From the NCBI GenBank assembly GCA_015057715.1, contig SVDS01000012.1, positions 1-63,600 on the forward strand: 63,600 nt of DNA. Reading direction: 5' to 3'. Under the pieces are notes generated by a model. It was not told the DNA's origin and did not search any database. It saw only the letters and a list, made by a program, of their open reading frames with translations. Position 1 is the first letter of the stretch. Every line of letters begins with the position of its first letter. The translations under genes and the position numbers were made by a program. This DNA is from Paenibacillaceae bacterium. GTDB taxonomy: Bacteria; Bacillota; Clostridia; Lachnospirales; Lachnospiraceae. This document shows, in pieces, positions 1 to 63,600 of this stretch.

Positions 1-488
1 CCGTATGGGTGAGGGAAAGCAGCAACCGCATCGATGCTTCCTTTTACGTGTTTTAAAGAGGCACGTTCAATGGCTGTGGCAATTTTATTCACGCAGCCTA
101 CGGTAGGAATAATCCAGATTTCGTTACGCACGCCCACACGTCCGTCGGGTCTGCGGTAACCGTTAAAAAAGCGTTCTTCTGTTGGAGCAACTTCGATCTC
201 CTGTTTGTTGTACGTGTAAGTCAGTAAATCCCCTAATCCTGTTTTTAAATTGTGTGTGTGAATCCAGGCCCCAGTCCCAATATTCTCCTTTGCTATGCCG
301 ATGGCACAGCCGTATTTGATGACGGATGAGCCGGCAGGTATATCTGTCAGGGCAAATTTATGACCCTGTGGGATGTCTTCCAGAAGAATAACCGCTGTGC
401 CGTCCACCTCAATAGCACTGCCGGAAGCAAGCGGCTTTAATGCGACTGCCACGTTGTCTTCGGAATTAATTTTGATAAAGTCCTGCAT
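1..488 (-). CDS. uxaA: Altronate dehydratase family protein (UxaA-like), N-terminal part, runs off the window
   Basis: Only the first 162 codons lie in the window; the gene continues past base 1. The start ATG (488-486) follows a purine-rich ribosome site (AGGAAAGG). The first ~75 residues form a SAF-like domain with the WIHTHNL signature, and near residue 110 comes the F-x-GY-x-R-x-DGRVGVRNE stretch that begins the catalytic domain of altronate and galactarate dehydratases. Those enzymes remove water from sugar acids, for example D-altronate to 2-keto-3-deoxygluconate in hexuronate breakdown. It is transcribed away from the lacI-type gene at 846, and a GTAAG-N2-CTTAC palindrome lies ~46 bases upstream of its start, so control by that regulator is likely. 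Which aldarate or aldonate it uses cannot be read from the N-terminus. Confidence 0.85.
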   Translation of the reverse strand, partial: MQDFIKINSEDNVAVALKPLASGSAIEVDGTAVILLEDIPQGHKFALTDIPAGSSVIKYGCAIGIAKENIGTGAWIHTHNLKTGLGDLLTYTYNKQEIEVAPTEERFFNGYRRPDGRVGVRNEIWIIPTVGCVNKIATAIERASLKHVKGSIDAVAAFPHPY

Positions 489-533
489 AAGCTTCCTTTC
501 CTTTCTTAGTACCAGTTTCAATATTCAGATGCA

Positions 534-549
534 ATGTAAGTACTTACAT
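534..549. promoter_or_regulatory. Palindromic operator, copy 1 (probable LacI-family site)
   Basis: A perfect 16-bp palindrome, ATGTAAGTACTTACAT, with core GTAAG-TA-CTTAC. It sits 46 bases upstream of the uxaA-like start, in the position expected for a repressor site. The same core with a CG centre recurs at 716-727. The spacing and symmetry fit a LacI-family dimer; the assignment to the neighbouring regulator is inference. Confidence 0.6.
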
Positions 550-715
550 AAAACATACACCATTTTTTTCTCTTAGTCAATAGGCAAACATAAAAGAAAC
601 ATATTTCTTTTAATTATGGGAACAATATAGAAAAAACATACACGATTTTTCCTGTTTCCCTGGTAATAACAGTTGCGTAATACAAAATTATTATGTATAA
701 TGAATCGAGATAAGT

Positions 716-727
716 GTAAGCGCTTAC
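716..727. promoter_or_regulatory. Palindromic operator, copy 2 (probable LacI-family site)
   Basis: A perfect 12-bp palindrome, GTAAGCGCTTAC, with the central CG typical of LacI-family operators. It shares the GTAAG-N2-CTTAC pattern with the site at 534-549, with centres 180 bp apart, a spacing that would allow looping between two repressor dimers. It lies ~120 bases upstream of the lacI-type gene and may also mediate autoregulation. Confidence 0.6.
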
Positions 728-784
728 GCTCCCTGCTGATATAGCCTAACAGAGCGACGAATAACGCTGACACATTAAAAGGGG

Positions 785-831
785 AAACGTCTGTCTGAAT
801 CCCATTCAGGCGGTGAATAATAAGGACGTTT
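785..831 (+). promoter_or_regulatory. Structured leader of the lacI-type gene
   Basis: Nested inverted repeats lie just before the gene. AAACGTC (785-791) pairs with GACGTTT (825-831), and inside it CTGAAT (795-800) pairs with ATTCAG (804-809) across a CCC loop. The outer arm ends close to the ribosome site (AGAGGGACACCAGG), so folding could affect translation start. No known riboswitch class is recognised. Confidence 0.35.
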
Positions 832-845
832 AGAGGGACACCAGG

Positions 846-1853
846 ATGAACATATATGATATCGCAGAACTTGCAGGAGTTTCCATTGCTACCGTTTCCA
901 GGGTGGTAAACGACAGCCCCCGCGTAAGTGAAAAAACAAAACAAAAAGTCAGGGCAATCATGGAGGAGAATGGCTACACACCCAACGTATTTGCCAGGGG
1001 GTTGGGTCTTGACTCCATGAAGACCATCGGCATCCTATGTCCGGATGTATCGGATGCCTATATGGCAACTGCAGTTGCCCATTTAGAAAGAAGCATGCAT
1101 GAACACGGTTACGACTGTATCCTGTGCTGCAGCGGTTTTGAACAGTCAATCAAGGAGAAGTACGTAAGTCTTCTCTTAGCCAAACGCATTGACGCACTAA
1201 TTATGGTGGGTTCCACCTATGCAGGTGCTGAGGGCGAAGAAAGCCGTGTACAATATGTGCTTGATGCAGCCAGACAGGTTCCGGTCTTCTTAATTAATGG
1301 ATATTTAGATGGTGAGAATATTTACTGCGCTTATGGAGATGATTATCAGATCACCTATGATGTGACCAGTCAGATGATCGAATCAGGCCGCCGCAGAATC
1401 CTATTTCTGTGCGATTCTCATTCCTACAGTGCCGTAAGGAAGCTTGCCGGCTATGAGTCAGCCTTAAAAAGCCATGGTCTGCCAGTGCTGGGAGACTTAA
1501 AGCTGTACGTAAAAAATCGAATTCACACCGTACGGGATATTCTGCTGGAACGACGGGATTTGCGGTTTGACAGTGTAATAGGTACAGACGACGGTCTTGC
1601 AGTTGGGGCAATTAAGTATGCAAATGCCAAGCTTTTAAAGATACCAGAGGACATCTGTATTACAGGCTTTAACAATTCCGCACTTTCAATCTGTAGTGAT
1701 CCGGAGCTTTCCAGCGTGGATAACCGGGTAGAGGAACTGTGTAATATAACCATCAGTAACATGATGAAGATTCTTCAGGAGAAAGATCCTCAAATCAGCC
1801 GGAACTGCAAGGTACCCTGCAGACTGGTAAAGCGCTGTACAACTGATTTTTAG
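846..1853 (+). CDS. LacI-family transcriptional regulator
   Basis: A 335-residue protein of normal length for the family. Residues 1-50 are a classic LacI helix-turn-helix and hinge (IYDIAELAGVSIATVSRVVN), followed by a periplasmic-binding-protein-like sensor domain (about 58-330). It should act as a dimer or tetramer that binds palindromic DNA and responds to a small sugar-like ligand. It is divergent from the altronate dehydratase gene and two matching palindromes lie between them, so it most likely represses sugar-acid catabolism and possibly itself. The start ATG has a purine-rich ribosome site behind a structured leader. The effector is unknown. Confidence 0.9.
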   Translation: MNIYDIAELAGVSIATVSRVVNDSPRVSEKTKQKVRAIMEENGYTPNVFARGLGLDSMKTIGILCPDVSDAYMATAVAHLERSMHEHGYDCILCCSGFEQSIKEKYVSLLLAKRIDALIMVGSTYAGAEGEESRVQYVLDAARQVPVFLINGYLDGENIYCAYGDDYQITYDVTSQMIESGRRRILFLCDSHSYSAVRKLAGYESALKSHGLPVLGDLKLYVKNRIHTVRDILLERRDLRFDSVIGTDDGLAVGAIKYANAKLLKIPEDICITGFNNSALSICSDPELSSVDNRVEELCNITISNMMKILQEKDPQISRNCKVPCRLVKRCTTDF

Positions 1854-1988
1854 GCTATTGTTTTTTCTATTTTTGTATGGTACAATTATAAACCGGTAAA
1901 CATAACGACACCAGAAAGCATGCTTTGTATCCGAAGGGGGACAAAACATGCTTGAATGCGTGGTCGGGCAGAAAGAACGGTGACAGAT

Positions 1989-2351
1989 ATGGAGCAGGCT
2001 GAAGATAAAGTGGTGCTGTGCGGCGCCAATTCTTATGAACAGAAATATTATTTTAATGAACAGTTTAAAAGTCTTCCCGAAAACATCCGGCAGGAACTTC
2101 AGATCATGTGTGTGCTCTATACCGAAGATATAGGCGGGGTTCTGGTTCTGGAGTTTAACGAAGAAGGAACGTTGGAATTTAAAGTAACCGCACCGGAAGA
2201 GGACTATTTGTTCGATGAAATCGGAAGTGTATTAAAGATTAAGCAGTACCAGCGGGAAAAACGGGAGCTTTTGGAGTCCCTTGAGATGTACTACCGTGTT
2301 TTTTATCTGGGAGAAGAATTAGAAGACGGAGAAAAGACAGTTGAAACTTAG
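1989..2351 (+). CDS. Small conserved protein of unknown function (DUF6145-like)
   Basis: A 120-residue soluble acidic protein that I connect with a small clostridial family usually found just before dusB. It carries a conserved-looking VVLCGANSYEQKYYFN stretch near the N-terminus and no catalytic motif, signal peptide or membrane segment. I chose the ATG at 1989 because the protein then starts just before that stretch; an ATG at 1956 in the same frame would add 11 residues with a poorer ribosome site. Its end overlaps the start of dusB by 11 bases, which suggests translational coupling and one transcript. The function is not known. Confidence 0.6.
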   Translation: MEQAEDKVVLCGANSYEQKYYFNEQFKSLPENIRQELQIMCVLYTEDIGGVLVLEFNEEGTLEFKVTAPEEDYLFDEIGSVLKIKQYQREKRELLESLEMYYRVFYLGEELEDGEKTVET

Positions 2352-3309
2352 AATAGGAAATGTAACGTTTGACAATAATCTGATACTGGCGCCGATGGCA
2401 GGGGTTACGGACCTGCCATTTCGTTTTCTTTGCAGGGAGCAGGGCTGCGGACTGTCGGTCACAGAGATGGTCAGTGCCAAAGCCATTTTATATAAGAACA
2501 AAAACACCAATGAGCTGTTAAGCGTATCCGATCAGGAAGGCCCCGTGAGTGTCCAGCTCTTCGGTTCCGACCCGGACATCATGGCGAATATGGCAGCTGC
2601 CATAGAATCACGGCCATTTGCCTTAATCGATGTGAACATGGGCTGTCCGGTACCAAAGATTGTAAATAACGGCGAAGGCTCCGCGCTGATGAAAGATATA
2701 AAGCTGGCGGAGAAGATCCTGACTGCTATGGTAAAGGCAGTGAAAAAGCCGGTCACTGTAAAGTTCAGAAAAGGCTTTACAGAGGAAGACTGCAATGCAG
2801 TGGAATTTGCCCGTATGGCAGAAAGCTGCGGCGTGGCAGCCATTGCGGTCCACGGCAGAACCAGGGAGCAGTACTATTCCGGAACTGCGGACTGGGATAT
2901 CATCCGGCAGGTGAAGGAAGCTGTCTCCATTCCTGTCATTGGCAACGGCGACGTCTTTGAGCCGGAAGATGCCAAAGCCTTAATCGATCAGACCGGCTGT
3001 GACGGAGTCATGATCGCCCGGGGTGCAAAAGGAAATCCCTGGATCTTTTCCAGGACACTGCATTATTTAGAGTCAGGAGAGCTGTTACAGCCACCGACTC
3101 CGGCTGAGATCAGCGAGATGATTCTCCGTCATGGAACCATGCAGGCAGAGCACAAAGGAGAGACAGTTGCCATGCGGGAGATGAGAAAGCATATGGCGTG
3201 GTATACCGGCGGACTTCCACATTCGGCCAAATTGAGAAACGATATCAATCAGGTCGAAACCATGGAAGAATTAAGGCGTTTTGTACGAGAAAGAATTGGA
3301 GCATTGTAA
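2341..3309 (+). CDS. dusB: tRNA-dihydrouridine synthase (DusB type)
   Basis: An FMN-dependent enzyme that reduces specific uridines in tRNA to dihydrouridine, using NADPH. The 322 residues form the expected TIM barrel plus C-terminal helical domain. Visible signatures are LAPMAGVTD (residues 16-24), the catalytic cysteine in NMGCPVPK (Cys102), the GNGDV turn and ARGAKGNPW near the phosphate-binding end of the barrel. Translation starts at a TTG (2341) with GGAG about 9 bases upstream; no better ATG exists before the conserved N-terminus. It overlaps the preceding small gene and is followed by its own intergenic promoter for greA, so greA is at least partly transcribed separately. Confidence 0.92.
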   Translation: MKLRIGNVTFDNNLILAPMAGVTDLPFRFLCREQGCGLSVTEMVSAKAILYKNKNTNELLSVSDQEGPVSVQLFGSDPDIMANMAAAIESRPFALIDVNMGCPVPKIVNNGEGSALMKDIKLAEKILTAMVKAVKKPVTVKFRKGFTEEDCNAVEFARMAESCGVAAIAVHGRTREQYYSGTADWDIIRQVKEAVSIPVIGNGDVFEPEDAKALIDQTGCDGVMIARGAKGNPWIFSRTLHYLESGELLQPPTPAEISEMILRHGTMQAEHKGETVAMREMRKHMAWYTGGLPHSAKLRNDINQVETMEELRRFVRERIGAL

Positions 3310-3330
3310 CCAGAAAAAGGGACGCGAATC

Positions 3331-3359
3331 TTGACAATTACAGATGTTTAAGCTATAAT
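3331..3359 (+). promoter_or_regulatory. Consensus sigma-70/SigA promoter of greA-lysS
   Basis: TTGACA at 3331-3336 and TATAAT at 3354-3359 are separated by exactly 17 bases, matching the consensus at all twelve positions. The predicted start point is about 3366-3367, giving a leader of ~42 bases before the greA ATG. Confidence 0.85.
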
Positions 3360-3408
3360 ATCTGGAATGTGATTTAGCGAGTAAGTAACCAGGAGGAAGT
3401 AAAAAACC

Positions 3409-3891
3409 ATGGTAGACAAGAAAAATATTTTAACCTATGAAGGTCTTAAGAGATACGAAGATGAGCTTCAGAACTTAAAAGTAGTCAAAAGAAAAGAAGT
3501 TGCCCAGAAAATAAAGGAAGCCAGAGAACAGGGTGATTTATCCGAGAATGCAGAGTATGATGCTGCCAAAGATGAGCAGAGAGACATCGAGCTGCGTATC
3601 GAAGAGCTGGAGAAGCTGCTTAAGAATGCAGAAGTAGTCGTAGAAGATGAAATAGACTTAGATAAGATTAATATTGGCTGTAAAGTAAAAGTCTACGATG
3701 TGGATGAAGACGAAGAGATGGAATTCAAGATTGTTGGTTCCACCGAAGCAAACAGCCTTCAGAACAAGATTTCCAATGAATCTCCGGTAGGTCAGGCGCT
3801 GATTGGTAAAAAAGTGGGAGACGTTGTTGACGTTGAGACCCAGTCGGGAGTCATTCAGTATAAAGTACTTGAGATTCAGAGAGTATCTTAA
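3409..3891 (+). CDS. greA: Transcription elongation factor GreA
   Basis: A 160-residue protein of standard GreA length. It stimulates the RNA cleavage activity of stalled RNA polymerase so that transcription can resume. The N-terminal coiled coil (about 10-75) contains the hallmark [19 protein letters not shown], whose acidic tip residues reach into the polymerase secondary channel. The C-terminal FKBP-like domain follows (about 85-157), with [15 protein letters not shown]. The start has a strong AGGAGG site and a perfect promoter lies upstream. lysS begins 40 bases downstream with its own ribosome site and no terminator between, so the two are probably cotranscribed. Confidence 0.97.
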
Positions 3892-3931
3892 AAGTACTTC
3901 CTTAACATAGTTCACAAAGGAGTGAAAATAA

Positions 3932-5437
3932 GTGGCAGAACAGCAGAATCAAAACCAGAATCAGGTTGTAGAAGAGGATTTAAACCATTTACTTAAGGTT
4001 CGCCGGGAGAAGCTGGCAGAACTTCAGGAATCAGGAAAAGATCCGTTTAAAGTTACAAAGTACGATGTTACCGTACACAGCAGTGAGATCAAAGAGAATT
4101 ATGAAATCTGGGAAGGCAAAGAAGTCTCCATCGCAGGACGTCTGATGTCCAAGCGGGTTATGGGAAAGGCCTCTTTTTGTAATGTCCAGGATTTAAAGGG
4201 TAATATTCAGTCCTATGTAGCAAGAGACAGCATTGGCGAAGAATCCTATAAAGAATTTAAAAAACTTGATATCGGTGATATCGTTGGAATCAAGGGAACC
4301 GCATTTACCACTAAGACAGGAGAGGTTTCCATCCATGCGGAAAGCGTGGAACTGCTGACCAAGAGCCTGCAGATTCTGCCTGAGAAGTTCCATGGTCTGA
4401 CTAATACCGATCTTCGTTACAGACAGAGATATGTTGATTTAATTATGAATCCGGAAGTACGCGATACTTTTGTTAAGCGTTCCCAGATTATTAAGGAGAT
4501 CCGTAATCATCTGGACGCACAGGGATTTATGGAGGTTGAGACTCCTATGCTGGTGGCCAATGCAGGCGGAGCAGCAGCAAGACCGTTTGATACCCATTAT
4601 AACGCCCTTGATGAGGATGTGAAGCTGCGTATTTCTCTGGAACTTTATTTAAAGAGACTGATCGTTGGCGGTTTAGAGCGGGTTTATGAAATTGGACGTG
4701 TTTTCCGTAACGAAGGCGTAGATACCAGACATAACCCAGAGTTCACATTAATGGAGCTCTATCAGGCATATACCGATTACCACGGCATGATGGATCTGGT
4801 GGAGAATTTATTCCGTGAGGTTGCATTAAAGGTACTTGGCACAGCAGTTGTAACCTATGATGGAGTAGAGATTGATTTATCTAAACCATTCGAGCGTATT
4901 TCCATGGTTGACGCTCTGAAGAAATATAAAGATATTGATTTTACTGCCATTCATACAGATGAAGAAGCGAAAGCACTTGCAGATCAGTACCATGTAGCTT
5001 ACGAAGCAAGACATAAAAAGGGCGATATCTTAAGCCTTCTGTTTGAAGAGTTTGTAGAGGAGCATTTGATTCAGCCTACCTTTATTATTGATCATCCGGT
5101 TGAGATTTCACCACTTACAAAGAAGAAGCCTAGCGATCCGGAATATACAGAGCGTTTTGAGCTGTTTATTACAAAGCGGGAGATGGCGAATGCTTATTCT
5201 GAGCTGAATGATCCGCTGGATCAGATTGAGAGATTTAAGGCTCAGGAGGCACTTCTGGCAGCGGGGGATGATGAAGCGAATTCGATGGATGAAGATTTCG
5301 TAAATGCGCTGATGATCGGTATGCCACCGACTGGCGGTATTGGAATTGGTATTGACCGGTTTGTAATGCTGCTTACGGATAGTTATGCGATCAGGGATGT
5401 GTTGTTGTTCCCGACGATGAAGAGTTTGGAGAAATAA
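3932..5437 (+). CDS. lysS: Lysyl-tRNA synthetase, class II
   Basis: Charges tRNA-Lys with lysine using ATP. The 501-residue protein has an N-terminal OB-fold anticodon-binding domain (about 65-170) and a class II catalytic core. Motif 2 is visible as the RVFRNEG loop followed by HNPEF, and motif 3 as [13 protein letters not shown] near the C-terminus. The start is a GTG at 3932, seven bases after AAAGGAG. The first residues are Gln/Asn-rich (EQQNQNQNQ), a variable tail common in these enzymes. It follows greA and ends at a hairpin terminator near 5480. Confidence 0.97.
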
Positions 5438-5479
5438 ATAAATGATGGAACTTTTATAGTTCGATCCTAACAATAGAAT

Positions 5480-5529
5480 AAGAAAAGCTCTTTCTGCTGA
5501 ATGAACCAGTAGTGAGGGCTTTTCTTTTT
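5480..5529 (+). terminator. Rho-independent terminator after lysS
   Basis: AAGAAAAGC (5480-5488) pairs with GCTTTTCTT (5518-5526) around a ~29-base loop and runs into a T-rich tail. The long loop makes it weaker than a textbook terminator, but its place 40 bases after lysS fits. Confidence 0.55.
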
Positions 5530-5550
5530 ATATAAAATAAAACTTTTTTT

Positions 5551-6064
5551 GATTCAGTATTTGCTACGCTTCTTAAAAAGTTAAACCAAGGAGATATTAA
5601 CGGAGCAGCCAATGAATTCGACAAGTGGATTTATGCTGATGGTAAGGTGCTTGACGGATTGGTTAGAAGGCGGGAAGCAGAAAAGGAAGACTGCAGATGG
5701 TGTGTTTGGAGCTGGCTCCAAAGCAGCTGTAAAAACATTGAAATCCGGAGATAAGGGAAATGCAGTTCATATTATGCAGGGGATGCTCTATTGCCGGGGA
5801 TTTGATACAAATGGAGTAGATGGCATCTTTGGAAGTGGAACAACTTCATCGGTTAAACGTTTTCAATCAAGCAAAGGCCTTAGTGCTGACGGATTAGCTG
5901 GCCCTGGCACGATGTACGCTCTTTATAATTGGCGACTTTTTGACAATCGTTGGGTAGGGATTCTTATGAATCACTCCCAAGGCGAGTTGCATTCTGTTTG
6001 TACCGTTTCTTTACTGATTTTGTACCAATCCTGCCATTTATTGCAAAGAATTATAAAGACCTAG
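5551..6064 (+). pseudogene. Phage-type lysozyme (GH24) with peptidoglycan-binding domain, broken remnant
   Basis: Two reading frames hold parts of one ancestral endolysin. In the first frame (from 5551) lies the C-terminal end of a GH24 lysozyme, recognisable by LLKKLNQGD, AANEFDKW and GLVRRREAE. No catalytic N-terminal half precedes it, since the lysS terminator lies directly upstream. A frameshift near 5690 moves into the second frame, which carries peptidoglycan-binding repeats (ADGVFGAGSKAAV, then a fuller unit with VDGIFGSGTTSSVKRFQ and a GLSADGLAGPGT end), after which the frame runs on into unrelated sequence to 6064. An ATG at 5612 opens 150 codons in the second frame but begins inside the lysozyme part out of frame. 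This looks like decayed prophage debris beside lysS. Confidence 0.75.
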
Positions 6065-6367
6065 GTACCCGAGAGGAATCCTATTGTAAACCCAGTTAAA
6101 GACATTTCAGTTAGTAGAAATACTATCAGAGATGTCTTTTTTGCATTCTTAAGGCCAAACTAAAATGAAGAAAGGAAGTGATCAAAACACCAATGAAAAA
6201 TCTGGAATCTTAGTATTGATAACTTTCAATAATTTGCAGATATAAGAGATAACATGTTTCAATTCTATAATATATGATACAATAATACAATACATATAAG
6301 CATATCTTTGATAAATTAGATATAATGTCTAAGTGAGTATTATTGCTAATTGGAAAGGAAGGTTTAC
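6065..6367. other. Intergenic region before the MocA-VOC gene
   Basis: About 300 AT-rich bases with no gene. It holds a terminator-like hairpin at 6098-6142 and a 17-bp segment, GATAACTTTCAATAATT (6218-6234), that recurs exactly upstream of the flavoprotein gene at 45938. The ribosome site of the next gene (GGAAAGGAAGG) lies at its end. I see no convincing consensus promoter. Confidence 0.5.
6098..6142 (+). terminator. Rho-independent terminator
   Basis: AAAGACATTTC pairs with GAGATGTCTTT (one G-T pair) and is followed by a run of six T. It probably closed the ancestral lysozyme gene and now isolates the next gene. Confidence 0.65.
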
Positions 6368-8464
6368 ATGATGAAGATTGGTGTTATAGGAGCAGGTGTC
6401 ATTAGCGAAATATATTTACAAAATATGACTCAAAAATTTGATAATATTGAGGTGCTTGCAATTGCAGATTTATCCGTTGAGAATGCGAAGAAAAGAGCAA
6501 AACAATTTGGAATCAGGGGATGCAGTGTTGATGAGCTGTTAGATAATCCGGAGATTGAAATGGTAGTAAATCTAACTCCAGTGGGAGCTCATTTTGATGT
6601 TATTAAAAAAGTTCTTAATGCAGGGAAACACATATATACAGAAAAAACTATAACAAATGATTCAGAGAAAGCAGCTGAACTACTTAAATTAGCAGAAGAA
6701 AAGGGGCTTTATCTTGGCTCTGCTCCGGATACTTTTTTGGGAAGTTCTCTTCAGTCTGCGAAAATAGCAATTGAAGATCAGATACTTGGAAAAATTCATT
6801 CTTTTTCAATTTCAGCAAATCGTAACAATGATTTGTTGCTCAGTTTATACCCGTTTTTGAGAAGACCAGGAACAGGAGTACTATTTGATTATGGAGTATA
6901 TTATTTAACCGCATTAGTAAATCTTCTTGGACCAGTTTCGAGAGTGGGGGGAATTGTAGGAACACCATATAAAACACATGTAAATATACTTCCAGGATCG
7001 CCAGAATTTGGTCAGACAATTGAGTCACCAAATGAGAGTCAGGTATCAGCAATTCTACAGTTGAAAAATGGAATTACTGGAACATTACACATAAATGCAG
7101 AAAGTAATTTAACAGATGAAACATATTTTGCAATTTATGGAACAAGGGGAATTCTTTATCTATCAGATCCAAATCAGTTTGGCGGAAAGGTTCGTTTTTT
7201 GCCAAACAGCATGGATCCAAGAATTCCGGTAAAACCAGTAACACTATGGAAATTTACACCATATGAAGAGAATTCAAGAGGGATTGGTCCGGCAGAGATG
7301 GCAGAAGCAATCGAGAACAACAGACCAAATCGAACATCCAAAGAGATGGCAATTCACGTACTCGAAGTATTGGAAGCAATCCTGAAGGGTGGTGAAAAAG
7401 GAATATTTGTGGATATTGTATCGACGTGTCAGATTCCAAAAGCTTTAGAACAGAAAACGGTTCCAATTACAAACATAGGTCATATTTCATTTCAGATGAA
7501 AAACGAAGAAGAGATGATTCACTTCTATTCTGAGGTTATCGGAATGAAAAAATTATTTTTGTTAACTACAGATGATCTGGTAGAAACAGTTCGTACTCAG
7601 CACGGTGAGAAAGAAGCTTTACAGCTCAAAACAACATTTCCGGAAGGTTCATCTATTCCATGGATTCAGTATATGAAAATTTCTGATCATCAATATTTAG
7701 AACTTTTTTACAGCCTTGGGGTAAAACATAATGAAATTGAGAATCTGAACGAATATTATGGTTTCAAAAAAGTGAATTATGAAGTAGACGATATCCAGGT
7801 ATTTTATAAAGGTCTAGTAGATAAAGGAGTTAAAATAAAAGAAGATATCCATGTAGTTCCAGATGGAGCAAAAGAATTTGCTGTAGTTGATCCAGATGGA
7901 AATGAGATTCAATTTACGGAGTATGGTACTAATTCATTAATCCCATTAACAGAGGAGAAAGAACGGGAAGCATTTTCTCCACTAAAATATACAACGCAGG
8001 TGGCCTTACAAATACGGGATGAAATAAATATGAAGAATTTTTATTGTAAAGGACTAGGACTTAAGAAAGCATATACGTTAACATATGGACAGCTTGCAGA
8101 AAGTCTGGAGAAAGCAGGAACAATTGATGGGGAATCACTGGCTGGACTTAAGATGATGGGAGAAATGCCGTATATTGATTACATTGAAGTGGCACCCCAT
8201 CAATATATAGAATTTTTCCATTCTGTTGGGCAAGAAAAAAAGAACAAGGAAGATACTAATTTTTATGGTTATCAGCATATTTGTCTCGAGGTATCTAATA
8301 TTCATGAGGCATGGGATGCTGTTATCATGAATGGTATTAAGCCAGATACAGAGATTGCACTTGGCGTAGAAGGCTCTTATCAATTTTGGTTAGTAGACCC
8401 AGATGGAAACAGATTGGAGCTTATGGAATATACGAAAGAAGCAAAGCAACTAAAACTTCTTTAG
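6368..8464 (+). CDS. Gfo/Idh/MocA oxidoreductase fused to two VOC (glyoxalase-type) domains
   Basis: A 698-residue three-part fusion. Residues 1-365 are a Gfo/Idh/MocA NAD(P)-dependent dehydrogenase: the Rossmann turn GVIGAGVI begins at residue 4, and the catalytic Lys lies in YTEKTITND. Residues ~375-515 and ~535-690 are two VOC domains, each ending in a V(V/L)VDPDGN(E/R)-x3-x-EY type signature, and each with a Q-Y-(L/I)-E-(L/F)-F metal-ligand-like strand. MocA enzymes oxidise or reduce sugars and inositols; VOC domains are metal sites for isomerases, dioxygenases and epimerases. I chose the first ATG of an ATG-ATG pair at 6368 with a GGAAAGGAAGG site. It stands alone, AT-rich, between two terminators. 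The fusion suggests consecutive steps on one substrate, perhaps sugar oxidation and epimerisation, but no substrate can be named. Confidence 0.85.
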   Translation: MMKIGVIGAGVISEIYLQNMTQKFDNIEVLAIADLSVENAKKRAKQFGIRGCSVDELLDNPEIEMVVNLTPVGAHFDVIKKVLNAGKHIYTEKTITNDSEKAAELLKLAEEKGLYLGSAPDTFLGSSLQSAKIAIEDQILGKIHSFSISANRNNDLLLSLYPFLRRPGTGVLFDYGVYYLTALVNLLGPVSRVGGIVGTPYKTHVNILPGSPEFGQTIESPNESQVSAILQLKNGITGTLHINAESNLTDETYFAIYGTRGILYLSDPNQFGGKVRFLPNSMDPRIPVKPVTLWKFTPYEENSRGIGPAEMAEAIENNRPNRTSKEMAIHVLEVLEAILKGGEKGIFVDIVSTCQIPKALEQKTVPITNIGHISFQMKNEEEMIHFYSEVIGMKKLFLLTTDDLVETVRTQHGEKEALQLKTTFPEGSSIPWIQYMKISDHQYLELFYSLGVKHNEIENLNEYYGFKKVNYEVDDIQVFYKGLVDKGVKIKEDIHVVPDGAKEFAVVDPDGNEIQFTEYGTNSLIPLTEEKEREAFSPLKYTTQVALQIRDEINMKNFYCKGLGLKKAYTLTYGQLAESLEKAGTIDGESLAGLKMMGEMPYIDYIEVAPHQYIEFFHSVGQEKKNKEDTNFYGYQHICLEVSNIHEAWDAVIMNGIKPDTEIALGVEGSYQFWLVDPDGNRLELMEYTKEAKQLKLL

Positions 8465-8481
8465 TTAGCAACATTAAAAAT

Positions 8482-8511
8482 GGCGTCAGCATGTATGTTG
8501 AACGCCTTTTT
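8482..8511 (+). terminator. Rho-independent terminator
   Basis: GGCGTCAGCAT pairs with ATGTTG-A-ACGCC around a two-base turn with one bulged A and one G-T pair, followed by TTTTT. It is compact and strong and lies directly after the MocA-VOC gene. Confidence 0.8.
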
Positions 8512-8513
8512 GA

Positions 8514-8560
8514 TTGACAAAAGGCAAAAGCCGTTGTACTATAAAGGTATCAAATGATAC
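8514..8560 (+). promoter_or_regulatory. Promoter and operator of the toxin-antitoxin pair
   Basis: TTGACA (8514-8519) and TACTAT (8537-8542) are 17 bases apart. Directly downstream, covering the expected start of transcription, is the inverted repeat GTATCA-AA-TGATAC (8547-8560). This is the arrangement expected for autorepression by the HTH-bearing antitoxin. Confidence 0.65.
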
Positions 8561-8563
8561 TTT

Positions 8564-8917
8564 TTGCGAGGAGATAAATATACGAACCAATATACGGTTA
8601 ATATATTATTTCCAGATGAGAATCCTGTGGACGCTTTGAAAAAAGAATTGAAAATGCTAACTGTTGAAGAATATATGAGGACTGTATCAGATCTTAAGTT
8701 CCCCAATAGGAGTGAGATGAGGGAATTTGGAAAGGTCTATAATGGTAACCACGATGTATATATTAAGATAAGGGTGGAGCTGTTTGGTATGTATGGGAAT
8801 TCCACAACTTTTGTAATGTCGTTTCATTTTGCTGAGAGGGCATTTGTACCAGAGATGTTTCCATATAGGAATAAACAAGGGAGGTATTTTCATGGACATG
8901 AAAGTGATCCGCAGTGA
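8564..8917 (+). CDS. Probable toxin of a Panacea-type toxin-antitoxin pair
   Basis: Up to 117 residues. The central stretch DVYIKIRVELFG and then TFVMSFHFAE resembles the beta-strand core of MqsR-like mRNA interferases (VYLKI, IVSFK), but the match is too short to be sure of the family. No ATG fits the frame at its 5' end. The frame opens with TTG at 8564, which has no ribosome site, while the good site GAGGAG (8568-8573) is followed eight bases later by an in-frame ACG (8582). Translation therefore probably begins at a rare codon, which would keep toxin levels low. Its end overlaps the antitoxin start by 26 bases, and a promoter with an operator lies immediately upstream. The order toxin then antitoxin is that of mqsRA. 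Confidence 0.6.
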   Translation: MRGDKYTNQYTVNILFPDENPVDALKKELKMLTVEEYMRTVSDLKFPNRSEMREFGKVYNGNHDVYIKIRVELFGMYGNSTTFVMSFHFAERAFVPEMFPYRNKQGRYFHGHESDPQ

Positions 8918-9920
8918 AAAACGTCTATGTACCTGCTGCATGGAAGAGCATGAGGTGAAAACAGTTCGTGTGATGGAACGTGCTAGTTTTAAAAATGTAC
9001 AGGTAGACTATGAGGCTACTTACTTTTTTTGTGATGCCGCAGAAGAATTATATATGAATGAATCCCAAATTCAAGAAAATGATATAGCGATTAAAGACGC
9101 ATACAGAAGGAAACAGAGGCTTCTTACTTCTAAGGATATCAATGTTATTCGTGAAAAGTATGGCATAAGTCAGAGTGACCTCTGCATTCTCTTAGGCTGG
9201 GGTGGTAAAACCATTACCAGATATGAAACCCATCAGGTGCAGGATAAAGCACACGATACCATATTAAAAAAGCTTAATCAGGATCCGCAGTGGTTTCTTG
9301 ATTTACTTATAGAAGCAAAGAATAATTTATTGGCGGAGTCCTATCGCAGGTATTTAGAGATTGCCACTGTTCTTTATGAGAATGATCAGGACCGTTATCT
9401 GAGGAAAGCAATTGAAGCTAAATATGCGAGATATCAAAGTAACCAGATGTTTCAGGGAAATGCAGTTCTCTCTTTAGATAAGGTAGTGGATGTAATCCGC
9501 TATTTTGCAGCATCTACTGGGGTTACCAGTTTGTATAAAGTAAAGCTCATGAAATTAATGTGGTATTCCGATGCACTTTCTTATAAAAAGAGAGGGAGCG
9601 CTATCACAGGCCTGGTATATCAGGCCTTGCCAATGGGAGCAGTACCAATCGGACATGATTCCATTATTGATCTCAGCGGAGTTCCATGTGAAGAAGTGGA
9701 TATGGGTGAAACAAATGCGTATTATTTCAACTTACAAGGTGGATCAGATTACCCTGCACTTAATGAAGAAGATAAGCGTATCATGGATTTTGTCATAGCC
9801 AGACTTGGTAGAATGTCAAAAGATGAGATTGTAGCATTTATGCATAAAGAGCAAGCATATACCAAAACGGCTTACAAGGATATTATCCTGTTTAAATATG
9901 CGGAAAGTTTACAGATCTAA
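8892..9920 (+). CDS. Antitoxin with MqsA-like zinc/HTH region and C-terminal Panacea (DUF4065) domain
   Basis: A 342-residue protein. The N-terminus has a reduced zinc ribbon (Cys13, Cys16, Cys47; the usual second CxxC has only one Cys). A helix-turn-helix of the MqsA type follows (about 78-125, IREKYGISQSDLCILLGWGGKTITRYE). The last ~150 residues form a Panacea/SocA-like domain, beginning near VVDVIRYFAAS and including LMKLMWYSDALSYKKRGSAITG. Panacea is a domain shown to neutralise many unrelated toxins when placed beside them. The start ATG at 8892 follows AAGGGAGG. The HTH should bind the palindrome at 8547 and repress the operon, and the C-terminal part should hold the upstream toxin inactive. 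Confidence 0.85.
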   Translation: MDMKVIRSEKRLCTCCMEEHEVKTVRVMERASFKNVQVDYEATYFFCDAAEELYMNESQIQENDIAIKDAYRRKQRLLTSKDINVIREKYGISQSDLCILLGWGGKTITRYETHQVQDKAHDTILKKLNQDPQWFLDLLIEAKNNLLAESYRRYLEIATVLYENDQDRYLRKAIEAKYARYQSNQMFQGNAVLSLDKVVDVIRYFAASTGVTSLYKVKLMKLMWYSDALSYKKRGSAITGLVYQALPMGAVPIGHDSIIDLSGVPCEEVDMGETNAYYFNLQGGSDYPALNEEDKRIMDFVIARLGRMSKDEIVAFMHKEQAYTKTAYKDIILFKYAESLQI

Positions 9921-10498
9921 TGCGTTTAAACAGAGCCGTGTGATAAAAGGATAGACCAACTAAAAAAAAGCAACCATTGAAAATGGGATAGTAAAAATTG
10001 AGACAATGATCACATTTCGAATACATTGGCCTGGACTGGTAAGACTGGGAGTAATATGTTATTATGAAGATAGCACGTTCTGAAAATTTTTAAAAAGAAT
10101 CCTACCAATAGGAAATGATGATTTTCGTAAATTACGTGAAAATGGATCCTATTACGTGGATAAAACATTAATGATAAAGGATATTATAGAAACGATGCAG
10201 TATGGTGCATAAAATTATGCAGATATAAATGTTATTTGAACAGGGCCGTGCCAGACGCATGGCTCTATTTAATGAAAATCTGTGTTCTAAAAGCTGTCAT
10301 CAACTTATGGACGTAATGTGATAAAATGTTTAACTGAATAAAATGCAACCATCTAAAATTGAAGCCTAAAAATAGAGATAATGATTATATTCGCTTGCTT
10401 TTTCCTTTACAGAACAACCATAACAAACTATACTTTCCTTAAAGAGATTGATGATCATCTAAATGCCGCTATTATTGTATTAGAAGGGGAGGAATACC
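9921..10498. other. Intergenic region with gene remnant and diverged repeat pair
   Basis: No intact gene. It contains the AAA-ATPase-like fragment at 10093-10212 flanked by two similar but diverged segments, about 9971-10020 and 10339-10392. Both share GCAACCAT, then AAAAT, TAAAAAT, GAGA-AATGAT and an ATTCG-like end. Each is preceded by an AACAG-GCCGTG motif (about 9931 and 10238). This looks like decayed mobile or duplicated DNA. Confidence 0.5.
10093..10212 (+). pseudogene. Fragment of an AAA-ATPase-like (PF09820 type) gene
   Basis: One frame encodes about 39 residues with the characteristic N-terminal signature of this family: ILPIGNDDFRKLRENG followed by YYVDKTLMIKDII, ended by TAA at 10210. 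The rest of the ~500-residue protein, including its Walker motifs, is missing, and no ribosome site or proper start precedes it. Intact members are common accessory genes in gut anaerobes. Confidence 0.7.
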
Positions 10499-10771
10499 AT
10501 GGAAATCGTTATAGTGACCGTACCAAACCCATACGGATTACATGCAAGACCGGCCAGTTTGCTGTCAAAGCTCGCTATGGGATTTATAAGTGAAATTACC
10601 GTCTATAAAAATGAAGACCTCACCAGGAAATATAATGCAAAGAATGTACTCTCCGTAATGGATATGAACGCAATTATGGGAGACAAGCTGACGTTTGAAG
10701 CCCAGGGCGAGGATGAAAAAGAAGCGATTTTATCCATAGCAAATTTTGCGGACAGCGGCTTTGGAGAATAG
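10499..10771 (+). CDS. HPr-family phosphocarrier protein
   Basis: A 90-residue protein of HPr size. HPr carries phosphate from enzyme I to sugar-specific EII components of the PTS. The active-site histidine is present in GLHARPAS (His15). In Firmicute HPr a serine within KSIMGVM is phosphorylated by HPr kinase for catabolite repression; here the aligned residue is Asn49 in KNVLSVMDMN, so that control appears lost or altered. The start follows a strong GGGGAGGAA site. Ten bases downstream begins the MBL-fold gene, and no enzyme I is nearby. It could be a specialised HPr rather than the main one. Confidence 0.9.
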   Translation: MEIVIVTVPNPYGLHARPASLLSKLAMGFISEITVYKNEDLTRKYNAKNVLSVMDMNAIMGDKLTFEAQGEDEKEAILSIANFADSGFGE

Positions 10772-10781
10772 GAGACATTTT

Positions 10782-11492
10782 ATGAGATTGAATCAGCTTA
10801 CAAAAAATATATATTATACGGAATGTGATTCCAATAGCGATCGCCCTGTTTTGGGTTATATCAATGGGGATCGATGCTCGGTAATGGTGGATGCAGGCAA
10901 TTCTGCGAATCATGTGAAAGATTATAATTTTTTTCTTACCCAGCAAGGTTTAAAGAAGCCAAAATATTGTGTTATCACACACTGGCATTGGGATCATACT
11001 TATGGGATGCATGCCGTTGATGCGGAAACAATTGCACATACAAAGACAAACCAGGAATTGGTCAGAATGTCCTCCTGGGAATTTACTGATACCAAAATGA
11101 AAGAGCGGTTGATATCCGGTGAAGAAATTTTGTTTGCAGATGAGCACATCCGGGCAGAGTATCCAAAATTAAAAGAAATAAAGGTAGTTCCAGCACTCAT
11201 AACCTTTGAACAAAAAATCGTGTTGGACTGCGGCAGCATTACGTGCGAGTGCATGCACCTTCCCTCCGCCCATAGTGACGATTCCGTGGTTGTTTTCATT
11301 CGAGAGGAAAGAGTGATATTTTTAGGAGATATTTATAATGATGACTTTTATCAAAATCATTACAGAGATTTGGAAAAAACAAAACAATTATATCAGGAAT
11401 TAAGTAATATTGACTTTGAGTTGGCAGTGGTGGGCCACAGTGAGCCAGTTAGGAAAGAAAACATTTTGAACTTTTTACACCGGTTCTTTTAA
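10782..11492 (+). CDS. MBL-fold metallo-hydrolase
   Basis: A 236-residue metallo-beta-lactamase-fold protein. The metal-binding signature THWHWDH (His67, His69, Asp71, His72) is intact; a further histidine in PSAHSDDS, an aspartate in FLGDIYND and a histidine in VVGHSEP complete a two-metal site. Members hydrolyse thioesters, lactones, glyoxalase-type substrates or nucleic acids; sequence alone does not decide which. The start ATG at 10782 has GGAGA just before it and lies 10 bases after the HPr-like gene, so the two form an operon. The mazG-like gene follows after 30 bases and may belong to it. Confidence 0.85.
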   Translation: MRLNQLTKNIYYTECDSNSDRPVLGYINGDRCSVMVDAGNSANHVKDYNFFLTQQGLKKPKYCVITHWHWDHTYGMHAVDAETIAHTKTNQELVRMSSWEFTDTKMKERLISGEEILFADEHIRAEYPKLKEIKVVPALITFEQKIVLDCGSITCECMHLPSAHSDDSVVVFIREERVIFLGDIYNDDFYQNHYRDLEKTKQLYQELSNIDFELAVVGHSEPVRKENILNFLHRFF

Positions 11493-11522
11493 AAAAGCAG
11501 GATAAAGTAAGAGGGACTATTA

Positions 11523-11882
11523 ATGACACAAGAAACAATAGATAAGATATTACAATTTCGTGATGAACGCGACTGGAGGCAATTTCATAATCCAAAAGAT
11601 TTAGCCATATCAATTTCCCTGGAAGCGGCTGAACTATTGGAAGTTTTCCAGTGGAGTGCTGAGGATGTGAAATGCATAGAGAAGACGGACAAGATAAGAG
11701 AAGAATTAGCTGATGTAATAAATTACTGTGTGCTTATGGCAGATGCGTGCGGTCTTGATATAGATGAGATTGTACAGGCTAAGATTAAGAGAAACGATGA
11801 AAAGTATCCAGTAGAATTAGCTAAGGGCAGCAAGGAAAAATATGATCAATTAAAGAAGTTGAAGCAAAAAGACAATGGGTAA
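11523..11882 (+). CDS. MazG-like nucleotide pyrophosphohydrolase
   Basis: A 119-residue single-domain member of the all-alpha NTP pyrophosphatase superfamily. The metal-binding pattern is visible as SLEAAELLEVFQW followed by EELADVINY, the E-x2-E and E-x2-D pairs that hold magnesium. Such proteins cleave (d)NTPs to the monophosphate and pyrophosphate, clearing abnormal nucleotides; the short form resembles dCTPase/RS21-C6 types. It lies 30 bases after the MBL-fold gene. A weak 6-bp stem follows its stop without a T run. Confidence 0.85.
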   Translation: MTQETIDKILQFRDERDWRQFHNPKDLAISISLEAAELLEVFQWSAEDVKCIEKTDKIREELADVINYCVLMADACGLDIDEIVQAKIKRNDEKYPVELAKGSKEKYDQLKKLKQKDNG

Positions 11883-12560
11883 TATCGAACGTAGGAGCAT
11901 CCTCTCCTATGCCAGGTAAAACTTAATAATAAATGGAATTAGTTATAATTGTAATAGTTGATTAAATACTGTAAAATAAGGATAAAGAGTATATAAAGAA
12001 TTTATATATATTTCATATAGGGAGAAGTAGCAAAAATTAATAGGTGTTTATCTAGATAGGACTAGATGACAGGTAGAAATCGAATTGTCAGATTCGAAAT
12101 CAGACTACAGTCGTGTAGTTCTATTTTATGTGCAGATGAATATAGTCAATATATTAAAAAAAATAAGCTGTCATAAGCAAGGTTTGTGGTCATTATTAAT
12201 TTGCTGTATGACTAATGGAACATACTGTTGGTGTGAGGTATTAGAGTAAATATTCTCTACTCGAACTAAAATGTTTAAAGTATAAAACTACTCAATCAAT
12301 TTCAAATTGAAGGAGAATTGCAAATGTGTTATTATAAGTAATAAGATTGACAAAAATATAGTAAAAAGATTTACGAATAGCGGATGGATTATCTAATAAT
12401 GTAATTGCTAAGATGAAATGAGCATGCATCAATAGAAAATTAACAAATATTGAAAAGCATTATACTTTTTAAGTGAAAATATAATAGACATAGTCAATTA
12501 GTCCTTAGGTAATGGACAAGGAAATTGTTTTTAAATTAAGATAGAAAAATGAGGTAAAAT
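11883..12560. other. Long AT-rich intergenic region before the restriction-modification genes
   Basis: About 680 bases without a gene on either strand. Two consecutive hairpins occur at 12087-12120: GTC-A-GATT pairs with AATC-A-GAC, then ACTACA-GTCG-TGTAGT. A second stem, GAGTA-N9-TACTC, is near 12244-12262. A tiny frame of five codons follows an AAGGAG site near 12310. The composition is more AT-rich than the housekeeping part, which fits acquired DNA. It may hold an untranslated RNA or regulatory leader, but no known RNA family is recognised. Confidence 0.4.
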
Positions 12561-13568
12561 ATGTTTACAACAATTGAGTTATTCGCTGGAGCTGGAGGCT
12601 TAGCATTAGGTTTGGAAAAAGCAGGATTCGATACATTAGGACTTATAGAATTTAATAAAGATGCATGTGATTCTTTGAAAATAAATAGACCTAATTGGAA
12701 TGTTATTTGCGATGACATAGCAAATATATCATGTTTAGATTTGGAAGGATTATTTGGTATAAAAAAGGGTGAGCTTGATTTGTTGTCTGGAGGAGCTCCA
12801 TGCCAAGCATTTTCTTATGCAGGAAAAAGACTGGGATTAGAAGATGCGCGAGGTACGTTATTTTATCACTATGCAGTATTTCTGCAGAAATTGCAACCGA
12901 AGATGTTTTTGTTTGAGAATGTAAGGGGTCTACTGACACATGATGGTGGAAAGACATATAAGACAATTATAGAGATATTTGAAAAGGCTGGATATGAAAT
13001 CCAAAAAGAAGTTTTAAACGCATGGAACTATGGTGTGGCACAGAAAAGAGAACGTTTGATAACAATCGGAATACGAAGAGACTTAAAAAATACAATTCAT
13101 TTTGAATTTCCAGAGGCTCATGATTATAAACCAGTACTAAGAGATATTTTGGAAAATGTACCTAAAAGTATTGGCGTTCCATACGGAGAGAATAAGAAAA
13201 AAATATTTGATCTGGTACCACCAGGTGGATATTGGAAAGATATAGATCCTGAAATTGCTAAGGTGTATATGAAAAGCTGTTGGGATATGGAGGGGGGACG
13301 TACAGGTATATTACGAAAAATGAGTATGGAAGAACCATCACTTACAGTACTTACCTCACCGTCACAAAAGCAGACAGAAAGATGTCATCCGTTAGAATCT
13401 AGACCATTTACGGTTAGGGAAAATGCAAGATGTCAAAGTTTTCCTGATGAATGGGAATTTTGTGGAAGTGTAATGTCACAATACAAACAAGTTGGGAATG
13501 CTGTACCGGTGAATTTGGCTTATGAGGTTGCAAAAAAAATATATGAAGCACTGGAGAATAAAAAGTAA
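12561..13568 (+). CDS. DNA (cytosine-5-)-methyltransferase of a type II R-M system
   Basis: A 335-residue C5 methylase that protects host DNA by methylating cytosine within the target site. All diagnostic motifs are visible: motif I FAGAGGLALG, motif IV with catalytic Cys81 in GGAPCQAFSYAGKR, motif VI FENVRGLL, motif VIII QKRERLITIG, and motif X QVGNAVPVNLA. The target-recognition region lies between about 200 and 290. The stop codon overlaps the start of the endonuclease gene (TAATG), so methylase and endonuclease are translationally coupled. Because the partner is Eco47II-like, the likely target is GGNCC, by family knowledge. Its base composition is lower in GC than the neighbouring metabolic genes, suggesting transfer. 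Confidence 0.93.
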   Translation: MFTTIELFAGAGGLALGLEKAGFDTLGLIEFNKDACDSLKINRPNWNVICDDIANISCLDLEGLFGIKKGELDLLSGGAPCQAFSYAGKRLGLEDARGTLFYHYAVFLQKLQPKMFLFENVRGLLTHDGGKTYKTIIEIFEKAGYEIQKEVLNAWNYGVAQKRERLITIGIRRDLKNTIHFEFPEAHDYKPVLRDILENVPKSIGVPYGENKKKIFDLVPPGGYWKDIDPEIAKVYMKSCWDMEGGRTGILRKMSMEEPSLTVLTSPSQKQTERCHPLESRPFTVRENARCQSFPDEWEFCGSVMSQYKQVGNAVPVNLAYEVAKKIYEALENKK

Positions 13569-14455
13569 TGGAGTGGAAATTAAAATTTATATCAGAAGAA
13601 AAATTAAAAAGTCATGTTGAAGCAACTATTGGAAAATATGGTGCTAAGTTGGAGCCATTTGATATCAAAAGTTTTAATAGTAATATTATTGATCCAATCA
13701 AGTTGATTTTTGATAAAACGGTATATCGTTATAGTTGGGAAGACATTGTAAGTAAAGAAATATTCAGACAAAGAGATAAAGGTAACAATAATGATATTGG
13801 ATATTTTCATCAGGGTATTTTTCAGTATATTCCAAATTGTCATGTTCCTCAAAATGGAAAAGAGGGTGGTTGGGATGTGATTTATACAAACCCTAACGGT
13901 ATAGTATTACCGGATAAAAATATCGTTCATAAAATATATGTAGAAATGAAAAACAAGCATAATACAATGAATTCTGCATCAGCAGGGAAAACATATATAA
14001 AAATGCAACATCAGTTATTAAGTGATGATGATTGTGCTTGTTTTCTTGTTGAAGCCATAGCACAGCGTTCACAAAATATAAAATGGGAAACTACTGTAGA
14101 TGGAAAAAAAGTATCTCATAGAAATATACGTAGAGTTAGTATTGATCAATTTTATGAGCTGGTAACAGGTGAAATAGATTCATTCTACCAGTTGTGTATG
14201 GTGTTACCAGAAACAATAGAAGGTGTCGTTAAGAATAGTGTGAACCTTAAAGTACAAGAGGATAGTGTTTTTGAGGAACTTAAAAATATTGCTAAAGAGG
14301 TAAATGTCAATTCAGATGATCTTGCTATGGCAATTGCAGTTTATATGTTAGGATTTGGATCATATAGTGGATTTAAGAATTTGATGAGCGATACATTTAC
14401 TGAAAATGATTCATTGCTAAAACGGATTTATGAGTATGCAAAAAAGCTAAAATAG
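13568..14455 (+). CDS. Type II restriction endonuclease, Eco47II/Sau96I family
   Basis: A 295-residue endonuclease. A probable metal-binding core is GGWDVIY (Asp103) followed by YVEMKNKHNTM (Glu126, Lys128), the PD-(D/E)xK arrangement expected of the family, with the conserved YIKMQHQL helix after it. Family members cut GGNCC, so this enzyme likely cleaves unmethylated GGNCC in invading DNA; the specificity is inferred. Its ATG overlaps the methylase stop by one base, which ensures the methylase is made first. The C-terminal third is helical with no further motif recognised. Confidence 0.85.
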   Translation: MEWKLKFISEEKLKSHVEATIGKYGAKLEPFDIKSFNSNIIDPIKLIFDKTVYRYSWEDIVSKEIFRQRDKGNNNDIGYFHQGIFQYIPNCHVPQNGKEGGWDVIYTNPNGIVLPDKNIVHKIYVEMKNKHNTMNSASAGKTYIKMQHQLLSDDDCACFLVEAIAQRSQNIKWETTVDGKKVSHRNIRRVSIDQFYELVTGEIDSFYQLCMVLPETIEGVVKNSVNLKVQEDSVFEELKNIAKEVNVNSDDLAMAIAVYMLGFGSYSGFKNLMSDTFTENDSLLKRIYEYAKKLK

Positions 14456-14488
14456 TAAAAGATATAATAAAAAAAGTAGGTGAGTATC

Positions 14489-15205
14489 ATGAATTCAGAC
14501 TATGTTTTGATGGAATATTACATTCTTTATTTAGAGAAAGTGAGAAAACTCTCAGAATCTTCAATAAAGCATTATTTAGATGCTTTGAGATACATATCTA
14601 AATTTTTAGTAGAACGAGAGAAAATAAAAATGTCCATTTATGAAATTCATGACATCAATCAATTAAAATTGCTTAGATCATATCTTTACAGTGAGCCTAA
14701 TTTTGTTGCATTAAATGAAAGAGGGCATCATATGTATAGCGCAGGTTTAAACAACTATTTTAAATTTGCAAATGGGGAGAACTTCAATAAGAAAAAAAAG
14801 GAATTAGAAGTACTGGATATTGAAGTTGAAATGGGTGAAGTAAGAAATATAGAGAGAACTACCTGGAAGCGATCTGATATTATTAAAAGACAATCTATTG
14901 AATTTGCAGGGTATATCTGTGAAATAAACATGAAACATAATACATTTATTTCTGAGAGTACAAATAAACAATATATGGAAGGTCATCATGCAATTCCATT
15001 AAAAGAGCAGAGATATTTTGATAAAAGTATAGATATTTATGCAAATATTATTTGCTTATGTCCAAATTGCCATAGGTTATTGCACTATGGGTTAAAAGAG
15101 TCAAAAAAAATTCTTTTAAACCAGATTTATGACGAACGTTCCAAGCGTTTGGCTCATAGTGGCATAAAAGTTAGTAAACAAGAGTTCATAAGACTGTCTC
15201 TATAA
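14489..15205 (+). CDS. HNH endonuclease, probably part of the restriction island
   Basis: A 238-residue protein. Its C-terminal part is an HNH nuclease domain: MEGHHAIPL (His166, His167), then NIICLCPNCHRLLHYG (Asn186, Cys191, Cys194, His195), the beta-beta-alpha-metal fold with a zinc knuckle. The N-terminal ~100 residues (YLEKVRKLSESSIKHYLDAL) look like the helical DNA-binding domain found at the start of many restriction HNH proteins and integrases. The start ATG at 14489 follows AGGTGAG; an upstream in-frame GTG at 14480 lacks a site. It begins 33 bases after the Eco47II-like gene. It may be a second restriction enzyme, perhaps for modified DNA, or an independent defence nuclease. Confidence 0.75.
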   Translation: MNSDYVLMEYYILYLEKVRKLSESSIKHYLDALRYISKFLVEREKIKMSIYEIHDINQLKLLRSYLYSEPNFVALNERGHHMYSAGLNNYFKFANGENFNKKKKELEVLDIEVEMGEVRNIERTTWKRSDIIKRQSIEFAGYICEINMKHNTFISESTNKQYMEGHHAIPLKEQRYFDKSIDIYANIICLCPNCHRLLHYGLKESKKILLNQIYDERSKRLAHSGIKVSKQEFIRLSL

Positions 15206-15294
15206 ATTGTTAAGAAATGTAAAAATGATAACACGGAAATCTATAAAACAAATATCATAGAAATCATAATTATTTATTAATTAATGGAGAGCCA

Positions 15295-16032
15295 ATGGAA
15301 GGAAGAATAATTCTTATTAATACTGAAAAAGGATATGGTGAAATTGATACACAGAATGATACCTTTAAGAGATTAAGATTTTATATAAATAAATTAATAA
15401 TCTCAGTTCAAATAGATGATACTGTTTCTTTTGAAATAAAGACGAGTCAGGCTGGAAACAAGTATGCTACGAATTTAATAAAAGTACAGAGAAATAAAAG
15501 TAAGTATAACACTGAAGATAAACCTAAATGGTATGCAGAAGGAGAAAGCAAAGAATTCTGGTTTATTAGAGAGATAGAACCAAGATTAGATGTAGACTTA
15601 ATAATTAATCCTGAGAAAAAAGTCAAACCATGGGTAATTGATTTTTATGATAAAACCAATAACAAATATGCAGATTTAAAGACTCAGAATACCCCATTTT
15701 TTACTGCAAAGAAATATAAGTATGGTGAAATTCCTTATGATCCCACTTATACGGTTACATTTAACAAGAAAGATTATGAATACTACAAGTTAAATTATCA
15801 AGATAGTGATATTTATTGGAATATAAAATGGGAGCAATTAGAATATAAAGGTGAACAGATATTATACGTAAATGGGATTTGGCGGTCAAAATTTCAAAAT
15901 TTATTATCAAAGATTGAAAAGGGAGAAGTATATCTACATCAATATGAGCATCGGGTAAATGATGATAAAAATGCTAAAGATAGTTATTTATTTGATTTAC
16001 GTGATCAGGATGTTTTTGAAAGACTCATTTAA
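15295..16032 (+). CDS. Unrecognised protein with N-terminal cold-shock-like domain; possible nuclease or defence protein
   Basis: A 245-residue, Lys/Tyr/Asn-rich protein. The first ~65 residues resemble a cold-shock/OB fold (GRIILINTEKGYGEID, later FEIKTSQAGNKYATNLIKV), a single-stranded nucleic-acid binder. The remainder is unrecognised; it has DLKTQNTPFF (about 124-133) and YTVTFNKKDYEYYK, spaced like an acidic-residue, then lysine-containing core of PD-(D/E)xK folds, which is only a suggestion. It starts with ATG after GGAGAG, 89 bases after the HNH gene, and shares that gene's low GC. Its position beside R-M genes makes a DNA-related defence role plausible but unproven. Confidence 0.45.
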   Translation: MEGRIILINTEKGYGEIDTQNDTFKRLRFYINKLIISVQIDDTVSFEIKTSQAGNKYATNLIKVQRNKSKYNTEDKPKWYAEGESKEFWFIREIEPRLDVDLIINPEKKVKPWVIDFYDKTNNKYADLKTQNTPFFTAKKYKYGEIPYDPTYTVTFNKKDYEYYKLNYQDSDIYWNIKWEQLEYKGEQILYVNGIWRSKFQNLLSKIEKGEVYLHQYEHRVNDDKNAKDSYLFDLRDQDVFERLI

Positions 16033-16098
16033 GTGTTTTTCAATAAATAGTTATAGTGATGTCATTTGGTTGATTAAGTTTTAAAGTAGGTGATAATT

Positions 16099-16449
16099 TT
16101 GAAAAAACGTTCAGAAGTAATAGCTCTATGTATGAAATTAAAAGAGGTCTATGAGGATTATCCATTTCACGATGCAAACTGGACCTTAATTCGCCATAAG
16201 ACTAATAAGAAAGCATTTGCCTGGATCTATGAGAGGGATGGCAACATCTGGATAAACGTTAAATGTGACCCAGAGTGGAGAGATTTCTGGAGGAGCACAT
16301 TTACTTCTGTAATACCAGCATATCATCAGAATAAAGAACATTGGAATTCCATAATTCTCGATGGAACAATTCCAGATAAAGATATTATCAGAATGATTGG
16401 AGAGAGTTATGAGCTTACAAAAGACAAAAAGAAATCAGTTAAGAATTAA
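16099..16449 (+). CDS. MmcQ/YjbR family protein
   Basis: A 116-residue MmcQ/YjbR-like protein, a small alpha/beta fold sometimes called DNA-binding. Typical features are the early YEDYPFHDANWTLIRH segment, FAWIYERDGNIWINVKCDPEW, and the AYHQNKEHWNSIILDGTIPDKDI end. I chose the TTG at 16099, which has AGTAGGTGA at the right distance; the GTG at 16090 lies inside that ribosome site. The downstream DUF2809 gene begins inside its 3' end, a 41-base overlap that implies coupling. Its biochemical role is not established. Confidence 0.8.
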   Translation: MKKRSEVIALCMKLKEVYEDYPFHDANWTLIRHKTNKKAFAWIYERDGNIWINVKCDPEWRDFWRSTFTSVIPAYHQNKEHWNSIILDGTIPDKDIIRMIGESYELTKDKKKSVKN

Positions 16450-16807
16450 GTATGGGATTGCATTTGTATTGCTTCTGTTCATAGAAGTGATAATTGCATT
16501 ATATGTACATGATTCTTTTGTACGGCCATATGTAGGGGATATGCTGGTAGTAATTTTAGTGTATAGTTTCATGAGGATCATTATACCGGAAAAATGCAGG
16601 TTACTTCCATTGTATGTCTTTTTATTTGCAGCAGGAATAGAGGTATTGCAATATTTTAAATTAGTACACGTACTTGGGGTGGAAGATAACAGGTTCTTAC
16701 GAATCGTATTAGGTTCGGTGTTTGATATAAAGGATATTGCATGTTATGGTATTGGGTGTATGTTGCTTGAAGCATTGGAGAGGAAAAAAAGCAGAAGTAT
16801 ACTTTAA
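16409..16807 (+). CDS. DUF2809 family membrane protein
   Basis: A 132-residue integral membrane protein with about four predicted helices (roughly 11-33, 40-58, 62-82 and 108-122). The signature FAAGIEVLQYF and the GSVFDIKDIACYGIG turn near the end are typical of the DUF2809 family, which is widespread and of unknown function. The ATG at 16409 follows GGAGAGAG and lies within the end of the preceding YjbR gene, so the two are cotranslated. A bidirectional hairpin terminator lies at 16971-17008. Confidence 0.8.
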   Translation: MSLQKTKRNQLRIKYGIAFVLLLFIEVIIALYVHDSFVRPYVGDMLVVILVYSFMRIIIPEKCRLLPLYVFLFAAGIEVLQYFKLVHVLGVEDNRFLRIVLGSVFDIKDIACYGIGCMLLEALERKKSRSIL

Positions 16808-16970
16808 ATATGACTGTATACCAGTTTATATACAACGTAAGGCCGCTCTAAGCGCGGTATGGACGAAGTGATATAACTTTGGAAGCAGTTTTTATTGGTA
16901 TAAGATGTGTATCAAGTCCAATGGGAAAAATATTGAATAGAGACGTAAGAATTCTGATTAGATAAAATGG

Positions 16971-17008
16971 AGAAAAAGCAGGCAGTGAATTTACTGTCTG
17001 CTTTTTCT
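16971..17008. terminator. Bidirectional terminator
   Basis: AGAAAAAGCAGGCAGT pairs with ACTGTCTGCTTTTTCT (one G-T pair) around a 6-base loop. A-rich and T-rich flanks allow termination from both sides, so it can end the DUF2809 operon and the converging DUF2798 gene. Confidence 0.85.
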
Positions 17009-17028
17009 GAACCAACGGCTTCACTAAA

Positions 17029-17487
17029 TTATATGTTCTCTGTTTCCTTAAAAATAAAGCGAAAAATAAGTCTGACAACCGGTCCACAATAAAACATCTG
17101 ATATAAAATTGCCATTGGGAAATTCATTGCCCACGTCTGTATCCAGGTTCCCATCCCCGGCTCTTTAAATAGTATTGTTGCGATCAGACTCATAACCGGG
17201 CACATAATGCAACAAATGCAGATCGATATTGCATATGTAATAAATTGAGGTCTGTCATCCGGTCTTACCACTTTAAAAGCAAGCATCTTTGCTAATTTCC
17301 CTACCACAAAGAATTCCAAAATAAATGCTATTGGAGCCATGACAGGCAATTCATGAAGTGCTGCAATAAATGTCCCGGTTGTAATCCCTCTCATATTCAG
17401 GGCGACGTTGTAAACAATCATTCCATATACCATTACAACTGCCATGATAGCAGTAAAAATGACGTCTTGAAATTTGTTTTTTGGCAT
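17029..17487 (-). CDS. DUF2798 family membrane protein
   Basis: A 152-residue protein with four predicted membrane helices (about 8-27, 42-66, 80-103 and 118-140), arranged as two similar halves, as in DUF2798 proteins. The repeated pattern is visible in the M-x3-MVYGMIVYN and MCPVMSLIATIL helices. The function of the family is unknown. The start follows a strong TTAAGGAGG site. It is a single-gene unit converging on the terminator at 16971. Confidence 0.8.
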   Translation of the reverse strand: MPKNKFQDVIFTAIMAVVMVYGMIVYNVALNMRGITTGTFIAALHELPVMAPIAFILEFFVVGKLAKMLAFKVVRPDDRPQFITYAISICICCIMCPVMSLIATILFKEPGMGTWIQTWAMNFPMAILYQMFYCGPVVRLIFRFIFKETENI

Positions 17488-17683
17488 AAAAAATCCTCCT
17501 TAATGATTATGAATGTGTTGTTCGTTATCATCCGGGAGGAGTGTGCGTTTCCAATTATGTACCATATTTAAAATTAGCTCAGTTAGTATAACACAAAGAG
17601 TTATATAATGTAAGCTTTTATTTTGTTTTTATATAAATTTATATTCCCCAGCCTTGTTCCAGGCATTCTCACTTCTTACTGTG

Positions 17684-18577
17684 TCAGAACTCTGGGGACA
17701 ATATCATTTGTTTTAATGCATTTGCAGCAATGCTTAGGCAGCGGCTTGTATTTTCCACCAGGCAGATGCTGCGTCTGGGAATCGCTTCTTCCAGAGGGAT
17801 GGAGAAAACCTCCCCGTTTTCAAGGGCTTCTTTGGCGAAGCGTTCCGGGATAAAACCGATACCCAGGTCATTTTTAATCATAGGCATCAGCTGATTGGTT
17901 GATGCCACTTCTATATCCGGCTTAAAAACCAGATCATACTTTAAGAGCAGGTTTGAAAAAAACTCATAAGTAACGGTATCTTTACCAAGACAGACAAATG
18001 GGTACTGAATCAGCTCCGACAGATGGTGTGGGGTGTCTTTTAAAAAGGAATAATGTCTCCCCCCAATCAGTATTTCCTGAAACGACTTCAGACATGTTTC
18101 TTTCAGTGGAGGTTTGATATTAGAAGGAGTGGTCACAACTGCAAAGTGAACCAGTCGGTTCTTTAAAACCTGGATTGCCTGTGGTGTGGAGTGGGTAAGA
18201 ATGCGTAGATGTATACCGGGATGTGTGCTGTGAAATGCTGCAAGTATAGGGAGAAGATGACCGTGAAGGGCAGTATCACTGACACTGATGGTTATCGTAC
18301 CTCCGCTTAAGTTTTTATCATTGATCAGTTCCAGCTCAGCCGCTCTGAACTGTTCCTGGGCAATTTTAACGTGGGAATAGAGCTTCTCCCCCTCTGGTGT
18401 CAAAGAGATGCCACGGTTGGATCGCACGAAAAGCTTACACCCTAATTGATGTTCTAAATTATTTATGAAACGTGAAATATTGGACTGGTTGGCTGAAAGG
18501 AGCCCGGCGGCTTTGGAAAAGCTTTTGCATGTAGCCACATAATAAAAAATTCTGTAATAGTCATATGTAATATCCAT
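17684..18577 (-). CDS. LysR-family transcriptional regulator (divergent from the 4-hydroxybutyrate operon)
   Basis: A 297-residue LysR-type regulator. The N-terminal winged HTH (about 1-60) has YYVATCKSFSKAAGLLSANQSNISRFINNLE, followed by the linker helix and a two-lobed effector domain (about 90-290, with IVTTP and GIGFIPE landmarks). These proteins bind as tetramers to T-N11-A sites and usually activate the divergent operon when a pathway intermediate binds. It faces the sucD-like gene across a 486-base region, so control of 4-hydroxybutyrate metabolism is the natural expectation. It resembles the second LysR gene at 26515 more than the third at 35625. Confidence 0.9.
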   Translation of the reverse strand: MDITYDYYRIFYYVATCKSFSKAAGLLSANQSNISRFINNLEHQLGCKLFVRSNRGISLTPEGEKLYSHVKIAQEQFRAAELELINDKNLSGGTITISVSDTALHGHLLPILAAFHSTHPGIHLRILTHSTPQAIQVLKNRLVHFAVVTTPSNIKPPLKETCLKSFQEILIGGRHYSFLKDTPHHLSELIQYPFVCLGKDTVTYEFFSNLLLKYDLVFKPDIEVASTNQLMPMIKNDLGIGFIPERFAKEALENGEVFSIPLEEAIPRRSICLVENTSRCLSIAANALKQMILSPEF

Positions 18578-19063
18578 AGATCCCCCTTTTATCTGCTATA
18601 TAAATATTAGATAACTGACATACAATAAATACATTTTACATATATTAACAGCTATTATATACTTCTATATATAAGAAGTAAAGTGTATCCCCATATTTTA
18701 CTATAAGACCAACTTTTCCCGGTCTTTTATTAATAATACGAATTTATGTCGTTTCGGTCCAATCAACATATCAAATCCGTCTTCCCATAATAACCTTCCT
18801 TATCCGTTTATTGTATCTCTTTATATACGGTTTTTTTATCGTTTCTAAGTTAATAAATTAACGATTGATTTTGGAATTTTATCCCCTGAATCATACCACT
18901 ATGGCCCGTTTTGTCTAAACTATTGTTAAAAGTGCCAAAAATGAACCATAAAAAATCCTATTGTTTATGATAAGTTATTAGTATTTTTAAATACAGGCAA
19001 AAGGAATTAGAATGAACCATAGAAACAATGTTAAAAAAATCACTATCAAAGGAGATAACAAAA
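18578..19063. promoter_or_regulatory. Divergent regulatory region between lysR and the 4-hydroxybutyrate operon
   Basis: 486 AT-rich bases with no gene. Notable elements are an inverted repeat GTTAAT-AA-ATTAAC (18849-18862), a candidate LysR-type site; a short AAGACC-N10-GGTCTT hairpin followed by T residues near 18709-18734, a possible attenuator; and an 11-bp direct repeat AATGAACCATA at 18940-18950 and 19011-19021, whose first nine bases recur at the sucD-like start. No consensus promoter is clear. Confidence 0.5.
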
Positions 19064-20422
19064 ATGAACCAATTAATCCAATCATTAGTAGAACGTTCCA
19101 GAAATGCACAGCAGGTTCTGCGTTCCTATGACCAGGAAAAGACAGATGCAATTGTAAAGATGTTTGCAAAAGTTATTTTTGACAATGCAGAACCGCTTGC
19201 AAAGCTTGCTGTTGAGGAAAGCCGGATGGGCGTTTATGAAGACAAGGTCACTAAGAATAGAGGAAAATCCAGAATCATCTGGAATGCATTAAAGGGCAAA
19301 AGGTCCATTGGCATTATTGGAACAGATGAGGAAGCAGGGCTGATTGAGGTGGCAAAGCCAATGGGCGTTATTGCAGCTGCCACACCCTGCACCAACCCCA
19401 TTGTAACCCCCATGTGTAATGCCATGTATGCCGTAAAATGCCAGAATACGATTATTATTGCACCTCACCCACGCAGTAAAAAATGTGCCATGGCAGTGGC
19501 TGAACTGTATTACAAAGAGCTGGACCGTATGGGAGTTCCAAGAGATATTTTCCTGGTAATCGAAGAACCGTCGATCGAGCTTACCAACGAACTGATGACT
19601 GCCTGTGATGTTGTACTGGCGACCGGTGGTGCTGGTGTTGTCAAGTCCGCTTATTCCAGCGGAAAACCAAGCTATGGTGTGGGACCCGGCAATGTACAGG
19701 GACTGATTGATGAAGGAATCGATTACAAGGCTGCAGCAGGGAGAATGATTGCCAGCCGTATCTTTGACAATGGTATTATCTGTTCCGGAACTCAGACAAT
19801 CATTGCGCCTGAGAAGGATTACGATACTGTGATAAAGGAATTTGTATCTCAGGGAGCATTCTACATTGATGATAAAGCGGTGATTGAAAAACTGGCAGAA
19901 GTGGTATTCCCCAATGGTGTAATCAACAAAAAAGTGGTTGGTCAGTCAGTCAAAACCATTGCAGACCTTGCTGGGATTTCCGTTCCCCAGGGAACAAAGG
20001 TCATAATTGTAAAGCCTGAGAAACATGGGGCAGGAGTTGTATGGAGCAAGGAGAAGATGTGTCCGATGATGGCTGCATACAGCTATCAGACATGGGAAGA
20101 GGCGGTTCAGATCGCATATGACAATCTGGTATATGAAGGTGAGGGCCATTCAGTAGACATTCAGTCCAACGATAAAAATCATATCGAATATGCAGGTTTA
20201 AAGCTTCCCGTAAGCCGGGTGGTAGTCAATCAGACCTGTTCCAGCATGGCAGGCGGTGCGTTTGCAAACTCCTTGAATCCCACCACCACACTGGGATGCG
20301 GAAGCTGGGGCAACAATGCGATCAGCGAGAATCTGTTCTATACCCACCTGATGAACAAGAGCCGGATTGCATTTGTAAAAAAGGATTGGAAACAGCCGAC
20401 GGATGAAGAGATTTTTGCATAG
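19064..20422 (+). CDS. sucD: CoA-acylating aldehyde dehydrogenase, succinate-semialdehyde dehydrogenase type
   Basis: A 452-residue enzyme that interconverts an acyl-CoA and its aldehyde with NAD(P)H. Landmarks are the KPMGVIAAATPCTNP segment, the IAPHPRSKK cofactor region, the ATGGAGVVKSAYSSGKPSYGVGPGN block, and the catalytic Cys240 in DNGIICSGTQ. It resembles the Clostridium kluyveri SucD enzyme (as remembered) along its whole length, which makes succinyl-CoA to succinate semialdehyde the leading assignment. The ATG at 19064 follows AAAGGAG; an upstream ATG at 19028 in frame has no site. 4-Hydroxybutyrate dehydrogenase follows after 12 bases, the next step of the same route. Confidence 0.88.
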   Translation: MNQLIQSLVERSRNAQQVLRSYDQEKTDAIVKMFAKVIFDNAEPLAKLAVEESRMGVYEDKVTKNRGKSRIIWNALKGKRSIGIIGTDEEAGLIEVAKPMGVIAAATPCTNPIVTPMCNAMYAVKCQNTIIIAPHPRSKKCAMAVAELYYKELDRMGVPRDIFLVIEEPSIELTNELMTACDVVLATGGAGVVKSAYSSGKPSYGVGPGNVQGLIDEGIDYKAAAGRMIASRIFDNGIICSGTQTIIAPEKDYDTVIKEFVSQGAFYIDDKAVIEKLAEVVFPNGVINKKVVGQSVKTIADLAGISVPQGTKVIIVKPEKHGAGVVWSKEKMCPMMAAYSYQTWEEAVQIAYDNLVYEGEGHSVDIQSNDKNHIEYAGLKLPVSRVVVNQTCSSMAGGAFANSLNPTTTLGCGSWGNNAISENLFYTHLMNKSRIAFVKKDWKQPTDEEIFA

Positions 20423-20434
20423 GGGAGGCTTGAA

Positions 20435-21550
20435 ATGAAGGAAATTATTTTAAAATCCCAGATATCCTACTACGATACCTGTAAAGAATTTGCCAGAGAG
20501 TTCCACCTTGGAAGCGGTGATCTCATACTGACCAACGAATACATATACAAACCATATTTCGGTACACTTGGATTGAATGTCCATACCATTTTTCAGGAGA
20601 AATACGGGACGGGAGAGCCGACAGATATCATGGTGGATGCCATCCTTGAAGCAGCTGCAAAGACGGACTGCAAACGGATTATAGCCATAGGCGGCGGCAC
20701 GGTGATTGATATTGCCAAGGTTATGGCAGTGTCTGCAGGGGACCCGCTGGATTCCCTCTATGCCGAACCTGAAAAAATCCAAAAGAAACGGGAACTTGTG
20801 ATTCTGCCCACAACCTGCGGAACTGGAAGTGAAGTCACTAATATTTCAATTATTAACCGGACCAGGCTGGGAACAAAGGTAGGACTTGTGTCACCCCATA
20901 TGTATACGGATGAGGCGGTGCTGGTTCCGGAACTTTTAAACGGACTTCCATTTGCCGTGTTTGCCACCAGCTCCATTGATGCTCTGGTTCACGCGGTGGA
21001 GTCAAGCCTGTCTCCAAAGGCAACGCCATTTACAAAGCTCTTTGGATACAAGGCCATTGAAATGATCATCAGGGGTTATCAGAAGATTGCAGCCGAAGGA
21101 ATCGATGCAAGGCTTCCGCTTATGAAGGATTTTCTGATTGCAAGCAATTATGCAGGAATTGCATTCGGAACGGCCGGTTGTGCGGCTGTCCATGCCACCA
21201 GCTATCCATTGGGAGGAACCTATCACGTCGCTCACGGGGAGAGCAACTATGCCATGTTTACAGGGGTGCTTAAAAATTACATGGAGATCAGGCAGGATGG
21301 CGAGATTGCAGTGATGAATCAGTTTCTTGGAGGATTGCTGGGTTGCAATAATGATGTGGTTTATGACAGGCTTGATGAACTGCTTGGAACAATTCTTCCA
21401 AAGAAGACGCTTCGCCAGTATGGTGTGAAGCAGGAAGAGCTTGCTGTATTTACAAAGAGTGTCATGGAACAGCAGGGGCGTCTTATGGCAAACAACTTTG
21501 TACCCCTTGATGCGGACCGGGTGCTTAAAATTTATCAGGAACTGTATTAA
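20435..21550 (+). CDS. 4hbD: 4-Hydroxybutyrate dehydrogenase (iron-containing ADH family)
   Basis: A 371-residue iron-dependent alcohol dehydrogenase that reduces succinate semialdehyde to 4-hydroxybutyrate with NADH. The nucleotide-binding GGGTVIDIAK (about 89-98), the LPTTCGTGSEVTN signature and metal-binding histidines in ALVHAVES and HATSYPLGG-x2-HVAHGE are all present. It closely resembles the 4-hydroxybutyrate dehydrogenase of C. kluyveri (as remembered) rather than general butanol dehydrogenases. It sits between the sucD-like and 4-hydroxybutyryl-CoA dehydratase genes in one operon with short gaps, which confirms the pathway role. Confidence 0.92.
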   Translation: MKEIILKSQISYYDTCKEFAREFHLGSGDLILTNEYIYKPYFGTLGLNVHTIFQEKYGTGEPTDIMVDAILEAAAKTDCKRIIAIGGGTVIDIAKVMAVSAGDPLDSLYAEPEKIQKKRELVILPTTCGTGSEVTNISIINRTRLGTKVGLVSPHMYTDEAVLVPELLNGLPFAVFATSSIDALVHAVESSLSPKATPFTKLFGYKAIEMIIRGYQKIAAEGIDARLPLMKDFLIASNYAGIAFGTAGCAAVHATSYPLGGTYHVAHGESNYAMFTGVLKNYMEIRQDGEIAVMNQFLGGLLGCNNDVVYDRLDELLGTILPKKTLRQYGVKQEELAVFTKSVMEQQGRLMANNFVPLDADRVLKIYQELY

Positions 21551-21576
21551 TAACGCATGAAAAGGAGAAGAAGATT

Positions 21577-23025
21577 ATGGCATTAATGACTGGTGAAGAA
21601 TATGTGGAAAGTATGCGGAAACTGAAACTTAATATTTACATGTTTGGGGAGAAGATTGAAAACCCAATTGACCATCCGATTCTAAGGCCATCCCTTAATT
21701 CGGTAAAAGCTACCTACGATCTGGCTCAGCTTCTGGAATACGAGGATCTCATGACAGTAACTTTAGATGATGGACGTAAAATTAACCGTTTTGCTAACAT
21801 TCACAGAAGCACGGATGATTTAATTAAAAAGGTTAAAATGCAACGGCTCTGCGGACAGAAGACGGCTGCCTGCTTCCAGCGGTGTGTGGGAATGGATGCA
21901 TTTAATGCGGAATGGTCAACAACCTATGAAATTGATGCGAAATACGGCACCAGTTATCATGAGAATTTTAAAAAATATCTTCGTATGGTTCAAGATAAAG
22001 ATTTGACCGTAGACGGAGCAATGACGGATCCAAAGGGCGACAGGGGGCTGGCACCTCATGCACAACCAGATCCTGATATGTATTTAAGAGTTGTGGAGCG
22101 CAGAGATGACGGAATCGTAGTCAGAGGCGCAAAGGCACATCAAACAGGTATTATTAACTCACAGGAAGTGATTGTCATGCCTACCGTTGCCATGGGACCG
22201 GATGATAAGGATTATGCAGTTTCCTTTGCAGTTCCTGTGGATGCAGAGGGAATCGTAATGATTATCGGAAGGCAGTCCTGCGATACCAGAAAGCTGGAAG
22301 GTTCTCAGATGGATGTGGGCAACAGTGAATTTGGAGGCGTAGAGGCACTGGTTGTATTTGATGATGTATTCGTCCCCAATGACCGCATTTTCCTCAATGG
22401 TGAATTTGAGTATGCCGGTATGCTGGTGGAACGGTTCGCCGGATACCACAGGCAGTCCTACGGTGGATGCAAGGTTGGCGTAGGTGATGTTTTAATTGGA
22501 GCTGCAGCCCTGGCAGCGGATTATAACGGAGTACCCAAGGTTTCTCATATTAAGGATAAACTGATTGAGATGACTCATTTAAATGAAACGCTTTACTGCT
22601 GCGGCATTGCATGTTCTGCGGAAGGGACGCCCACTGACTCCGGTAATTATATCATTGACCTGCTGCTTGCCAATGTATGTAAGCAAAATGTGACCAGATA
22701 TCCCTATGAGATTGCACGTCTGGCAGAGGATATTGCAGGAGGACTTATGGTAACCGCCCCATCTGAGAAGGATTTAAACGATCCGGTTGTAGGTGGCTAT
22801 GTGGATAAATATTTAAAGGGGATCGAAGGTGTCTCCACTGAAAACCGTCTCAGAATCCTGCGTTTAATTGAAAATCTGACTCTTGGAACCGCTGCAGTGG
22901 GATACAGGACCGAATCCCTCCATGGAGCTGGCTCGCCCCAGGCACAGAGAATTATGATTTCCCGTCAGGGTAATATTGGAAGAAAAAAAGAGCTTGCAAA
23001 AGCGATTGCAAAAATAAAGGATTAA
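21577..23025 (+). CDS. abfD: 4-Hydroxybutyryl-CoA dehydratase / vinylacetyl-CoA isomerase
   Basis: A 482-residue FAD and [4Fe-4S] enzyme that dehydrates 4-hydroxybutyryl-CoA to crotonyl-CoA through a ketyl radical and is oxygen-sensitive. The cluster ligands are visible: Cys99 and Cys103 in KTAACFQRCVGMDAFN, and His291 and Cys298 in YHRQSYGGCKVG. The KAHQTGIINS segment lines the active site. Length matches the characterised enzyme of Clostridium aminobutyricum. The start follows AAAGGAGAAG. It links the 4-hydroxybutyrate half of the operon to the acyl-CoA dehydrogenase and Etf genes at 32-35 kb, which would reduce crotonyl-CoA. Confidence 0.95.
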   Translation: MALMTGEEYVESMRKLKLNIYMFGEKIENPIDHPILRPSLNSVKATYDLAQLLEYEDLMTVTLDDGRKINRFANIHRSTDDLIKKVKMQRLCGQKTAACFQRCVGMDAFNAEWSTTYEIDAKYGTSYHENFKKYLRMVQDKDLTVDGAMTDPKGDRGLAPHAQPDPDMYLRVVERRDDGIVVRGAKAHQTGIINSQEVIVMPTVAMGPDDKDYAVSFAVPVDAEGIVMIIGRQSCDTRKLEGSQMDVGNSEFGGVEALVVFDDVFVPNDRIFLNGEFEYAGMLVERFAGYHRQSYGGCKVGVGDVLIGAAALAADYNGVPKVSHIKDKLIEMTHLNETLYCCGIACSAEGTPTDSGNYIIDLLLANVCKQNVTRYPYEIARLAEDIAGGLMVTAPSEKDLNDPVVGGYVDKYLKGIEGVSTENRLRILRLIENLTLGTAAVGYRTESLHGAGSPQAQRIMISRQGNIGRKKELAKAIAKIKD

Positions 23026-23066
23026 AAACGGCCATTTTAGACCTAAGAGGGAGGTTGAACACAGGT

Positions 23067-24383
23067 ATGAATTGGAGAGAAATTTATACTTCAAAATTAA
23101 AGCCAATAAAAGAGGCTGTTAAGGTGGTAAAATCCGGTGACAAAGTGGTGATCGGTCATGCAGTGGGTGAACCCATTAAACTGGTGGATGCCATGACTGA
23201 GTACGCGGTGCAGGCGGATTTAAGGGATATAGAAATATACCAGCAGGTGGATATGGGGCATTCCCTTTATGCACAGCCGGGGATGGAGAAACATTTCCGG
23301 GAGAACAGTTTGTTTCTTGGAGCAAAGACCAGAGATTGTGTGAACAGCGGTCGGGGAGATTTTACCCCATGCTATTTTTACCAGGCACCGGAATTTTACC
23401 GCAGCACAAAGAAACCAGATGTGGTTTTCGTTACCTTATCCCTGCCAGATGAGCACGGATACTGTAGTTTCGGTGTATCCTGTGACTATACAAAACCGGC
23501 AGCAGAAGTTGAGGGAGCCAAGGTGGTTGCCGCAGTAAATCCCAATATGCCAAGAACGCTGGGAGACAGCTTTATCCATGTATCCGATATTGATGTGATT
23601 GTGGAAGATGATACCCCCATACCAGAGCTGGGACTTCCTCAGATTGGGGATGTGGAAATGGCAATTGGAGAGCACATTGCTTCTATGGTGAACGATGGGG
23701 ACTGTCTGCAGCTTGGAATCGGAGCGATTCCGGATGCAGTTCTTAAATTCCTGGATAACAAAAAAGATCTGGGTATTCATTCCGAGATGATATCAGATGG
23801 TGTGATTGATTTATATGAAAAGGGAGTCATTAATTGTGCAGCCAAGAATTATAACAGAGGAAAAATAGTCGTGTCATTCCTCATGGGCAGCCGCAAACTG
23901 TATGATTTTGCAGACGATAACCCCAGTGTCTACATGGCACCGGTGGATTATGTCAATCACCCGGTCATTATCGGACAGAATGATAACATGGTATCCATCA
24001 ACTCTTCGGTTGAAGTGAACCTGATGGGGGAGGCGTGCTCCGAGGCTATGGGGCTGAAACAGTTTTCCGGAATCGGCGGACAGGTGGACTTTATCAGGGG
24101 AGCTTCCTTCTCAAAAGGCGGCAGGTCAATCCTGGCATTCCCTTCCACTGCGAAAAAGGGAACGGTTTCCAGAATTGTGCCCTATCTGACTCAGGGAGGA
24201 ACGGTAACCACATCAAGAAATGATGTTGACTATATCGTTACAGAGCATGGAATCGCTAAGATGAAAGGCAATACGCTCAGAGAACGGGCCCGGCAGCTGA
24301 TCCGCATTGCGGCACCGCAGTTTCAGGACGTTCTTGCAGAAGAATTTGAGAGACGTTTTGCTGAAAAATATAAGGAGGTGTAG
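23067..24383 (+). CDS. abfT: 4-Hydroxybutyrate CoA-transferase, copy 1
   Basis: A 438-residue acetyl-CoA:4-hydroxybutyrate CoA-transferase-like enzyme (Cat2/AbfT family). It activates 4-hydroxybutyrate with CoA taken from acetyl-CoA or butyryl-CoA. The active-site glutamate lies in GIHSEMISDG (Glu240), and LQLGIGAIPDAVL and the DYIVTEHGIA end are family signatures. The start ATG (23067) begins the conserved MNWREIY; GGGAGG lies 12 bases before it and immediately before an in-frame TTG at 23055. A close paralogue follows after four bases. Confidence 0.92.
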   Translation: MNWREIYTSKLKPIKEAVKVVKSGDKVVIGHAVGEPIKLVDAMTEYAVQADLRDIEIYQQVDMGHSLYAQPGMEKHFRENSLFLGAKTRDCVNSGRGDFTPCYFYQAPEFYRSTKKPDVVFVTLSLPDEHGYCSFGVSCDYTKPAAEVEGAKVVAAVNPNMPRTLGDSFIHVSDIDVIVEDDTPIPELGLPQIGDVEMAIGEHIASMVNDGDCLQLGIGAIPDAVLKFLDNKKDLGIHSEMISDGVIDLYEKGVINCAAKNYNRGKIVVSFLMGSRKLYDFADDNPSVYMAPVDYVNHPVIIGQNDNMVSINSSVEVNLMGEACSEAMGLKQFSGIGGQVDFIRGASFSKGGRSILAFPSTAKKGTVSRIVPYLTQGGTVTTSRNDVDYIVTEHGIAKMKGNTLRERARQLIRIAAPQFQDVLAEEFERRFAEKYKEV

Positions 24384-24387
24384 CCGT

Positions 24388-25695
24388 ATGAACTGGAGAG
24401 AAATCTATGCTTCAAAATTGAAAACTCCTCAGGAGGCTGTAAAGATCATTCACTCAGGAGATACCGTTCTGATTGGCCATGCAGCTGCGGAGCCGGATTG
24501 TCTTGTAAACGCAATGGTAGATTATGCGGTGGAACAGGATTTAAGAGAAATACATATTGTCCAGCAGCATGATATGGGAACCTGTAAATTTTTTGAGCCT
24601 GGGCTGGAGAAGCATTTTAAATACGCATCCCTCTTCATAGGTGCTCGCAGCAGGAATTATGTTGCAGAGGGAAAAGGGGATTTTGTGCCCGTATTCTTCA
24701 ACCGTATCCCAGACTATGTGACCAATATGGACCCGGCACAGGTATTCCTTGTGACATTGTCTGAGCCGGATGAGCACGGTTATTGCAGCTATGGACTGTC
24801 CTGTGATTTTGCCAAGGAAGCAGGAGAGCGGCCGGGGACAAAGGTAATCGGTGCGGTAAATCCCAACATGCCAAGGGTGATGGGGGATAATTTCATTCAC
24901 GTCAGCAATCTGGAAGCTATTGTGGAGAGTGATGAACCAATCCACGAACATGGCCGTCCGGTGATCGGAGAGGTGGAGGAAAAAATAGGCGCCAACATAG
25001 CTTCGCTGGTACGGGATGGGGACTGCCTGCAGCTGGGAATCGGTGCAATTCCTGATGCAGTGCTTAAATTTCTCGGTGATAAAAAGGATTTGGGGATTCA
25101 TTCCGAGATGATTTCCGATGGGCTGATGGATCTGTATGAGACAGGGGCAATTACCGGTAAAAGGAAAAATATTGATAAAGGAAGAATGGTCATTACCTTT
25201 ATGATGGGCACAAAGGAATTGTATGACTTTGTCAACGATAATCCTGCCATCTGCATGAAGCCGGTAAGTTATGTCAATGATCCGTTCATCATAAGCCAGA
25301 ATGACAATGTGGTATCCATTAACTCAGCTTTGCAGACGGATTTAATGGGTCAGGTCTGTGCAGAGACAATCGGACTGAAGCAGTACTCGGCAGTGGGCGG
25401 ACAGATGGACTTTGTAAGGGGAGCGTCCGCATCCAAAGGCGGAAGGTCAATCATTGCCTTCGGAGCCACCACCAAGGGAGGAACCATATCGAAGATTGTT
25501 CCATTTCTGACACAGGGGGCAGCTGTAACCACAAGCAGAAATGATGTGGATTATATTGTGACAGAGTACGGGGTCGCTCATCTGAAAGGAAAATCCTTAA
25601 GAGCAAGAGCTAGGGCTTTAATCAATATTGCAGCACCTGCATTTCGGGATGATCTGTCAGTGGAATTTGAGAAGCGTTTTGGGGAAGCACTATAA
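24388..25695 (+). CDS. 4-Hydroxybutyrate CoA-transferase, copy 2 (tandem paralogue)
   Basis: A 435-residue paralogue of the preceding gene, with the same MNWREIY start, the same catalytic GIHSEMISDG and the same DYIVTEYGVA end. The two differ most in the substrate-facing 60-115 region and around 245-255. The ATG at 24388 follows a strong AAGGAGG site inside the previous stop region. Tandem retention of diverged copies suggests different acid or CoA-donor preferences (for example 4-hydroxybutyrate against butyrate or a lux-module acid), but this cannot be told from sequence. Confidence 0.9.
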   Translation: MNWREIYASKLKTPQEAVKIIHSGDTVLIGHAAAEPDCLVNAMVDYAVEQDLREIHIVQQHDMGTCKFFEPGLEKHFKYASLFIGARSRNYVAEGKGDFVPVFFNRIPDYVTNMDPAQVFLVTLSEPDEHGYCSYGLSCDFAKEAGERPGTKVIGAVNPNMPRVMGDNFIHVSNLEAIVESDEPIHEHGRPVIGEVEEKIGANIASLVRDGDCLQLGIGAIPDAVLKFLGDKKDLGIHSEMISDGLMDLYETGAITGKRKNIDKGRMVITFMMGTKELYDFVNDNPAICMKPVSYVNDPFIISQNDNVVSINSALQTDLMGQVCAETIGLKQYSAVGGQMDFVRGASASKGGRSIIAFGATTKGGTISKIVPFLTQGAAVTTSRNDVDYIVTEYGVAHLKGKSLRARARALINIAAPAFRDDLSVEFEKRFGEAL

Positions 25696-25716
25696 CAATG
25701 TACGAGGGGGTACTAT

Positions 25717-26049
25717 ATGAATGTAACGATGATCTCAGATTTGCTGGAAACGCTCATGATCGTAGGGTTTGGTTTATCCTGGCCGTTTTCCGTTTACAAA
25801 TCTTATGTATCAAAAACAGCCAAAGGCAAGAGCCTTCAGTTTGAATTTTTTATATGGCTGGGATATATCTTTGGCATTGCAAGGAAGTTTCTTCAGTATC
25901 AATATGCATCCAATTACGACTGGCTGTTCTTTCTTTCCTGGTTTTTCTATGTGCTTAACTTTGCTGAGATATCATTTGATATGTGGCTTTATGGAAGAAA
26001 TGTAAAATTAGATAAGGTTAGAGAGGCAGAAACTGCAGACTTATTGTGA
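25717..26049 (+). CDS. Small membrane protein resembling a single SemiSWEET/PQ-loop unit
   Basis: A 110-residue protein with three predicted helices (about 7-23, 43-60 and 67-88). The first helix ends in GLSWPFSVYKSYVSKTAKGKS, like the proline-containing first helix and S-x-KS-x-S loop of PQ-loop/SemiSWEET proteins, but I cannot identify a family with confidence. It has a GGGGG ribosome site and lies 21 bases after the CoA-transferases at the end of the operon, so it may move a substrate or product (such as 4-hydroxybutyrate) or be accessory. A GC-rich hairpin follows. Confidence 0.6.
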   Translation: MNVTMISDLLETLMIVGFGLSWPFSVYKSYVSKTAKGKSLQFEFFIWLGYIFGIARKFLQYQYASNYDWLFFLSWFFYVLNFAEISFDMWLYGRNVKLDKVREAETADLL

Positions 26050-26068
26050 CATGCTCCACTGCGTCAGG

Positions 26069-26089
26069 GACCCGGGGTGTCCCCGGGTC
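26069..26089. other. GC-rich perfect hairpin between convergent genes
   Basis: GACCCGGGG-TGT-CCCCGGGTC forms a 9-bp all-paired stem with a 3-base loop, the most GC-rich element in the region. It lies between the membrane-protein gene and the converging nifU-like gene. It lacks a T run on either side, so it may end transcription inefficiently, stabilise 3' ends or be a structural element. Confidence 0.6.
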
Positions 26090-26112
26090 AGAATGATAGG
26101 CTTTGTTTCCCT

Positions 26113-26400
26113 CTAGATTTTATGGTTCAGAATCTTATGGGCCATATCAATTAATTCCGGATTGATTTCTTCTACCAGAATGACGTCCTGAATGGAAGGA
26201 AAAGCAGACTGGACTTCGGCGGTGATCAGTTCCTCATTGGTACTGTGGGCAGCCGGGCAGCCGGAACATTTTCCAGTTAACTTTACCTTTAAAACATGAT
26301 CTTCCAGGCTTTGTATCAATACATCGCCATTGTGCTCAGCTAATGCCGGACGCACTTTTGTATCAAGAATCGCTTCTATTTGTTGAATTGTGATCTCCAT
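26113..26400 (-). CDS. NifU C-terminal-domain protein (Fe-S cluster scaffold)
   Basis: A 95-residue NifU/NfuA-type domain that holds a transient [4Fe-4S] cluster and delivers it to apo-enzymes. The CxxC pair is in LTGKCSGCPAAHST, and the preceding IEAILDTKVRPAL helix and NGDVLIQ strand are typical. The ATG at 26400 follows AGGAGGG; a longer frame upstream adds 17 residues without need. It is encoded on the opposite strand between the two halves of the butyrate region, where several oxygen-sensitive Fe-S enzymes need clusters, though it may serve the cell generally. Confidence 0.88.
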   Translation of the reverse strand: MEITIQQIEAILDTKVRPALAEHNGDVLIQSLEDHVLKVKLTGKCSGCPAAHSTNEELITAEVQSAFPSIQDVILVEEINPELIDMAHKILNHKI

Positions 26401-26514
26401 TGGTAACCCTCCTATGCCTTGTAGTTTAACAGCGGGCAGACGGTTTGTCAATTGATGCCATGATATGAAAACTTGATGGATAAAGATAAAAAATGATTAG
26501 AAAGAAGTAGTGGT

Positions 26515-27405
26515 ATGACTGCAAATTTTGAACATTACAAGATTTTTTATTACGTAGCAAAATATAAAAACCTTACCAGGGCAGCCAATGCCCTGGTGAC
26601 CAGCCAGCCATCAGTAACCTACTGCATGCAGAATCTTGAAAATATATTAGGGTGCAAGTTATTTATCCGTTCCAGAAAAGGGGTTACGCTGACTGCAGAA
26701 GGAGAAATGCTTTACAGTTATGTTGCACCTGCATGCCAGCAGCTGATACAGGGTGAGGAAAAACTGAGAGAACTCCTGGGAGAGCAGCATGAGTACATCA
26801 ATGTGGGGGCTACACAGATGGCTATGCTTTCTTACCTGGTAGCCAGCTTAAAGCAGTTCCAGGAGCAGTATATCCAGGTGAAAATAAATATTTTTAACTA
26901 TAATACGCCCCAGACTCTCAATGAGCTGAAAGCCGGAAAGATCGATCTGGCAATTATCACTACACCCTTTGACCATGAACAGTCATTAAAAGTGGTTAAG
27001 GTAAAGGATTTTAACAGCGTACTGGTGGGCGGCCCTATATACAAAGAGTATGCGGGAAGGGTTGTTTATCTGGAAGAGGTGGGAAAACTGCCGCTAATCA
27101 CCATGTCTGAAAACACCACCACATTTCAATTTTTTCAGGAATTTTATCGCTCCTGCGGTCTGACCATGCGTCCATCCATTGAGGTAGCGTCCATGGATCT
27201 GATTCTCCCGATTATCCTTAAGAATCTTGGGATCGGGTTTGTGCCGGAGGAATTTGCGCGGCCTCTGGTTGAAAAGGGGGAAATTGTGGAGATAAATCTG
27301 TATGAGCAGATACCCCAGCGGGACATATGCATTGTCAGTGACAGCAAACGGCCTTTGAGCGCAGCCGCAAAGAAGCTGCAGTGTATGCTGGAATCCCGGG
27401 AATAG
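26515..27405 (+). CDS. LysR-family transcriptional regulator heading the lux-like operon
   Basis: A 296-residue LysR protein. The HTH is HYKIFYYVAKYKNLTRAANALVTSQPSVTYCMQNLE, followed by an effector domain (about 90-290). It is a paralogue of the regulator at 17684, sharing the YYVA start, the VASxxxxxPxIxxxLGIGFxPEEFA stretch and a similar end. It points the same way as the MaoC-ACP-LuxE-LuxC block, whose first gene starts 20 bases downstream, an arrangement unlike the usual divergent LysR. It could control this block and perhaps the first 4-hydroxybutyrate operon as well. Confidence 0.9.
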   Translation: MTANFEHYKIFYYVAKYKNLTRAANALVTSQPSVTYCMQNLENILGCKLFIRSRKGVTLTAEGEMLYSYVAPACQQLIQGEEKLRELLGEQHEYINVGATQMAMLSYLVASLKQFQEQYIQVKINIFNYNTPQTLNELKAGKIDLAIITTPFDHEQSLKVVKVKDFNSVLVGGPIYKEYAGRVVYLEEVGKLPLITMSENTTTFQFFQEFYRSCGLTMRPSIEVASMDLILPIILKNLGIGFVPEEFARPLVEKGEIVEINLYEQIPQRDICIVSDSKRPLSAAAKKLQCMLESRE

Positions 27406-27425
27406 AATGATGGGGGAGGAATGAC

Positions 27426-28148
27426 ATGAAAATCGGAATTAAATTCTGCGGCGGCTGTAATCCGGTATATGACAGATGCAGCAGGGTCCGCAAATTCAGA
27501 GAAGCCAACCCTGTACATGAGTATATTACCTCAGATACAGCAGCTGTATGCGACATATGGATGGTGGTCTGCGGGTGCAGCCGCAGGTGCGCAGATGTGA
27601 GTAGTCTTAAGGATTGCAAAAAGGTGGTGCTTTTGTGGGATGAGACGGGGTTTATACGTCTGGAACAGGAGATCCGGGCTGAGGATAGAAGCTCTCCCTC
27701 TGGCAATCGGGAAAAGAAAGTTCTCCACCTCCATGAGAAGGCAGTGAGACGGCGGCTGGTGACCAGCAAGGATGTACATAGCTTTGCAGCGCTTACAGGA
27801 GATGAAAGCCTGCTGCATCTGGATACTGGATTTGCAGAAATGGCTGGTTTTAAACGTCCTCCGGTTCACGGCATGTTTCTGGATTCTCTGGTTTCCTCTG
27901 TCATGGGAACGGAGCTTCCTGGCAGCGGCACGTTGTATATGGAACATGCCACCAGATTCATCCGCCCGGTTTATCAGGGCGATACCATAGAAATTACAGT
28001 GGAATTCCTCTCTTATGAGGAACGGGATGACTGCTATGTGGGATTATTTCGGGGAACCTGCAAAAATCAGTACGGGGAACGGGTGTTGACGTCCAGCTGC
28101 AGCCAGATGATGATGAAATGCTTATTCACAGCAACCGGACCTGTTTGA
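27426..28148 (+). CDS. Fusion of an unrecognised cysteine-rich N-terminal domain to a MaoC-like hydratase domain
   Basis: 240 residues. The C-terminal half (about 105-235) is a MaoC/R-specific enoyl-CoA hydratase hot-dog domain: VTSKDVHSFAALTGDESLLHLD, then a GFKRPPVHGMFLDSLVSSVMG stretch holding the usual His, and HATRFIRPVYQGDTIEI. Such enzymes hydrate trans-2-enoyl thioesters to R-3-hydroxyacyl thioesters. The first ~75 residues (IGIKFCGGCNPVYDRC, with Cys8, Cys11, Cys18 and a later CGCSRRC) are a small cysteine-rich domain I cannot name; similar CGGCN starts occur in other clostridial proteins. It has a GGGGGAGG site, 20 bases after lysR, and directly precedes the ACP gene. Confidence 0.75.
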   Translation: MKIGIKFCGGCNPVYDRCSRVRKFREANPVHEYITSDTAAVCDIWMVVCGCSRRCADVSSLKDCKKVVLLWDETGFIRLEQEIRAEDRSSPSGNREKKVLHLHEKAVRRRLVTSKDVHSFAALTGDESLLHLDTGFAEMAGFKRPPVHGMFLDSLVSSVMGTELPGSGTLYMEHATRFIRPVYQGDTIEITVEFLSYEERDDCYVGLFRGTCKNQYGERVLTSSCSQMMMKCLFTATGPV

Positions 28149-28184
28149 AGGATTCAATGCCACCTCAGAGGAAAGGATCAGACG

Positions 28185-28421
28185 ATGACCAATTTGGAAA
28201 AATATGATCAGTTGTTTATAAAGGATTTAAGAGTAAAAAAGGAAGATTTAGAAAATTTAAAATATAGGGGAATCAGTGCCTGGGATTCCATGGGACATAT
28301 GGATCTGGTCACAGATCTGGAAGAAGTGTTTGATATTCACTTTAATACTGCAGATGTTATGAACTTTTCTTCCTATGAAAAAGGGAAAGAGATAATGAAA
28401 AAATATGGTGTGGTGATTTAA
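28185..28421 (+). CDS. Acyl carrier protein
   Basis: A 78-residue acidic four-helix carrier. The phosphopantetheine attachment serine is Ser35 in AWDSMGHMDLV, and the helix after it (DLEEVFDIHF) matches the partner-binding helix of ACPs. It would carry an acyl chain as a thioester for its neighbours. It is not beside fatty-acid synthesis genes; instead it is followed by LuxE- and LuxC-like genes, so a dedicated carrier for acid activation and reduction is likely. A purine-rich ribosome site precedes the ATG. Confidence 0.92.
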   Translation: MTNLEKYDQLFIKDLRVKKEDLENLKYRGISAWDSMGHMDLVTDLEEVFDIHFNTADVMNFSSYEKGKEIMKKYGVVI

Positions 28422-28465
28422 GAATCATGATTGGAAAAATGTCTGAAGAAAAGGGGAAGATTGAC

Positions 28466-29539
28466 ATGGATTATGAAATGATTCTGGCAAGGAAACCATA
28501 TTCCCTTTGCAGGGCAGAAAAAAGGGAATTGTTCAGTAAATGGCTGACAGAACTGACAGAATACCACAGACAGCATTGCCTGCCATATGAGAAGCTGTTA
28601 AAAGCTCTGGAAATTCCTTCAGGCAGAAGCATGGAGGAAGAGGAAATCCCCATGCTCCCAATTGGTCTTTTTAAGAGTATGGAACTGATGAGCGTACCAC
28701 CAGGTCATATTTTTAAAACTATGACCTCCTCCGGAACAAAAGGGCAGGAGGTATCAAAGGTTTTTCTGGATACAGACACTGCCAGATACCAGCAGCTTGC
28801 ACTGGCGGGCATAGGGGAAGATTTCTTTGGAGGTCAACGGCTTCCGCTTCTTGTGATCGACAGTCCGGATGTATTGAAGGACAGGGTGATGTTTTCTGCC
28901 AGAGGGGCGGGGATACTGGGATTTTCTATTTTTTCCTCCCACATATGCTATGCTCTCACCAGTGACATGGAGTTGGATATGGAGTCTGTTGAAGAGTTCC
29001 TGAAACGATATAAAGACACAGGGATACTTGTCTTTGGATTTACATACATAATCTGGAAATACTTCTACGAAGTCCTTGCAAGACAGGGAAAGAAGCTGGA
29101 ACTGGAAAATGCTGTCCTTGTCCATGGAGGAGGCTGGAAGAAGCTGATAAGCCAGTCGGTTTCTTCCGATGAGTTTAAAAAGCGGATTTATTCGGTGACA
29201 GGGATCAGCCGCATCCATAATTATTATGGAATGGCCGAACAGACAGGCTGCATTTACATGGAATGCCAATGCGGCAATCTTCATGCCAGTGTTTATTCGG
29301 ATATTATAACAAGAAGGGCAGTGGATTTTACTCCCTGTGAATACGGGGAAAAGGGCATCATCCAGATTTTATCCCCTCTGCCCCGGTCCTATCCGGGACA
29401 TTCCATACTCACAGAGGATGAAGGGATTATCATAGGCGAAGATGACTGCCTGTGCGGACGCCTGGGGAAATATTTTAAGGTGACAGGGAGAATCAAACAT
29501 GCCCCGGTCAGGGGGTGCAGTGATACCTATGAAGGATGA
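28466..29539 (+). CDS. LuxE-type acyl-protein synthetase
   Basis: A 357-residue member of the LuxE family (adenylate-forming, PF04443), which activates a carboxylic acid as acyl-AMP and passes it to a protein cysteine or carrier. The nucleotide-binding motif MTSSGTKGQEVSKVFLD and the HNYYGMAEQTGCIYMEC region with the terminal CLCGRLGKYFKVTGR are family landmarks. I chose the ATG at 28466 because AAGGGGA lies eight bases before it; an in-frame ATG at 28427 would add 13 residues but has no site. The last 41 bases overlap the LuxC-like gene. No luxAB is present, so the aldehyde produced is not for light. Confidence 0.88.
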   Translation: MDYEMILARKPYSLCRAEKRELFSKWLTELTEYHRQHCLPYEKLLKALEIPSGRSMEEEEIPMLPIGLFKSMELMSVPPGHIFKTMTSSGTKGQEVSKVFLDTDTARYQQLALAGIGEDFFGGQRLPLLVIDSPDVLKDRVMFSARGAGILGFSIFSSHICYALTSDMELDMESVEEFLKRYKDTGILVFGFTYIIWKYFYEVLARQGKKLELENAVLVHGGGWKKLISQSVSSDEFKKRIYSVTGISRIHNYYGMAEQTGCIYMECQCGNLHASVYSDIITRRAVDFTPCEYGEKGIIQILSPLPRSYPGHSILTEDEGIIIGEDDCLCGRLGKYFKVTGRIKHAPVRGCSDTYEG

Positions 29540-30719
29540 AGTGGTTATTCTGGCAGGGGTAAGACAGCCGGAGACAGAGCCGTGGGAACCCTTTGCAGTC
29601 CCGGTACTGGATTTTCTGGGGCAGCTGTCCAGGGAAATACGCAGGGAGAGAAGACAAAATGAACAGCTGGCGGCCTTTGGTTTCTGGTGCCGCAGATCCC
29701 ATATGGAGGAATTCAGAATACGGTATGAAGACGGGCGTTTTCGTCTGGGCAGGGGAGTAGTTTTTCACATTCCAGCCGCAAATGTTCCGGTATTGTTTGG
29801 CTACAGCCTTGTCATGGGTTTGTTGGCAGGCAACAGCTGTTCTGTCCGTATCTCTTCTAAAAGCCGGGAGCAGGATCAAATCCTGTGCCGCATCCTGGAT
29901 CGAATTCTGACGCGCCCTGAATATAAGGGGATGAGGAGACGGATCTCTGTCTTTTCCAGCCGGAGGGATTCTCTGGCAGTGAGAGAAGCGCTTTCGGCCT
30001 GTGCAGGCTGTGTGGTGTGGGGCGGTGACCGGACTATATCGGAAATCAGATCCATGCTCATCAGGCCAGATGCGGTGCAGCTGAATTTTCCGGACCGGTA
30101 TTCCATTTCCATCCTGGATACCTTGCAGCTGGGATATATGACAGAGGAGGAATTAAAGAATCTCGCCCACAGGTTTTATAACGACACCTATCTTTTGGAT
30201 CAGAATGCCTGTTCCAGCCCTGTATTTGTCATATGGAATCAGAAAGAAGAATCGAAAGAAGCTCAGAACGCCAGAGAGCGCTGGTGGAATGCAGTTGCTG
30301 AGGAAGCCCGGTCTTATGATCTGACAGCCCATAAAGCAATGGCTAAATATGAACTGCTGTGCAAATATGCAATGACTATGGATGAAGAAACAAAGATCAG
30401 TCGTTACTGGAACCGCCTGTATACAATAGAGGTGCAGGGAATTCCTTCAGACACTGATCAGCTTCGGGGGGCTTTTGGTATGTTTTTCGAATACCGGGGA
30501 GACTGGAGAAAGGCTCTCACCCGTCTGGCATCAGGCCGTCTCCAGACCATAGCATATCATGGAATAGAGGAACAGGAAATAGTAGATTTTGTATTAAAAA
30601 ATCATCTCTTTGGAGTCCATCGGATCGTGCCGGCCGGACGGGCGGCGGATATGGATCCTGTATGGGATGGCCAGGATTTTATCGCTGTGCTGTCCAGACA
30701 GATCGGAAGGGAGGCGTAA
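29499..30719 (+). CDS. LuxC-type acyl-CoA/acyl-protein reductase
   Basis: A 406-residue member of the LuxC family (an aldehyde dehydrogenase relative), which reduces an activated acyl group to the aldehyde with NADPH. The catalytic cysteine is Cys238 in DQNACSSPVFV, preceded by the cofactor region HIPAANVPVLFGYSLVMGLLAGN and the CVVWGGDRTI segment. The ATG at 29499 has GGGAG eight bases upstream and gives a 41-base overlap with luxE; an ATG at 29529 would leave an 11-base overlap. Such overlaps indicate the LuxE-LuxC pair is made in equal amounts, as in reductase complexes. The chain length used is not readable. Confidence 0.88.
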   Translation: MPRSGGAVIPMKDEVVILAGVRQPETEPWEPFAVPVLDFLGQLSREIRRERRQNEQLAAFGFWCRRSHMEEFRIRYEDGRFRLGRGVVFHIPAANVPVLFGYSLVMGLLAGNSCSVRISSKSREQDQILCRILDRILTRPEYKGMRRRISVFSSRRDSLAVREALSACAGCVVWGGDRTISEIRSMLIRPDAVQLNFPDRYSISILDTLQLGYMTEEELKNLAHRFYNDTYLLDQNACSSPVFVIWNQKEESKEAQNARERWWNAVAEEARSYDLTAHKAMAKYELLCKYAMTMDEETKISRYWNRLYTIEVQGIPSDTDQLRGAFGMFFEYRGDWRKALTRLASGRLQTIAYHGIEEQEIVDFVLKNHLFGVHRIVPAGRAADMDPVWDGQDFIAVLSRQIGREA

Positions 30720-30720
30720 G

Positions 30721-32160
30721 ATGCATTTGTTTGATAAGGAAAAGATATATGGTGACAGAATTCTGGCAGTGGATGACAAGGACAGAAAGGTTACATATGA
30801 TCAGCTGGACACATTTTCAGGAGAACTTTACAGTAAAGTCGGTGGGAAAAAACTGATTTTTATTCTCTGTGAGAATACCATAGAGTCACTGTTTGGTTAT
30901 CTTGCCTGTCTGAAAACCGGCATTGTTCCTCTGATGCTGGAAAGCCGTATCCACCCAAGCCTGTTAAATAGTCTCATAAGGGAGTATCACCCCGCCTTTC
31001 TCTACGTCCCGGAAACCTGTACTGAGAAGGTAGAAGGCAGCGAAGTTATATGGCAGTTTGGCAGTTACTGCCTTTGCAGAAGAAATGAAAAACTGCTCCC
31101 AGCCCTGTATTGTGAACTATCCCTTCTGCTGACTACATCAGGAAGTACAGGTAGCCCCAAGCTGGTCAGGCAAAGCAGCGGGAATATTGATGCCAATGGA
31201 AAATCCATTGCCTCCTATCTGGAGATTGATGTCAATGAGCGGCCAATCACCACATTGCCTATGAATTATACATATGGTCTTTCCATAATTAACAGCCATG
31301 TTTTAATGGGTTGCACACTTTTGATCACCAAATATGGAGTGCTGGAGCCGGCCTTCTGGGATTTCGCAAGAAAGAACAGGGCTTCATCACTTGCCGGTGT
31401 ACCCTACACATATCAGATTTTAAAACGGATTGGGTTTATGGAAATGGATCTGCCGGATTTAAAAACCATGACACAGGCAGGCGGTAAGCTGCCACCCAGT
31501 CTCCACAAAGAATTTGCATTATACGCCAAACGGACCAACAGGAAATTCATTGTTATGTACGGTCAGACGGAAGCGACGGCGAGAATGGGGTATCTTCCAG
31601 CTGATAAATCACTGGAGAAATGCGGAAGCATGGGGATTGCCATACCAGGCGGCAGATTCTGGCTGGAGGATGAACAGGGAAATGAGATCATAGAGCCAGA
31701 CATACCGGGAGAACTGGTATACCAGGGAAAGAATGTAACCCTTGGTTACGCCTGTTGCAAAGACGACCTTAGTAAAAAGGATGAATGGAAGGGCGTTCTG
31801 CATACCGGGGATATAGCCAGGCGGGACAGCGAAGGGTATTATTTTATAACAGGCAGAAAAAAACGTTTTATCAAAGTGTCTGGCAGCAGGGTGAATCTGG
31901 ATGAAGTGGAACGTCTTTTGAAGGAACAATATGAAGGAATTGATTTTGCATGTGTGGGAACCGATGACAATCTTACAATTTACACGGATTGCTCATCACC
32001 AGATGCAGGGAAGGTGATTTTGGATTACTTATACCGGGTAACTGGAATTGGCAGGGCAGCAGCTGTAAGGTATCGGAATAAAATCCCCAAAAATGAATCG
32101 GGAAAAACCCTGTACCAGGAACTGGAAACAACAGCTGATAACAGAATGGAATGTAAATAA
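30721..32160 (+). CDS. AMP-forming acyl ligase (ANL superfamily)
   Basis: A 479-residue adenylate-forming enzyme. The P-loop is LLTTSGSTGSPKLVRQS, the A5 motif is VMYGQTEATARMGYL, and HTGDIARRDSEGYYFITGRKKRFIKVSGSRV spans A7-A8. The catalytic lysine is in KIPKNESGKTLYQEL near the end. It activates an acid with ATP and passes it to CoA or an ACP. The ATG at 30721 follows GGGAGGCGTAAG, one base after the LuxC-like stop. With LuxE and an ACP in the same operon, it is a second acid-activating enzyme, so the operon may load two different acids, or use this one to charge the ACP. Confidence 0.88.
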   Translation: MHLFDKEKIYGDRILAVDDKDRKVTYDQLDTFSGELYSKVGGKKLIFILCENTIESLFGYLACLKTGIVPLMLESRIHPSLLNSLIREYHPAFLYVPETCTEKVEGSEVIWQFGSYCLCRRNEKLLPALYCELSLLLTTSGSTGSPKLVRQSSGNIDANGKSIASYLEIDVNERPITTLPMNYTYGLSIINSHVLMGCTLLITKYGVLEPAFWDFARKNRASSLAGVPYTYQILKRIGFMEMDLPDLKTMTQAGGKLPPSLHKEFALYAKRTNRKFIVMYGQTEATARMGYLPADKSLEKCGSMGIAIPGGRFWLEDEQGNEIIEPDIPGELVYQGKNVTLGYACCKDDLSKKDEWKGVLHTGDIARRDSEGYYFITGRKKRFIKVSGSRVNLDEVERLLKEQYEGIDFACVGTDDNLTIYTDCSSPDAGKVILDYLYRVTGIGRAAAVRYRNKIPKNESGKTLYQELETTADNRMECK

Positions 32161-32197
32161 CGGCATTTATGCCGGTGTGTAAAAGGAGAAGCAGGAT

Positions 32198-33349
32198 ATG
32201 GATTTTACTTTATCAAAAAAACATCTTCTGGCACAATCGCTGTACAGAAGTTTCACTGAAAATGAGGTGAAGCCAATGGCGCATGAGGTGGACGAGAAAG
32301 AACTATTTCCCAGGGAAACCGTAGAAAAGATGGCCAGATGCGGGTTCATGGGAATACCGGTTCCAAAGGAGTACGGCGGGCAGGGCTGTGATGTATTATC
32401 TTACGTCATGTGCGTGGAGGAACTGGCAAAGGCATGCGGAACCACAGCAGTAATTTTGTCAGCCCATACTTCCCTTTGTATTGATCCCATTCTTACATAC
32501 GGGACAGAGCAGCAGAAACAAAACTATATCCCTGATCTGGCGGCAGGCCGGAAGCTTGGAGCGTTTGCACTGACAGAACCGGGGGCTGGAACCGATGCTC
32601 AGGGCCAACAGACAAAAGCAGTTCTGGACGGTGAACAATGGGTAATTAACGGCTCCAAGTGCTTTATTACCAATGGAAAGGAAGCAGATGTCTATATCAT
32701 CATAGCGGTGACAGGGACCGTTGAAAAGCGGGGGAAAAAATCAAAGGAAATATCTGCTTTTATTGTGGAAAAAGGAACACCCGGCTTCTCATTCGGAACC
32801 AAGGAAAAGAAGATGGGTATCAGGGGGTCTGCCACTTATGAACTTATATTTGATGATTGCAGAATACCAAAGGAAAATCTTCTGGGAATCAAGGGGAAGG
32901 GGTTTGGTATTGCCATGCATACACTGGACGGCGGAAGAATCGGCATTGCCGCTCAGGCTCTCGGTCTTGCAGAAGGGGCTTTTGAATCCGCTGTAAAATA
33001 TGTGAAAGAAAGAAAACAGTTTGGGCGTGCGCTGGGACAGTTCCAGAATACCCAGTTTCAGCTGGCGGAAATGGCCACCAGGATTGAAGCAGCAAAAATG
33101 CTGGTATACAAAGCCGCTTTTGCGAAGGAAACCCAGAAGACATACAGTGTAGAGGCTGCGAAGGCCAAATTATATGCAGCAAAGACTGCCATGGAAGTAA
33201 CGGAAAAAGCGGTTCAGCTCCATGGAGGTTATGGTTATATCCGCGAATATGATGTGGAACGAATGATGCGTGATGCGAAAATTACGGAGATATACGAGGG
33301 AACAAGCGAGGTACAGCTTATGGTGATTTCCAGCGACGTGCTAAAATAA
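32198..33349 (+). CDS. bcd: Acyl-CoA dehydrogenase, butyryl-CoA dehydrogenase type
   Basis: A 383-residue FAD enzyme of short-chain acyl-CoA dehydrogenase type. Signatures are LTEPGAGTDA, the FITNGKEADVYIII block and the catalytic glutamate in ITEIYEGTSEVQ near the C-terminus. In clostridia this enzyme with EtfAB reduces crotonyl-CoA to butyryl-CoA, coupled by electron bifurcation to ferredoxin reduction. The genes etfB and etfA follow directly, and 4-hydroxybutyryl-CoA dehydratase upstream makes its substrate, so crotonyl-CoA is the expected substrate here. Whether it acts instead on a lux-module intermediate is open. Confidence 0.92.
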   Translation: MDFTLSKKHLLAQSLYRSFTENEVKPMAHEVDEKELFPRETVEKMARCGFMGIPVPKEYGGQGCDVLSYVMCVEELAKACGTTAVILSAHTSLCIDPILTYGTEQQKQNYIPDLAAGRKLGAFALTEPGAGTDAQGQQTKAVLDGEQWVINGSKCFITNGKEADVYIIIAVTGTVEKRGKKSKEISAFIVEKGTPGFSFGTKEKKMGIRGSATYELIFDDCRIPKENLLGIKGKGFGIAMHTLDGGRIGIAAQALGLAEGAFESAVKYVKERKQFGRALGQFQNTQFQLAEMATRIEAAKMLVYKAAFAKETQKTYSVEAAKAKLYAAKTAMEVTEKAVQLHGGYGYIREYDVERMMRDAKITEIYEGTSEVQLMVISSDVLK

Positions 33350-33361
33350 GGAGGATACATA

Positions 33362-34144
33362 GTGAATATTGTTGTTTGCATAAAACAGGTGCCTGATACA
33401 AAAGGCGGTGTAAAATTTAATCCGGACGGGACACTTGACAGAAGTGCCATGCTGGCAATCATGAATCCGGACGATAAGGCGGGTCTTGAGGCGGCGCTTA
33501 AATTAAAAGACCAGTACGGCGCAAAGGTGACAGTTATCACCATGGGTCTTCCCAAAGCAGATGAGGTTTTAAGAGAAGCTCTGGCAATGGGGGCAGACAA
33601 CGGAATTCTTGTCACAGACCGGGTACTGGGAGGCGCAGATACATGGGCAACCTCCTCCACATTGGCAGGAGCACTGAAAAGACTTGACTATGATCTGATT
33701 ATTACCGGACGCCAGGCCATTGACGGCGACACAGCCCAGGTGGGACCCCAGTTATCCGAGCATCTTGACATCCCGGTCATCTCCTATGTACAGAATTTAA
33801 GGATCGATGGGGAATATGTGGTTGCAGAGCGTCAGTTTGAGGACCGATACCATCTGCTCCGGGCAAAGATGCCGTGCTTAATTACCGCTCTTTCTGAGCT
33901 TAACCCTCCCCGGTACATGACGCCGGGCGGCATATTTGATGCCTATGGTGCAGAGCTTACCGTGTGGGGAAGACAGGATTTAAAAGAGGTTGATGACAGC
34001 AATATTGGTCTGAAAGGTTCTCCCACCCAGATTGCAAAGGCATCTGACAAAGTGAGAAAGGGTGCAGGAGAGGTTGTGAATCTGGACATTCCGGAGTCAG
34101 TTGACTATATTATGAACAAACTAAGAGAAAGACATATCATCTAA
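33362..34144 (+). CDS. etfB: Electron transfer flavoprotein, beta subunit
   Basis: A 260-residue EtfB. The N-terminus NIVVCIKQVPDTKGGVKFNPDGTL, the ALAMGADNGILVTD stretch and the nucleotide-binding TGRQAIDGDTAQVGP are standard. In bifurcating complexes EtfB binds the NADH-facing flavin. The start is a GTG at 33362, after AAGGAGGATACAT. It lies 12 bases after bcd and is followed by etfA after one base, forming the bcd-etfB-etfA unit of butyrate producers. Confidence 0.95.
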   Translation: MNIVVCIKQVPDTKGGVKFNPDGTLDRSAMLAIMNPDDKAGLEAALKLKDQYGAKVTVITMGLPKADEVLREALAMGADNGILVTDRVLGGADTWATSSTLAGALKRLDYDLIITGRQAIDGDTAQVGPQLSEHLDIPVISYVQNLRIDGEYVVAERQFEDRYHLLRAKMPCLITALSELNPPRYMTPGGIFDAYGAELTVWGRQDLKEVDDSNIGLKGSPTQIAKASDKVRKGAGEVVNLDIPESVDYIMNKLRERHII

Positions 34145-34169
34145 TATGGAAGGAAAAGAGGTGAATAAA

Positions 34170-35222
34170 ATGGGTTTAGAAGAATATAAGGGTGTCTACA
34201 TATTTGCCCAGCAGGTGGATCATCAGCTTAGCCGAATTGCATTGGAACTGCTGGGTAAGGCAAGGGAACTGGCAGAGAATCTGGGGACGGATGTTACGGC
34301 GGTCCTGTTAGGCTCCGATGTAAAACAGATGGCAGATGAACTGGCTGAATATGGGGCGGATCATGTCATTGTGGTTGATAATCCGGTGTTAAAGGAATAC
34401 ATGACAGAACCATATACCCATGCTCTTTCCAGTGTGATTGAGAAATACAAACCGGAGATTGTATTGGTGGGTGCAACTGCAATTGGCCGTGATCTGGGAC
34501 CAAGAGTTTCGGCAAGGGTTGCAACTGGGCTCACTGCAGACTGTACCAAACTGGAGATCGGAGATTTTCCGCTTAACCCGGTAGCAGGAAGAGAACAGAA
34601 GCACAACCAGCTTCTGATGACCCGACCGGCTTTCGGCGGCAATACCATAGCCACCATAGCGTGTCCCAATCACCGTCCCCAGATGGCTACTGTGCGCCCC
34701 GGGGTGATGCAGGCAATCACACCCATAAAAGACCGGAAGGCAATGGTGGAAGAATTTGATCCCGGATTTACGCCCGATCATAAGTATGTTGAGATACTGG
34801 ATATTGTAAAATCGGTAGCGGAGTGCGCTGACATCATGGATGCCAAAATACTGGTGTCTGGCGGAAGGGGCATTGGCGGACCGGAAAATTTTGGTTTACT
34901 GGAAGAACTGGCTTCTTCTCTTAATGGTCAGGTCAGCTGTTCCCGCGCCGTTGTAGATGCAGGCTGGAAACCCAAGGATATGCAGGTAGGACAGACCGGC
35001 AAGACTGTGAGGCCAAATGTATATTTTGCCATTGGCATTTCAGGAGCGATCCAGCATGTGGCGGGTATGGAAGAGTCTGATATCATAATTGCTGTCAATA
35101 AGGACGAAACAGCTCCTATTTTTGATGTGGCTGATTATGGGATTGTGGGGGACTGGAAAAAGATTGTACCGGAGCTGATAAAAAAGATTCGCAGTGAAAC
35201 AGTAACAGCCCCTGTATACTAA
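34170..35222 (+). CDS. etfA: Electron transfer flavoprotein, alpha subunit
   Basis: A 350-residue EtfA with the FAD-binding C-terminal domain: [20 protein letters not shown], then the [28 protein letters not shown] block and the [23 protein letters not shown] end. I chose the ATG at 34170, six bases after GAGGTG; an ATG at 34146 in frame would add eight residues. It passes electrons between EtfB, Bcd and ferredoxin. It is the last large gene of the operon before a small membrane protein. Confidence 0.95.
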
Positions 35223-35298
35223 CTGGTCAAAGCTCCAACAGTTTGGTATACTTATTACAAAGTATCTGGAATAATCAAAACAAAAGGGGCGAGCAGAA

Positions 35299-35529
35299 AT
35301 GAGGAAATGGATTTGCGGATTTACAGGTTTAGCTGGGAGTGTTCTGATAATAGCGGGAGTATTGCTTACAAGAAATAAGGCAGTTGCAGTGATTGGCAAA
35401 GCCGATGGACCGACGTCGGTATTTATAGCAGGAAAGCCAAGTCCAGTTACTTCCACAGTCCTGTTGGTAAGTGGAATCATCATCATTCTGGGAACCATAA
35501 TTGTCATAATTAAAAATCGTAAATTATAA
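35299..35529 (+). CDS. Miniature membrane protein carrying the ADGPTS motif of Na+-pumping decarboxylase beta subunits
   Basis: A 76-residue protein with two predicted helices (about 6-23 and 52-71). Between them is AVIGKADGPTSVFIAGK (residues 30-46), matching the conserved VIGxADGPT signature of OadB/GcdB, the membrane subunits of oxaloacetate and glutaconyl-CoA decarboxylase pumps. Those subunits are ~400 residues, so this is not a full pump. Similar mini-proteins occur in related clostridia and are sometimes given the full subunit name. AGGGGCGAG precedes the ATG. It ends at a strong terminator and may be the last gene of the etf transcript or a separate unit. Confidence 0.7.
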   Translation: MRKWICGFTGLAGSVLIIAGVLLTRNKAVAVIGKADGPTSVFIAGKPSPVTSTVLLVSGIIIILGTIIVIIKNRKL

Positions 35530-35532
35530 ATA

Positions 35533-35570
35533 AGGACCAGCAGGCCATAGGATTTGTGCCTGCTGGTCTT
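35533..35570. terminator. Strong terminator between the mini-OadB and LysR genes
   Basis: AGGACCAGCAGGC pairs with GCCTGCTGGTCTT through an 11-bp GC-rich core (35535-35545 with 35558-35568) and a ~12-base loop. It ends the bcd-etf transcript and can also stop the converging lysR gene. Confidence 0.8.
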
Positions 35571-35624
35571 TGTATACTGGTTTACCACAAAGGTAAATTC
35601 ATCTATTAACTGCATTGGCTATTC

Positions 35625-36521
35625 TCAGTTGCTGCAGCTTTTAAAATATTCATCAGCCACTTCCAGTAATTTCTCAATACAATCATTTGATTCCCTGTTA
35701 TAAAGGCATGTTACTTTAAAATAATCATCAAAACCCGTCAGAGGAACAAATCGCACGGTATCATTTGCAAACTGTTTCATATGGCTGGCGAGAATGGAGA
35801 TGCCCAGCTGGCAGTCCACCATAAGCATCATATTAATCAGAGAGTTGGCCTCATAAACCGTGTTGGTAGAATAACCTTCCTGAGAATAGATATTGTCAAT
35901 CAAATTATGGTCGGTTCTGGAATACTTAGGGTCCATATGTATAAATGGCTCGTCCTTTATCATGGTGAGAGAAACAGATTTCAGCTCCGAAAATTTGTGG
36001 TTTTGAGGCAGAACCACACACATATGGTCTGTGAAAACGGTCTTTTTTAAAAACTGAGGCGGGCAGTCAATTTCTATATCCGGTAAGATGGCAACATCAA
36101 TCTGACCGCTTGTTAAGGTTTCCATAATGTAATCGTAGGTGTAGTCCATGGGGTTCACCTTGATGGTTGGGTGAAGCTCATGGAACCGCTTGATCAGCTT
36201 GGGAAAATGATGGACAAGGGCAGTTCCTAAAAGTCCGATGCTGATGACTCCTGTTGTCCCGTTTTCCATGTCTTTTACTTTTTTTACGGCAGAATCATAA
36301 GCATGAAGTATCTTTTTAATCTCGTGGTAAAAAATCTTTCCGGTTGGAGTCAGTTTTACCTCTCTTTTGTTTCGAATGAAAAGCTGGGAGCCGATGGAAT
36401 GCTCTAAGTTGATGACCAGCTTACTTAACGTCGGCTGGGTGATGTGAAGCTGTTGGGAAGCCTTCGTGTAGCTGAGGGTCTCAGCTAGGACAATAAAATA
36501 TTCTAATTGAAAAAGGTTCAT
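35625..36521 (-). CDS. LysR-family regulator of the phloroglucinol-type operon
   Basis: A 298-residue LysR protein with HTH YTKASQQLHITQPTLSKLVINLE and a full effector domain (about 90-290). It is divergent from the operon beginning at 36759, and the gap contains nested inverted repeats (36610-36658) with an ATTACT-N5-AGTAAT centre, consistent with a T-N11-A LysR site. The expected role is activation of the downstream genes when phloroglucinol or a breakdown product is present. It is less similar to the other two LysR proteins of the window than they are to each other. Confidence 0.9.
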   Translation of the reverse strand: MNLFQLEYFIVLAETLSYTKASQQLHITQPTLSKLVINLEHSIGSQLFIRNKREVKLTPTGKIFYHEIKKILHAYDSAVKKVKDMENGTTGVISIGLLGTALVHHFPKLIKRFHELHPTIKVNPMDYTYDYIMETLTSGQIDVAILPDIEIDCPPQFLKKTVFTDHMCVVLPQNHKFSELKSVSLTMIKDEPFIHMDPKYSRTDHNLIDNIYSQEGYSTNTVYEANSLINMMLMVDCQLGISILASHMKQFANDTVRFVPLTGFDDYFKVTCLYNRESNDCIEKLLEVADEYFKSCSN

Positions 36522-36609
36522 CTATATTCTCCATTTTACTAAAAAAACTCATTTTTACACATCTATCATATCATAAATTTCGCTAAAGATCTCTTTATTA
36601 AAAAAAACG

Positions 36610-36658
36610 TTGATAATATTGCATGAAAAATTACTATAACAGTAATGAAAATTATCAA
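36610..36658. promoter_or_regulatory. Nested inverted repeats, candidate LysR operator
   Basis: The inner dyad ATTACT-ATAAC-AGTAAT occupies 36630-36646 and contains a T-N11-A pattern. The outer arms TTGATAAT (36610-36617) and ATTATCAA (36651-36658) are perfect inverted copies. Both are centred within four bases of each other, midway between the divergent lysR and operon starts. No consensus promoter is clear nearby. Confidence 0.55.
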
Positions 36659-36758
36659 TTTATTATAAAAACAAAAAGGTGATACACTGAAATTACAAAA
36701 TCAATATGAAATGAATATCAATCGTTGTCACAATTTGTAAAGAGAGAAGGTGTTACAT

Positions 36759-37703
36759 ATGATTCGTAATATTGCTGTGATAGGAGCCGGTACCATGGGG
36801 CATGCCATAGCGGGGTGCTTTGCTCTATATGGATATCCTGTTTCGGTTTATGAAAGCTTTGAAGAGGTACGCAATACCTGCAGGGAAACAATAAGAAAAC
36901 AGTATAAACTTCTCCATGAGGAGGGGCTGATTGAACCGGGCGATATAGAAAAATCTTTGATCAGAATCCAGACCTTTGATGACCTTAAGACCGCTGTAAA
37001 GAATGCAGATTATATCATCGAAGCCATTCCGGAAAGACTGGATTTAAAGCAGCAGCTATTTGAAGACCTCATAAAGTACTCTCCGGCAGATGCCATCATC
37101 GCCAGCAACACTTCCAGCATCGCATTTTCCGACTTAACCTCAAAATTAGAGGAAAAGGATAAATCCAGGGTCATGGTATGCCACTGGTATAATCCTGCCC
37201 ATTTAATTCCGCTGGTGGAGCTGTCATTTTTCGGAAACATGCCGGAAAGCCGTTTCAAGGAGGTAGAGGATCTTTACCGATCCATCGAAAAAAGGCCTGC
37301 AAAGGTGAAAAAGGACATTCCAGGACTTTTAGCCAACCGAATCCAGCAGGGTATCGCAAGAGAGGTATTTTCCCTCATGGAAATGGGCGCGGCTGATCCC
37401 GGGGATATTGATGTTGCTTTAAAATACGGCCCTGCATTTCGGTATGCCACCACTGGTCAGCTTGAGGTGACCGACTTCGGCGGGCTGGACATCTGGTGCG
37501 CCGTGGGAGACAACCTGTTGGCTGTTATGGATCGGTCAGCTCAGGCAAGCCCGCTTTTGCGGGAAAAGGTCATGGAAGGCAAGCTGGGATTTAAGACAGG
37601 AGAAGGGTTCTTTGCGTATCCGGAGCAGGAAAAGCAGGAGATTCAGAACCAGTTCCATAAGCGGTTAATCCGACAGCTTAAGACCAGTAAGAATTACGAT
37701 TAA
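36759..37703 (+). CDS. 3-Hydroxyacyl-CoA dehydrogenase family protein, probable 3-hydroxy-5-oxohexanoate dehydrogenase
   Basis: A 314-residue NAD-dependent dehydrogenase. The Rossmann motif AVIGAGTMGHAIAG starts at residue 5, and the catalytic histidine is in VMVCHWYNPAHLIPLVE. The C-terminal helical domain follows (about 190-300). Ordinary members oxidise L-3-hydroxyacyl-CoA; in the published clostridial phloroglucinol pathway a dehydrogenase of this type oxidises 3-hydroxy-5-oxohexanoate to triacetate. The neighbouring reductase, ring hydrolase and BKACE genes make that the likely role here. The ATG at 36759 follows AGAAGGTG. It is the first gene after the divergent lysR. Confidence 0.78.
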   Translation: MIRNIAVIGAGTMGHAIAGCFALYGYPVSVYESFEEVRNTCRETIRKQYKLLHEEGLIEPGDIEKSLIRIQTFDDLKTAVKNADYIIEAIPERLDLKQQLFEDLIKYSPADAIIASNTSSIAFSDLTSKLEEKDKSRVMVCHWYNPAHLIPLVELSFFGNMPESRFKEVEDLYRSIEKRPAKVKKDIPGLLANRIQQGIAREVFSLMEMGAADPGDIDVALKYGPAFRYATTGQLEVTDFGGLDIWCAVGDNLLAVMDRSAQASPLLREKVMEGKLGFKTGEGFFAYPEQEKQEIQNQFHKRLIRQLKTSKNYD

Positions 37704-37737
37704 ACGCAGCAAAAGCATATAAAACGGAGGGGAAATA

Positions 37738-38085
37738 ATGATAAAGAGAACGCTGGAAGAATTAAAAAGCTACAATGCCCCAGGCCATTTCCAAATGACG
37801 GCTATGAGGATTCATGGAAAAGAAGAGACAGGAGCCAGGAAGTTCTGGATGGGACTGTCCACTTTTTTACCGGGAGGCGGGGCGGAATATGCCTATGAAG
37901 ACAATCCCTTAGAGAAGGTATATTACGTCCTGGAAGGTGAAATGACAGTGACGGATAAAACCGGAACCAGGTATGTCATTCATCAGAACGAAAGCATTTC
38001 CTTCCAGCCCAATGAAGGACGCTATTTAGTCAATGAATCCAACCGTCCGGCAAGTATGCTGGTCATCATCAATTATCCGGAGTAG
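37738..38085 (+). CDS. Small cupin-domain protein
   Basis: A 115-residue single-domain cupin. The beta-barrel motifs appear as STFLPGGGAEYAYEDNPLEKVYYVLEGEMTV and, after a gap, SISFQPNEGRYLVNES. The usual second-position histidines of the first metal motif are replaced (AEYAYEDN), so it may not bind metal in the normal way. Cupins serve as isomerases, dioxygenases or regulators. It lies between the dehydrogenase and the SDR reductase, with AACGGAGG before its ATG; it may assist tautomerisation of dihydrophloroglucinol, but that is a guess. Confidence 0.75.
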   Translation: MIKRTLEELKSYNAPGHFQMTAMRIHGKEETGARKFWMGLSTFLPGGGAEYAYEDNPLEKVYYVLEGEMTVTDKTGTRYVIHQNESISFQPNEGRYLVNESNRPASMLVIINYPE

Positions 38086-38100
38086 GAGGAAGAGATCCAT

Positions 38101-38889
38101 ATGGTAAGCAAGGAATTTATGGGAAATTTATTTGACGTGTCCGGCAAGGTTGCCCTTGTGACGGGAGCCACAGGAGCTCTTGGAAAGGCAGTGTCCATCG
38201 GTTACGGTCTGGCAGGAATGAAAGTCATGGTCACAGGCCGCAAGGAAGAAACCTGCAGGGCGCTTTGTAAGGAGTTAGAAGTACAGGGCATTCAGTGCGG
38301 ATATTCCACAGGGGACCCGGCTGTAGAAGCAGATGTGATTAAGGTTGTCAACGATACCATCAAGGTATTTGGAGAAATCAATGTGCTGGTGACAGCGGCT
38401 GGATACAATAAGCCTCAGCCCATAGTCGAACAGGATTTATCCACATGGAAGCAGATTATGGATTCAGACGTTCAGGGAACCTGGCTCTTTTGCAAATACG
38501 TGGGTGAGCAGATGATAAACCAGGGCAAAGGCGGAAAGGTTATTATGGTTTCCTCTGCCCGCTCCAAAATGGGCATGGCAAATTATACTGGCTATTGTAC
38601 CGCAAAGGGCGGCATTGATTTAATGGCCCAGTCTCTGGCCTGCGAGTGGACCGCAAAATACCACATTAATGTGAACACGATTAATCCCACCGTGTTCCGC
38701 TCTGATTTAACCGAATGGATGTTTGCCCCGGAAAGCGCTGTTTACCAGAATTTCTTAAAACGCCTTCCCATCGGACGTCTGGGTGAGCCGGAGGATTTTG
38801 TGGGGCCGTGCATTTTTCTGGCATCAAAGGCCAGCGATTTCATGACGGGGGCCAATGTGGCCACAGACGGTGGATATTGGGCCAACTAA
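38101..38889 (+). CDS. SDR-family reductase, probable phloroglucinol reductase
   Basis: A 262-residue short-chain dehydrogenase. The cofactor loop TGATGALG begins at residue 21, and the active-site residues are the serine in VSSARS and YCTAKGG (Tyr-x3-Lys). The usual NAG motif is altered to TAAGYN. NADP preference is plausible, since an arginine-containing GRKEE follows strand 2. The known phloroglucinol reductase of clostridia, which reduces the aromatic ring to dihydrophloroglucinol with NADPH, is an SDR protein in the same gene setting. The assignment therefore rests on neighbours. A GGAGGAAGAG site precedes the ATG. Confidence 0.75.
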   Translation: MVSKEFMGNLFDVSGKVALVTGATGALGKAVSIGYGLAGMKVMVTGRKEETCRALCKELEVQGIQCGYSTGDPAVEADVIKVVNDTIKVFGEINVLVTAAGYNKPQPIVEQDLSTWKQIMDSDVQGTWLFCKYVGEQMINQGKGGKVIMVSSARSKMGMANYTGYCTAKGGIDLMAQSLACEWTAKYHINVNTINPTVFRSDLTEWMFAPESAVYQNFLKRLPIGRLGEPEDFVGPCIFLASKASDFMTGANVATDGGYWAN

Positions 38890-38948
38890 TTGGAGCCAGA
38901 CCATTTGAACATAAAAAATATATAGTTAGATGACGGAGGTAAACACCC

Positions 38949-39884
38949 ATGAGCAAGAAAGTATTCGTAGACTTAACCCATCCATTCAGTGCCGATATTC
39001 CCCGCTGGCCATATTTTGACAAGCCAGTCATCGACAATAAGCACTCCCTTGCAAAGGGCGGTGTTTTAACCCAATACATAGGCTGCACCATGCATACCGG
39101 AACCCACTGCGATGCACCGAGACATGTCATGGAGAAGGAATTTGACGGAAAACGTGCCCGTTATACCCATGAGATGCCAGTAGATGCTTATACAGGAGAT
39201 GCCATCTGTCTGGAAATTGAAATCGAGACATGGGGGCTTATTACAGGAAAGCATTTAGAAGATGCATGTGATAGAGCCAACATTAAACCGGAAGAACTGG
39301 AGGGCATGATTGTCTGCTTAAACACCGGAATGCACCGCAAGTTTGACGATTCCAAGGAATATTACCACTATTCCTGCGGCACAGGCATTGAAGCTGGGAA
39401 ATGGTTTGTGGAGCACAAGGTAAAATGTGTCGCTATGGATATGCAGGCATTAGACCATCCCCTTCACACAGCCATGGGCAACAACGGCATGACAAGAATG
39501 AATTTATTAGGTGCTTCCGGAAGACCCATCACCGAGGAATATATTGAAAAATTCGGTGAAGAGGCATATGCGGAATTTGATAAAGAATTATACATCAGAC
39601 TTCACGGCCAGGAAGCCTATAACGAGAAATTTGGTGAACTGGAAGCAATCGGCTGCTGGGGAACCTGGGAGCCGTGCCATAAAGAGATGCTGGGACACGG
39701 AATCGTGGGCGTAGAAAACTTAGGGGGCAACTTAGATAAAGTTTCCGGAAAACGGTTCCGTTTCTACTGTTTCCCTCTCCGCTGGCACTTAGGTGACGGT
39801 TCCATGGCACGTTGCGTGGCAGAAATCGACGAGGACGATTTAAACGATGTTCCGGAAAGAACATATCAGTATGGAGGATTTTAA
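38949..39884 (+). CDS. Cyclase-family metal hydrolase, probable dihydrophloroglucinol cyclohydrolase
   Basis: A 311-residue member of the cyclase/kynurenine-formamidase fold (PF04199). The metal-binding signature HTGTHCDAPRH starts at His49 (His49, His53, Asp55), and the later VAMDMQALDHPLHT segment adds further ligands. It is longer than ordinary formamidases (~210 residues), with an extra ~80-residue C-terminal region. In the published pathway, a manganese-dependent protein of this family opens dihydrophloroglucinol to 3-hydroxy-5-oxohexanoate. It sits between the SDR and BKACE genes, with the BKACE start only one base after its stop. Confidence 0.78.
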   Translation: MSKKVFVDLTHPFSADIPRWPYFDKPVIDNKHSLAKGGVLTQYIGCTMHTGTHCDAPRHVMEKEFDGKRARYTHEMPVDAYTGDAICLEIEIETWGLITGKHLEDACDRANIKPEELEGMIVCLNTGMHRKFDDSKEYYHYSCGTGIEAGKWFVEHKVKCVAMDMQALDHPLHTAMGNNGMTRMNLLGASGRPITEEYIEKFGEEAYAEFDKELYIRLHGQEAYNEKFGELEAIGCWGTWEPCHKEMLGHGIVGVENLGGNLDKVSGKRFRFYCFPLRWHLGDGSMARCVAEIDEDDLNDVPERTYQYGGF

Positions 39885-39885
39885 T

Positions 39886-40719
39886 ATGGAAGATTTGAGC
39901 AATAAGGTAATTCTGACCGTAGCCACTACGGGCGCCTGGCCCACAAAGGAAATTACCCCCTATGTGCCCATTCAGCCCGAAGAGATCGCCCAGGAGGTTT
40001 ACGCCTGTTATAAAGCAGGGGCTTCCATGGCACACATACACGTAAGAGATGACCAGTCGAAAGCTTCCATGGATTACAATAAATTCGAAGAGACTGTCCG
40101 TCTCATCCGAGCCAAAGAAGATTGTGATATTGTCTTAAATTTAACAACCTCCGGAGGGATCGGATTGGACGATGAAGTAAGAATCAGACCCTTTAAAGAA
40201 TTAAAACCGGAGCTGGCTTCTTATGACTGCGGTTCCATGAACTGGCAGAATAACTGCGTGTTTGAAAACAGCCCTGCTTTTCTGGAGAAACTTGGCAACG
40301 CCATGGAGGAAGCAGGTGTAAAGCCTGAAATTGAAATTTTCGATGTGGGTATGATCTACAATGCCCTTTATTACTTAAAAAAAGGCGTCTTAAAAGCCCC
40401 TCTCCATTTTCAGTTTGTATTAGGCGCGGCAGGAGGAATGCCTGCAACCGTAGAAAACCTGGTCTATTTAAAAAATCTGGTTCCGGAAGGTTCCACCTGG
40501 AGTGCTCTTGGGATTGGGAAAGGCCACCTTCCCATTCTATACACCGCGCTGGCACTTGGGGGAAATATCCGTGTGGGAATGGAAGATAACATTATGTACA
40601 GCAAAGGGGAACTGGCAAAGTCTAATGTAGAATTTGTGGAACGGGCAAAGCGCATCATCCATGAATTTGGCAAAGAGGTTGCTACACCGGAGGAAACAAG
40701 ACAGATACTTGGGGTATAG
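39886..40719 (+). CDS. BKACE-family beta-keto acid cleavage enzyme, probable triacetate acetoacetate-lyase
   Basis: A 277-residue DUF849/BKACE protein. The zinc-binding HIHVRDD appears early (near residue 47), and [24 protein letters not shown] near the end is the family's second signature. BKACE enzymes condense a beta-keto acid with acetyl-CoA and split it to a new acyl-CoA and acetoacetate. For triacetate (3,5-dioxohexanoate) the products are acetoacetate and acetoacetyl-CoA, which the thiolase and CoA-transferase downstream could use. The ATG at 39886 follows GGAGGATTTTAAT; an ATG at 39847 in frame lies inside the cyclase gene. Its stop touches the first copy of a 52-bp tandem repeat. Confidence 0.85.
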
Positions 40720-40844
40720 CGTGGGCAGGAAAGAGGAAACACCCTGCGGGTATACCTTTATGCCCAGAAAGCGTGGGCAGGAAAGAGGAAACACCCTGCG
40801 GGTATACCTTTATGCCCAGAAAGCGTGGGCAGGAAAGAGGAAAC
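40719..40844 (+). repeat. 52-bp tandem repeat (2.4 copies) containing the thiolase ribosome site
   Basis: The units at 40719-40770 and 40771-40822 are identical, and a 22-bp partial third copy (40823-40844) ends directly at the thiolase ATG. Each unit begins GCGTGGGCAGGAAAGAGG, so the AGGAAAGAGG ribosome site is present three times, although only the last is next to a gene. At each junction TGCCCA pairs with TGGGCA around a 7-base loop (40761-40779 and again 40813-40831). Perfect identity suggests recent duplication, and copy number could vary. Confidence 0.95.
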
Positions 40845-42023
40845 ATGAGAGAAGTTGTTATTGTAAGTGCTGCCCGGACAGCCATCGGCAGCTTTGGGGG
40901 CAGCCTTGCTGCCATTTCAGCGGTGGATTTAGGGGCCACGGCTGCAAAAGGTGCGATCGAACGGGCTGGAATTAAGCCGGAGCAAATTGATGAAGTCATC
41001 GTAGGAAATGTACTCAGCGCAGGCTCAGGACAAAACGTGGCACGCCAGATATCCTTAAAAGCAGGGGTGCCGGTGGAGGTACCCGCTATGGGAATCAGCA
41101 AAGTTTGCGGTTCCGGCTTAAGAGCAGTTACTCTTGCTGCACAGATTATTAAGGCGGGAGATGCCGACTTGATCCTGGCTGGCGGAGCAGAGAGCATGTC
41201 ATGTGCGCCCTATGTCTTAAACAATCACCGGTTCGGACACAAAATGGGAAATGAAACTCTGGTAGATACCATGATTCAGGATGGCCTGTGGGATGTATAT
41301 AACGATTATCACATGGGTGTCACTGCAGAAAACATTGCGAAGCGGTACAAAATAACCAGACAGGAGCAGGACATGTTTTCAGCAGAAAGCCAGCAAAGAG
41401 CACAAAAGGCCATAGAAGCAGGCCGTTTTAAAGAAGAAATCGTACCGGTTTTAATCCCTGTAAGAAAAGGCGAGCCCAAGGTTTTTAATACGGACGAATT
41501 TCCTCGGTTCGGAACGACAGAGGAGACCCTTGGAACGCTTCGTCCCTCTTTTATCAAGGACGGAACCGTCACAGCAGGCAATGCTTCCGGATTAAATGAT
41601 GGAGCTGCCATGGTGATTCTCTGCTCCAAAGAAAAGGCGGAAGAATTAGGGCTTCCGATTATGGCAAGGATTACAGGCTATGGCTCTGCAGGCGTAGAAC
41701 CGGAGGTTATGGGTCTTGGCGTGATCCCGGCGGCAGAGCTTGCCATGAAACATGCCAAAATCACCGCGAAAGAACTGGATCTGGCAGAAGCCAACGAAGC
41801 ATTTGCGGCTCAGGCTATTGCCGTGTGCCGTGACTTAGGCCTTGACCCGGCAAAGACCAACGTAAATGGCGGGGCGATTGCCTTAGGCCATCCCATCGGC
41901 GCTTCCGGAGCAAGAATCCTGACCACCCTCCTCTATGAGATGGAGAAGCGGGATGCAAAAAAAGGTCTTGCCACCTTATGCATTGGCGGGGGCATGGGAA
42001 CAGCAATCGTAGTGGAACGATAG
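40845..42023 (+). CDS. Acetyl-CoA C-acetyltransferase (thiolase)
   Basis: A 392-residue thiolase that splits acetoacetyl-CoA with CoA to two acetyl-CoA, or runs in reverse. The nucleophilic cysteine is in [11 protein letters not shown], the catalytic histidine in [20 protein letters not shown], and the second cysteine in [13 protein letters not shown]. The start is the ATG at 40845, just after the last repeat unit; the frame stays open upstream through the repeats but that part is not conserved sequence. In this operon it would finish phloroglucinol breakdown by cleaving acetoacetyl-CoA from the BKACE and CoA-transferase steps. Confidence 0.95.
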
Positions 42024-42034
42024 GAGGAATGCGC

Positions 42035-42694
42035 ATGAAAATAGTTTCGCCCCAGGAAGCGGTTGCTTCCATTAATGACGGAGCCGTAATCATGATCGGA
42101 GGTTTCATGTCAAACGGAACTCCGGAAATCCTGATTGATGCGCTGATAGAAAAAGATCTTAATAATCTTACGATTATTGCAAATGACGGAGGAACTCTTG
42201 ATACAGGAATTGGCCGTCTTATTAAAACAGGAGCAGTCAGCCGACTGATCGCTTCCCACATTGGCCTAAATCCACTCACAGGACAGCTTATGAACGAGGG
42301 AAAAATGGAGGTGCAGCTTGTACCTCAGGGAACTCTTGCAGAGCAGATCCGCGCGGGAGGAGCTGGCCTTGGTGGTGTTCTCACCCCGACCGGACTGGGC
42401 ACAGAAATTGAAGAGGGAAAACAGGTAATTGAAGTGGAGGGAAAACACTTTGTCCTTGAAAAGCCACTAAAAGCCGATTTTGCTCTGATTCGCGCCTCCG
42501 TTGCTGATGAAAAGGGTAATTTGTTCTACCGGGCAACCACCAGGAATTTCAATCCCATGATGGCGACTGCGGCAGAAACCGTAATTGCAGCGGCGGAAGA
42601 GATCGTGGAAGTAGGAAAGATTCAGGCAGAAAGCGTAGCTACGCCTGGAATATTTGTGGACTTCCTTGTAGGAGGTGAACCTTATGTCGATTAA
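42035..42694 (+). CDS. 3-Oxoacid (acetoacetate) CoA-transferase, subunit A
   Basis: A 219-residue alpha subunit. The glycine-rich [17 protein letters not shown] start, the [13 protein letters not shown] loop and the [15 protein letters not shown] segment are typical of AtoD/CtfA proteins. With subunit B it moves CoA from acetyl-CoA or another donor to acetoacetate. It has a GGAGGAAT site and its last bases overlap the subunit B start by 11. In this operon it would activate acetoacetate released by the BKACE step. Confidence 0.93.
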
Positions 42695-43331
42695 AGAAAG
42701 GATTGCCAGGCGTGTGGCAAAAGAATTAAATGACGGAGATGTGGTAAATCTGGGAATTGGACTTCCTACCATGGTTGCCGATTACATACCGGATGGAATG
42801 ACCATTCACCTCCAGTCTGAAAATGGAATCCTGGGCATGGGACCTGTGCCTGGAGCCGACGGATACGATTCTAATATTGTCAATGCAGGCGGAAAACCTG
42901 TGACTGTAGAACATGGAGCCAGTTATTTTGACAGTGCATTTTCCTTTTCCATTATTCGCGGGGGGCACGTGAATGTAACGGTTCTGGGAGCCTTGCAGGT
43001 GGATCAGCAGGGAAGCCTTGCCAGCCACATCATACCCGGTAAGATGGTTCCTGGCATGGGGGGAGCCATGGATTTAGTAACAGGCTCCAAAAAGGTGATC
43101 ATTGCCATGACCCATACGGCAAAGGATGGTTCTCCAAAGATATTAAACAATATCACATTACCGCCAACGGCAGTTTGTAAGGTCCACAAAATTGTGACGG
43201 AACTTGCTGTCATTGAGGTGACAAAGGACGGTCTTGTCCTTAAGGAAGTTTCCGTGGACACAACACCAGAAGAGGTGGCTGCAAAGACAGAAGCACCTCT
43301 GATTATGGCGGAGTGCATCGGGCGCTTTTAA
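42684..43331 (+). CDS. 3-Oxoacid (acetoacetate) CoA-transferase, subunit B
   Basis: A 215-residue beta subunit carrying the catalytic glutamate in [12 protein letters not shown]. The [13 protein letters not shown] segment and the [14 protein letters not shown] region are standard for AtoA/CtfB proteins. The ATG at 42684 follows GGAGGTGAA inside the end of subunit A, ensuring coupled synthesis. The stop is followed by 83 bases to the PhlG-like gene without an obvious terminator. Confidence 0.93.
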
Positions 43332-43414
43332 TATTCCACTGACTTGAAGTATTTTAGAAAATGAATTATAAATATAGTTTAAGCAATAAAAAATTAAAGA
43401 CAGGAGATAGGAAT

Positions 43415-44209
43415 ATGGGGAAAAAAGTCGGCGTAAGCCAGGAAGAAAAGAACTTATCCTATTATAAGTTTTTTGAGCGCCCTATGGCAGAAATACCGGA
43501 GGAAAAGCTTGCCATCTTAATAAATGGCCAGGGGGACAAAAAAGCGGGAGTGCCATTTGAAAAAAGAAACCTCTATCTTGCAGGAAATGATGAAGAATAC
43601 TGTCAGAATGGTTACGGTGTCCATGATGATGGAACCGGCTACGTATGTAATACCACATACATGCCCGGCGTCACAGGAGACATGCTGGACTGGTGGTTCC
43701 CCTGGCATAGTGTAGGTTCCGATCTCCGCTATAAAATATGGGACCCGGAGGATCATTGTTTTGCCAGGGCTGACCGGCCGGATTACGTCTGTGACCCTGA
43801 AGTACCAATGAGGGAGAAGACCTGGGGAGTAAACCACTACATAATGGAAGATATTGGCCCTGGTTTTGAATTCCTTAAGCTGTGTTTCAAAAGCCCGGCT
43901 GATTTCGGTTATGATCCCTCCCTCGTGGGGAGTGAAGGATGTGAGTCTATGGTCTGTGCCATTGGAGAGAGCTCCTGCGCCTGCGCCATGACCCATAAAT
44001 GGTATCCTTATAAGGAGGGGGTTATGTTCTGCTCCCGCTTCTGGATCGGCTTTAAGCTGGAGAATGGAACGATACAGAAAGCCCTGCCGGAAGGCTTAAA
44101 AATTCCGGAAATTGCTGCTAAGAGCCTCTTTGCCCACAACATCAAGGAATTTTCCAATTTAGCCGCTATCTTGCCGGAAGTGTACGCACAGAACAAAGAT
44201 AGTTTTTAA
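43415..44209 (+). CDS. PhlG/phloretin-hydrolase family C-C hydrolase
   Basis: A 264-residue member of the 2,4-diacetylphloroglucinol hydrolase family, which also contains phloretin hydrolase of Eubacterium ramulus. These zinc enzymes cut the C-C bond between a phloroglucinol ring and its acyl side chain. The zinc ligand pattern is visible as His114 (WDPEDH), Glu145 (HYIMEDIG), and His241 with Glu245 (AHNIKEFSNLA). The MLDWWFPWHSVGSDLRYKIW segment is the family hallmark. I chose the ATG at 43415, after AGGAGATAGG; one at 43361 has no site. It would supply phloroglucinol to the genes upstream. Its stop overlaps that of the converging pucR-type gene. Confidence 0.88.
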   Translation: MGKKVGVSQEEKNLSYYKFFERPMAEIPEEKLAILINGQGDKKAGVPFEKRNLYLAGNDEEYCQNGYGVHDDGTGYVCNTTYMPGVTGDMLDWWFPWHSVGSDLRYKIWDPEDHCFARADRPDYVCDPEVPMREKTWGVNHYIMEDIGPGFEFLKLCFKSPADFGYDPSLVGSEGCESMVCAIGESSCACAMTHKWYPYKEGVMFCSRFWIGFKLENGTIQKALPEGLKIPEIAAKSLFAHNIKEFSNLAAILPEVYAQNKDSF

Positions 44210-45723
44210 AATTCCAATAATCGAAAGGAAAATTCATAGGAAAAAAGAAGCTCTGCACTAGACGGATCAAATCCCGTCAAGTCTGCAATTTTACCGATGC
44301 GGTAAAAAAAGGTGCTTTTATGTATGTGCAGGTAATTGGAAGTATTTAAGGCATTACGGTTATTTAAAAAATATGCCTTTAGAGTCTTCATGTATTCTGT
44401 GTTATTTTCCCGGTCATAGTTTTGCAGAAATATAAGATCCGGATGAATGAGGGTCTCTGTATTGATCTGATTTTGTGAGGCTGCCATAAGATGGTTTAAA
44501 TAATTGTCTTCATAAGTGATAATGTGCTCCTTCCTGATACAGTTTTGATTCCTCAGCAGAAACATTACCTGGTTATAATAGCGTGGGGTATCCAGTAGCT
44601 GCTCAAATCGAAAACTAATGGCAGCATGGATCTGGTTCAGCTGAAGAAAGTGAGACAGCTTCTGTTTGTCAATGGACTGGTAAAGATCTTTGCAATTGCT
44701 GGTGTGCAAAAGAATTAATGTCCCTTTATAAAAGAAAGCCATGCTGTGCTTAAAAATCCCTGATAGCTGGTCAATATAGTAATTAGGGTTTAACTGGTGA
44801 TTGGAAAAACCATGAAAGGTGAATCCCAGTACCCATAAATACTGGCAGAAGGTCTTTCCAAGCTGTGCCAGGTGCCGGGCTGCAATGCTTTTGCTGTCCA
44901 GATTCTGCTCGATTAAGTCGGTTAAGAAACACTCATATTTCAGCCCTGTTTTTTCTGCGTAACACTCATCCTTTTGCATTTCCAGGGAGATGAGCTTGGA
45001 CAGGTTCATGGCAAAGGAACTGTCAGCATCTTTAAACGGACGGTTAAGGGAGCTGATACATAAGTATCCCACTGCGGCACGTCTGATATGAATGCTACAG
45101 AACAGATAAGAGATTTCGTGTGTATCATCCGGTTCCACTATGATCGGGGAGGACGAGGTAAACAGATGCTGCAGAACCTGTTTTTCTTTCATGCTCTGTA
45201 TAAAATTACTTTTTAAATAGAATTTTTCATCATAGACATCAAATTTATCATCAAAATAATTCTTAGGGCTGGAGGCAAGCACGGAGAAGCTTGTGGTACA
45301 TAAGGTTATGGGGTTATTTAAAAATGACATTGCCGTGTCAAGCATGCCCTGGTAACCATAACCTGCCTGCAATACCTGCAATACTTCATCTTTCTTTAAG
45401 TCCGCCTTGCGGCAATCGTATAATTCCTGCTGTATGCAGTTTAAGACCGCAAAGGAGTCCAGGTTCTCTTTAATGGTAAGCCTGTTTGTGTTTTCTTCAT
45501 TGGAACAACAGTTGAGCAAAAGAATACAGCCGTCTGGAATGAGAGATTTAAGATCCGGATAAGTTCCTATGTACAGCGTGTCGGGATCAGGCTGCAGCTG
45601 ACCGTCATGAGAAGGCAGCAGATAATAAACGCTCTCAATCCTTTGGCTGGAAAAAATGGGCCCGTGAACATGAACCTGAAATGTATCTTGTATCTTTTGA
45701 ATGATATTATTTAAACAAGCCAT
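44206..45723 (-). CDS. PucR-family transcriptional regulator
   Basis: A 505-residue regulator. The C-terminal PucR-type HTH is TLKAYFLNNRNALNTSNYLHIHKSTFFYRIGKI (near 455-490). The N-terminal ~400 residues combine a sensory region with a GGDEF-like fold core found in CdaR/PucR proteins. The ATG at 45723 follows AAAGGAG; a frame eight codons longer exists upstream. It is divergent from the redox operon starting at 45938, whose upstream region contains a 10-bp inverted repeat spanning both promoters. Its stop codon overlaps the PhlG-like stop by three bases, so the two transcripts converge with no room for a terminator. Confidence 0.85.
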   Translation of the reverse strand: MACLNNIIQKIQDTFQVHVHGPIFSSQRIESVYYLLPSHDGQLQPDPDTLYIGTYPDLKSLIPDGCILLLNCCSNEENTNRLTIKENLDSFAVLNCIQQELYDCRKADLKKDEVLQVLQAGYGYQGMLDTAMSFLNNPITLCTTSFSVLASSPKNYFDDKFDVYDEKFYLKSNFIQSMKEKQVLQHLFTSSSPIIVEPDDTHEISYLFCSIHIRRAAVGYLCISSLNRPFKDADSSFAMNLSKLISLEMQKDECYAEKTGLKYECFLTDLIEQNLDSKSIAARHLAQLGKTFCQYLWVLGFTFHGFSNHQLNPNYYIDQLSGIFKHSMAFFYKGTLILLHTSNCKDLYQSIDKQKLSHFLQLNQIHAAISFRFEQLLDTPRYYNQVMFLLRNQNCIRKEHIITYEDNYLNHLMAASQNQINTETLIHPDLIFLQNYDRENNTEYMKTLKAYFLNNRNALNTSNYLHIHKSTFFYRIGKIADLTGFDPSSAELLFSYEFSFRLLEF

Positions 45724-45804
45724 TGAAACTCCTTTTCTTTGAGACAAATGTAGGAAATCATCCCGGTAATATGAGAAAAATTTTCGATAAATGATGGAAG
45801 CTTC

Positions 45805-45919
45805 TTTATCTAAAGTATGTTATTATTTTAACGAACCAGTAGACAGTATTTTTATAGATATTTACATAACAGAACTTTATTATGATAACTTTCAATAATT
45901 GTACTAAATTTTAGATAAA
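45805..45919. promoter_or_regulatory. Widely spaced inverted repeat between pucR and the redox operon
   Basis: TTTATCTAAA (45805-45814) and its exact inverse TTTAGATAAA (45910-45919) bracket the divergent promoter region, 95 bases apart. One arm lies 82 bases upstream of the pucR start and the other 18 bases before the flavoprotein start. A regulator binding both arms could loop the region. The shared 17-mer GATAACTTTCAATAATT lies at 45884-45900. Confidence 0.5.
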
Positions 45920-45937
45920 TAGAAAAGGAGAATATTC

Positions 45938-46882
45938 ATGTCAGTAAAAATTTTAGGAGTCAGTACAGGTCGTAAAAACAGTAATTGTGATGTTTTGTTA
46001 AAGGAGGCACTTCTTGCATGTCAGGAAGAGGGAGCCGATGTTACAATGGTCAATTTGAGAGATTATGACATTATAGATTGTACCGGATGCACCTCATGTA
46101 CCATAGGCATGTCACAGGGAAAGAATACCGGCTGCGTATTGGACAATAAGGATGATAAGAAGAAAATCATGGAAGTGCTGTTAGAAGCGGACGGAGTTAT
46201 TTTTGCAGCACCTACATATGATCTGCAGGCCTGTTCCGTATTTGCAAAGTTTGCCCAGAGAAGTTTAAGCTATGAGAACTCATTTCTGGAGTCCATCGGG
46301 GCAATCGAACATAAGGACAGAGTCAGTGCTTTGATTGCTGTAGGTGGTTCCACCCGTTCCTGGCAGTCCATGGCTCTGGAATCCATGCAGGCAGCTATGT
46401 TCACTTCGGACTTTAAGGTTGTGGATATGTATCTTGCTACAAGAGTTCCGGCTCCTGCACAATGTCTCCTTCATGACGATATGATTGAACGAGTGGGTCA
46501 AATGGGAAAGAACGTCATGACAGCAATCAATACTCCTGTGGAAGAGCGCAAATGGCTGGGAGACGAAGATATGGGCTGGTGTCCAAACTGCCATTCCAAT
46601 GCGCTGATTCTGGGAGAAGTTCAGTGGGATGGACTTCATTTTCCAATTGAATGCCAGGTATGCGGTGCAGGCGGAAATCTTGAAAAAACAGAAGAGGGAA
46701 AGTGGAAGTTTGTGATTCAGGAAAATGGGCTGATAAGAGACCGCAACACCCTGGCGGGAAGAGGCAAGCACCTGGAAGAAATCATCCATACACAGGGAGG
46801 GTTCTTCTCCGATCCGGAGAAACGCAGAATTGCCAGTGAAAAGCTAGAAAAATACAAAAACCTGAATTTTAAAACAATATAA
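45938..46882 (+). CDS. Iron-sulfur flavoprotein (NADPH-dependent FMN reductase fold) with C-terminal zinc ribbon
   Basis: A 314-residue protein. Residues 1-195 are a flavodoxin-like FMN domain, with the cysteine cluster DCTGCTSCTIG (Cys48, Cys51, Cys54, and Cys66) as in Isf-type iron-sulfur flavoproteins, and APTYDL before the flavin loop. Residues 212-245 form a probable zinc ribbon (CPNC at 215-218, CQVC at 239-242). Such proteins move electrons between ferredoxin or NAD(P)H and an acceptor. It is the first gene of a four-gene operon with a fumarate-reductase-like flavoprotein, an arrangement reminiscent of two-flavin hydroxycinnamate reductases. An AAAAGGAG site precedes the ATG. Confidence 0.85.
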   Translation: MSVKILGVSTGRKNSNCDVLLKEALLACQEEGADVTMVNLRDYDIIDCTGCTSCTIGMSQGKNTGCVLDNKDDKKKIMEVLLEADGVIFAAPTYDLQACSVFAKFAQRSLSYENSFLESIGAIEHKDRVSALIAVGGSTRSWQSMALESMQAAMFTSDFKVVDMYLATRVPAPAQCLLHDDMIERVGQMGKNVMTAINTPVEERKWLGDEDMGWCPNCHSNALILGEVQWDGLHFPIECQVCGAGGNLEKTEEGKWKFVIQENGLIRDRNTLAGRGKHLEEIIHTQGGFFSDPEKRRIASEKLEKYKNLNFKTI

Positions 46883-46904
46883 AATTAAAAATGGAGGTAT
46901 TTCG

Positions 46905-48386
46905 ATGAAGCAGTTACAGACAGATGTTATTGTGGTGGCAGCAGGACTTTCTGGAATGGCAGCAGGCATTGCTGCAGCAGAAAATGGGGCAGAGGTAATC
47001 ATTTTTGAAAAATCCAATACAACCGGCGGCGCTGCCAATATGGGAATGGGACCTCTTGGGGTGGGTTCTCCCATACAGAAACAGCAGATGATTTCTCTCA
47101 CACCTGGCGAAGCATTTCGCAAGCACATGTATTATACCCATTATCGGGTGGATGCGCGTCTGGTCCGGGATTACTATTATAAGTCCGGAGAGACCATTGA
47201 ATGGCTTATGGACATGGGAGTAGAATTTTTAGGAGTGCAGAGGGCATTTAATGCACCGGAAGCCACAAGAGCATATTCGGATGGGGAATTTACCTGGCAT
47301 GTGGTAAAACCGGAAGGCGGCGGAGCTCCTGGCCCACGCTGTGCAACGGCTATGACAAAGAAGATGACGGAACGGGCAAAAGAGCTGGGAGTGGTATTTT
47401 ACATGGAAACTCCTGTTGCCAAAGTTATTGTGGAAGATGGACGTGCTGTGGGAGTTATTGCCAGAGACAGAGATGGTGGAGAAATAGAAGCAAGAGCCAA
47501 GGCGGTGATTCTTGCAACCGGAGGTTTCGGAGACAACCCGGAAATGATCAGAGAACAGACCGGATATGAATTTGGTAAGACAATCTTTAATTTTGCCATA
47601 CCTGGAATGAAAGGGGAAGGAATCAAAATGGCATGGGAAGCCGGTGCCGGTCGTACTCCATGCACCATGGAACTGATGTACCAGCTTCCGGATAACATGA
47701 ATCATTTTATTCTGGACGGAGCATTCCGCCAGCCATGTCTTTGGGTTAATCGGAATGGATACCGTTTTATGCCGGAAGACCAGATTGCCAATACTACATT
47801 TACCGGCAACGCGATTTCCTCTCAGCCAGGCTTTGTAGCATATTCCATCTTTGACAGTAAGTTATTAAAGAAATATAAGAAAAAAGGTCCGGATATTATT
47901 TCTCATGTGCATCCTCACGATCTGTTCGACCACTTCGACGATCAGTGGGGAAAGGATTTAGCCGATGGATATGAACCAATCTGTCAGGCAGACACCATAG
48001 AAGAATTGGCAGAGAAAGCCGGAATTGATCCGGAAGGGCTGAAAAAACAGGTGGAAGAGTACAATGAAATGTGCGAGACCGGATTTGATGAGATTTTTGA
48101 AAAAAACCGGGCATTTATGCAGCCCATCGAGAAAGGTCCATTTTATTGCTGCCGTCAGAATGTAGGGGCTTACGGCACTTTGGGTGGAGTGAAGATTAAT
48201 CATAAGACACAGGTATTAAATGAAGAAGCTAAGGTAATTCCTGGATTGTATTGTGTTGGGACAGATGCCTGCAATATTTTTGGAGACAGCTATCCGTTTA
48301 TCCTATCCGGAAATTCAATGGGATTTTGCTTAAACAGTGGAAGAATAGCAGGAGAAAATGCAGCAGAAGAAGCGGTTGAGTATTAA
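46905..48386 (+). CDS. FAD-dependent oxidoreductase, fumarate-reductase flavoprotein family
   Basis: A 493-residue FAD protein. The dinucleotide fold VVAAGLSGMAAGIAAAENGAEVIIFEK starts near residue 10 (with AAGLSG in place of the usual GxGxxG), and the substrate domain carries a capping region and YGTLGGVKINHKTQV followed by GLYCVGTDACN typical of the fumarate reductase/urocanate reductase group. These enzymes reduce an activated C=C bond. It has no fused FMN_bind domain or heme motif, so electrons must come from partners. Its operon mates, an Fe-S flavoprotein and two NADH-dehydrogenase-like proteins, could supply them. The likely substrate is an unsaturated acid or phenolic, not known. Confidence 0.85.
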   Translation: MKQLQTDVIVVAAGLSGMAAGIAAAENGAEVIIFEKSNTTGGAANMGMGPLGVGSPIQKQQMISLTPGEAFRKHMYYTHYRVDARLVRDYYYKSGETIEWLMDMGVEFLGVQRAFNAPEATRAYSDGEFTWHVVKPEGGGAPGPRCATAMTKKMTERAKELGVVFYMETPVAKVIVEDGRAVGVIARDRDGGEIEARAKAVILATGGFGDNPEMIREQTGYEFGKTIFNFAIPGMKGEGIKMAWEAGAGRTPCTMELMYQLPDNMNHFILDGAFRQPCLWVNRNGYRFMPEDQIANTTFTGNAISSQPGFVAYSIFDSKLLKKYKKKGPDIISHVHPHDLFDHFDDQWGKDLADGYEPICQADTIEELAEKAGIDPEGLKKQVEEYNEMCETGFDEIFEKNRAFMQPIEKGPFYCCRQNVGAYGTLGGVKINHKTQVLNEEAKVIPGLYCVGTDACNIFGDSYPFILSGNSMGFCLNSGRIAGENAAEEAVEY

Positions 48387-48427
48387 GGTCTTAGAATACG
48401 GGGGCTGATCCGCTAAGTGGAGGAAAT

Positions 48428-50518
48428 ATGTGGCTAACAATTGATGATAAGCAGATAGAGGCAAAAGAAGGAATGTCCGTTTTAAATGCTGCTTTGGGGG
48501 CGGGAATATACATTCCACATCTTTGCGGGCATCCAGATCTGGAGGCGATAGGTGGATGCCGCCTGTGTTCGGTAGAGATTGAGGGGATGGATCAGGCAGT
48601 TCCATCCTGCATGATAAAGGCGCAGGAAGGGATGAAGGTTTCTGTTCATGGTCCAAAAGCTGAAAGTACCAGAAAGACGGCAATGGAGCTGATTCTTGCA
48701 ACCCATCCGGCGGACTGCACCGGCTGTCCCAAGTATGGTAAATGTGAATTGCAATCCATGTATCAGTATCTGGGAGTGGGTCCCGAGCGGTGGAAAAAGA
48801 AGTCCAGAACAGTCCCTACCGATGACAGCAACCCCTTAATCCGGCATTTGTTTACCAGATGCGTTCGTTGCGGACGCTGTGTGCGCGCCTGCAGAGACCT
48901 TCGCGGGGTGAAGGTACTGGATTTTCAAAGAACAGAAGATGGAGTGCGCATTGGAACCGACGGAAATATTTCCCTGAAAGAAGCAGGTTGTAAATTCTGT
49001 GGAGCCTGCATTGAAGTATGCCCTACCGGCTCCATTATGGATGCCCTTGGACAGATAAGGGAAGATGTCTCTTACAGGGAAAGTGTGGTTCCATGCAAGA
49101 CTGCATGTCCTGCACATACAGATATCCCCAGATACTTAAGGTACATAAAAGAGGGAGAATATGAAAAAGCAACCGCTGTTATACGCGAAAAGCTGCCGTT
49201 TCCAGAAACACTGGGATGCATCTGCAATCACATATGCGAAACAGCCTGTAAGCGCAACGAGCTTGGAGAGCCCCTGTCTGTCTGCAAGTTAAAAAGGGCC
49301 GCAGCTGCCGCTCATTCCGATGAATGGAAGAAAAGAAGAAAAACCGCGGCTCCCACAGGGAAAAAGGCGGCTGTAATCGGAGCTGGTCCGGCAGGCCTGA
49401 CAGCGGCCTATTATCTGGCTAAGAAGGGCCATGAAGTAACCGTATTTGAGTCCAACGAAAAAGCGGGGGGACAGTGCCGTTATGGAATCCCTTCCTACCG
49501 GCTGCCGGATGAGGTGCTGGACCGGGAGATCAGCGATATTCTGGAAGTTGGGGTTCAGCTGAACGTAAATACGAAGGCTGACGCACCGGAAGTTCTTTTA
49601 AAACAGGGATATGATACGGTTTTAATTGCCACCGGCACCCATAAGGGCATCCGTCTGCCTTTGGAAGGAAATATGCTTTCCGGAGTCATGCTGAATACAG
49701 ATTTTCTTAAAAATGCACGCAGAAACCAGATTGATGATCCAGGTAAAAGAGTGATGGTGCTGGGCGGCGGAAATGTTGCTTATGACTGCGCCAGGACAGC
49801 TCTTCGCCTGGGGGCAGAAGAGGTCCACATTGCCTGTCTGGAAGACGGGGATCAGATGACTGCATCAACAGAAGAAATCCGGGAAGGAAGAGACGAGGGA
49901 ATCATTCTTCATTCCGGTCATTCGTTCCTTCGTATAACAGGAAACACGAAAGTAGAAGGCGTTGAACTTCAAAAAGTGGAGAAGTTTTATTTTGATGAAA
50001 ACAGGAAAGCAGTCATAGAGCTTGTAGAGGGATCACGGGAGAGCATACCGGTGGATCGTGTAATTTTTGCTGTGGGACAGGCACCGGCTGGTATGGAGGA
50101 GTTGGGAATTGAACTAAATCCCGGTTCCTATGTAAAGGTAAACAGCTCTTGTTCTACCAGTATGCCAGGGGTTTATGGGGCTGGCGATGTGGTAACCGGA
50201 ACAAAATCAGTGATAGAGGCCATTGCTGCCGGGAGACAGTCTGCCATGGAGATGGACCGTTACCTTGGCGGAGACGGAGACATTTCCGAAGAACTGCTGG
50301 AAAAGGAAACGGCGGATCCGTTCCTTGGAAGGACGGAAGACTTTGGAAAACTGGAGCGGCTGTCACCGGCACTTTTGGAACCCCAGGAACGGAAAAAAAG
50401 CTTTGCTGCAGTGGAACAGACATTTACCTGTGAGGAAGCAAAATGTGAGGCAGGGCGCTGCCTGCAATGTGATCTGAGGTTGAATTTAACCAACCCCAGG
50501 CTTTGGAACGAATACTAG
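48428..50518 (+). CDS. Large NAD(P)/FAD iron-sulfur oxidoreductase (2Fe-2S, 4Fe-4S and GltD-like domains)
   Basis: A 696-residue multidomain electron-transfer protein. Domain order: a 2Fe-2S ferredoxin fold with Cys33, Cys44, Cys47, Cys61; a NuoG-type His-Cys cluster (His93, Cys97, Cys100, Cys106); two 4Fe-4S clusters (Cys145-155 and Cys188-198); a cysteine-rich GltD N-terminal region (about 223-275); then an FAD/NAD(P)H domain starting at AVIGAGPAGLTAAYYL (315), with VLGGGNVAYDCARTAL for the second nucleotide. The combination resembles HydB/NfnB-like subunits that oxidise NAD(P)H and pass electrons to ferredoxin-type centres. The following NuoF-like gene overlaps with its end region, so they probably form one complex. 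Confidence 0.88.
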   Translation: MWLTIDDKQIEAKEGMSVLNAALGAGIYIPHLCGHPDLEAIGGCRLCSVEIEGMDQAVPSCMIKAQEGMKVSVHGPKAESTRKTAMELILATHPADCTGCPKYGKCELQSMYQYLGVGPERWKKKSRTVPTDDSNPLIRHLFTRCVRCGRCVRACRDLRGVKVLDFQRTEDGVRIGTDGNISLKEAGCKFCGACIEVCPTGSIMDALGQIREDVSYRESVVPCKTACPAHTDIPRYLRYIKEGEYEKATAVIREKLPFPETLGCICNHICETACKRNELGEPLSVCKLKRAAAAAHSDEWKKRRKTAAPTGKKAAVIGAGPAGLTAAYYLAKKGHEVTVFESNEKAGGQCRYGIPSYRLPDEVLDREISDILEVGVQLNVNTKADAPEVLLKQGYDTVLIATGTHKGIRLPLEGNMLSGVMLNTDFLKNARRNQIDDPGKRVMVLGGGNVAYDCARTALRLGAEEVHIACLEDGDQMTASTEEIREGRDEGIILHSGHSFLRITGNTKVEGVELQKVEKFYFDENRKAVIELVEGSRESIPVDRVIFAVGQAPAGMEELGIELNPGSYVKVNSSCSTSMPGVYGAGDVVTGTKSVIEAIAAGRQSAMEMDRYLGGDGDISEELLEKETADPFLGRTEDFGKLERLSPALLEPQERKKSFAAVEQTFTCEEAKCEAGRCLQCDLRLNLTNPRLWNEY

Positions 50519-50532
50519 GAGGAATAAGGATA

Positions 50533-51621
50533 ATGGATATGATTATTTGCAATGCAATGCCAGTTTATCATGAGGCACCCGTTTCTCCTATGCTTTTAAA
50601 AGATAACACGGAAAAGGTTCTGGAAGCGCTGTTTAAAGAACCTGCCGGTATTCGTTACCTGATTGTGCCGGAAGGCGGCTGGGTATGGGATAAACCTGAG
50701 GGTCTGACTATTATCGAGACTCGTCATAAATCCGGTTTTACTTATGGAAATGATTCTGCTCTGAAAAAGGTGGCTGAGGGAGAAAAGCCCATTCCATTAT
50801 GCCCTAATGATGGTTTTCGCTCTGGCGATTGCAGAGTAGTGACTGTGGAAGAACTGCTGAATGCCGGAAAGAAGAAAGTGTATGTCGCAGGTAAGGCTGA
50901 GAAAAAGGGGATTCTTGACCTGGACAGAACGATAACTCCGGCAGACATACTGGCGGCCGCTGGTGTGCAGGGGAAATTCAAAACAATGTACTTCGGTCAT
51001 CCAATGGGAGTTTTCATCAACGAAAGCAGGTTGGACCAGCCAGTTGAACTGACCACGGATTATATTGAAATCTTAAATGAGTCTGATTGCATGCTGGACT
51101 ATCTTCTTAAAACCGCAGACAGATATGGCAGAGAAGCTTGTGGGAGATGTGTTTTTGGTCATGAAGGCGTTTTTCAGATCCGTATGCTTTTAACAGATAT
51201 GACTTTAAAAAAAGGAAAACTGTCCGATCTGGATTTAATGTTGGAATTATGCCATGAAATGAAGCGGCAATCTCTTTGCGAAGCCGGTTTTTCCATTGCC
51301 AATACGGTGGAGAGCGCTTTGGAATGCTTCAAAAGTGAAATAGAGGAGCATATCACCAGGAAAAGCTGTAAAGCAGGAGTATGTCAGAAATTTTTGACTT
51401 TTCACATTCTGCCGGATATATGTACAGGCTGCACGGAATGCCTTGATGTATGTGAGGACGAAGCGATTCTCGGGAAAAAGAAATTTATCCATGTTATCGA
51501 CCAGAATGAATGCTCTGGTTGCGGCGACTGTATAGAGGCCTGCGAGGAGAATGCAATTATTAGGGCAGGAGCGGATAAGCCCAAATGTCCGAAAAAACCG
51601 GTACCATGTAAGCGCATATAA
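50533..51621 (+). CDS. NuoF-like iron-sulfur protein lacking the FMN/NADH domain
   Basis: A 362-residue protein. It has an SLBB-like region (VYVAGKAEKKGILDLDRTITPADILAAAG, near 120-150), and then a NuoF-type N3 region, REACGRCVFGHEGVFQIR, in which the third cysteine of CxxCxxC is missing. Two C-terminal 4Fe-4S clusters follow (CTGCTECLDVC and CSGCGDCIEAC). The N-terminal Rossmann-like FMN/NADH-binding domain with GRGGAGFP is absent. It thus looks like an electron-relay subunit derived from NuoF. The ATG at 50533 follows AGGAGGAATAAGG. It ends the operon, with a perfect terminator 32 bases downstream. Confidence 0.82.
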   Translation: MDMIICNAMPVYHEAPVSPMLLKDNTEKVLEALFKEPAGIRYLIVPEGGWVWDKPEGLTIIETRHKSGFTYGNDSALKKVAEGEKPIPLCPNDGFRSGDCRVVTVEELLNAGKKKVYVAGKAEKKGILDLDRTITPADILAAAGVQGKFKTMYFGHPMGVFINESRLDQPVELTTDYIEILNESDCMLDYLLKTADRYGREACGRCVFGHEGVFQIRMLLTDMTLKKGKLSDLDLMLELCHEMKRQSLCEAGFSIANTVESALECFKSEIEEHITRKSCKAGVCQKFLTFHILPDICTGCTECLDVCEDEAILGKKKFIHVIDQNECSGCGDCIEACEENAIIRAGADKPKCPKKPVPCKRI

Positions 51622-51652
51622 GTGTGATAAAAACCAAGTGCAGTTTAATAAA

Positions 51653-51678
51653 AGCAGGCAGATAAAATTCTGCCTGCT
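51653..51678. terminator. Perfect hairpin terminator
   Basis: AGCAGGCAGA (51653-51662) pairs perfectly with TCTGCCTGCT (51669-51678) around a 6-base loop, followed by TATTGTAATTTTAT. It sits between the redox operon and the converging araC-type gene. Confidence 0.8.
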
Positions 51679-51699
51679 ATTGTAATTTTATAAATAAAT

Positions 51700-52923
51700 T
51701 TAGATGTCTTGAATCATCTTTCTATAGGATCTTGGTGACATCCCCTGATATTTTTTAAATATTCTGGAAAAGTAATTGATATCATCAAATCCACACTGAT
51801 TGGCCACATCCCGTATGGATTGTTTGGTGGAGTTTATCAATAATAAAGCCTGTTTGATTCGGGTCTGAGTGATATATTCTGTGACTGTTTTACCAATCTC
51901 TTTTTTAAACAGAGTGGAAAGATAACTACTGTTCAGGCTGAGATATTCAGCCATTTTCTTCAGAGTGAGATTTTCATTATAATGGAGATCGATGTATGTA
52001 ACGCAGTCCTGAATGTTGTCAGAGTATTTTTTGACAGAGTGATTGTGGATCAGAAGGCAGTATTTACGTATCATATCAGTTGAAAGTCTGGTTAATTGAA
52101 GATCATTGGTACATTGCTCGATTTCTATGGCGAACTGGTGTGATATTTTATCGATGTAGAATGGATGAACTTCGCATTCTCTGGCCGCAGTTCTTAATAG
52201 CGTATTAAATACAATCATAAAATTTTTAGAATTACGCAGCTGGTTTGAAGTTCGTTGTCCGTAATTAAACTGAAGCATTTTCTTGTGTAAACGGATTGAC
52301 TCCTTGATATTTTGCTGCTTTACAGCAGCGATCATCTGCTGTTCCACCTGATAGCGCTGTTCCACCAGATTCAGTGACAAATCACCCTCAGAAAAAGAAT
52401 GTTCAAAATCATTGGTTGGGATCAGAGTATCTAAAATATCGGAATCACTCTCATATATAATACGCATTTCAGATCCAAGAACAGGTGAAAAAAGTGCAAT
52501 AATAAAAGCCTGGAATTTTTCCCGTGAGATCGTTAATGGAAGATTGTTGTAAAAGAATATTAATTCCTGCTCCATGTGTGGAGACGGATAGATACCTGCT
52601 ATTTGCCGAATTTCCGGGTCAGCTGGCCTGTTAAACAAAAACGGACCTATTGATAAATAAGAATTGGTATCGTCTATAACAGGAAGCTTCAAATATACAT
52701 TACACATATGGTAAGAGCTTTCTATAACATAGATATTAGGAAATATACATTCCTGTATCAGCCAGTCTTTGATGTCTTCATAAGGATTTTGCTGTGGATA
52801 TAAGTGAGCGCGTAAGGAGTAATCGATCTGACTGATATTATCAAATGGAGAAGTCAGTAAAATCGTCTGTATGTTCTGACTGTCGAATATATTTCTGGCT
52901 AAGTCAATGTAGTGATCGTACAT
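51700..52923 (-). CDS. AraC-family transcriptional regulator, first sugar locus
   Basis: A 407-residue regulator. The C-terminal ~100 residues hold two helix-turn-helix units typical of AraC proteins: YNENLTLKKMAEYLSLNSSYLSTLFKKEIG and SIRDVANQCGFDDINYFSRIFKKYQGMSPRSYRK. The N-terminal ~250 residues are an unassigned sensor region without membrane helices. It is divergent from the GPH transporter gene at 53104 and most likely activates that operon when its sugar is present. A short GATAG-AA-CTATC palindrome (53059-53070) in the gap is a candidate site. Confidence 0.88.
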   Translation of the reverse strand: MYDHYIDLARNIFDSQNIQTILLTSPFDNISQIDYSLRAHLYPQQNPYEDIKDWLIQECIFPNIYVIESSYHMCNVYLKLPVIDDTNSYLSIGPFLFNRPADPEIRQIAGIYPSPHMEQELIFFYNNLPLTISREKFQAFIIALFSPVLGSEMRIIYESDSDILDTLIPTNDFEHSFSEGDLSLNLVEQRYQVEQQMIAAVKQQNIKESIRLHKKMLQFNYGQRTSNQLRNSKNFMIVFNTLLRTAARECEVHPFYIDKISHQFAIEIEQCTNDLQLTRLSTDMIRKYCLLIHNHSVKKYSDNIQDCVTYIDLHYNENLTLKKMAEYLSLNSSYLSTLFKKEIGKTVTEYITQTRIKQALLLINSTKQSIRDVANQCGFDDINYFSRIFKKYQGMSPRSYRKMIQDI

Positions 52924-53058
52924 AGATGGCGCACCTCCTGAACTGATTCATTGATTTAAAATAGCATAAATTTCATACAACATCAATACAAAACAAAAAA
53001 TAATGCTACTATTAGTAAAAATTATTCTTTTATCCCTCCGGATTAATTGTTACTATTT

Positions 53059-53070
53059 GATAGAACTATC
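53059..53070. promoter_or_regulatory. Short palindrome before the first GPH transporter gene
   Basis: GATAG-AA-CTATC lies 34 bases upstream of the transporter ATG in the gap between divergent araC and transporter genes. A weak TTGATA/TATAAA pair (53057-53062 and 53079-53084) overlaps it but would give a leader too short to hold the ribosome site, so it is not called as a promoter. Confidence 0.3.
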
Positions 53071-53103
53071 GTAATGAATATAAAATTTGGGGAGGGTGTT
53101 ACA

Positions 53104-54504
53104 ATGGAAAAAATAATAAAGAAATTTGGCTTTAAAGACCAAATGGGTTACGTATTTGGAGACCTGGCTGGGAGTATGATCAATTTATACATTGATCTGT
53201 ACATACTGACATTCAGTACCTATGTGCTGGGTATTAGTGCAAAATGGATGGCTGGGCTATTTCTTTTTGCAAAAATATGGGACGCGATCAATGATCCATT
53301 AATTGGCTCGCTGCCTGACAGAATAAGAATTGGCAAATCGGGAGATAAATTTAAGCCATTTATTAAAATTGCAATGATCCCATTAGCATTGTCAGTCCTT
53401 ATGTGCTTTGCTAATATTTCCAGCTGGTCAATGACTATGAAACATATCTGGATTGCACTTGGTTACCTGATTTATGGAATGAGTTATACAGGTACTTCGA
53501 TGCCTTATGGAGCAATGGCTTCTGTAATAACAAGAGATCCAATTGAACGAACAAAATTATCAAGGGCAAGAAGTCTTGGAGGAACATCAGTCGGAGTATT
53601 ATTCCTGCCATTAGTCCCCATGCTGGTCTGGAATAAGGATCAGACAGTAAATCCTCAGGCTTTTTTCATTCTTGCAATCGTTGCCTGTGTTGCCAGTATT
53701 GTGTTTTATACTATTTTATTAACACTTACCACAGAAAGATATTCAGAGGCAGATCATAAAAAGCAGACAACAAATGATTACAAATTCTTTGATGTTTTAA
53801 AAGAAGCAGTCAGAAACAGACCTTTAATTGGAGTGATGATCGCATCTTTTGGAAATTGTATTGCATCAGCTTCAATGGGATCTTTGTCCAGTTTTTTATA
53901 CAGAGAATACTATCACGCACCCAGAATGATGGCATTGACATCTCCCTTAAGTATTCCAATTTTGTTTTTTGTATTTCCATTAATCCCCAAACTTGCACAT
54001 AAATTCGGAAAGAGAAACGTAATTATCGCCAGTGCCATATATAATATTATATTTTCTTCCTGCTTATTTCTTTTCCCGATTTCTAATGTGTATGGATACC
54101 TGGTATTAAGCACATTGGCAAATATAGGGCAGACAGGTTTCATGATGTTAATCTGGGCGTTTATTACGGATTGCATTGATTACCAGGAATACAAAACAAA
54201 TAAAAGAGCAGATGGAACTTTGTATTCCATCTATACATTCAGTAAAAAAATTGGAACATCAATTACCCACAGTGGATCCACTTATTTTTTGGCAGCAATC
54301 GGATATGTTTCAGGTGTTGCAACCCAGCAGGCAGGCGTAGGAGAGGGCATAAGAAGTATGGTAACAATCATGCCTGCAGTTGCCGGAGTAGTGGAAATCA
54401 TTGGTATGGGCTTAATCTTTAATTTATCAAAAGCAAAAACGGAAATGATCTATGCTGAATTAGCACAGAGACGAAATCAAGGGGAAGGTGATGAAGAAAA
54501 ATGA
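53104..54504 (+). CDS. GPH-family sugar:cation symporter
   Basis: A 466-residue transporter of the glycoside-pentoside-hexuronide:cation symporter family, with twelve predicted membrane helices. The helix-2/3 loop has AKIWDAINDPLIGSLPDR, the hallmark of the family (cation-binding Asp residues), and RTKLSRARSLGG lies before helix 5. These carry beta-glucosides, xylosides or glucuronides with Na+ or H+. The ATG at 53104 follows GGGGAGGG. A carboxylesterase gene overlaps its end by four bases (ATGA), so import and de-esterification are coupled. Its substrate is probably a small glycoside that GH3 then hydrolyses. Confidence 0.9.
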   Translation: MEKIIKKFGFKDQMGYVFGDLAGSMINLYIDLYILTFSTYVLGISAKWMAGLFLFAKIWDAINDPLIGSLPDRIRIGKSGDKFKPFIKIAMIPLALSVLMCFANISSWSMTMKHIWIALGYLIYGMSYTGTSMPYGAMASVITRDPIERTKLSRARSLGGTSVGVLFLPLVPMLVWNKDQTVNPQAFFILAIVACVASIVFYTILLTLTTERYSEADHKKQTTNDYKFFDVLKEAVRNRPLIGVMIASFGNCIASASMGSLSSFLYREYYHAPRMMALTSPLSIPILFFVFPLIPKLAHKFGKRNVIIASAIYNIIFSSCLFLFPISNVYGYLVLSTLANIGQTGFMMLIWAFITDCIDYQEYKTNKRADGTLYSIYTFSKKIGTSITHSGSTYFLAAIGYVSGVATQQAGVGEGIRSMVTIMPAVAGVVEIIGMGLIFNLSKAKTEMIYAELAQRRNQGEGDEEK

Positions 54505-55817
54505 AAGAAATAATCATTGAAACTGCCTGTGGAAAATTAAAGGGGATAGATTCTGAAACCGGCATTCATAAGTTTTATGGCATACGGTATGCAACCGGCG
54601 GAAGGTGGGAATACCCCGTCGAAGTGACCAGATGGAATGACGTCTCTGACGCCACCGTTTTTAAGGATGCAAGTATCCAGCGAAGAACATTTTATAAAGA
54701 GCAGGAAGATTCCTTTTATTATAATGAATTTCGAAAAGATGAAGGATATACATACAGTGAGGACTGCTTTTTTCTAAACATATGGAAGCCGGATTCTTGT
54801 AAAAAAGCTCCTGTGATTTTTTATGTACATGGGGGAATGTTTCAGGGGGGCTGTGGTAATGAGAAACCTTTTGACGGCTCTGGTTATGCACAAAAAGGAA
54901 TCATTTTCGTTTCATGCAATTATCGGCTGGGACCATTTGGTTTTTGTGCACTGCCGGAGTTAGAGCAACGAGATGGCCACACTGGAAATTACGGCCTTCA
55001 TGATCAGCTTACCGCTTTGAAATGGATCTGTCATAACATAGAACAGTTCGGCGGTGATCCAGACAATATCACAGTGATGGGGCAGTCCGCAGGTGCCATG
55101 AGCCTGCAGCAATTATGTATGTCACCACTGTCAAAAAAATATATCTCCAAGGCAATTTTAACAAGCGGAGGCGGTGTCAGTGAAACATTTGCCAATGCCA
55201 CTTATGTGGAGAAAACGTATACTTTCTGGAAAGAGGTTCTGACTCAAGTGGGAACATCTTTAGAAGAATGGATCAGCTGCGATGCCAAAAACTTACTGGA
55301 TTCCATGTTTTCGGTAATGCAGAAATATCCAAATGGGATACAAAACTGTATGCCGGTTATTGATGGGGGAATCGTACCCTGCAATACAGAAGAAATGAAT
55401 ACAAAGATGATGCAGGCAAAAATTCCATATATGATGGGAAGCACAAAGGATGATTTACTGCCGGAAGAAATGCACAGAATGGCAAAGGACTGGACAATCC
55501 TGCAGTCAGAACAGGGACTGATTCCTTCATATTGCTTTTATTTTTCCAGAAACCTTCCCGGGGATGAAAAAGGTGCATGGCATTCAAGTGAACTTTGGTA
55601 CACCATTGGAGCGTTAGAAAAATGCTGGAGGCCATGGGAAGAGAAGGATTATAAGTTATCTGATGCAATGATGGAGTATTTCAGTAACTTTGCAAAGTGT
55701 GGGAATCCCAATGGTGAATCACTTCCAGAATGGAAAACAACAAGTAATACCCAGGGAGATGTTATGATATTTTCAGATACAGAGATCGGAATGGGCAAAA
55801 TAGTAAGGAGTCTATAA
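54501..55817 (+). CDS. Carboxylesterase (type B, alpha/beta hydrolase)
   Basis: A 438-residue serine esterase, somewhat shorter than the usual ~500. The oxyanion HGGMFQGG (about 110-117) and the nucleophile Ser196 in MGQSAGAMS are present; SEDCFFLNIW and the GNYGLHDQLTALKWI stretch are family signatures. The catalytic His is probably in AWHSSEL. There is no signal peptide, so it acts in the cytoplasm, on esters taken up by the adjacent GPH transporter. Acyl groups on plant glycosides such as malonyl or feruloyl esters are plausible substrates. The start overlaps the transporter stop by four bases. Confidence 0.88.
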   Translation: MKEIIIETACGKLKGIDSETGIHKFYGIRYATGGRWEYPVEVTRWNDVSDATVFKDASIQRRTFYKEQEDSFYYNEFRKDEGYTYSEDCFFLNIWKPDSCKKAPVIFYVHGGMFQGGCGNEKPFDGSGYAQKGIIFVSCNYRLGPFGFCALPELEQRDGHTGNYGLHDQLTALKWICHNIEQFGGDPDNITVMGQSAGAMSLQQLCMSPLSKKYISKAILTSGGGVSETFANATYVEKTYTFWKEVLTQVGTSLEEWISCDAKNLLDSMFSVMQKYPNGIQNCMPVIDGGIVPCNTEEMNTKMMQAKIPYMMGSTKDDLLPEEMHRMAKDWTILQSEQGLIPSYCFYFSRNLPGDEKGAWHSSELWYTIGALEKCWRPWEEKDYKLSDAMMEYFSNFAKCGNPNGESLPEWKTTSNTQGDVMIFSDTEIGMGKIVRSL

Positions 55818-55821
55818 AATA

Positions 55822-56673
55822 ATGCAGGATATTGAAAATTATCAAAAAAGAAAACAATTTCTGGTCTGTGTAGATTCGGACGGATGCGCCATGGATACCA
55901 TGGACATCAAACATAAAAAGTGCTTTGGTCCCTGTCTGATTGAGGTGTGGAATTTACAACAATGGGAAGAGGAAATCCTCGATCGCTGGTATGAAATAAA
56001 CCTGTATTCAGAATTAAGAGGGATAAACCGATTCAAAGGACTTGCAATCGCGTTAAAAGAAATCAATGAAAAATACATTGTGATAGAAGCATTGGAGAGT
56101 TTTCTGAATTGGGTGGAAGAAACAAAGGAATTATCAAATGAATCTTTAATGGAACAAATATCAAAGAACAGAACCGTATGTCTGGAAAAGGCACTACAAT
56201 GGTCAGATAATCTAAATAAAAAAATTAAAAATTTATTACCCCAGGAAAAGATCCCTTTTAAGAATGTAAAGGAAGTACTGAAACGGGTACATCAGTACGC
56301 TGATATTGCAATCGTTTCTTCCGCGAATTATGAAGCCGTTCGGGAAGAATGGTCAGATCATGGATTGCTGGATCATATCGATTTGCTGTTATCACAAAAT
56401 ATTGGCAGTAAATCCCATTGCATCCATGAGTTATTAGGTAAGGGCTATGGCACAAACCAGGTAATAATGATCGGGGATGCACCGGGGGATGAAAAAGCTG
56501 CAGAGGAGAATCATGTTCTCTTTTATCCTATTCTTGTAAAACAGGAAGCAGAGTCATGGAACGAATTTTCAGAGCATGTATTTGGTAAATTTCTACAACA
56601 GGATTTTAGAGAAGATTCTATTTATTACAAAAACAAATTTTATAACAACTTTATACAAAAAGAACGAGGATAA
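55822..56673 (+). CDS. HAD-superfamily hydrolase
   Basis: A 283-residue haloacid dehalogenase-type protein. Motif I is VCVDSDGCAMDT (nucleophile Asp and acid/base Asp), motif II the serine in IVSSANYEAV, and motif IV GDAPGDEKAA. A long helical cap occupies about 35-145. Members are mostly phosphatases; here the likely role is dephosphorylation of a sugar phosphate or of an unwanted product from the locus. It begins four bases after the esterase stop and is followed by the GH3 gene five bases after its own stop, so all four genes form one operon. Confidence 0.82.
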   Translation: MQDIENYQKRKQFLVCVDSDGCAMDTMDIKHKKCFGPCLIEVWNLQQWEEEILDRWYEINLYSELRGINRFKGLAIALKEINEKYIVIEALESFLNWVEETKELSNESLMEQISKNRTVCLEKALQWSDNLNKKIKNLLPQEKIPFKNVKEVLKRVHQYADIAIVSSANYEAVREEWSDHGLLDHIDLLLSQNIGSKSHCIHELLGKGYGTNQVIMIGDAPGDEKAAEENHVLFYPILVKQEAESWNEFSEHVFGKFLQQDFREDSIYYKNKFYNNFIQKERG

Positions 56674-56677
56674 GATA

Positions 56678-58426
56678 ATGGTAAATTTAAAGGAAAAACC
56701 ATTCTGTTTAAATGAGGAACAGATTGCATGGGTGAAACAGACTTATTCTGAAATGACATTGGATGAGAAAATCGGACAATTGTTTATTCTGCTGAAAGCG
56801 GCACCGGGAGTCAATGAAGAACAAATTAAAAATGCCCTGAGTCAGTCTCATCAGGGAGGTCTGCGTTGGCAGGGCGGGGATAAGGAAGCAGTTTATTTGC
56901 AGAATACGCTATATCAGAAGCACAGCAAGATCCCATTATTGATTGCAGCGAATTGCGATGAAGGTGGAAATGGCTGTATACCCGAAGGAACCTTTGTTGC
57001 CACAGCAGCGGAGTGCGGAGCTGGAAGCGGTACAGAGCATGCGTATCATACAGGTCTCACAGCAGGTAGAGAAGCGACTGCAGTTGGCTGTAACTGGATG
57101 TTTAATCCCATTACAGATATTTATATGAATTGGCGGAATACCATTGTAAATACAAGGAGCTATGGTGATAACGTCCAGGTGGTCACCGATAATGCCCGGG
57201 CATATATAAAGGGTATTAAAGAGGCAAATCCCAACATGGCTTGCTGCTGCAAACATTTTCCTGGAGATGGTGTGGAAGAACTGGACCAGCATCTTGCACT
57301 TGGTGTAAATTCCCTGAGTGTAGAAGAATGGAATCAAAGTTTTCGAAAAGTATATCAGACCATGATTGATGAAGGTCTGGAATCAATTATGGCCGGACAC
57401 ATTGCCTTACCGGAAATGAGCAGAAAGTTATGTCCTGGGATAAAAGATGAAGAAATAATGCCGGCTACACTTGCCTCTGAATTAATTACAGATCTGCTTC
57501 GGATCGAAATGAAATTCAACGGTGTGATTACGACGGATGCGTCTCACATGGTTGGTATGACCGCCATGATTAAGCGCTGTGACGCAATTCCAAAAGCAAT
57601 CGCATCCGGCTGCGACATGTTCTTATTTGCCAACAATGTGGAAGAAGACATACAATTCCTTCGTGAAGGAATTAAAAATGGAATAGTGACAGAGGAGCGG
57701 CTTTCAGATGCGGTTCACCGTGTTCTTGCATTAAAGGCAAAGTTACATCTTTACGATGAGTCAGTAAGAATACCAGATCCGGGATTGAAAGACAAGTGGA
57801 TTGGCTGTGCAGAGCATCATGAATTTACAAAAAAGGCAGCAGATGAATGCATAACACTGGTGAAAGATACAAAGCAGCTTATTCCTGTAGATGTGAGTTC
57901 GAAAAAAAAGGCATATCTGGTTTATGTACAAAGCACACCCACAAGTAAGGCTTACAAAGGTGACCCGGTAAAAGAAAATGTGATCAGAGAATTAGAAAGA
58001 GCGGGCTTTGACGTTGACGTGTGTCCGAATTACCATGATCTTGAAGTGGAAAACGGAATATCTCCAATGAACTTTGTGAAAATGTTAGGGCACGAATCAC
58101 GTCAGTCGTTTATTGACAATCACGATATTGTATTCCTGGTGATAAACGTAAAAGGGTATGCACAGGAAAACAATGTCCGTATTCGCTGGAGCTGCAATCA
58201 TAGCTGTGAGCTTCCCTGGTACAATTTGGAAGTCCCGACCATTGGAATCAGCCTCAATTATACCAATCATTTAATTGATGTTCCCCAGCTTCATACGTTT
58301 GTCAATGCTTATGGCAGCAATCAGGAGAATATCAGAGCTGCAATTGATAAAATATGTGGAAAAAGTGAATTTAATGGAACTGCAAATGATAGTGTATTCT
58401 GTGGCAGATGGGATACAAGACTCTAG
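56678..58426 (+). CDS. Glycoside hydrolase family 3
   Basis: A 582-residue GH3 enzyme. The catalytic TIM barrel comes first, with CKHFPGDG (Lys192, His193) and the nucleophile Asp287 in GVITTDASH; a C-terminal alpha/beta domain follows (about 405-570), containing a THLIDVPQLHTFVNAYG-like end. There is no signal peptide, so it works in the cytoplasm on imported glycosides. GH3 members hydrolyse beta-glucosides, xylosides or N-acetyl-glucosaminides; the KHFPGDG form is shared with several types. The ATG at 56678 follows GAGGATAAG. The frame is open upstream within the HAD gene, but the conserved start is here. It converges with the araC-type gene after nine bases. Confidence 0.88.
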   Translation: MVNLKEKPFCLNEEQIAWVKQTYSEMTLDEKIGQLFILLKAAPGVNEEQIKNALSQSHQGGLRWQGGDKEAVYLQNTLYQKHSKIPLLIAANCDEGGNGCIPEGTFVATAAECGAGSGTEHAYHTGLTAGREATAVGCNWMFNPITDIYMNWRNTIVNTRSYGDNVQVVTDNARAYIKGIKEANPNMACCCKHFPGDGVEELDQHLALGVNSLSVEEWNQSFRKVYQTMIDEGLESIMAGHIALPEMSRKLCPGIKDEEIMPATLASELITDLLRIEMKFNGVITTDASHMVGMTAMIKRCDAIPKAIASGCDMFLFANNVEEDIQFLREGIKNGIVTEERLSDAVHRVLALKAKLHLYDESVRIPDPGLKDKWIGCAEHHEFTKKAADECITLVKDTKQLIPVDVSSKKKAYLVYVQSTPTSKAYKGDPVKENVIRELERAGFDVDVCPNYHDLEVENGISPMNFVKMLGHESRQSFIDNHDIVFLVINVKGYAQENNVRIRWSCNHSCELPWYNLEVPTIGISLNYTNHLIDVPQLHTFVNAYGSNQENIRAAIDKICGKSEFNGTANDSVFCGRWDTRL

Positions 58427-58435
58427 TATAATAAA

Positions 58436-59638
58436 CTATGTCCTGTATCGTTTCCTGTAATTTGTTGGAGTTTCCTCATAGTATTTTCTAAATACCTTAA
58501 TAAAATAATTCGCATCAGATATGCCCACGGAACTGCTGATTTCCTGCATGGTCATATCGGTGCTGGAGAGCAGAATGGAGGCTTGCTTCATTCTGCTCTT
58601 TTGCAGATACGAATTTGGCGTAATACCGGTCTCTTTCCGGAATACGGAAATCAGATGATTGAGGGATACGTTTAGTTCATCGGCAAGTTCTTTCATTTTA
58701 ATATCTTTGTAGTATTGATGGTCAAAAAAGTATAAAGCACTTTGTACCAGGAAACTATATTTCTCATCTTTGTAATGATGAATTGCATTACAGAACTCAC
58801 GTATCATTTTTTCCTTTGCAGTCAGTATTTCTTCTACACTTTTTGCGTTATGGGTGATCGCAGTATTCTGAGACGAGAGTCTGTCTACAACAATTGCCGG
58901 AAGACCGGCACGCAGCGCAGCAAGCCTTACGGTTGTTCGGGTAATTGCTGCTCCAATTCGTTCATTTTCCAGGGTAGTACCTATGCGTTTTAAATAGGCC
59001 ACATCCATCTGCATATTATGAAGATTAAAAATAGCCGATCTGGAGTTACCATTTTCAATGGCCTGAACAAAGTGCTGTTCATAGGTGTAGCGCTTTTCAA
59101 GTAATTCTGTATAATGTTCCCTGGTTACGTTTTCCTCCGGTATTATCTCTGGAAGATTAAAAAAATTCACATGCTCAATCTGTTTTTCCGGTGCATGAGG
59201 GCAGACTGTATGAATCAGTGAGGTAACCATGCGGAAAAGTTCAGATTCTTTTATGACAGGAAGGGAGCTTAAATAAGAAAAAAAGTCTGTCTTACTGAGG
59301 TTGGTTATTTTGTATTGCTCAAAAATAGTACGTGCATCTTTGTCCGTCATAAGCAGAGTGCAAAAAGGTCCTAGTACGATTGGGTTTTCTTCAATATAAA
59401 AAACAACCAGATGCACCATAAACGCATCCGTAAGATAATAAATACTGTCCGGAGTAAATCGTTTCGTATAAAGTTTCAGTATTTCACTGGTAAAGAAAGC
59501 CTGCACCTTATGCATTCGATTTTTATATATGAAAGCTTCAATCTGATCCTCCTGTTCAAGTATGTTAATCTGCAAATGATAAAAATCCTGAATCAGAGAG
59601 GAGGCAACTTTATATCTTTCGTAAGTACTATTTCTCAT
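58436..59638 (-). CDS. AraC-family transcriptional regulator, second sugar locus
   Basis: A 400-residue regulator with two C-terminal HTH units (IKMKELADELNVSLNHLISVFRKETG, and TMQEISSSVGISDANYFIKVFRKYYEETPTNYRKR). Its ~270-residue N-terminus matches the domain layout of the araC-type protein at 51700, so the two regulators are paralogues. It is divergent from the second GPH transporter, and the gap contains a TGTGATA/TATCACA inverted repeat (59662-59701). It likely activates the transporter and GH2 genes. Confidence 0.88.
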   Translation of the reverse strand: MRNSTYERYKVASSLIQDFYHLQINILEQEDQIEAFIYKNRMHKVQAFFTSEILKLYTKRFTPDSIYYLTDAFMVHLVVFYIEENPIVLGPFCTLLMTDKDARTIFEQYKITNLSKTDFFSYLSSLPVIKESELFRMVTSLIHTVCPHAPEKQIEHVNFFNLPEIIPEENVTREHYTELLEKRYTYEQHFVQAIENGNSRSAIFNLHNMQMDVAYLKRIGTTLENERIGAAITRTTVRLAALRAGLPAIVVDRLSSQNTAITHNAKSVEEILTAKEKMIREFCNAIHHYKDEKYSFLVQSALYFFDHQYYKDIKMKELADELNVSLNHLISVFRKETGITPNSYLQKSRMKQASILLSSTDMTMQEISSSVGISDANYFIKVFRKYYEETPTNYRKRYRT

Positions 59639-59661
59639 TTTTCTTCCTTTCCAAACAATAC

Positions 59662-59701
59662 TGTGATAAATTACTATTATGAATGATATTATTCTATCAC
59701 A
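59662..59701. promoter_or_regulatory. Inverted repeat in the second araC-transporter gap
   Basis: TGTGATA (59662-59668) and TATCACA (59695-59701) are exact inverse copies 26 bases apart, midway between the divergent starts. The sequence resembles CRP-type half sites (TGTGA), but spacing is far too wide for one CRP dimer. An AraC-type dimer or two separate sites are more likely. Confidence 0.4.
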
Positions 59702-59767
59702 AAAATAATATATATGCTATCTTAAATACGCGTAGCTGATCAAGTTTAAGAAAACAGGGAGGACATT

Positions 59768-61279
59768 ATGGATAGCAGCTCAAATGAAAAGATTAAAAGA
59801 TATATGAAGGAGGATGGAATACATTTCGTTCCGGTTTGGCGGATTTTCGGATTCAGCGGAGCGAATATGGCAGTTAACCTTTATATGGGTATCACTATGA
59901 TTATGTCATATTATCTTAATGGATATGTGGGGATGGCTGTTGTACTGGCATCCAGCTTTTCAACAATTATGCGTTTGTGGGACGGGGTTACAGATCCCAT
60001 TGTAGGTTTCTTAATTGACAAGTTTGGTGGTCGGTTTGGAAAAACCAGGCTTTGTCTTGTAATTGGTGGAACAATGTTGTTCGTCAACAGTTTCCTTATG
60101 TTCAATGTGACGGACCGTTTACCGGAAACTGGGATCAGGACCATATTTTTTGTTGTATTCACTCTTTTGTATTACATTGGTTATACATTTTTGAATATCA
60201 GTAATCATGTTGGAAATGTGTGTCTGACAAACGACCCGTCTCAGAGACCAATACTCAGTATTGTGGGAACTGTGATTGTGCGTGTTATGCGGGCTGTGAT
60301 GACAGTTGTTGTGGCATCACTGGCCGTAAAGTATGGATCACTTAAAAGTGCGGACTTATTCCATGAGTACTGGCTGATTGTTGCACTACTTGCCACACTT
60401 GGTATTGTAATTGCTTATATATCAATTGCACCAAAGGACATTCGTTTTTTCAGTGACACAAGCACAAAAAAAGCACCTCAGGTAAAGATGTCGGATTATA
60501 TTCAGGTACTTTTAAAGAACCGTCCGCTTCAGATGATGATTGTAACAAGAGCTACCGATATGCTTGCAAATACCTGTAAAACAAGTGCGATTGTACTCGT
60601 TCTTTACGGAATTGCCGCAGGTAATTATAAGCTTTCCGGCGGCTGGACCATGTACACCACAGTAATCGGACTGGTAATGATGACTTTAGGAATTGGCACC
60701 ATAGGCAGAAAACTTGGCCTGAAAAAAGCCATGCAGCTTGGCAGCTGGGGAGTCGTTATTATGGATGCATTGGCAATCGGTTTATGGTTGCTCTGTGATC
60801 CTAAAACTTTAAATCTTCCAGGTTATACCAATGGCTATGGACAGGCATTTACCGGATTTTCCTTCTTTACAATTATGCTGTTCTTAGTTTCCGTTGTAGG
60901 CGGAGGATTTCAGATGATTACAAGCTCTATTATTCCTCCTATGATTGCGGACGTTACTGATTATGAGGCAAGCAGAAGTGGAAAGTACATTCCTGGAATG
61001 GTAGGAACCTTATTCAGTTTTATGGATAAGATGATTTCTTCCTTTGGCCCCCTTTTAGTAGGTGTTGGTTTTGCTGCCATTGGATTTGCGGATAAATTTC
61101 CTGACCTTAATACACCTTACAGCACCTCCCTGTTAATGATTGCAATTGTTTTCTACTATGGTCTTGAATTAATCGGAGCGTTATTTAACATCGGAGCCAT
61201 GAAGTTTTACGACCTGACACCGGAAAAAATGAAAAGTATTGAAGAAATTATTTATAAGATGAGGGAAACAAATGAATAA
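59768..61279 (+). CDS. GPH/MFS-type sugar transporter
   Basis: A 503-residue membrane protein with about twelve helices. It has RLWDGVTDPIVGFLIDKFGG after helix 2, equivalent to the family hallmark in the transporter at 53104, and a long N-terminal cytoplasmic tail (first ~28 residues). It is a paralogue of that protein, though diverged. The start follows ACAGGGAGG. The GH2 gene overlaps its end by eight bases, so the imported substrate is most likely a beta-galactoside or beta-glucuronide. Confidence 0.88.
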   Translation: MDSSSNEKIKRYMKEDGIHFVPVWRIFGFSGANMAVNLYMGITMIMSYYLNGYVGMAVVLASSFSTIMRLWDGVTDPIVGFLIDKFGGRFGKTRLCLVIGGTMLFVNSFLMFNVTDRLPETGIRTIFFVVFTLLYYIGYTFLNISNHVGNVCLTNDPSQRPILSIVGTVIVRVMRAVMTVVVASLAVKYGSLKSADLFHEYWLIVALLATLGIVIAYISIAPKDIRFFSDTSTKKAPQVKMSDYIQVLLKNRPLQMMIVTRATDMLANTCKTSAIVLVLYGIAAGNYKLSGGWTMYTTVIGLVMMTLGIGTIGRKLGLKKAMQLGSWGVVIMDALAIGLWLLCDPKTLNLPGYTNGYGQAFTGFSFFTIMLFLVSVVGGGFQMITSSIIPPMIADVTDYEASRSGKYIPGMVGTLFSFMDKMISSFGPLLVGVGFAAIGFADKFPDLNTPYSTSLLMIAIVFYYGLELIGALFNIGAMKFYDLTPEKMKSIEEIIYKMRETNE

Positions 61280-63509
61280 ATTATCATTTAATGAGAGATG
61301 GGAATTCTTAAAATTACCGGCTGGTGATATATTGAATCCCATTATACCGGAGACATTGAGTGAGAATGATTATTGTAAGGTCACACTCCCTCATACATGG
61401 TATACGGACGAGGATCAGTACAGGGGTCTGGCTGTTTACCGGAAAATGCTTCTGGTCTCGGAAGAATGGAAGAACGTGTTTTTCGAATTTGAAGGTGCAG
61501 ATCAGCATTGCAAAGTCTTTGTGAACGGAACACAGATCGGGGAGCACCGGGGAGCATATTCCTGTTTCCGGGTTGAGTTACCTGTAACGTTTTTAACGGA
61601 AAAGGAACTGTGTTTGGAAGTATATGTGAGTAATGCTGAAAACAAGACAATATCGCCTATCTTTGGTGACTTCACCATTTTCGGGGGCTTATATCGCAAT
61701 GTGAACTTACTGATTACAGAAAAAGAGCATTTTGACTATCTGTATTATGGAACCAATGGAATAATCGCCAGTTCCAGTCTGGATGGTGAAACTGGATTGC
61801 TGGAGATTGAATCTCACGTAATTGCACCAGATGGAGCAATGATTCATTATCAGGTTATAAAGGATGATGGTAATGTAGCAACCCAGGTTACAGAACTGGC
61901 AAATGAAACAGTCAGATTTCAGATCCCACATCCTTACCTATGGAATGGAAAAGGAGAGGGCAGACTCTATGTACTGCGCGCAACTTTACTTGTAAATGGG
62001 AAAGAGGTAGATGAGGTTTGTGAAAAAATTGGTTTTCGCAGCATAAAAATGGATGCTGAGACTGGTTTTTATTTAAATGGTCAGAAAGAAAAAATCCGTG
62101 GTGTATCTATGCATCAGGATTTTGCAGGAGTATTTTCGGCTGTTAAGAAAGAGCATCAGGATATTAATTTTAAGTTAATTCAGGAAATCGGAGCAAATGC
62201 CCTTCGGCTTTCCCATTATCAGCATCCACAGTATCATTATGATCGCTGCGATGAGGAAGGATATATTGTATGGGCAGAGATTCCCATGCTTAAAATGACT
62301 GAGGACAGAGAACTGTTTGAAAACGCAAAGTACCAGCTGACTGAATTGATACTACAGAATATTCACCATCCATCCATCTGCTTCTGGGGAATACAAAATG
62401 AAATAGCCATGTTTAAGGATGCGCCTTACATGCATGAAATGTGCCGTGAATTATATTCCTATGCCCGTGAATTAGATGATACAAGACTGATAACGGGAGC
62501 AAATCTCTATACGGTAAAATTTGAAAGTGAATTAAACAAAATTACGGATATGGTTGGATATAATATTTATTTTGGCTGGTACTATGGACAGATGAATGAT
62601 TACGATCATTTTCTGGATCAGTTTCATGCTGCCTGCCCTGATATTCCAGTTGGTGTCAGCGAATATGGCGTTGATACAAACATAGCCCTTCATTCCGGGC
62701 AGCCGGCAGTGAGAGATTACTCTGAGGAATATCAGGCTTTGTACAGTGAAACTGTGTATCGGATTTTTGACAGCAAGGAGTATCTGTGGGGAAGCTTTGT
62801 ATGGAATATGTTTGACTTTTCCAGCTCCAGAAGGAATGAGGGGGGAAAGAAGTACATTAATCAGAAAGGTCTTGTAACATATGACCGTAAAGTAAGAAAA
62901 GATGCTTTCTATTATTATAAAGCAATGTGGTCAAAAGAACCGTTTATCCATATCTGCTCCAAACGCTTTGTTAAAAGGACAGAAAATGCTGTTGATATAA
63001 AAGTATATACAAACCAGAAAGAAGCTACATTGTATGGAAATCAGGGAAATGAATTAATCTGCTCTGCCCATAACAATGGAAATGGTACAGTAATTTTCAA
63101 ATATATCCAGTTATTACCGGGAGAAAATTCTTTTGTTGTCCGGAGTTTGGGAGATGATTGTACAGCGGATGAGGTAACTTTTGTAAAAGTAGATGAAAAA
63201 GAATCCTCCTATCAATTGCCTGATTCCGGTGCTGGTAAAGCAGTACGAAACTGGTTCTTAAAGGAAGATGATATCATCAGAGAAGGTTATTTTTCATTGA
63301 AGGACAGTGCTTATGATATTACACAAAATCAGGAGGCCATGAAGGTATTTTACAAATTCGCCCCTGTAACTGCCGAAACAGTAGAAAAGGAAGAAGGGAT
63401 TCCTTTAGGACTCTCTCTGCTTAGTATTCTTGGCCGTGATAAAGACCGTAATCCGGATTTTAAAATGGAAGATTTGAACGATGCATTAAATCAGATAAAA
63501 AAGTATTAG
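61272..63509 (+). CDS. Glycoside hydrolase family 2 (beta-galactosidase/beta-glucuronidase type)
   Basis: A 745-residue cytoplasmic GH2 enzyme. Order: sugar-binding jelly-roll (about 1-150), immunoglobulin-like domain (about 155-255), TIM barrel (about 265-560), then a C-terminal extension with further beta-domains. The acid/base is Glu377 in WGIQNEIAMF and the nucleophile Glu464 in VGVSEYGVD. RLSHYQHPQYHYDRCDEEG is the barrel signature. Beta-galactosidase, glucuronidase or mannosidase cannot be separated by eye; no glucuronidase-specific NxK motif was identified. The start overlaps the transporter gene. A perfect terminator follows at 63564. Confidence 0.9.
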   Translation: MNKLSFNERWEFLKLPAGDILNPIIPETLSENDYCKVTLPHTWYTDEDQYRGLAVYRKMLLVSEEWKNVFFEFEGADQHCKVFVNGTQIGEHRGAYSCFRVELPVTFLTEKELCLEVYVSNAENKTISPIFGDFTIFGGLYRNVNLLITEKEHFDYLYYGTNGIIASSSLDGETGLLEIESHVIAPDGAMIHYQVIKDDGNVATQVTELANETVRFQIPHPYLWNGKGEGRLYVLRATLLVNGKEVDEVCEKIGFRSIKMDAETGFYLNGQKEKIRGVSMHQDFAGVFSAVKKEHQDINFKLIQEIGANALRLSHYQHPQYHYDRCDEEGYIVWAEIPMLKMTEDRELFENAKYQLTELILQNIHHPSICFWGIQNEIAMFKDAPYMHEMCRELYSYARELDDTRLITGANLYTVKFESELNKITDMVGYNIYFGWYYGQMNDYDHFLDQFHAACPDIPVGVSEYGVDTNIALHSGQPAVRDYSEEYQALYSETVYRIFDSKEYLWGSFVWNMFDFSSSRRNEGGKKYINQKGLVTYDRKVRKDAFYYYKAMWSKEPFIHICSKRFVKRTENAVDIKVYTNQKEATLYGNQGNELICSAHNNGNGTVIFKYIQLLPGENSFVVRSLGDDCTADEVTFVKVDEKESSYQLPDSGAGKAVRNWFLKEDDIIREGYFSLKDSAYDITQNQEAMKVFYKFAPVTAETVEKEEGIPLGLSLLSILGRDKDRNPDFKMEDLNDALNQIKKY

Positions 63510-63563
63510 ATAATTTACAAATATAGAAATTAAGATTATAATTATTTTAACCATTTTATCTTT

Positions 63564-63592
63564 GGTATGTTGCGTGTGCAACATACCATTTT
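63564..63592. terminator. Perfect hairpin terminator after the GH2 gene
   Basis: GGTATGTTGC (63564-63573) pairs perfectly with GCAACATACC (63578-63587) around a GTGT loop, followed by ATTTTTAAATA. It ends the second sugar operon. Confidence 0.85.
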
Positions 63593-63600
63593 TAAATATA

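Follow-up and report, generated by a model that had tools for sequence, protein, structure and literature searches.

A cluster of nine genes on the plus strand at positions 36759 to 44209 of the window (the whole stretch of 63,600 nucleotides that was analysed) is predicted to form an operon that probably lets its host, presumably an anaerobic, Lacrimispora-type member of the Lachnospiraceae, exploit flavonoid-type compounds by converting their phloroglucinol ring to acetyl-CoA. The first-pass annotation had proposed a phloroglucinol-degradation gene set joined to a PhlG-type hydrolase; that set is real, and all open reading frames (ORFs) and Pfam families were confirmed in this interval, with matches above cut-off for all nine genes. 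The earlier count of seven genes holds for the catabolic genes, the CoA-transferase being encoded as two subunits, whereas the operon has nine with the cupin and PhlG included.

Organization of the locus and predicted route

The features of the locus are as follows.

35625-36521, minus strand: LysR-type regulator, the probable regulator, divergent from the operon (Pfam HTH_1 and LysR_substrate; kept in 6/6 Lacrimispora-type loci, L061-L066)
36759-37703, plus strand: candidate 3-hydroxy-5-oxohexanoate dehydrogenase (TfD role) of a divergent subfamily (3HCDH_N/3HCDH)
37738-38085, plus strand: small cupin lacking the HxH metal motif (Cupin_2, 1.8e-11)
38101-38889, plus strand: putative phloroglucinol reductase (PGR), an SDR (adh_short_C2; PDB 5g4k/5g4l, 8e-103)
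38949-39884, plus strand: putative dihydrophloroglucinol cyclohydrolase (DPGC), cyclase family (PF04199)
39886-40719, plus strand: putative triacetate acetoacetate-lyase (TAL), BKACE family (PF05853, 5.8e-107)
40718-40845, no strand: 52-bp tandem repeat, 2.5 copies with 100% matches (Tandem Repeats Finder), ending at the thiolase start
40845-42023, plus strand: putative acetyl-CoA acetyltransferase (thiolase; Thiolase_N/C, Thiolase_N 1.1e-106)
42035-42694, plus strand: putative acetoacetate:acyl-CoA CoA-transferase subunit A (CoA_trans; TIGR02429 above cut-off)
42684-43331, plus strand: CoA-transferase subunit B (CoA_trans; TIGR02428 above cut-off)
43415-44209, plus strand: C-C hydrolase of the PhlG/phloretin-hydrolase family (PF18089, DAPG_hydrolase, 2.5e-68)
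44206-45747, minus strand: PucR-type regulator that separates the two parts of the locus (HTH_30, 5e-14; kept in 6/6 of L061-L066)
45938-46882, plus strand: homologue of the flavone reductase (FLR) family of ene-reductases (sole PDB match 7d38/7d39/7d3a/7d3b, 3.2e-28)
46905-48386, plus strand: FAD flavoprotein of the fumarate-reductase family, candidate flavanone/chalcone reductase (closest model VprA, NF053717, 6e-101, below cut-off)
48428-50518, plus strand: NuoG-like 2Fe-2S/4Fe-4S and GltD-like FAD/NAD protein, candidate electron supply (Fer2_4, NADH-G_4Fe-4S_3, Fer4_20, Pyr_redox_2)
50533-51621, plus strand: NuoF-like 4Fe-4S protein, candidate electron supply (NADH_4Fe-4S, 2.7e-17; ATG at 50533 preceded by a Shine-Dalgarno-like stretch)

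Gaps between successive operon genes are 34, 15, 59, 1, 125, 11, -11, and 83 bases, and each start is preceded by a Shine-Dalgarno-like stretch. A block upstream at 27.4-35.2 kb (MaoC, LuxE, LuxC, AMP-ligase, acyl-CoA dehydrogenase, EtfBA) was considered as an arylpropionate route and rejected: EtfBA is found in L061 and L062 and not, at 55% identity, in L063-L066, where approximately 2.2 kb upstream of the LysR gene was examined.

Gene content, order, conservation, and diagnostic residues can be read from the DNA; from homology we infer each reaction of the following route. The FLR homologue, the VprA-like flavoprotein, and the two Fe-S proteins would convert flavones or flavanones to a dihydrochalcone. 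Hydrolytic cleavage by PhlG of the C-C bond in an acylphloroglucinol would follow, with phloroglucinol and an arylpropionate as products; the likeliest substrate is the dihydrochalcone phloretin or one of its hydroxylated relatives. PGR would reduce phloroglucinol with NADPH to dihydrophloroglucinol, DPGC would open the ring to give 3-hydroxy-5-oxohexanoate, and the TfD-like dehydrogenase would oxidize this product to triacetate. TAL would convert triacetate and acetyl-CoA to acetoacetate and acetoacetyl-CoA, from which the CoA-transferase and thiolase would complete the route to acetyl-CoA.

Phloroglucinol enzymes and the small cupin

The best PDB match of the SDR is 5g4k/5g4l (8e-103; next distinct protein, 2e-39), which we take to be the PGR of Clostridium sp. 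ATCC BAA-442, although the PDB listing names it only as an SDR oxidoreductase. At the position of the published PGR NADPH motif, TR(S/N), the window protein has TGRK and 5g4k has TGRN; among 21 aligned rows, nine have TGRN, 11 have GRK or GRG, and another motif occurs in L148 (28% identity, not a PGR). The C. scatologenes study ties specific cyclase and BKACE residues to dihydrophloroglucinol and triacetate (PMC10470551). DPGC carries Trp20 and Tyr22 at the published numbers, and this pair, within a WPYF motif, is present in 27/27 aligned rows. Putative TAL has Trp18 at the site of the aminohexanoate-enzyme Glu, as in CsTAL; the Trp is found in 18/20 aligned rows and is absent from those of Novosphingobium and Mycobacterium. 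Relatives of DPGC with 72-90% identity occur in 12 other genomes (250 searched), and identity is 80% and 73% to two DPGC-bearing genomes that we take to be those of Eubacterium oxidoreducens and E. ramulus, both species on record as phloroglucinol degraders.

The dehydrogenase keeps catalytic residues S119, H142, and N193, and the HBD CoA-contact residues Lys56 and Asn221 are replaced by Leu57 and Ala226 (both counted by hand in the alignment). It shares 31-37% identity with the TfD-like rows of 13 other clusters, 12 of which are 56-92% identical to one another (L148 being an outlier at 31-39%), and no closer TfD was found elsewhere in the genome. Judged by these identities, it is a separate subfamily and not orthologous to the TfDs of other phloroglucinol clusters. 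The first-pass annotation is corrected on this point.

It could be argued that the PGR, DPGC, and TAL labels are wrong, and that these genes only resemble a phloroglucinol set and act on a different cyclic dione or trihydroxybenzene. The dehydrogenase subfamily deviates, SDR, cyclase, and BKACE are all broad families, and NCBIfam curated cut-offs are missed both by PhlG (see below) and by TAL (231 bits to NF053538, 3,5-dioxohexanoate cleavage; cut-off, 430). The invariant WPYF motif, the TAL Trp, and the high DPGC identity to the presumed genomes of two reported degraders nevertheless make this reading highly improbable. The first-pass annotation had named closest relatives acting on unrelated substrates as the finding that would count against it; the match to 5g4k/5g4l and the presence of the published residues favour its claim.

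The same annotation had treated the cupin as an extra part, which is contradicted by our cluster survey: the gene recurs in phloroglucinol clusters of Bacillota, Fusobacteriota, Actinomycetota, and Alphaproteobacteria. On this genomic evidence the small cupin is a recurrent partner of phloroglucinol genes. A role as a metallo-cupin dioxygenase was rejected, the HxH being missing at the motif in 17/17 aligned rows. Searches of the open-licence literature by title and abstract found neither a cupin in phloroglucinol clusters nor Lacrimispora in connection with phloroglucinol; the supplementary tables of PMC10470551, whose main text has 0 mentions of cupin, may list either.

PhlG and the neighbouring reductases

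The preferred start of PhlG is 43415 (264 aa), where close relatives begin. With this start the zinc ligands proposed earlier, His114, Glu145, His241, and Glu245, are numbered correctly, are invariant in 9/9 and 10/10 aligned rows, and align with those of the PhlG structure 3hwp (presumably 129/160/270/274 in its numbering). PhlG is the sole PF18089 match of the genome (230 bits; cut-off, 22.7), and scores 72.5 bits against NF047887 (2,4-diacetylphloroglucinol hydrolase), where the cut-off is 600. Solved family members are distant (E = 6e-20 for the M. abscessus enzyme and 1e-15). PhlG forms a clade with one E. ramulus protein (68%), apart from a second E. ramulus copy (42%). Comparison of masses (30.88 versus 31.56 kDa) with 30.8 kDa, the published value for phloretin hydrolase, suggests that this clade holds the characterised enzyme, although this is weak proof.

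The FLR homologue matches, over its full length (residues 3-299, 3.2e-28), a solved protein listed as Cd1 (7d38-7d3b) that we take to be flavone reductase FLR, and is 67% identical to FLR-like genes of E. ramulus and genome G536 that neighbour OYE-type reductases. Its position close to PhlG, overlooked in the first-pass annotation, favours a flavonoid source. Even if the phloroglucinol route stands, the natural substrate of PhlG might be other than phloretin: a hydroxydihydrochalcone or auronol derived from flavanonols, or microbial mono- or diacetylphloroglucinol. Genomes of the family can have several PF18089 matches (as many as 7 match rows, some of them partial, in a single genome), suggesting different substrates, and neither the phloretin hydrolase nor the DAPG hydrolase structure shows more than weak similarity to PhlG; the adjoining FLR homologue and the clade with the E. 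ramulus protein, on the other hand, point to flavonoids. We regard such a substrate, which would be compatible with the main reading of the locus, as unlikely.

DPGC is present in 8/25 genomes of the genus, and in those same eight PhlG lies 4.4-4.5 kb away, which argues that the neighbourhood is not due to chance; the FLR homologue is within approximately 2.7 kb of PhlG in seven of the eight and on another contig in one. Among 250 genomes of the family, 13 have strong DPGC matches and 11 have strong PF18089 matches (E<1e-50), ten of the 11 being among those 13. The operon might instead serve free phloroglucinol of any source, such as tannins or dead plant matter, with PhlG and the FLR block a separate unit placed beside it by chance. 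Strong PhlG and strong DPGC matches are indeed on different contigs or >50 kb apart in 8/10 family genomes having both, and PhlG occurs with a VprA-like flavoprotein and without DPGC in 17/80 PhlG loci (DPGC was not found in 73/80 within the stretch available, many stretches being short). Against this, PhlG is co-directional with the operon and follows ctfB by 83 bases, the pairing in all eight DPGC genomes of the genus is repeated in a Fusobacteriaceae MAG (L119), where this gene set again comes with PhlG and an FLR-like gene, and a natural flavoprotein-PhlG fusion lies beside MFS, PGR, TfD, DPGC, and TAL genes in G229 (L151). Such a separate unit seems unlikely, and the order suggested by the first-pass annotation, release of phloroglucinol and then its degradation, is supported by the PDB match, diagnostic residues, genus co-occurrence, and nearby FLR homologue.

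The VprA-like flavoprotein scores 338.6 bits against NF053717 (cut-off, 600). Homologues with at least 40% identity lie near PhlG in 22/80 loci, accompanied by the two Fe-S proteins in 20 and by these and FLR in 16; no OYE-type reductase was found alongside these block genes near PhlG in the 80 loci, within the stretch available for each. The best of eight matches to an OYE-type Fcr in the genome is 38% identical to the copy in the G536 flr-OYE-phlG locus, an uncertified Fcr used as query. That G536 protein is 83% identical to an E. ramulus protein, and the proposed Fcr of Clostridium butyricum is only 32% identical to the E. ramulus one. Inspection by eye of the longer ORFs flanking two E. 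ramulus OYE genes revealed no recognisable chalcone isomerase.

A joint reading of these observations is tentative and, taken whole, rather unlikely. The VprA-like, NuoG/GltD-like, and NuoF-like proteins (46905-51621) would be a second, non-OYE kind of flavanone/chalcone reductase that draws on NAD(P)H via the Fe-S proteins and replaces Fcr, and 36759-51621 would be a single island leading from flavone to acetyl-CoA. Other Bacillota (Mediterraneibacter, Gemmiger, Butyricicoccus, and Sharpea) would use this set as well, together with FLR and PhlG. The metal-less cupin would be a component of phloroglucinol catabolism that is widely conserved and has been overlooked; it might act as a tautomerase on phloroglucinol or dihydrophloroglucinol.

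Comparison with described systems

If the flavonoid-to-acetyl-CoA assignment is right, one locus would mark bacteria that take a flavonoid through to fermentation products, which scattered genes reveal poorly. Two testable gaps in the described pathway would also be exposed: the role of the cupin, and the flavanone-opening enzyme of PhlG-FLR loci without an adjacent OYE-type Fcr.

With the C. scatologenes cluster (PGR-DPGC-TfD-TAL; PMC10470551) the window shares the four enzyme families, the thiolase, and the CoA-transferase and, set against the published residues, DPGC W20/Y22, the TAL Trp, and a dehydrogenase without the CoA contacts. It differs in having the dehydrogenase first in the operon and the cupin and PhlG within it; relative to the 12 mutually similar clusters compared (that of C. 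scatologenes not among them), the dehydrogenase is of another subfamily. Mycobacterium phloroglucinol clusters likewise include a phloretin-hydrolase family gene (PMC10470551, text and Fig. 8 legend), but belong to another phylum, and the M. abscessus enzyme is no more than a distant relative of the window PhlG.

In PMC11868195, flr-fcr-phy is described in C. butyricum, with Fcr proposed to be of the OYE type, and flr-phy in C. ljungdahlii, so that an FLR-family gene adjoins a phloretin-hydrolase-family gene there as in the window. Compared with C. butyricum, the window has the VprA-like flavoprotein and two Fe-S proteins at the place of the proposed Fcr, and the phloroglucinol operon is attached. 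VprA, given in PMC10295242 as the vinylphenol reductase of Lactiplantibacillus plantarum WCFS1, provides the best NCBIfam model for 46905-48386, but the window flavoprotein is not a member by the NCBIfam rule and has NuoG/GltD-like and NuoF-like partners. The principle of release followed by degradation is already known, from phloretin hydrolase in the Mycobacterium clusters and flr-phy neighbours in print; what differs from the described versions is the dehydrogenase, the small conserved cupin, and the neighbouring reductase set.

Layout of the phloroglucinol locus

The first-pass annotation had proposed that a phloroglucinol-degradation gene set is joined to a PhlG-type C-C hydrolase, and Pfam searches bear this out. 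Nine genes read in one direction, bounded by a LysR gene that diverges from them and a PucR-type gene that converges on them, with intergenic gaps of -11 to 125 bases and a Shine-Dalgarno-like stretch before every start. Their labels are 3-hydroxyacyl-CoA dehydrogenase-like, cupin, SDR, cyclase (dihydrophloroglucinol cyclohydrolase, DPGC), BKACE (triacetate acetoacetate-lyase, TAL), thiolase, two CoA-transferase subunits, and DAPG_hydrolase (PF18089; PhlG). The start-to-start distance from DPGC to PhlG is 4.4-4.5 kb in all eight genus genomes that carry DPGC. Judged from its sequence, this is a real, conserved catabolic locus. The only PF18089 match in the window's genome (5.4 Mb, 283 contigs) is the PhlG of the operon, 97% identical to that of a MAG labelled Paenibacillaceae and 95% to that of Lacrimispora xylanisolvens, these two being the nearest among the named loci listed.

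36759-44209, + strand: predicted nine-gene operon
40718-40845: 52-bp tandem repeat (2.5 identical copies) between the TAL and thiolase genes, containing the thiolase ribosome-binding site
45938-46882: flavone reductase (FLR) homologue
27426-35222: consecutive MaoC-like, LuxE-like, LuxC acyl-CoA reductase, AMP-ligase, acyl-CoA dehydrogenase (nearest acryloyl-CoA reductase) and EtfBA genes, the Etf labels having been assigned by inspection of the sequence; reads as a CoA-ester reduction block
19028-25695: aldehyde dehydrogenase, iron alcohol dehydrogenase, HpaB-family protein and acetyl-CoA hydrolase/transferase, presumably resembling a 4-hydroxybutyrate fermentation set
53047-63509: two MFS_2 transporters, carboxylesterase, GH3, GH2 and AraC regulator, which might supply the locus with plant compounds freed of their sugars

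A 22-base piece of the repeat has one exact match in L061 and none in L062-L066, all Lacrimispora-type loci.

Predicted pathway enzymes and the cupin

The SDR is the candidate phloroglucinol reductase (PGR). Its top PDB match, 5g4k/5g4l (8e-103; next distinct protein, 2e-39), is named only as an SDR in the PDB listing, and we take it to be the PGR of Clostridium sp. BAA-442; the motif in the window is TGRK, the published one TR(S/N). The published W20 and Y22 of DPGC stand at identical numbers in the window, and 27 of 27 rows of the alignment share them, those of Mycobacterium and Alphaproteobacteria among them. In TAL the published Trp replaces Glu in 18 of 20 aligned rows, the Novosphingobium and Mycobacterium rows lacking it. 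Both features are common to the window and Clostridium scatologenes, as given in the available text of PMC10470551. The BKACE protein falls below the NCBIfam cut-offs (231 of 430 bits for the 3,5-dioxohexanoate model, 321 of 382 for the aminohexanoate enzyme model), as does PhlG (72.5 of 600 bits); these shortfalls, together with the TGRK motif of the SDR, are points against the assignments.

Ser, His and Asn persist in the dehydrogenase, which lacks both CoA contacts (alignment, positions counted by hand), the same pattern as that described for CsTfD of C. scatologenes in the accessible part of PMC10470551. It is 85-95% identical to its counterparts in L061-L066, and 36% to that of a Fusobacteriaceae MAG (L119). 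Against the dehydrogenases of 13 further family clusters it reaches 31-37%; 12 of them share 56-92% with one another, L148 being the outlier. A triacetate-forming dehydrogenase (TfD) of Eubacterium ramulus finds only two matches in the window's genome (34%, the operon gene, and 29%), which therefore holds no closer TfD. We read the TfD step as a putative non-orthologous replacement of the dehydrogenase.

The cupin had been described as an extra part with no assigned step, a view at odds with its recurrence in phloroglucinol clusters. A tblastn search requiring 28% identity or more across half of its length placed it in 7 of 13 clusters from 12 family genomes (L141, L142, L144, L146, L149, L152 and L153; in L152 at 31-33% only, on the opposite strand) and not in L143, L145, L147, L148, L150 or L151. 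It is also present in L061-L066, L119 and Acetoanaerobium (54%). Among seven plasmid matches, all five clusters that carry annotation (Mycobacterium riyadhense, Rhizorhabdus, Novosphingobium, Pacificitalea and Aminobacter) include a gene labelled as a cupin, the Sinorhizobium one, without annotation, standing outside this count. BKACE annotation is absent from the Pacificitalea and Aminobacter stretches. None of 17 aligned cupin rows, the plasmid ones from Mycobacterium and Novosphingobium only, has an HxH motif. In Acetoanaerobium noterae a partial second copy (L164:5607-6186) directly precedes the full one. Since four enzymes sufficed in vitro for the C. scatologenes pathway (PMC10470551, available text), our guess is a helper function, for example in tautomerisation.

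PhlG and its flavonoid-related neighbours

PhlG, its start best placed at 43415, has the four zinc ligands named in the first-pass annotation, all invariant in alignments. It is remote from solved relatives (phloretin hydrolase 5xe5, 6e-20; PhlG 3hwp, 1e-15). In a 46-row tree, rooted at the midpoint only and with several weak inner forks, it groups with Lacrimispora-type proteins (support 100/100); a 44-row set (100/100) includes this group and an E. ramulus protein at 68%, and a second E. ramulus copy (42%) falls outside. Of the two, the 68% copy is the likelier candidate for the characterised phloretin hydrolase (Phy), because its mass of 30.88 kDa, versus 31.56 kDa, is near the 30.8 kDa that we assume for Phy. 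In some genomes of the bacterial family PF18089 gives 3-7 match rows that diverge widely in sequence, so this protein family probably covers several substrates.

The gene at 45938-46882, missed at first pass, has a single PDB match, 7d38-7d3b (3.2e-28; listed as Cd1), which we take to be the Flavonifractor plautii FLR. It is followed by a fumarate-reductase-type flavoprotein, nearest to the vinylphenol reductase (VprA) model (338.6 of 600 bits), then by NuoG/GltD-like and NuoF-like proteins. The FLR homologue favours the flavonoid-type source suggested earlier. In the available text of PMC7862272, which describes the F. plautii enzyme and its crystal structure, a heading calls FLR crucial for flavone consumption, and the section beneath it tests this trait by deleting a C. 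ljungdahlii gene that is 29.69% identical to FLR; low identity thus leaves this function possible. In G547, taken as L. xylanisolvens, the FLR homologue is in two pieces with one TGA (C1:4645663-4646600), so the gene may be broken or the sequence in error.

Among the best 80 of 242 PhlG loci, from named genomes (thresholds: flavoprotein 40%, FLR-like 28%, OYE-type 35% or more), many are cut by contig ends. The flavoprotein occurs in 22; 21 of these add the NuoG/GltD-like protein, and 20 the NuoF-like one as well (30-89%); FLR-like genes occur in 18, all four in 16, DPGC in 7, and an OYE-type reductase in one (L101, without flavoprotein). Neither FLR, flavoprotein, OYE nor DPGC is found in 54. 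Weaker OYE matches (25-26%) lie within the GltD-like gene in L071 and L096; L132 has another such weak match. Where 7 kb is available on both sides (34 of the 80), 16 loci have the flavoprotein, 14 of them with FLR; no OYE gene is seen, and the other 18 lack every one of these genes. Gene order varies between groups.

In G536, of the same genus, FLR-like, OYE-type and phlG genes are consecutive, resembling the proposal for C. butyricum with flr, an OYE-type gene and phy side by side (PMC11868195, available text); in E. ramulus an FLR-like gene adjoins an OYE gene. Eight OYE matches occur in the genome of the window (best 38% to that of G536), so an OYE-type flavanone-cleaving reductase (Fcr) may lie elsewhere in it. 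In L148 (4562-9886; G154:C13) the flavoprotein, NuoG/GltD-like and NuoF-like genes neighbour a second DPGC, and this stretch contains no PhlG, which argues against the set serving PhlG alone.

Co-occurrence and known systems

Among 250 family genomes, the window's own included, strong DPGC (72% or more) occurs in 13 and strong PF18089 (E<1e-50) in 11, with 10 common to both; G154, G025 and G110 have only the former, G126 only the latter. The two genes are close in the window and G229 only, and in the other 8 of 10 lie on different contigs or >50 kb apart. In the genus, DPGC occurs in 8 of 25 genomes and PhlG in 9, those 8 and G536 (53%). FLR homologues occur in 12 (the 8 DPGC-bearing genomes, G536, G537 and, at 35%, G528 and G532), within about 2.7 kb of PhlG in 7 of the 8; that of G540, a fragmented assembly, is on another contig. 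Because the genomes are related, these counts are not independent events; separate cases are L119 and L151 (9677-12130; G229:C3), where a single protein of 818 aa combines a fumarate-reductase-type flavoprotein (FAD_binding_2, Succ_DH_flav_C) with a PhlG domain, next to MFS, PGR, TfD, DPGC and TAL genes.

Searches of open-licence papers, supplements excluded and only a few of them directed at these points, gave no report of a swapped dehydrogenase, a recurrent metal-less cupin or a VprA-like set replacing Fcr. The pathway and its joining to PhlG are of known kinds, since the available texts describe phloretin hydrolase in phloroglucinol clusters of Mycobacterium (PMC10470551), flr-phy neighbours in two Clostridium species (PMC11868195), and several gut bacteria with homologues of Phy (PMC8398226).
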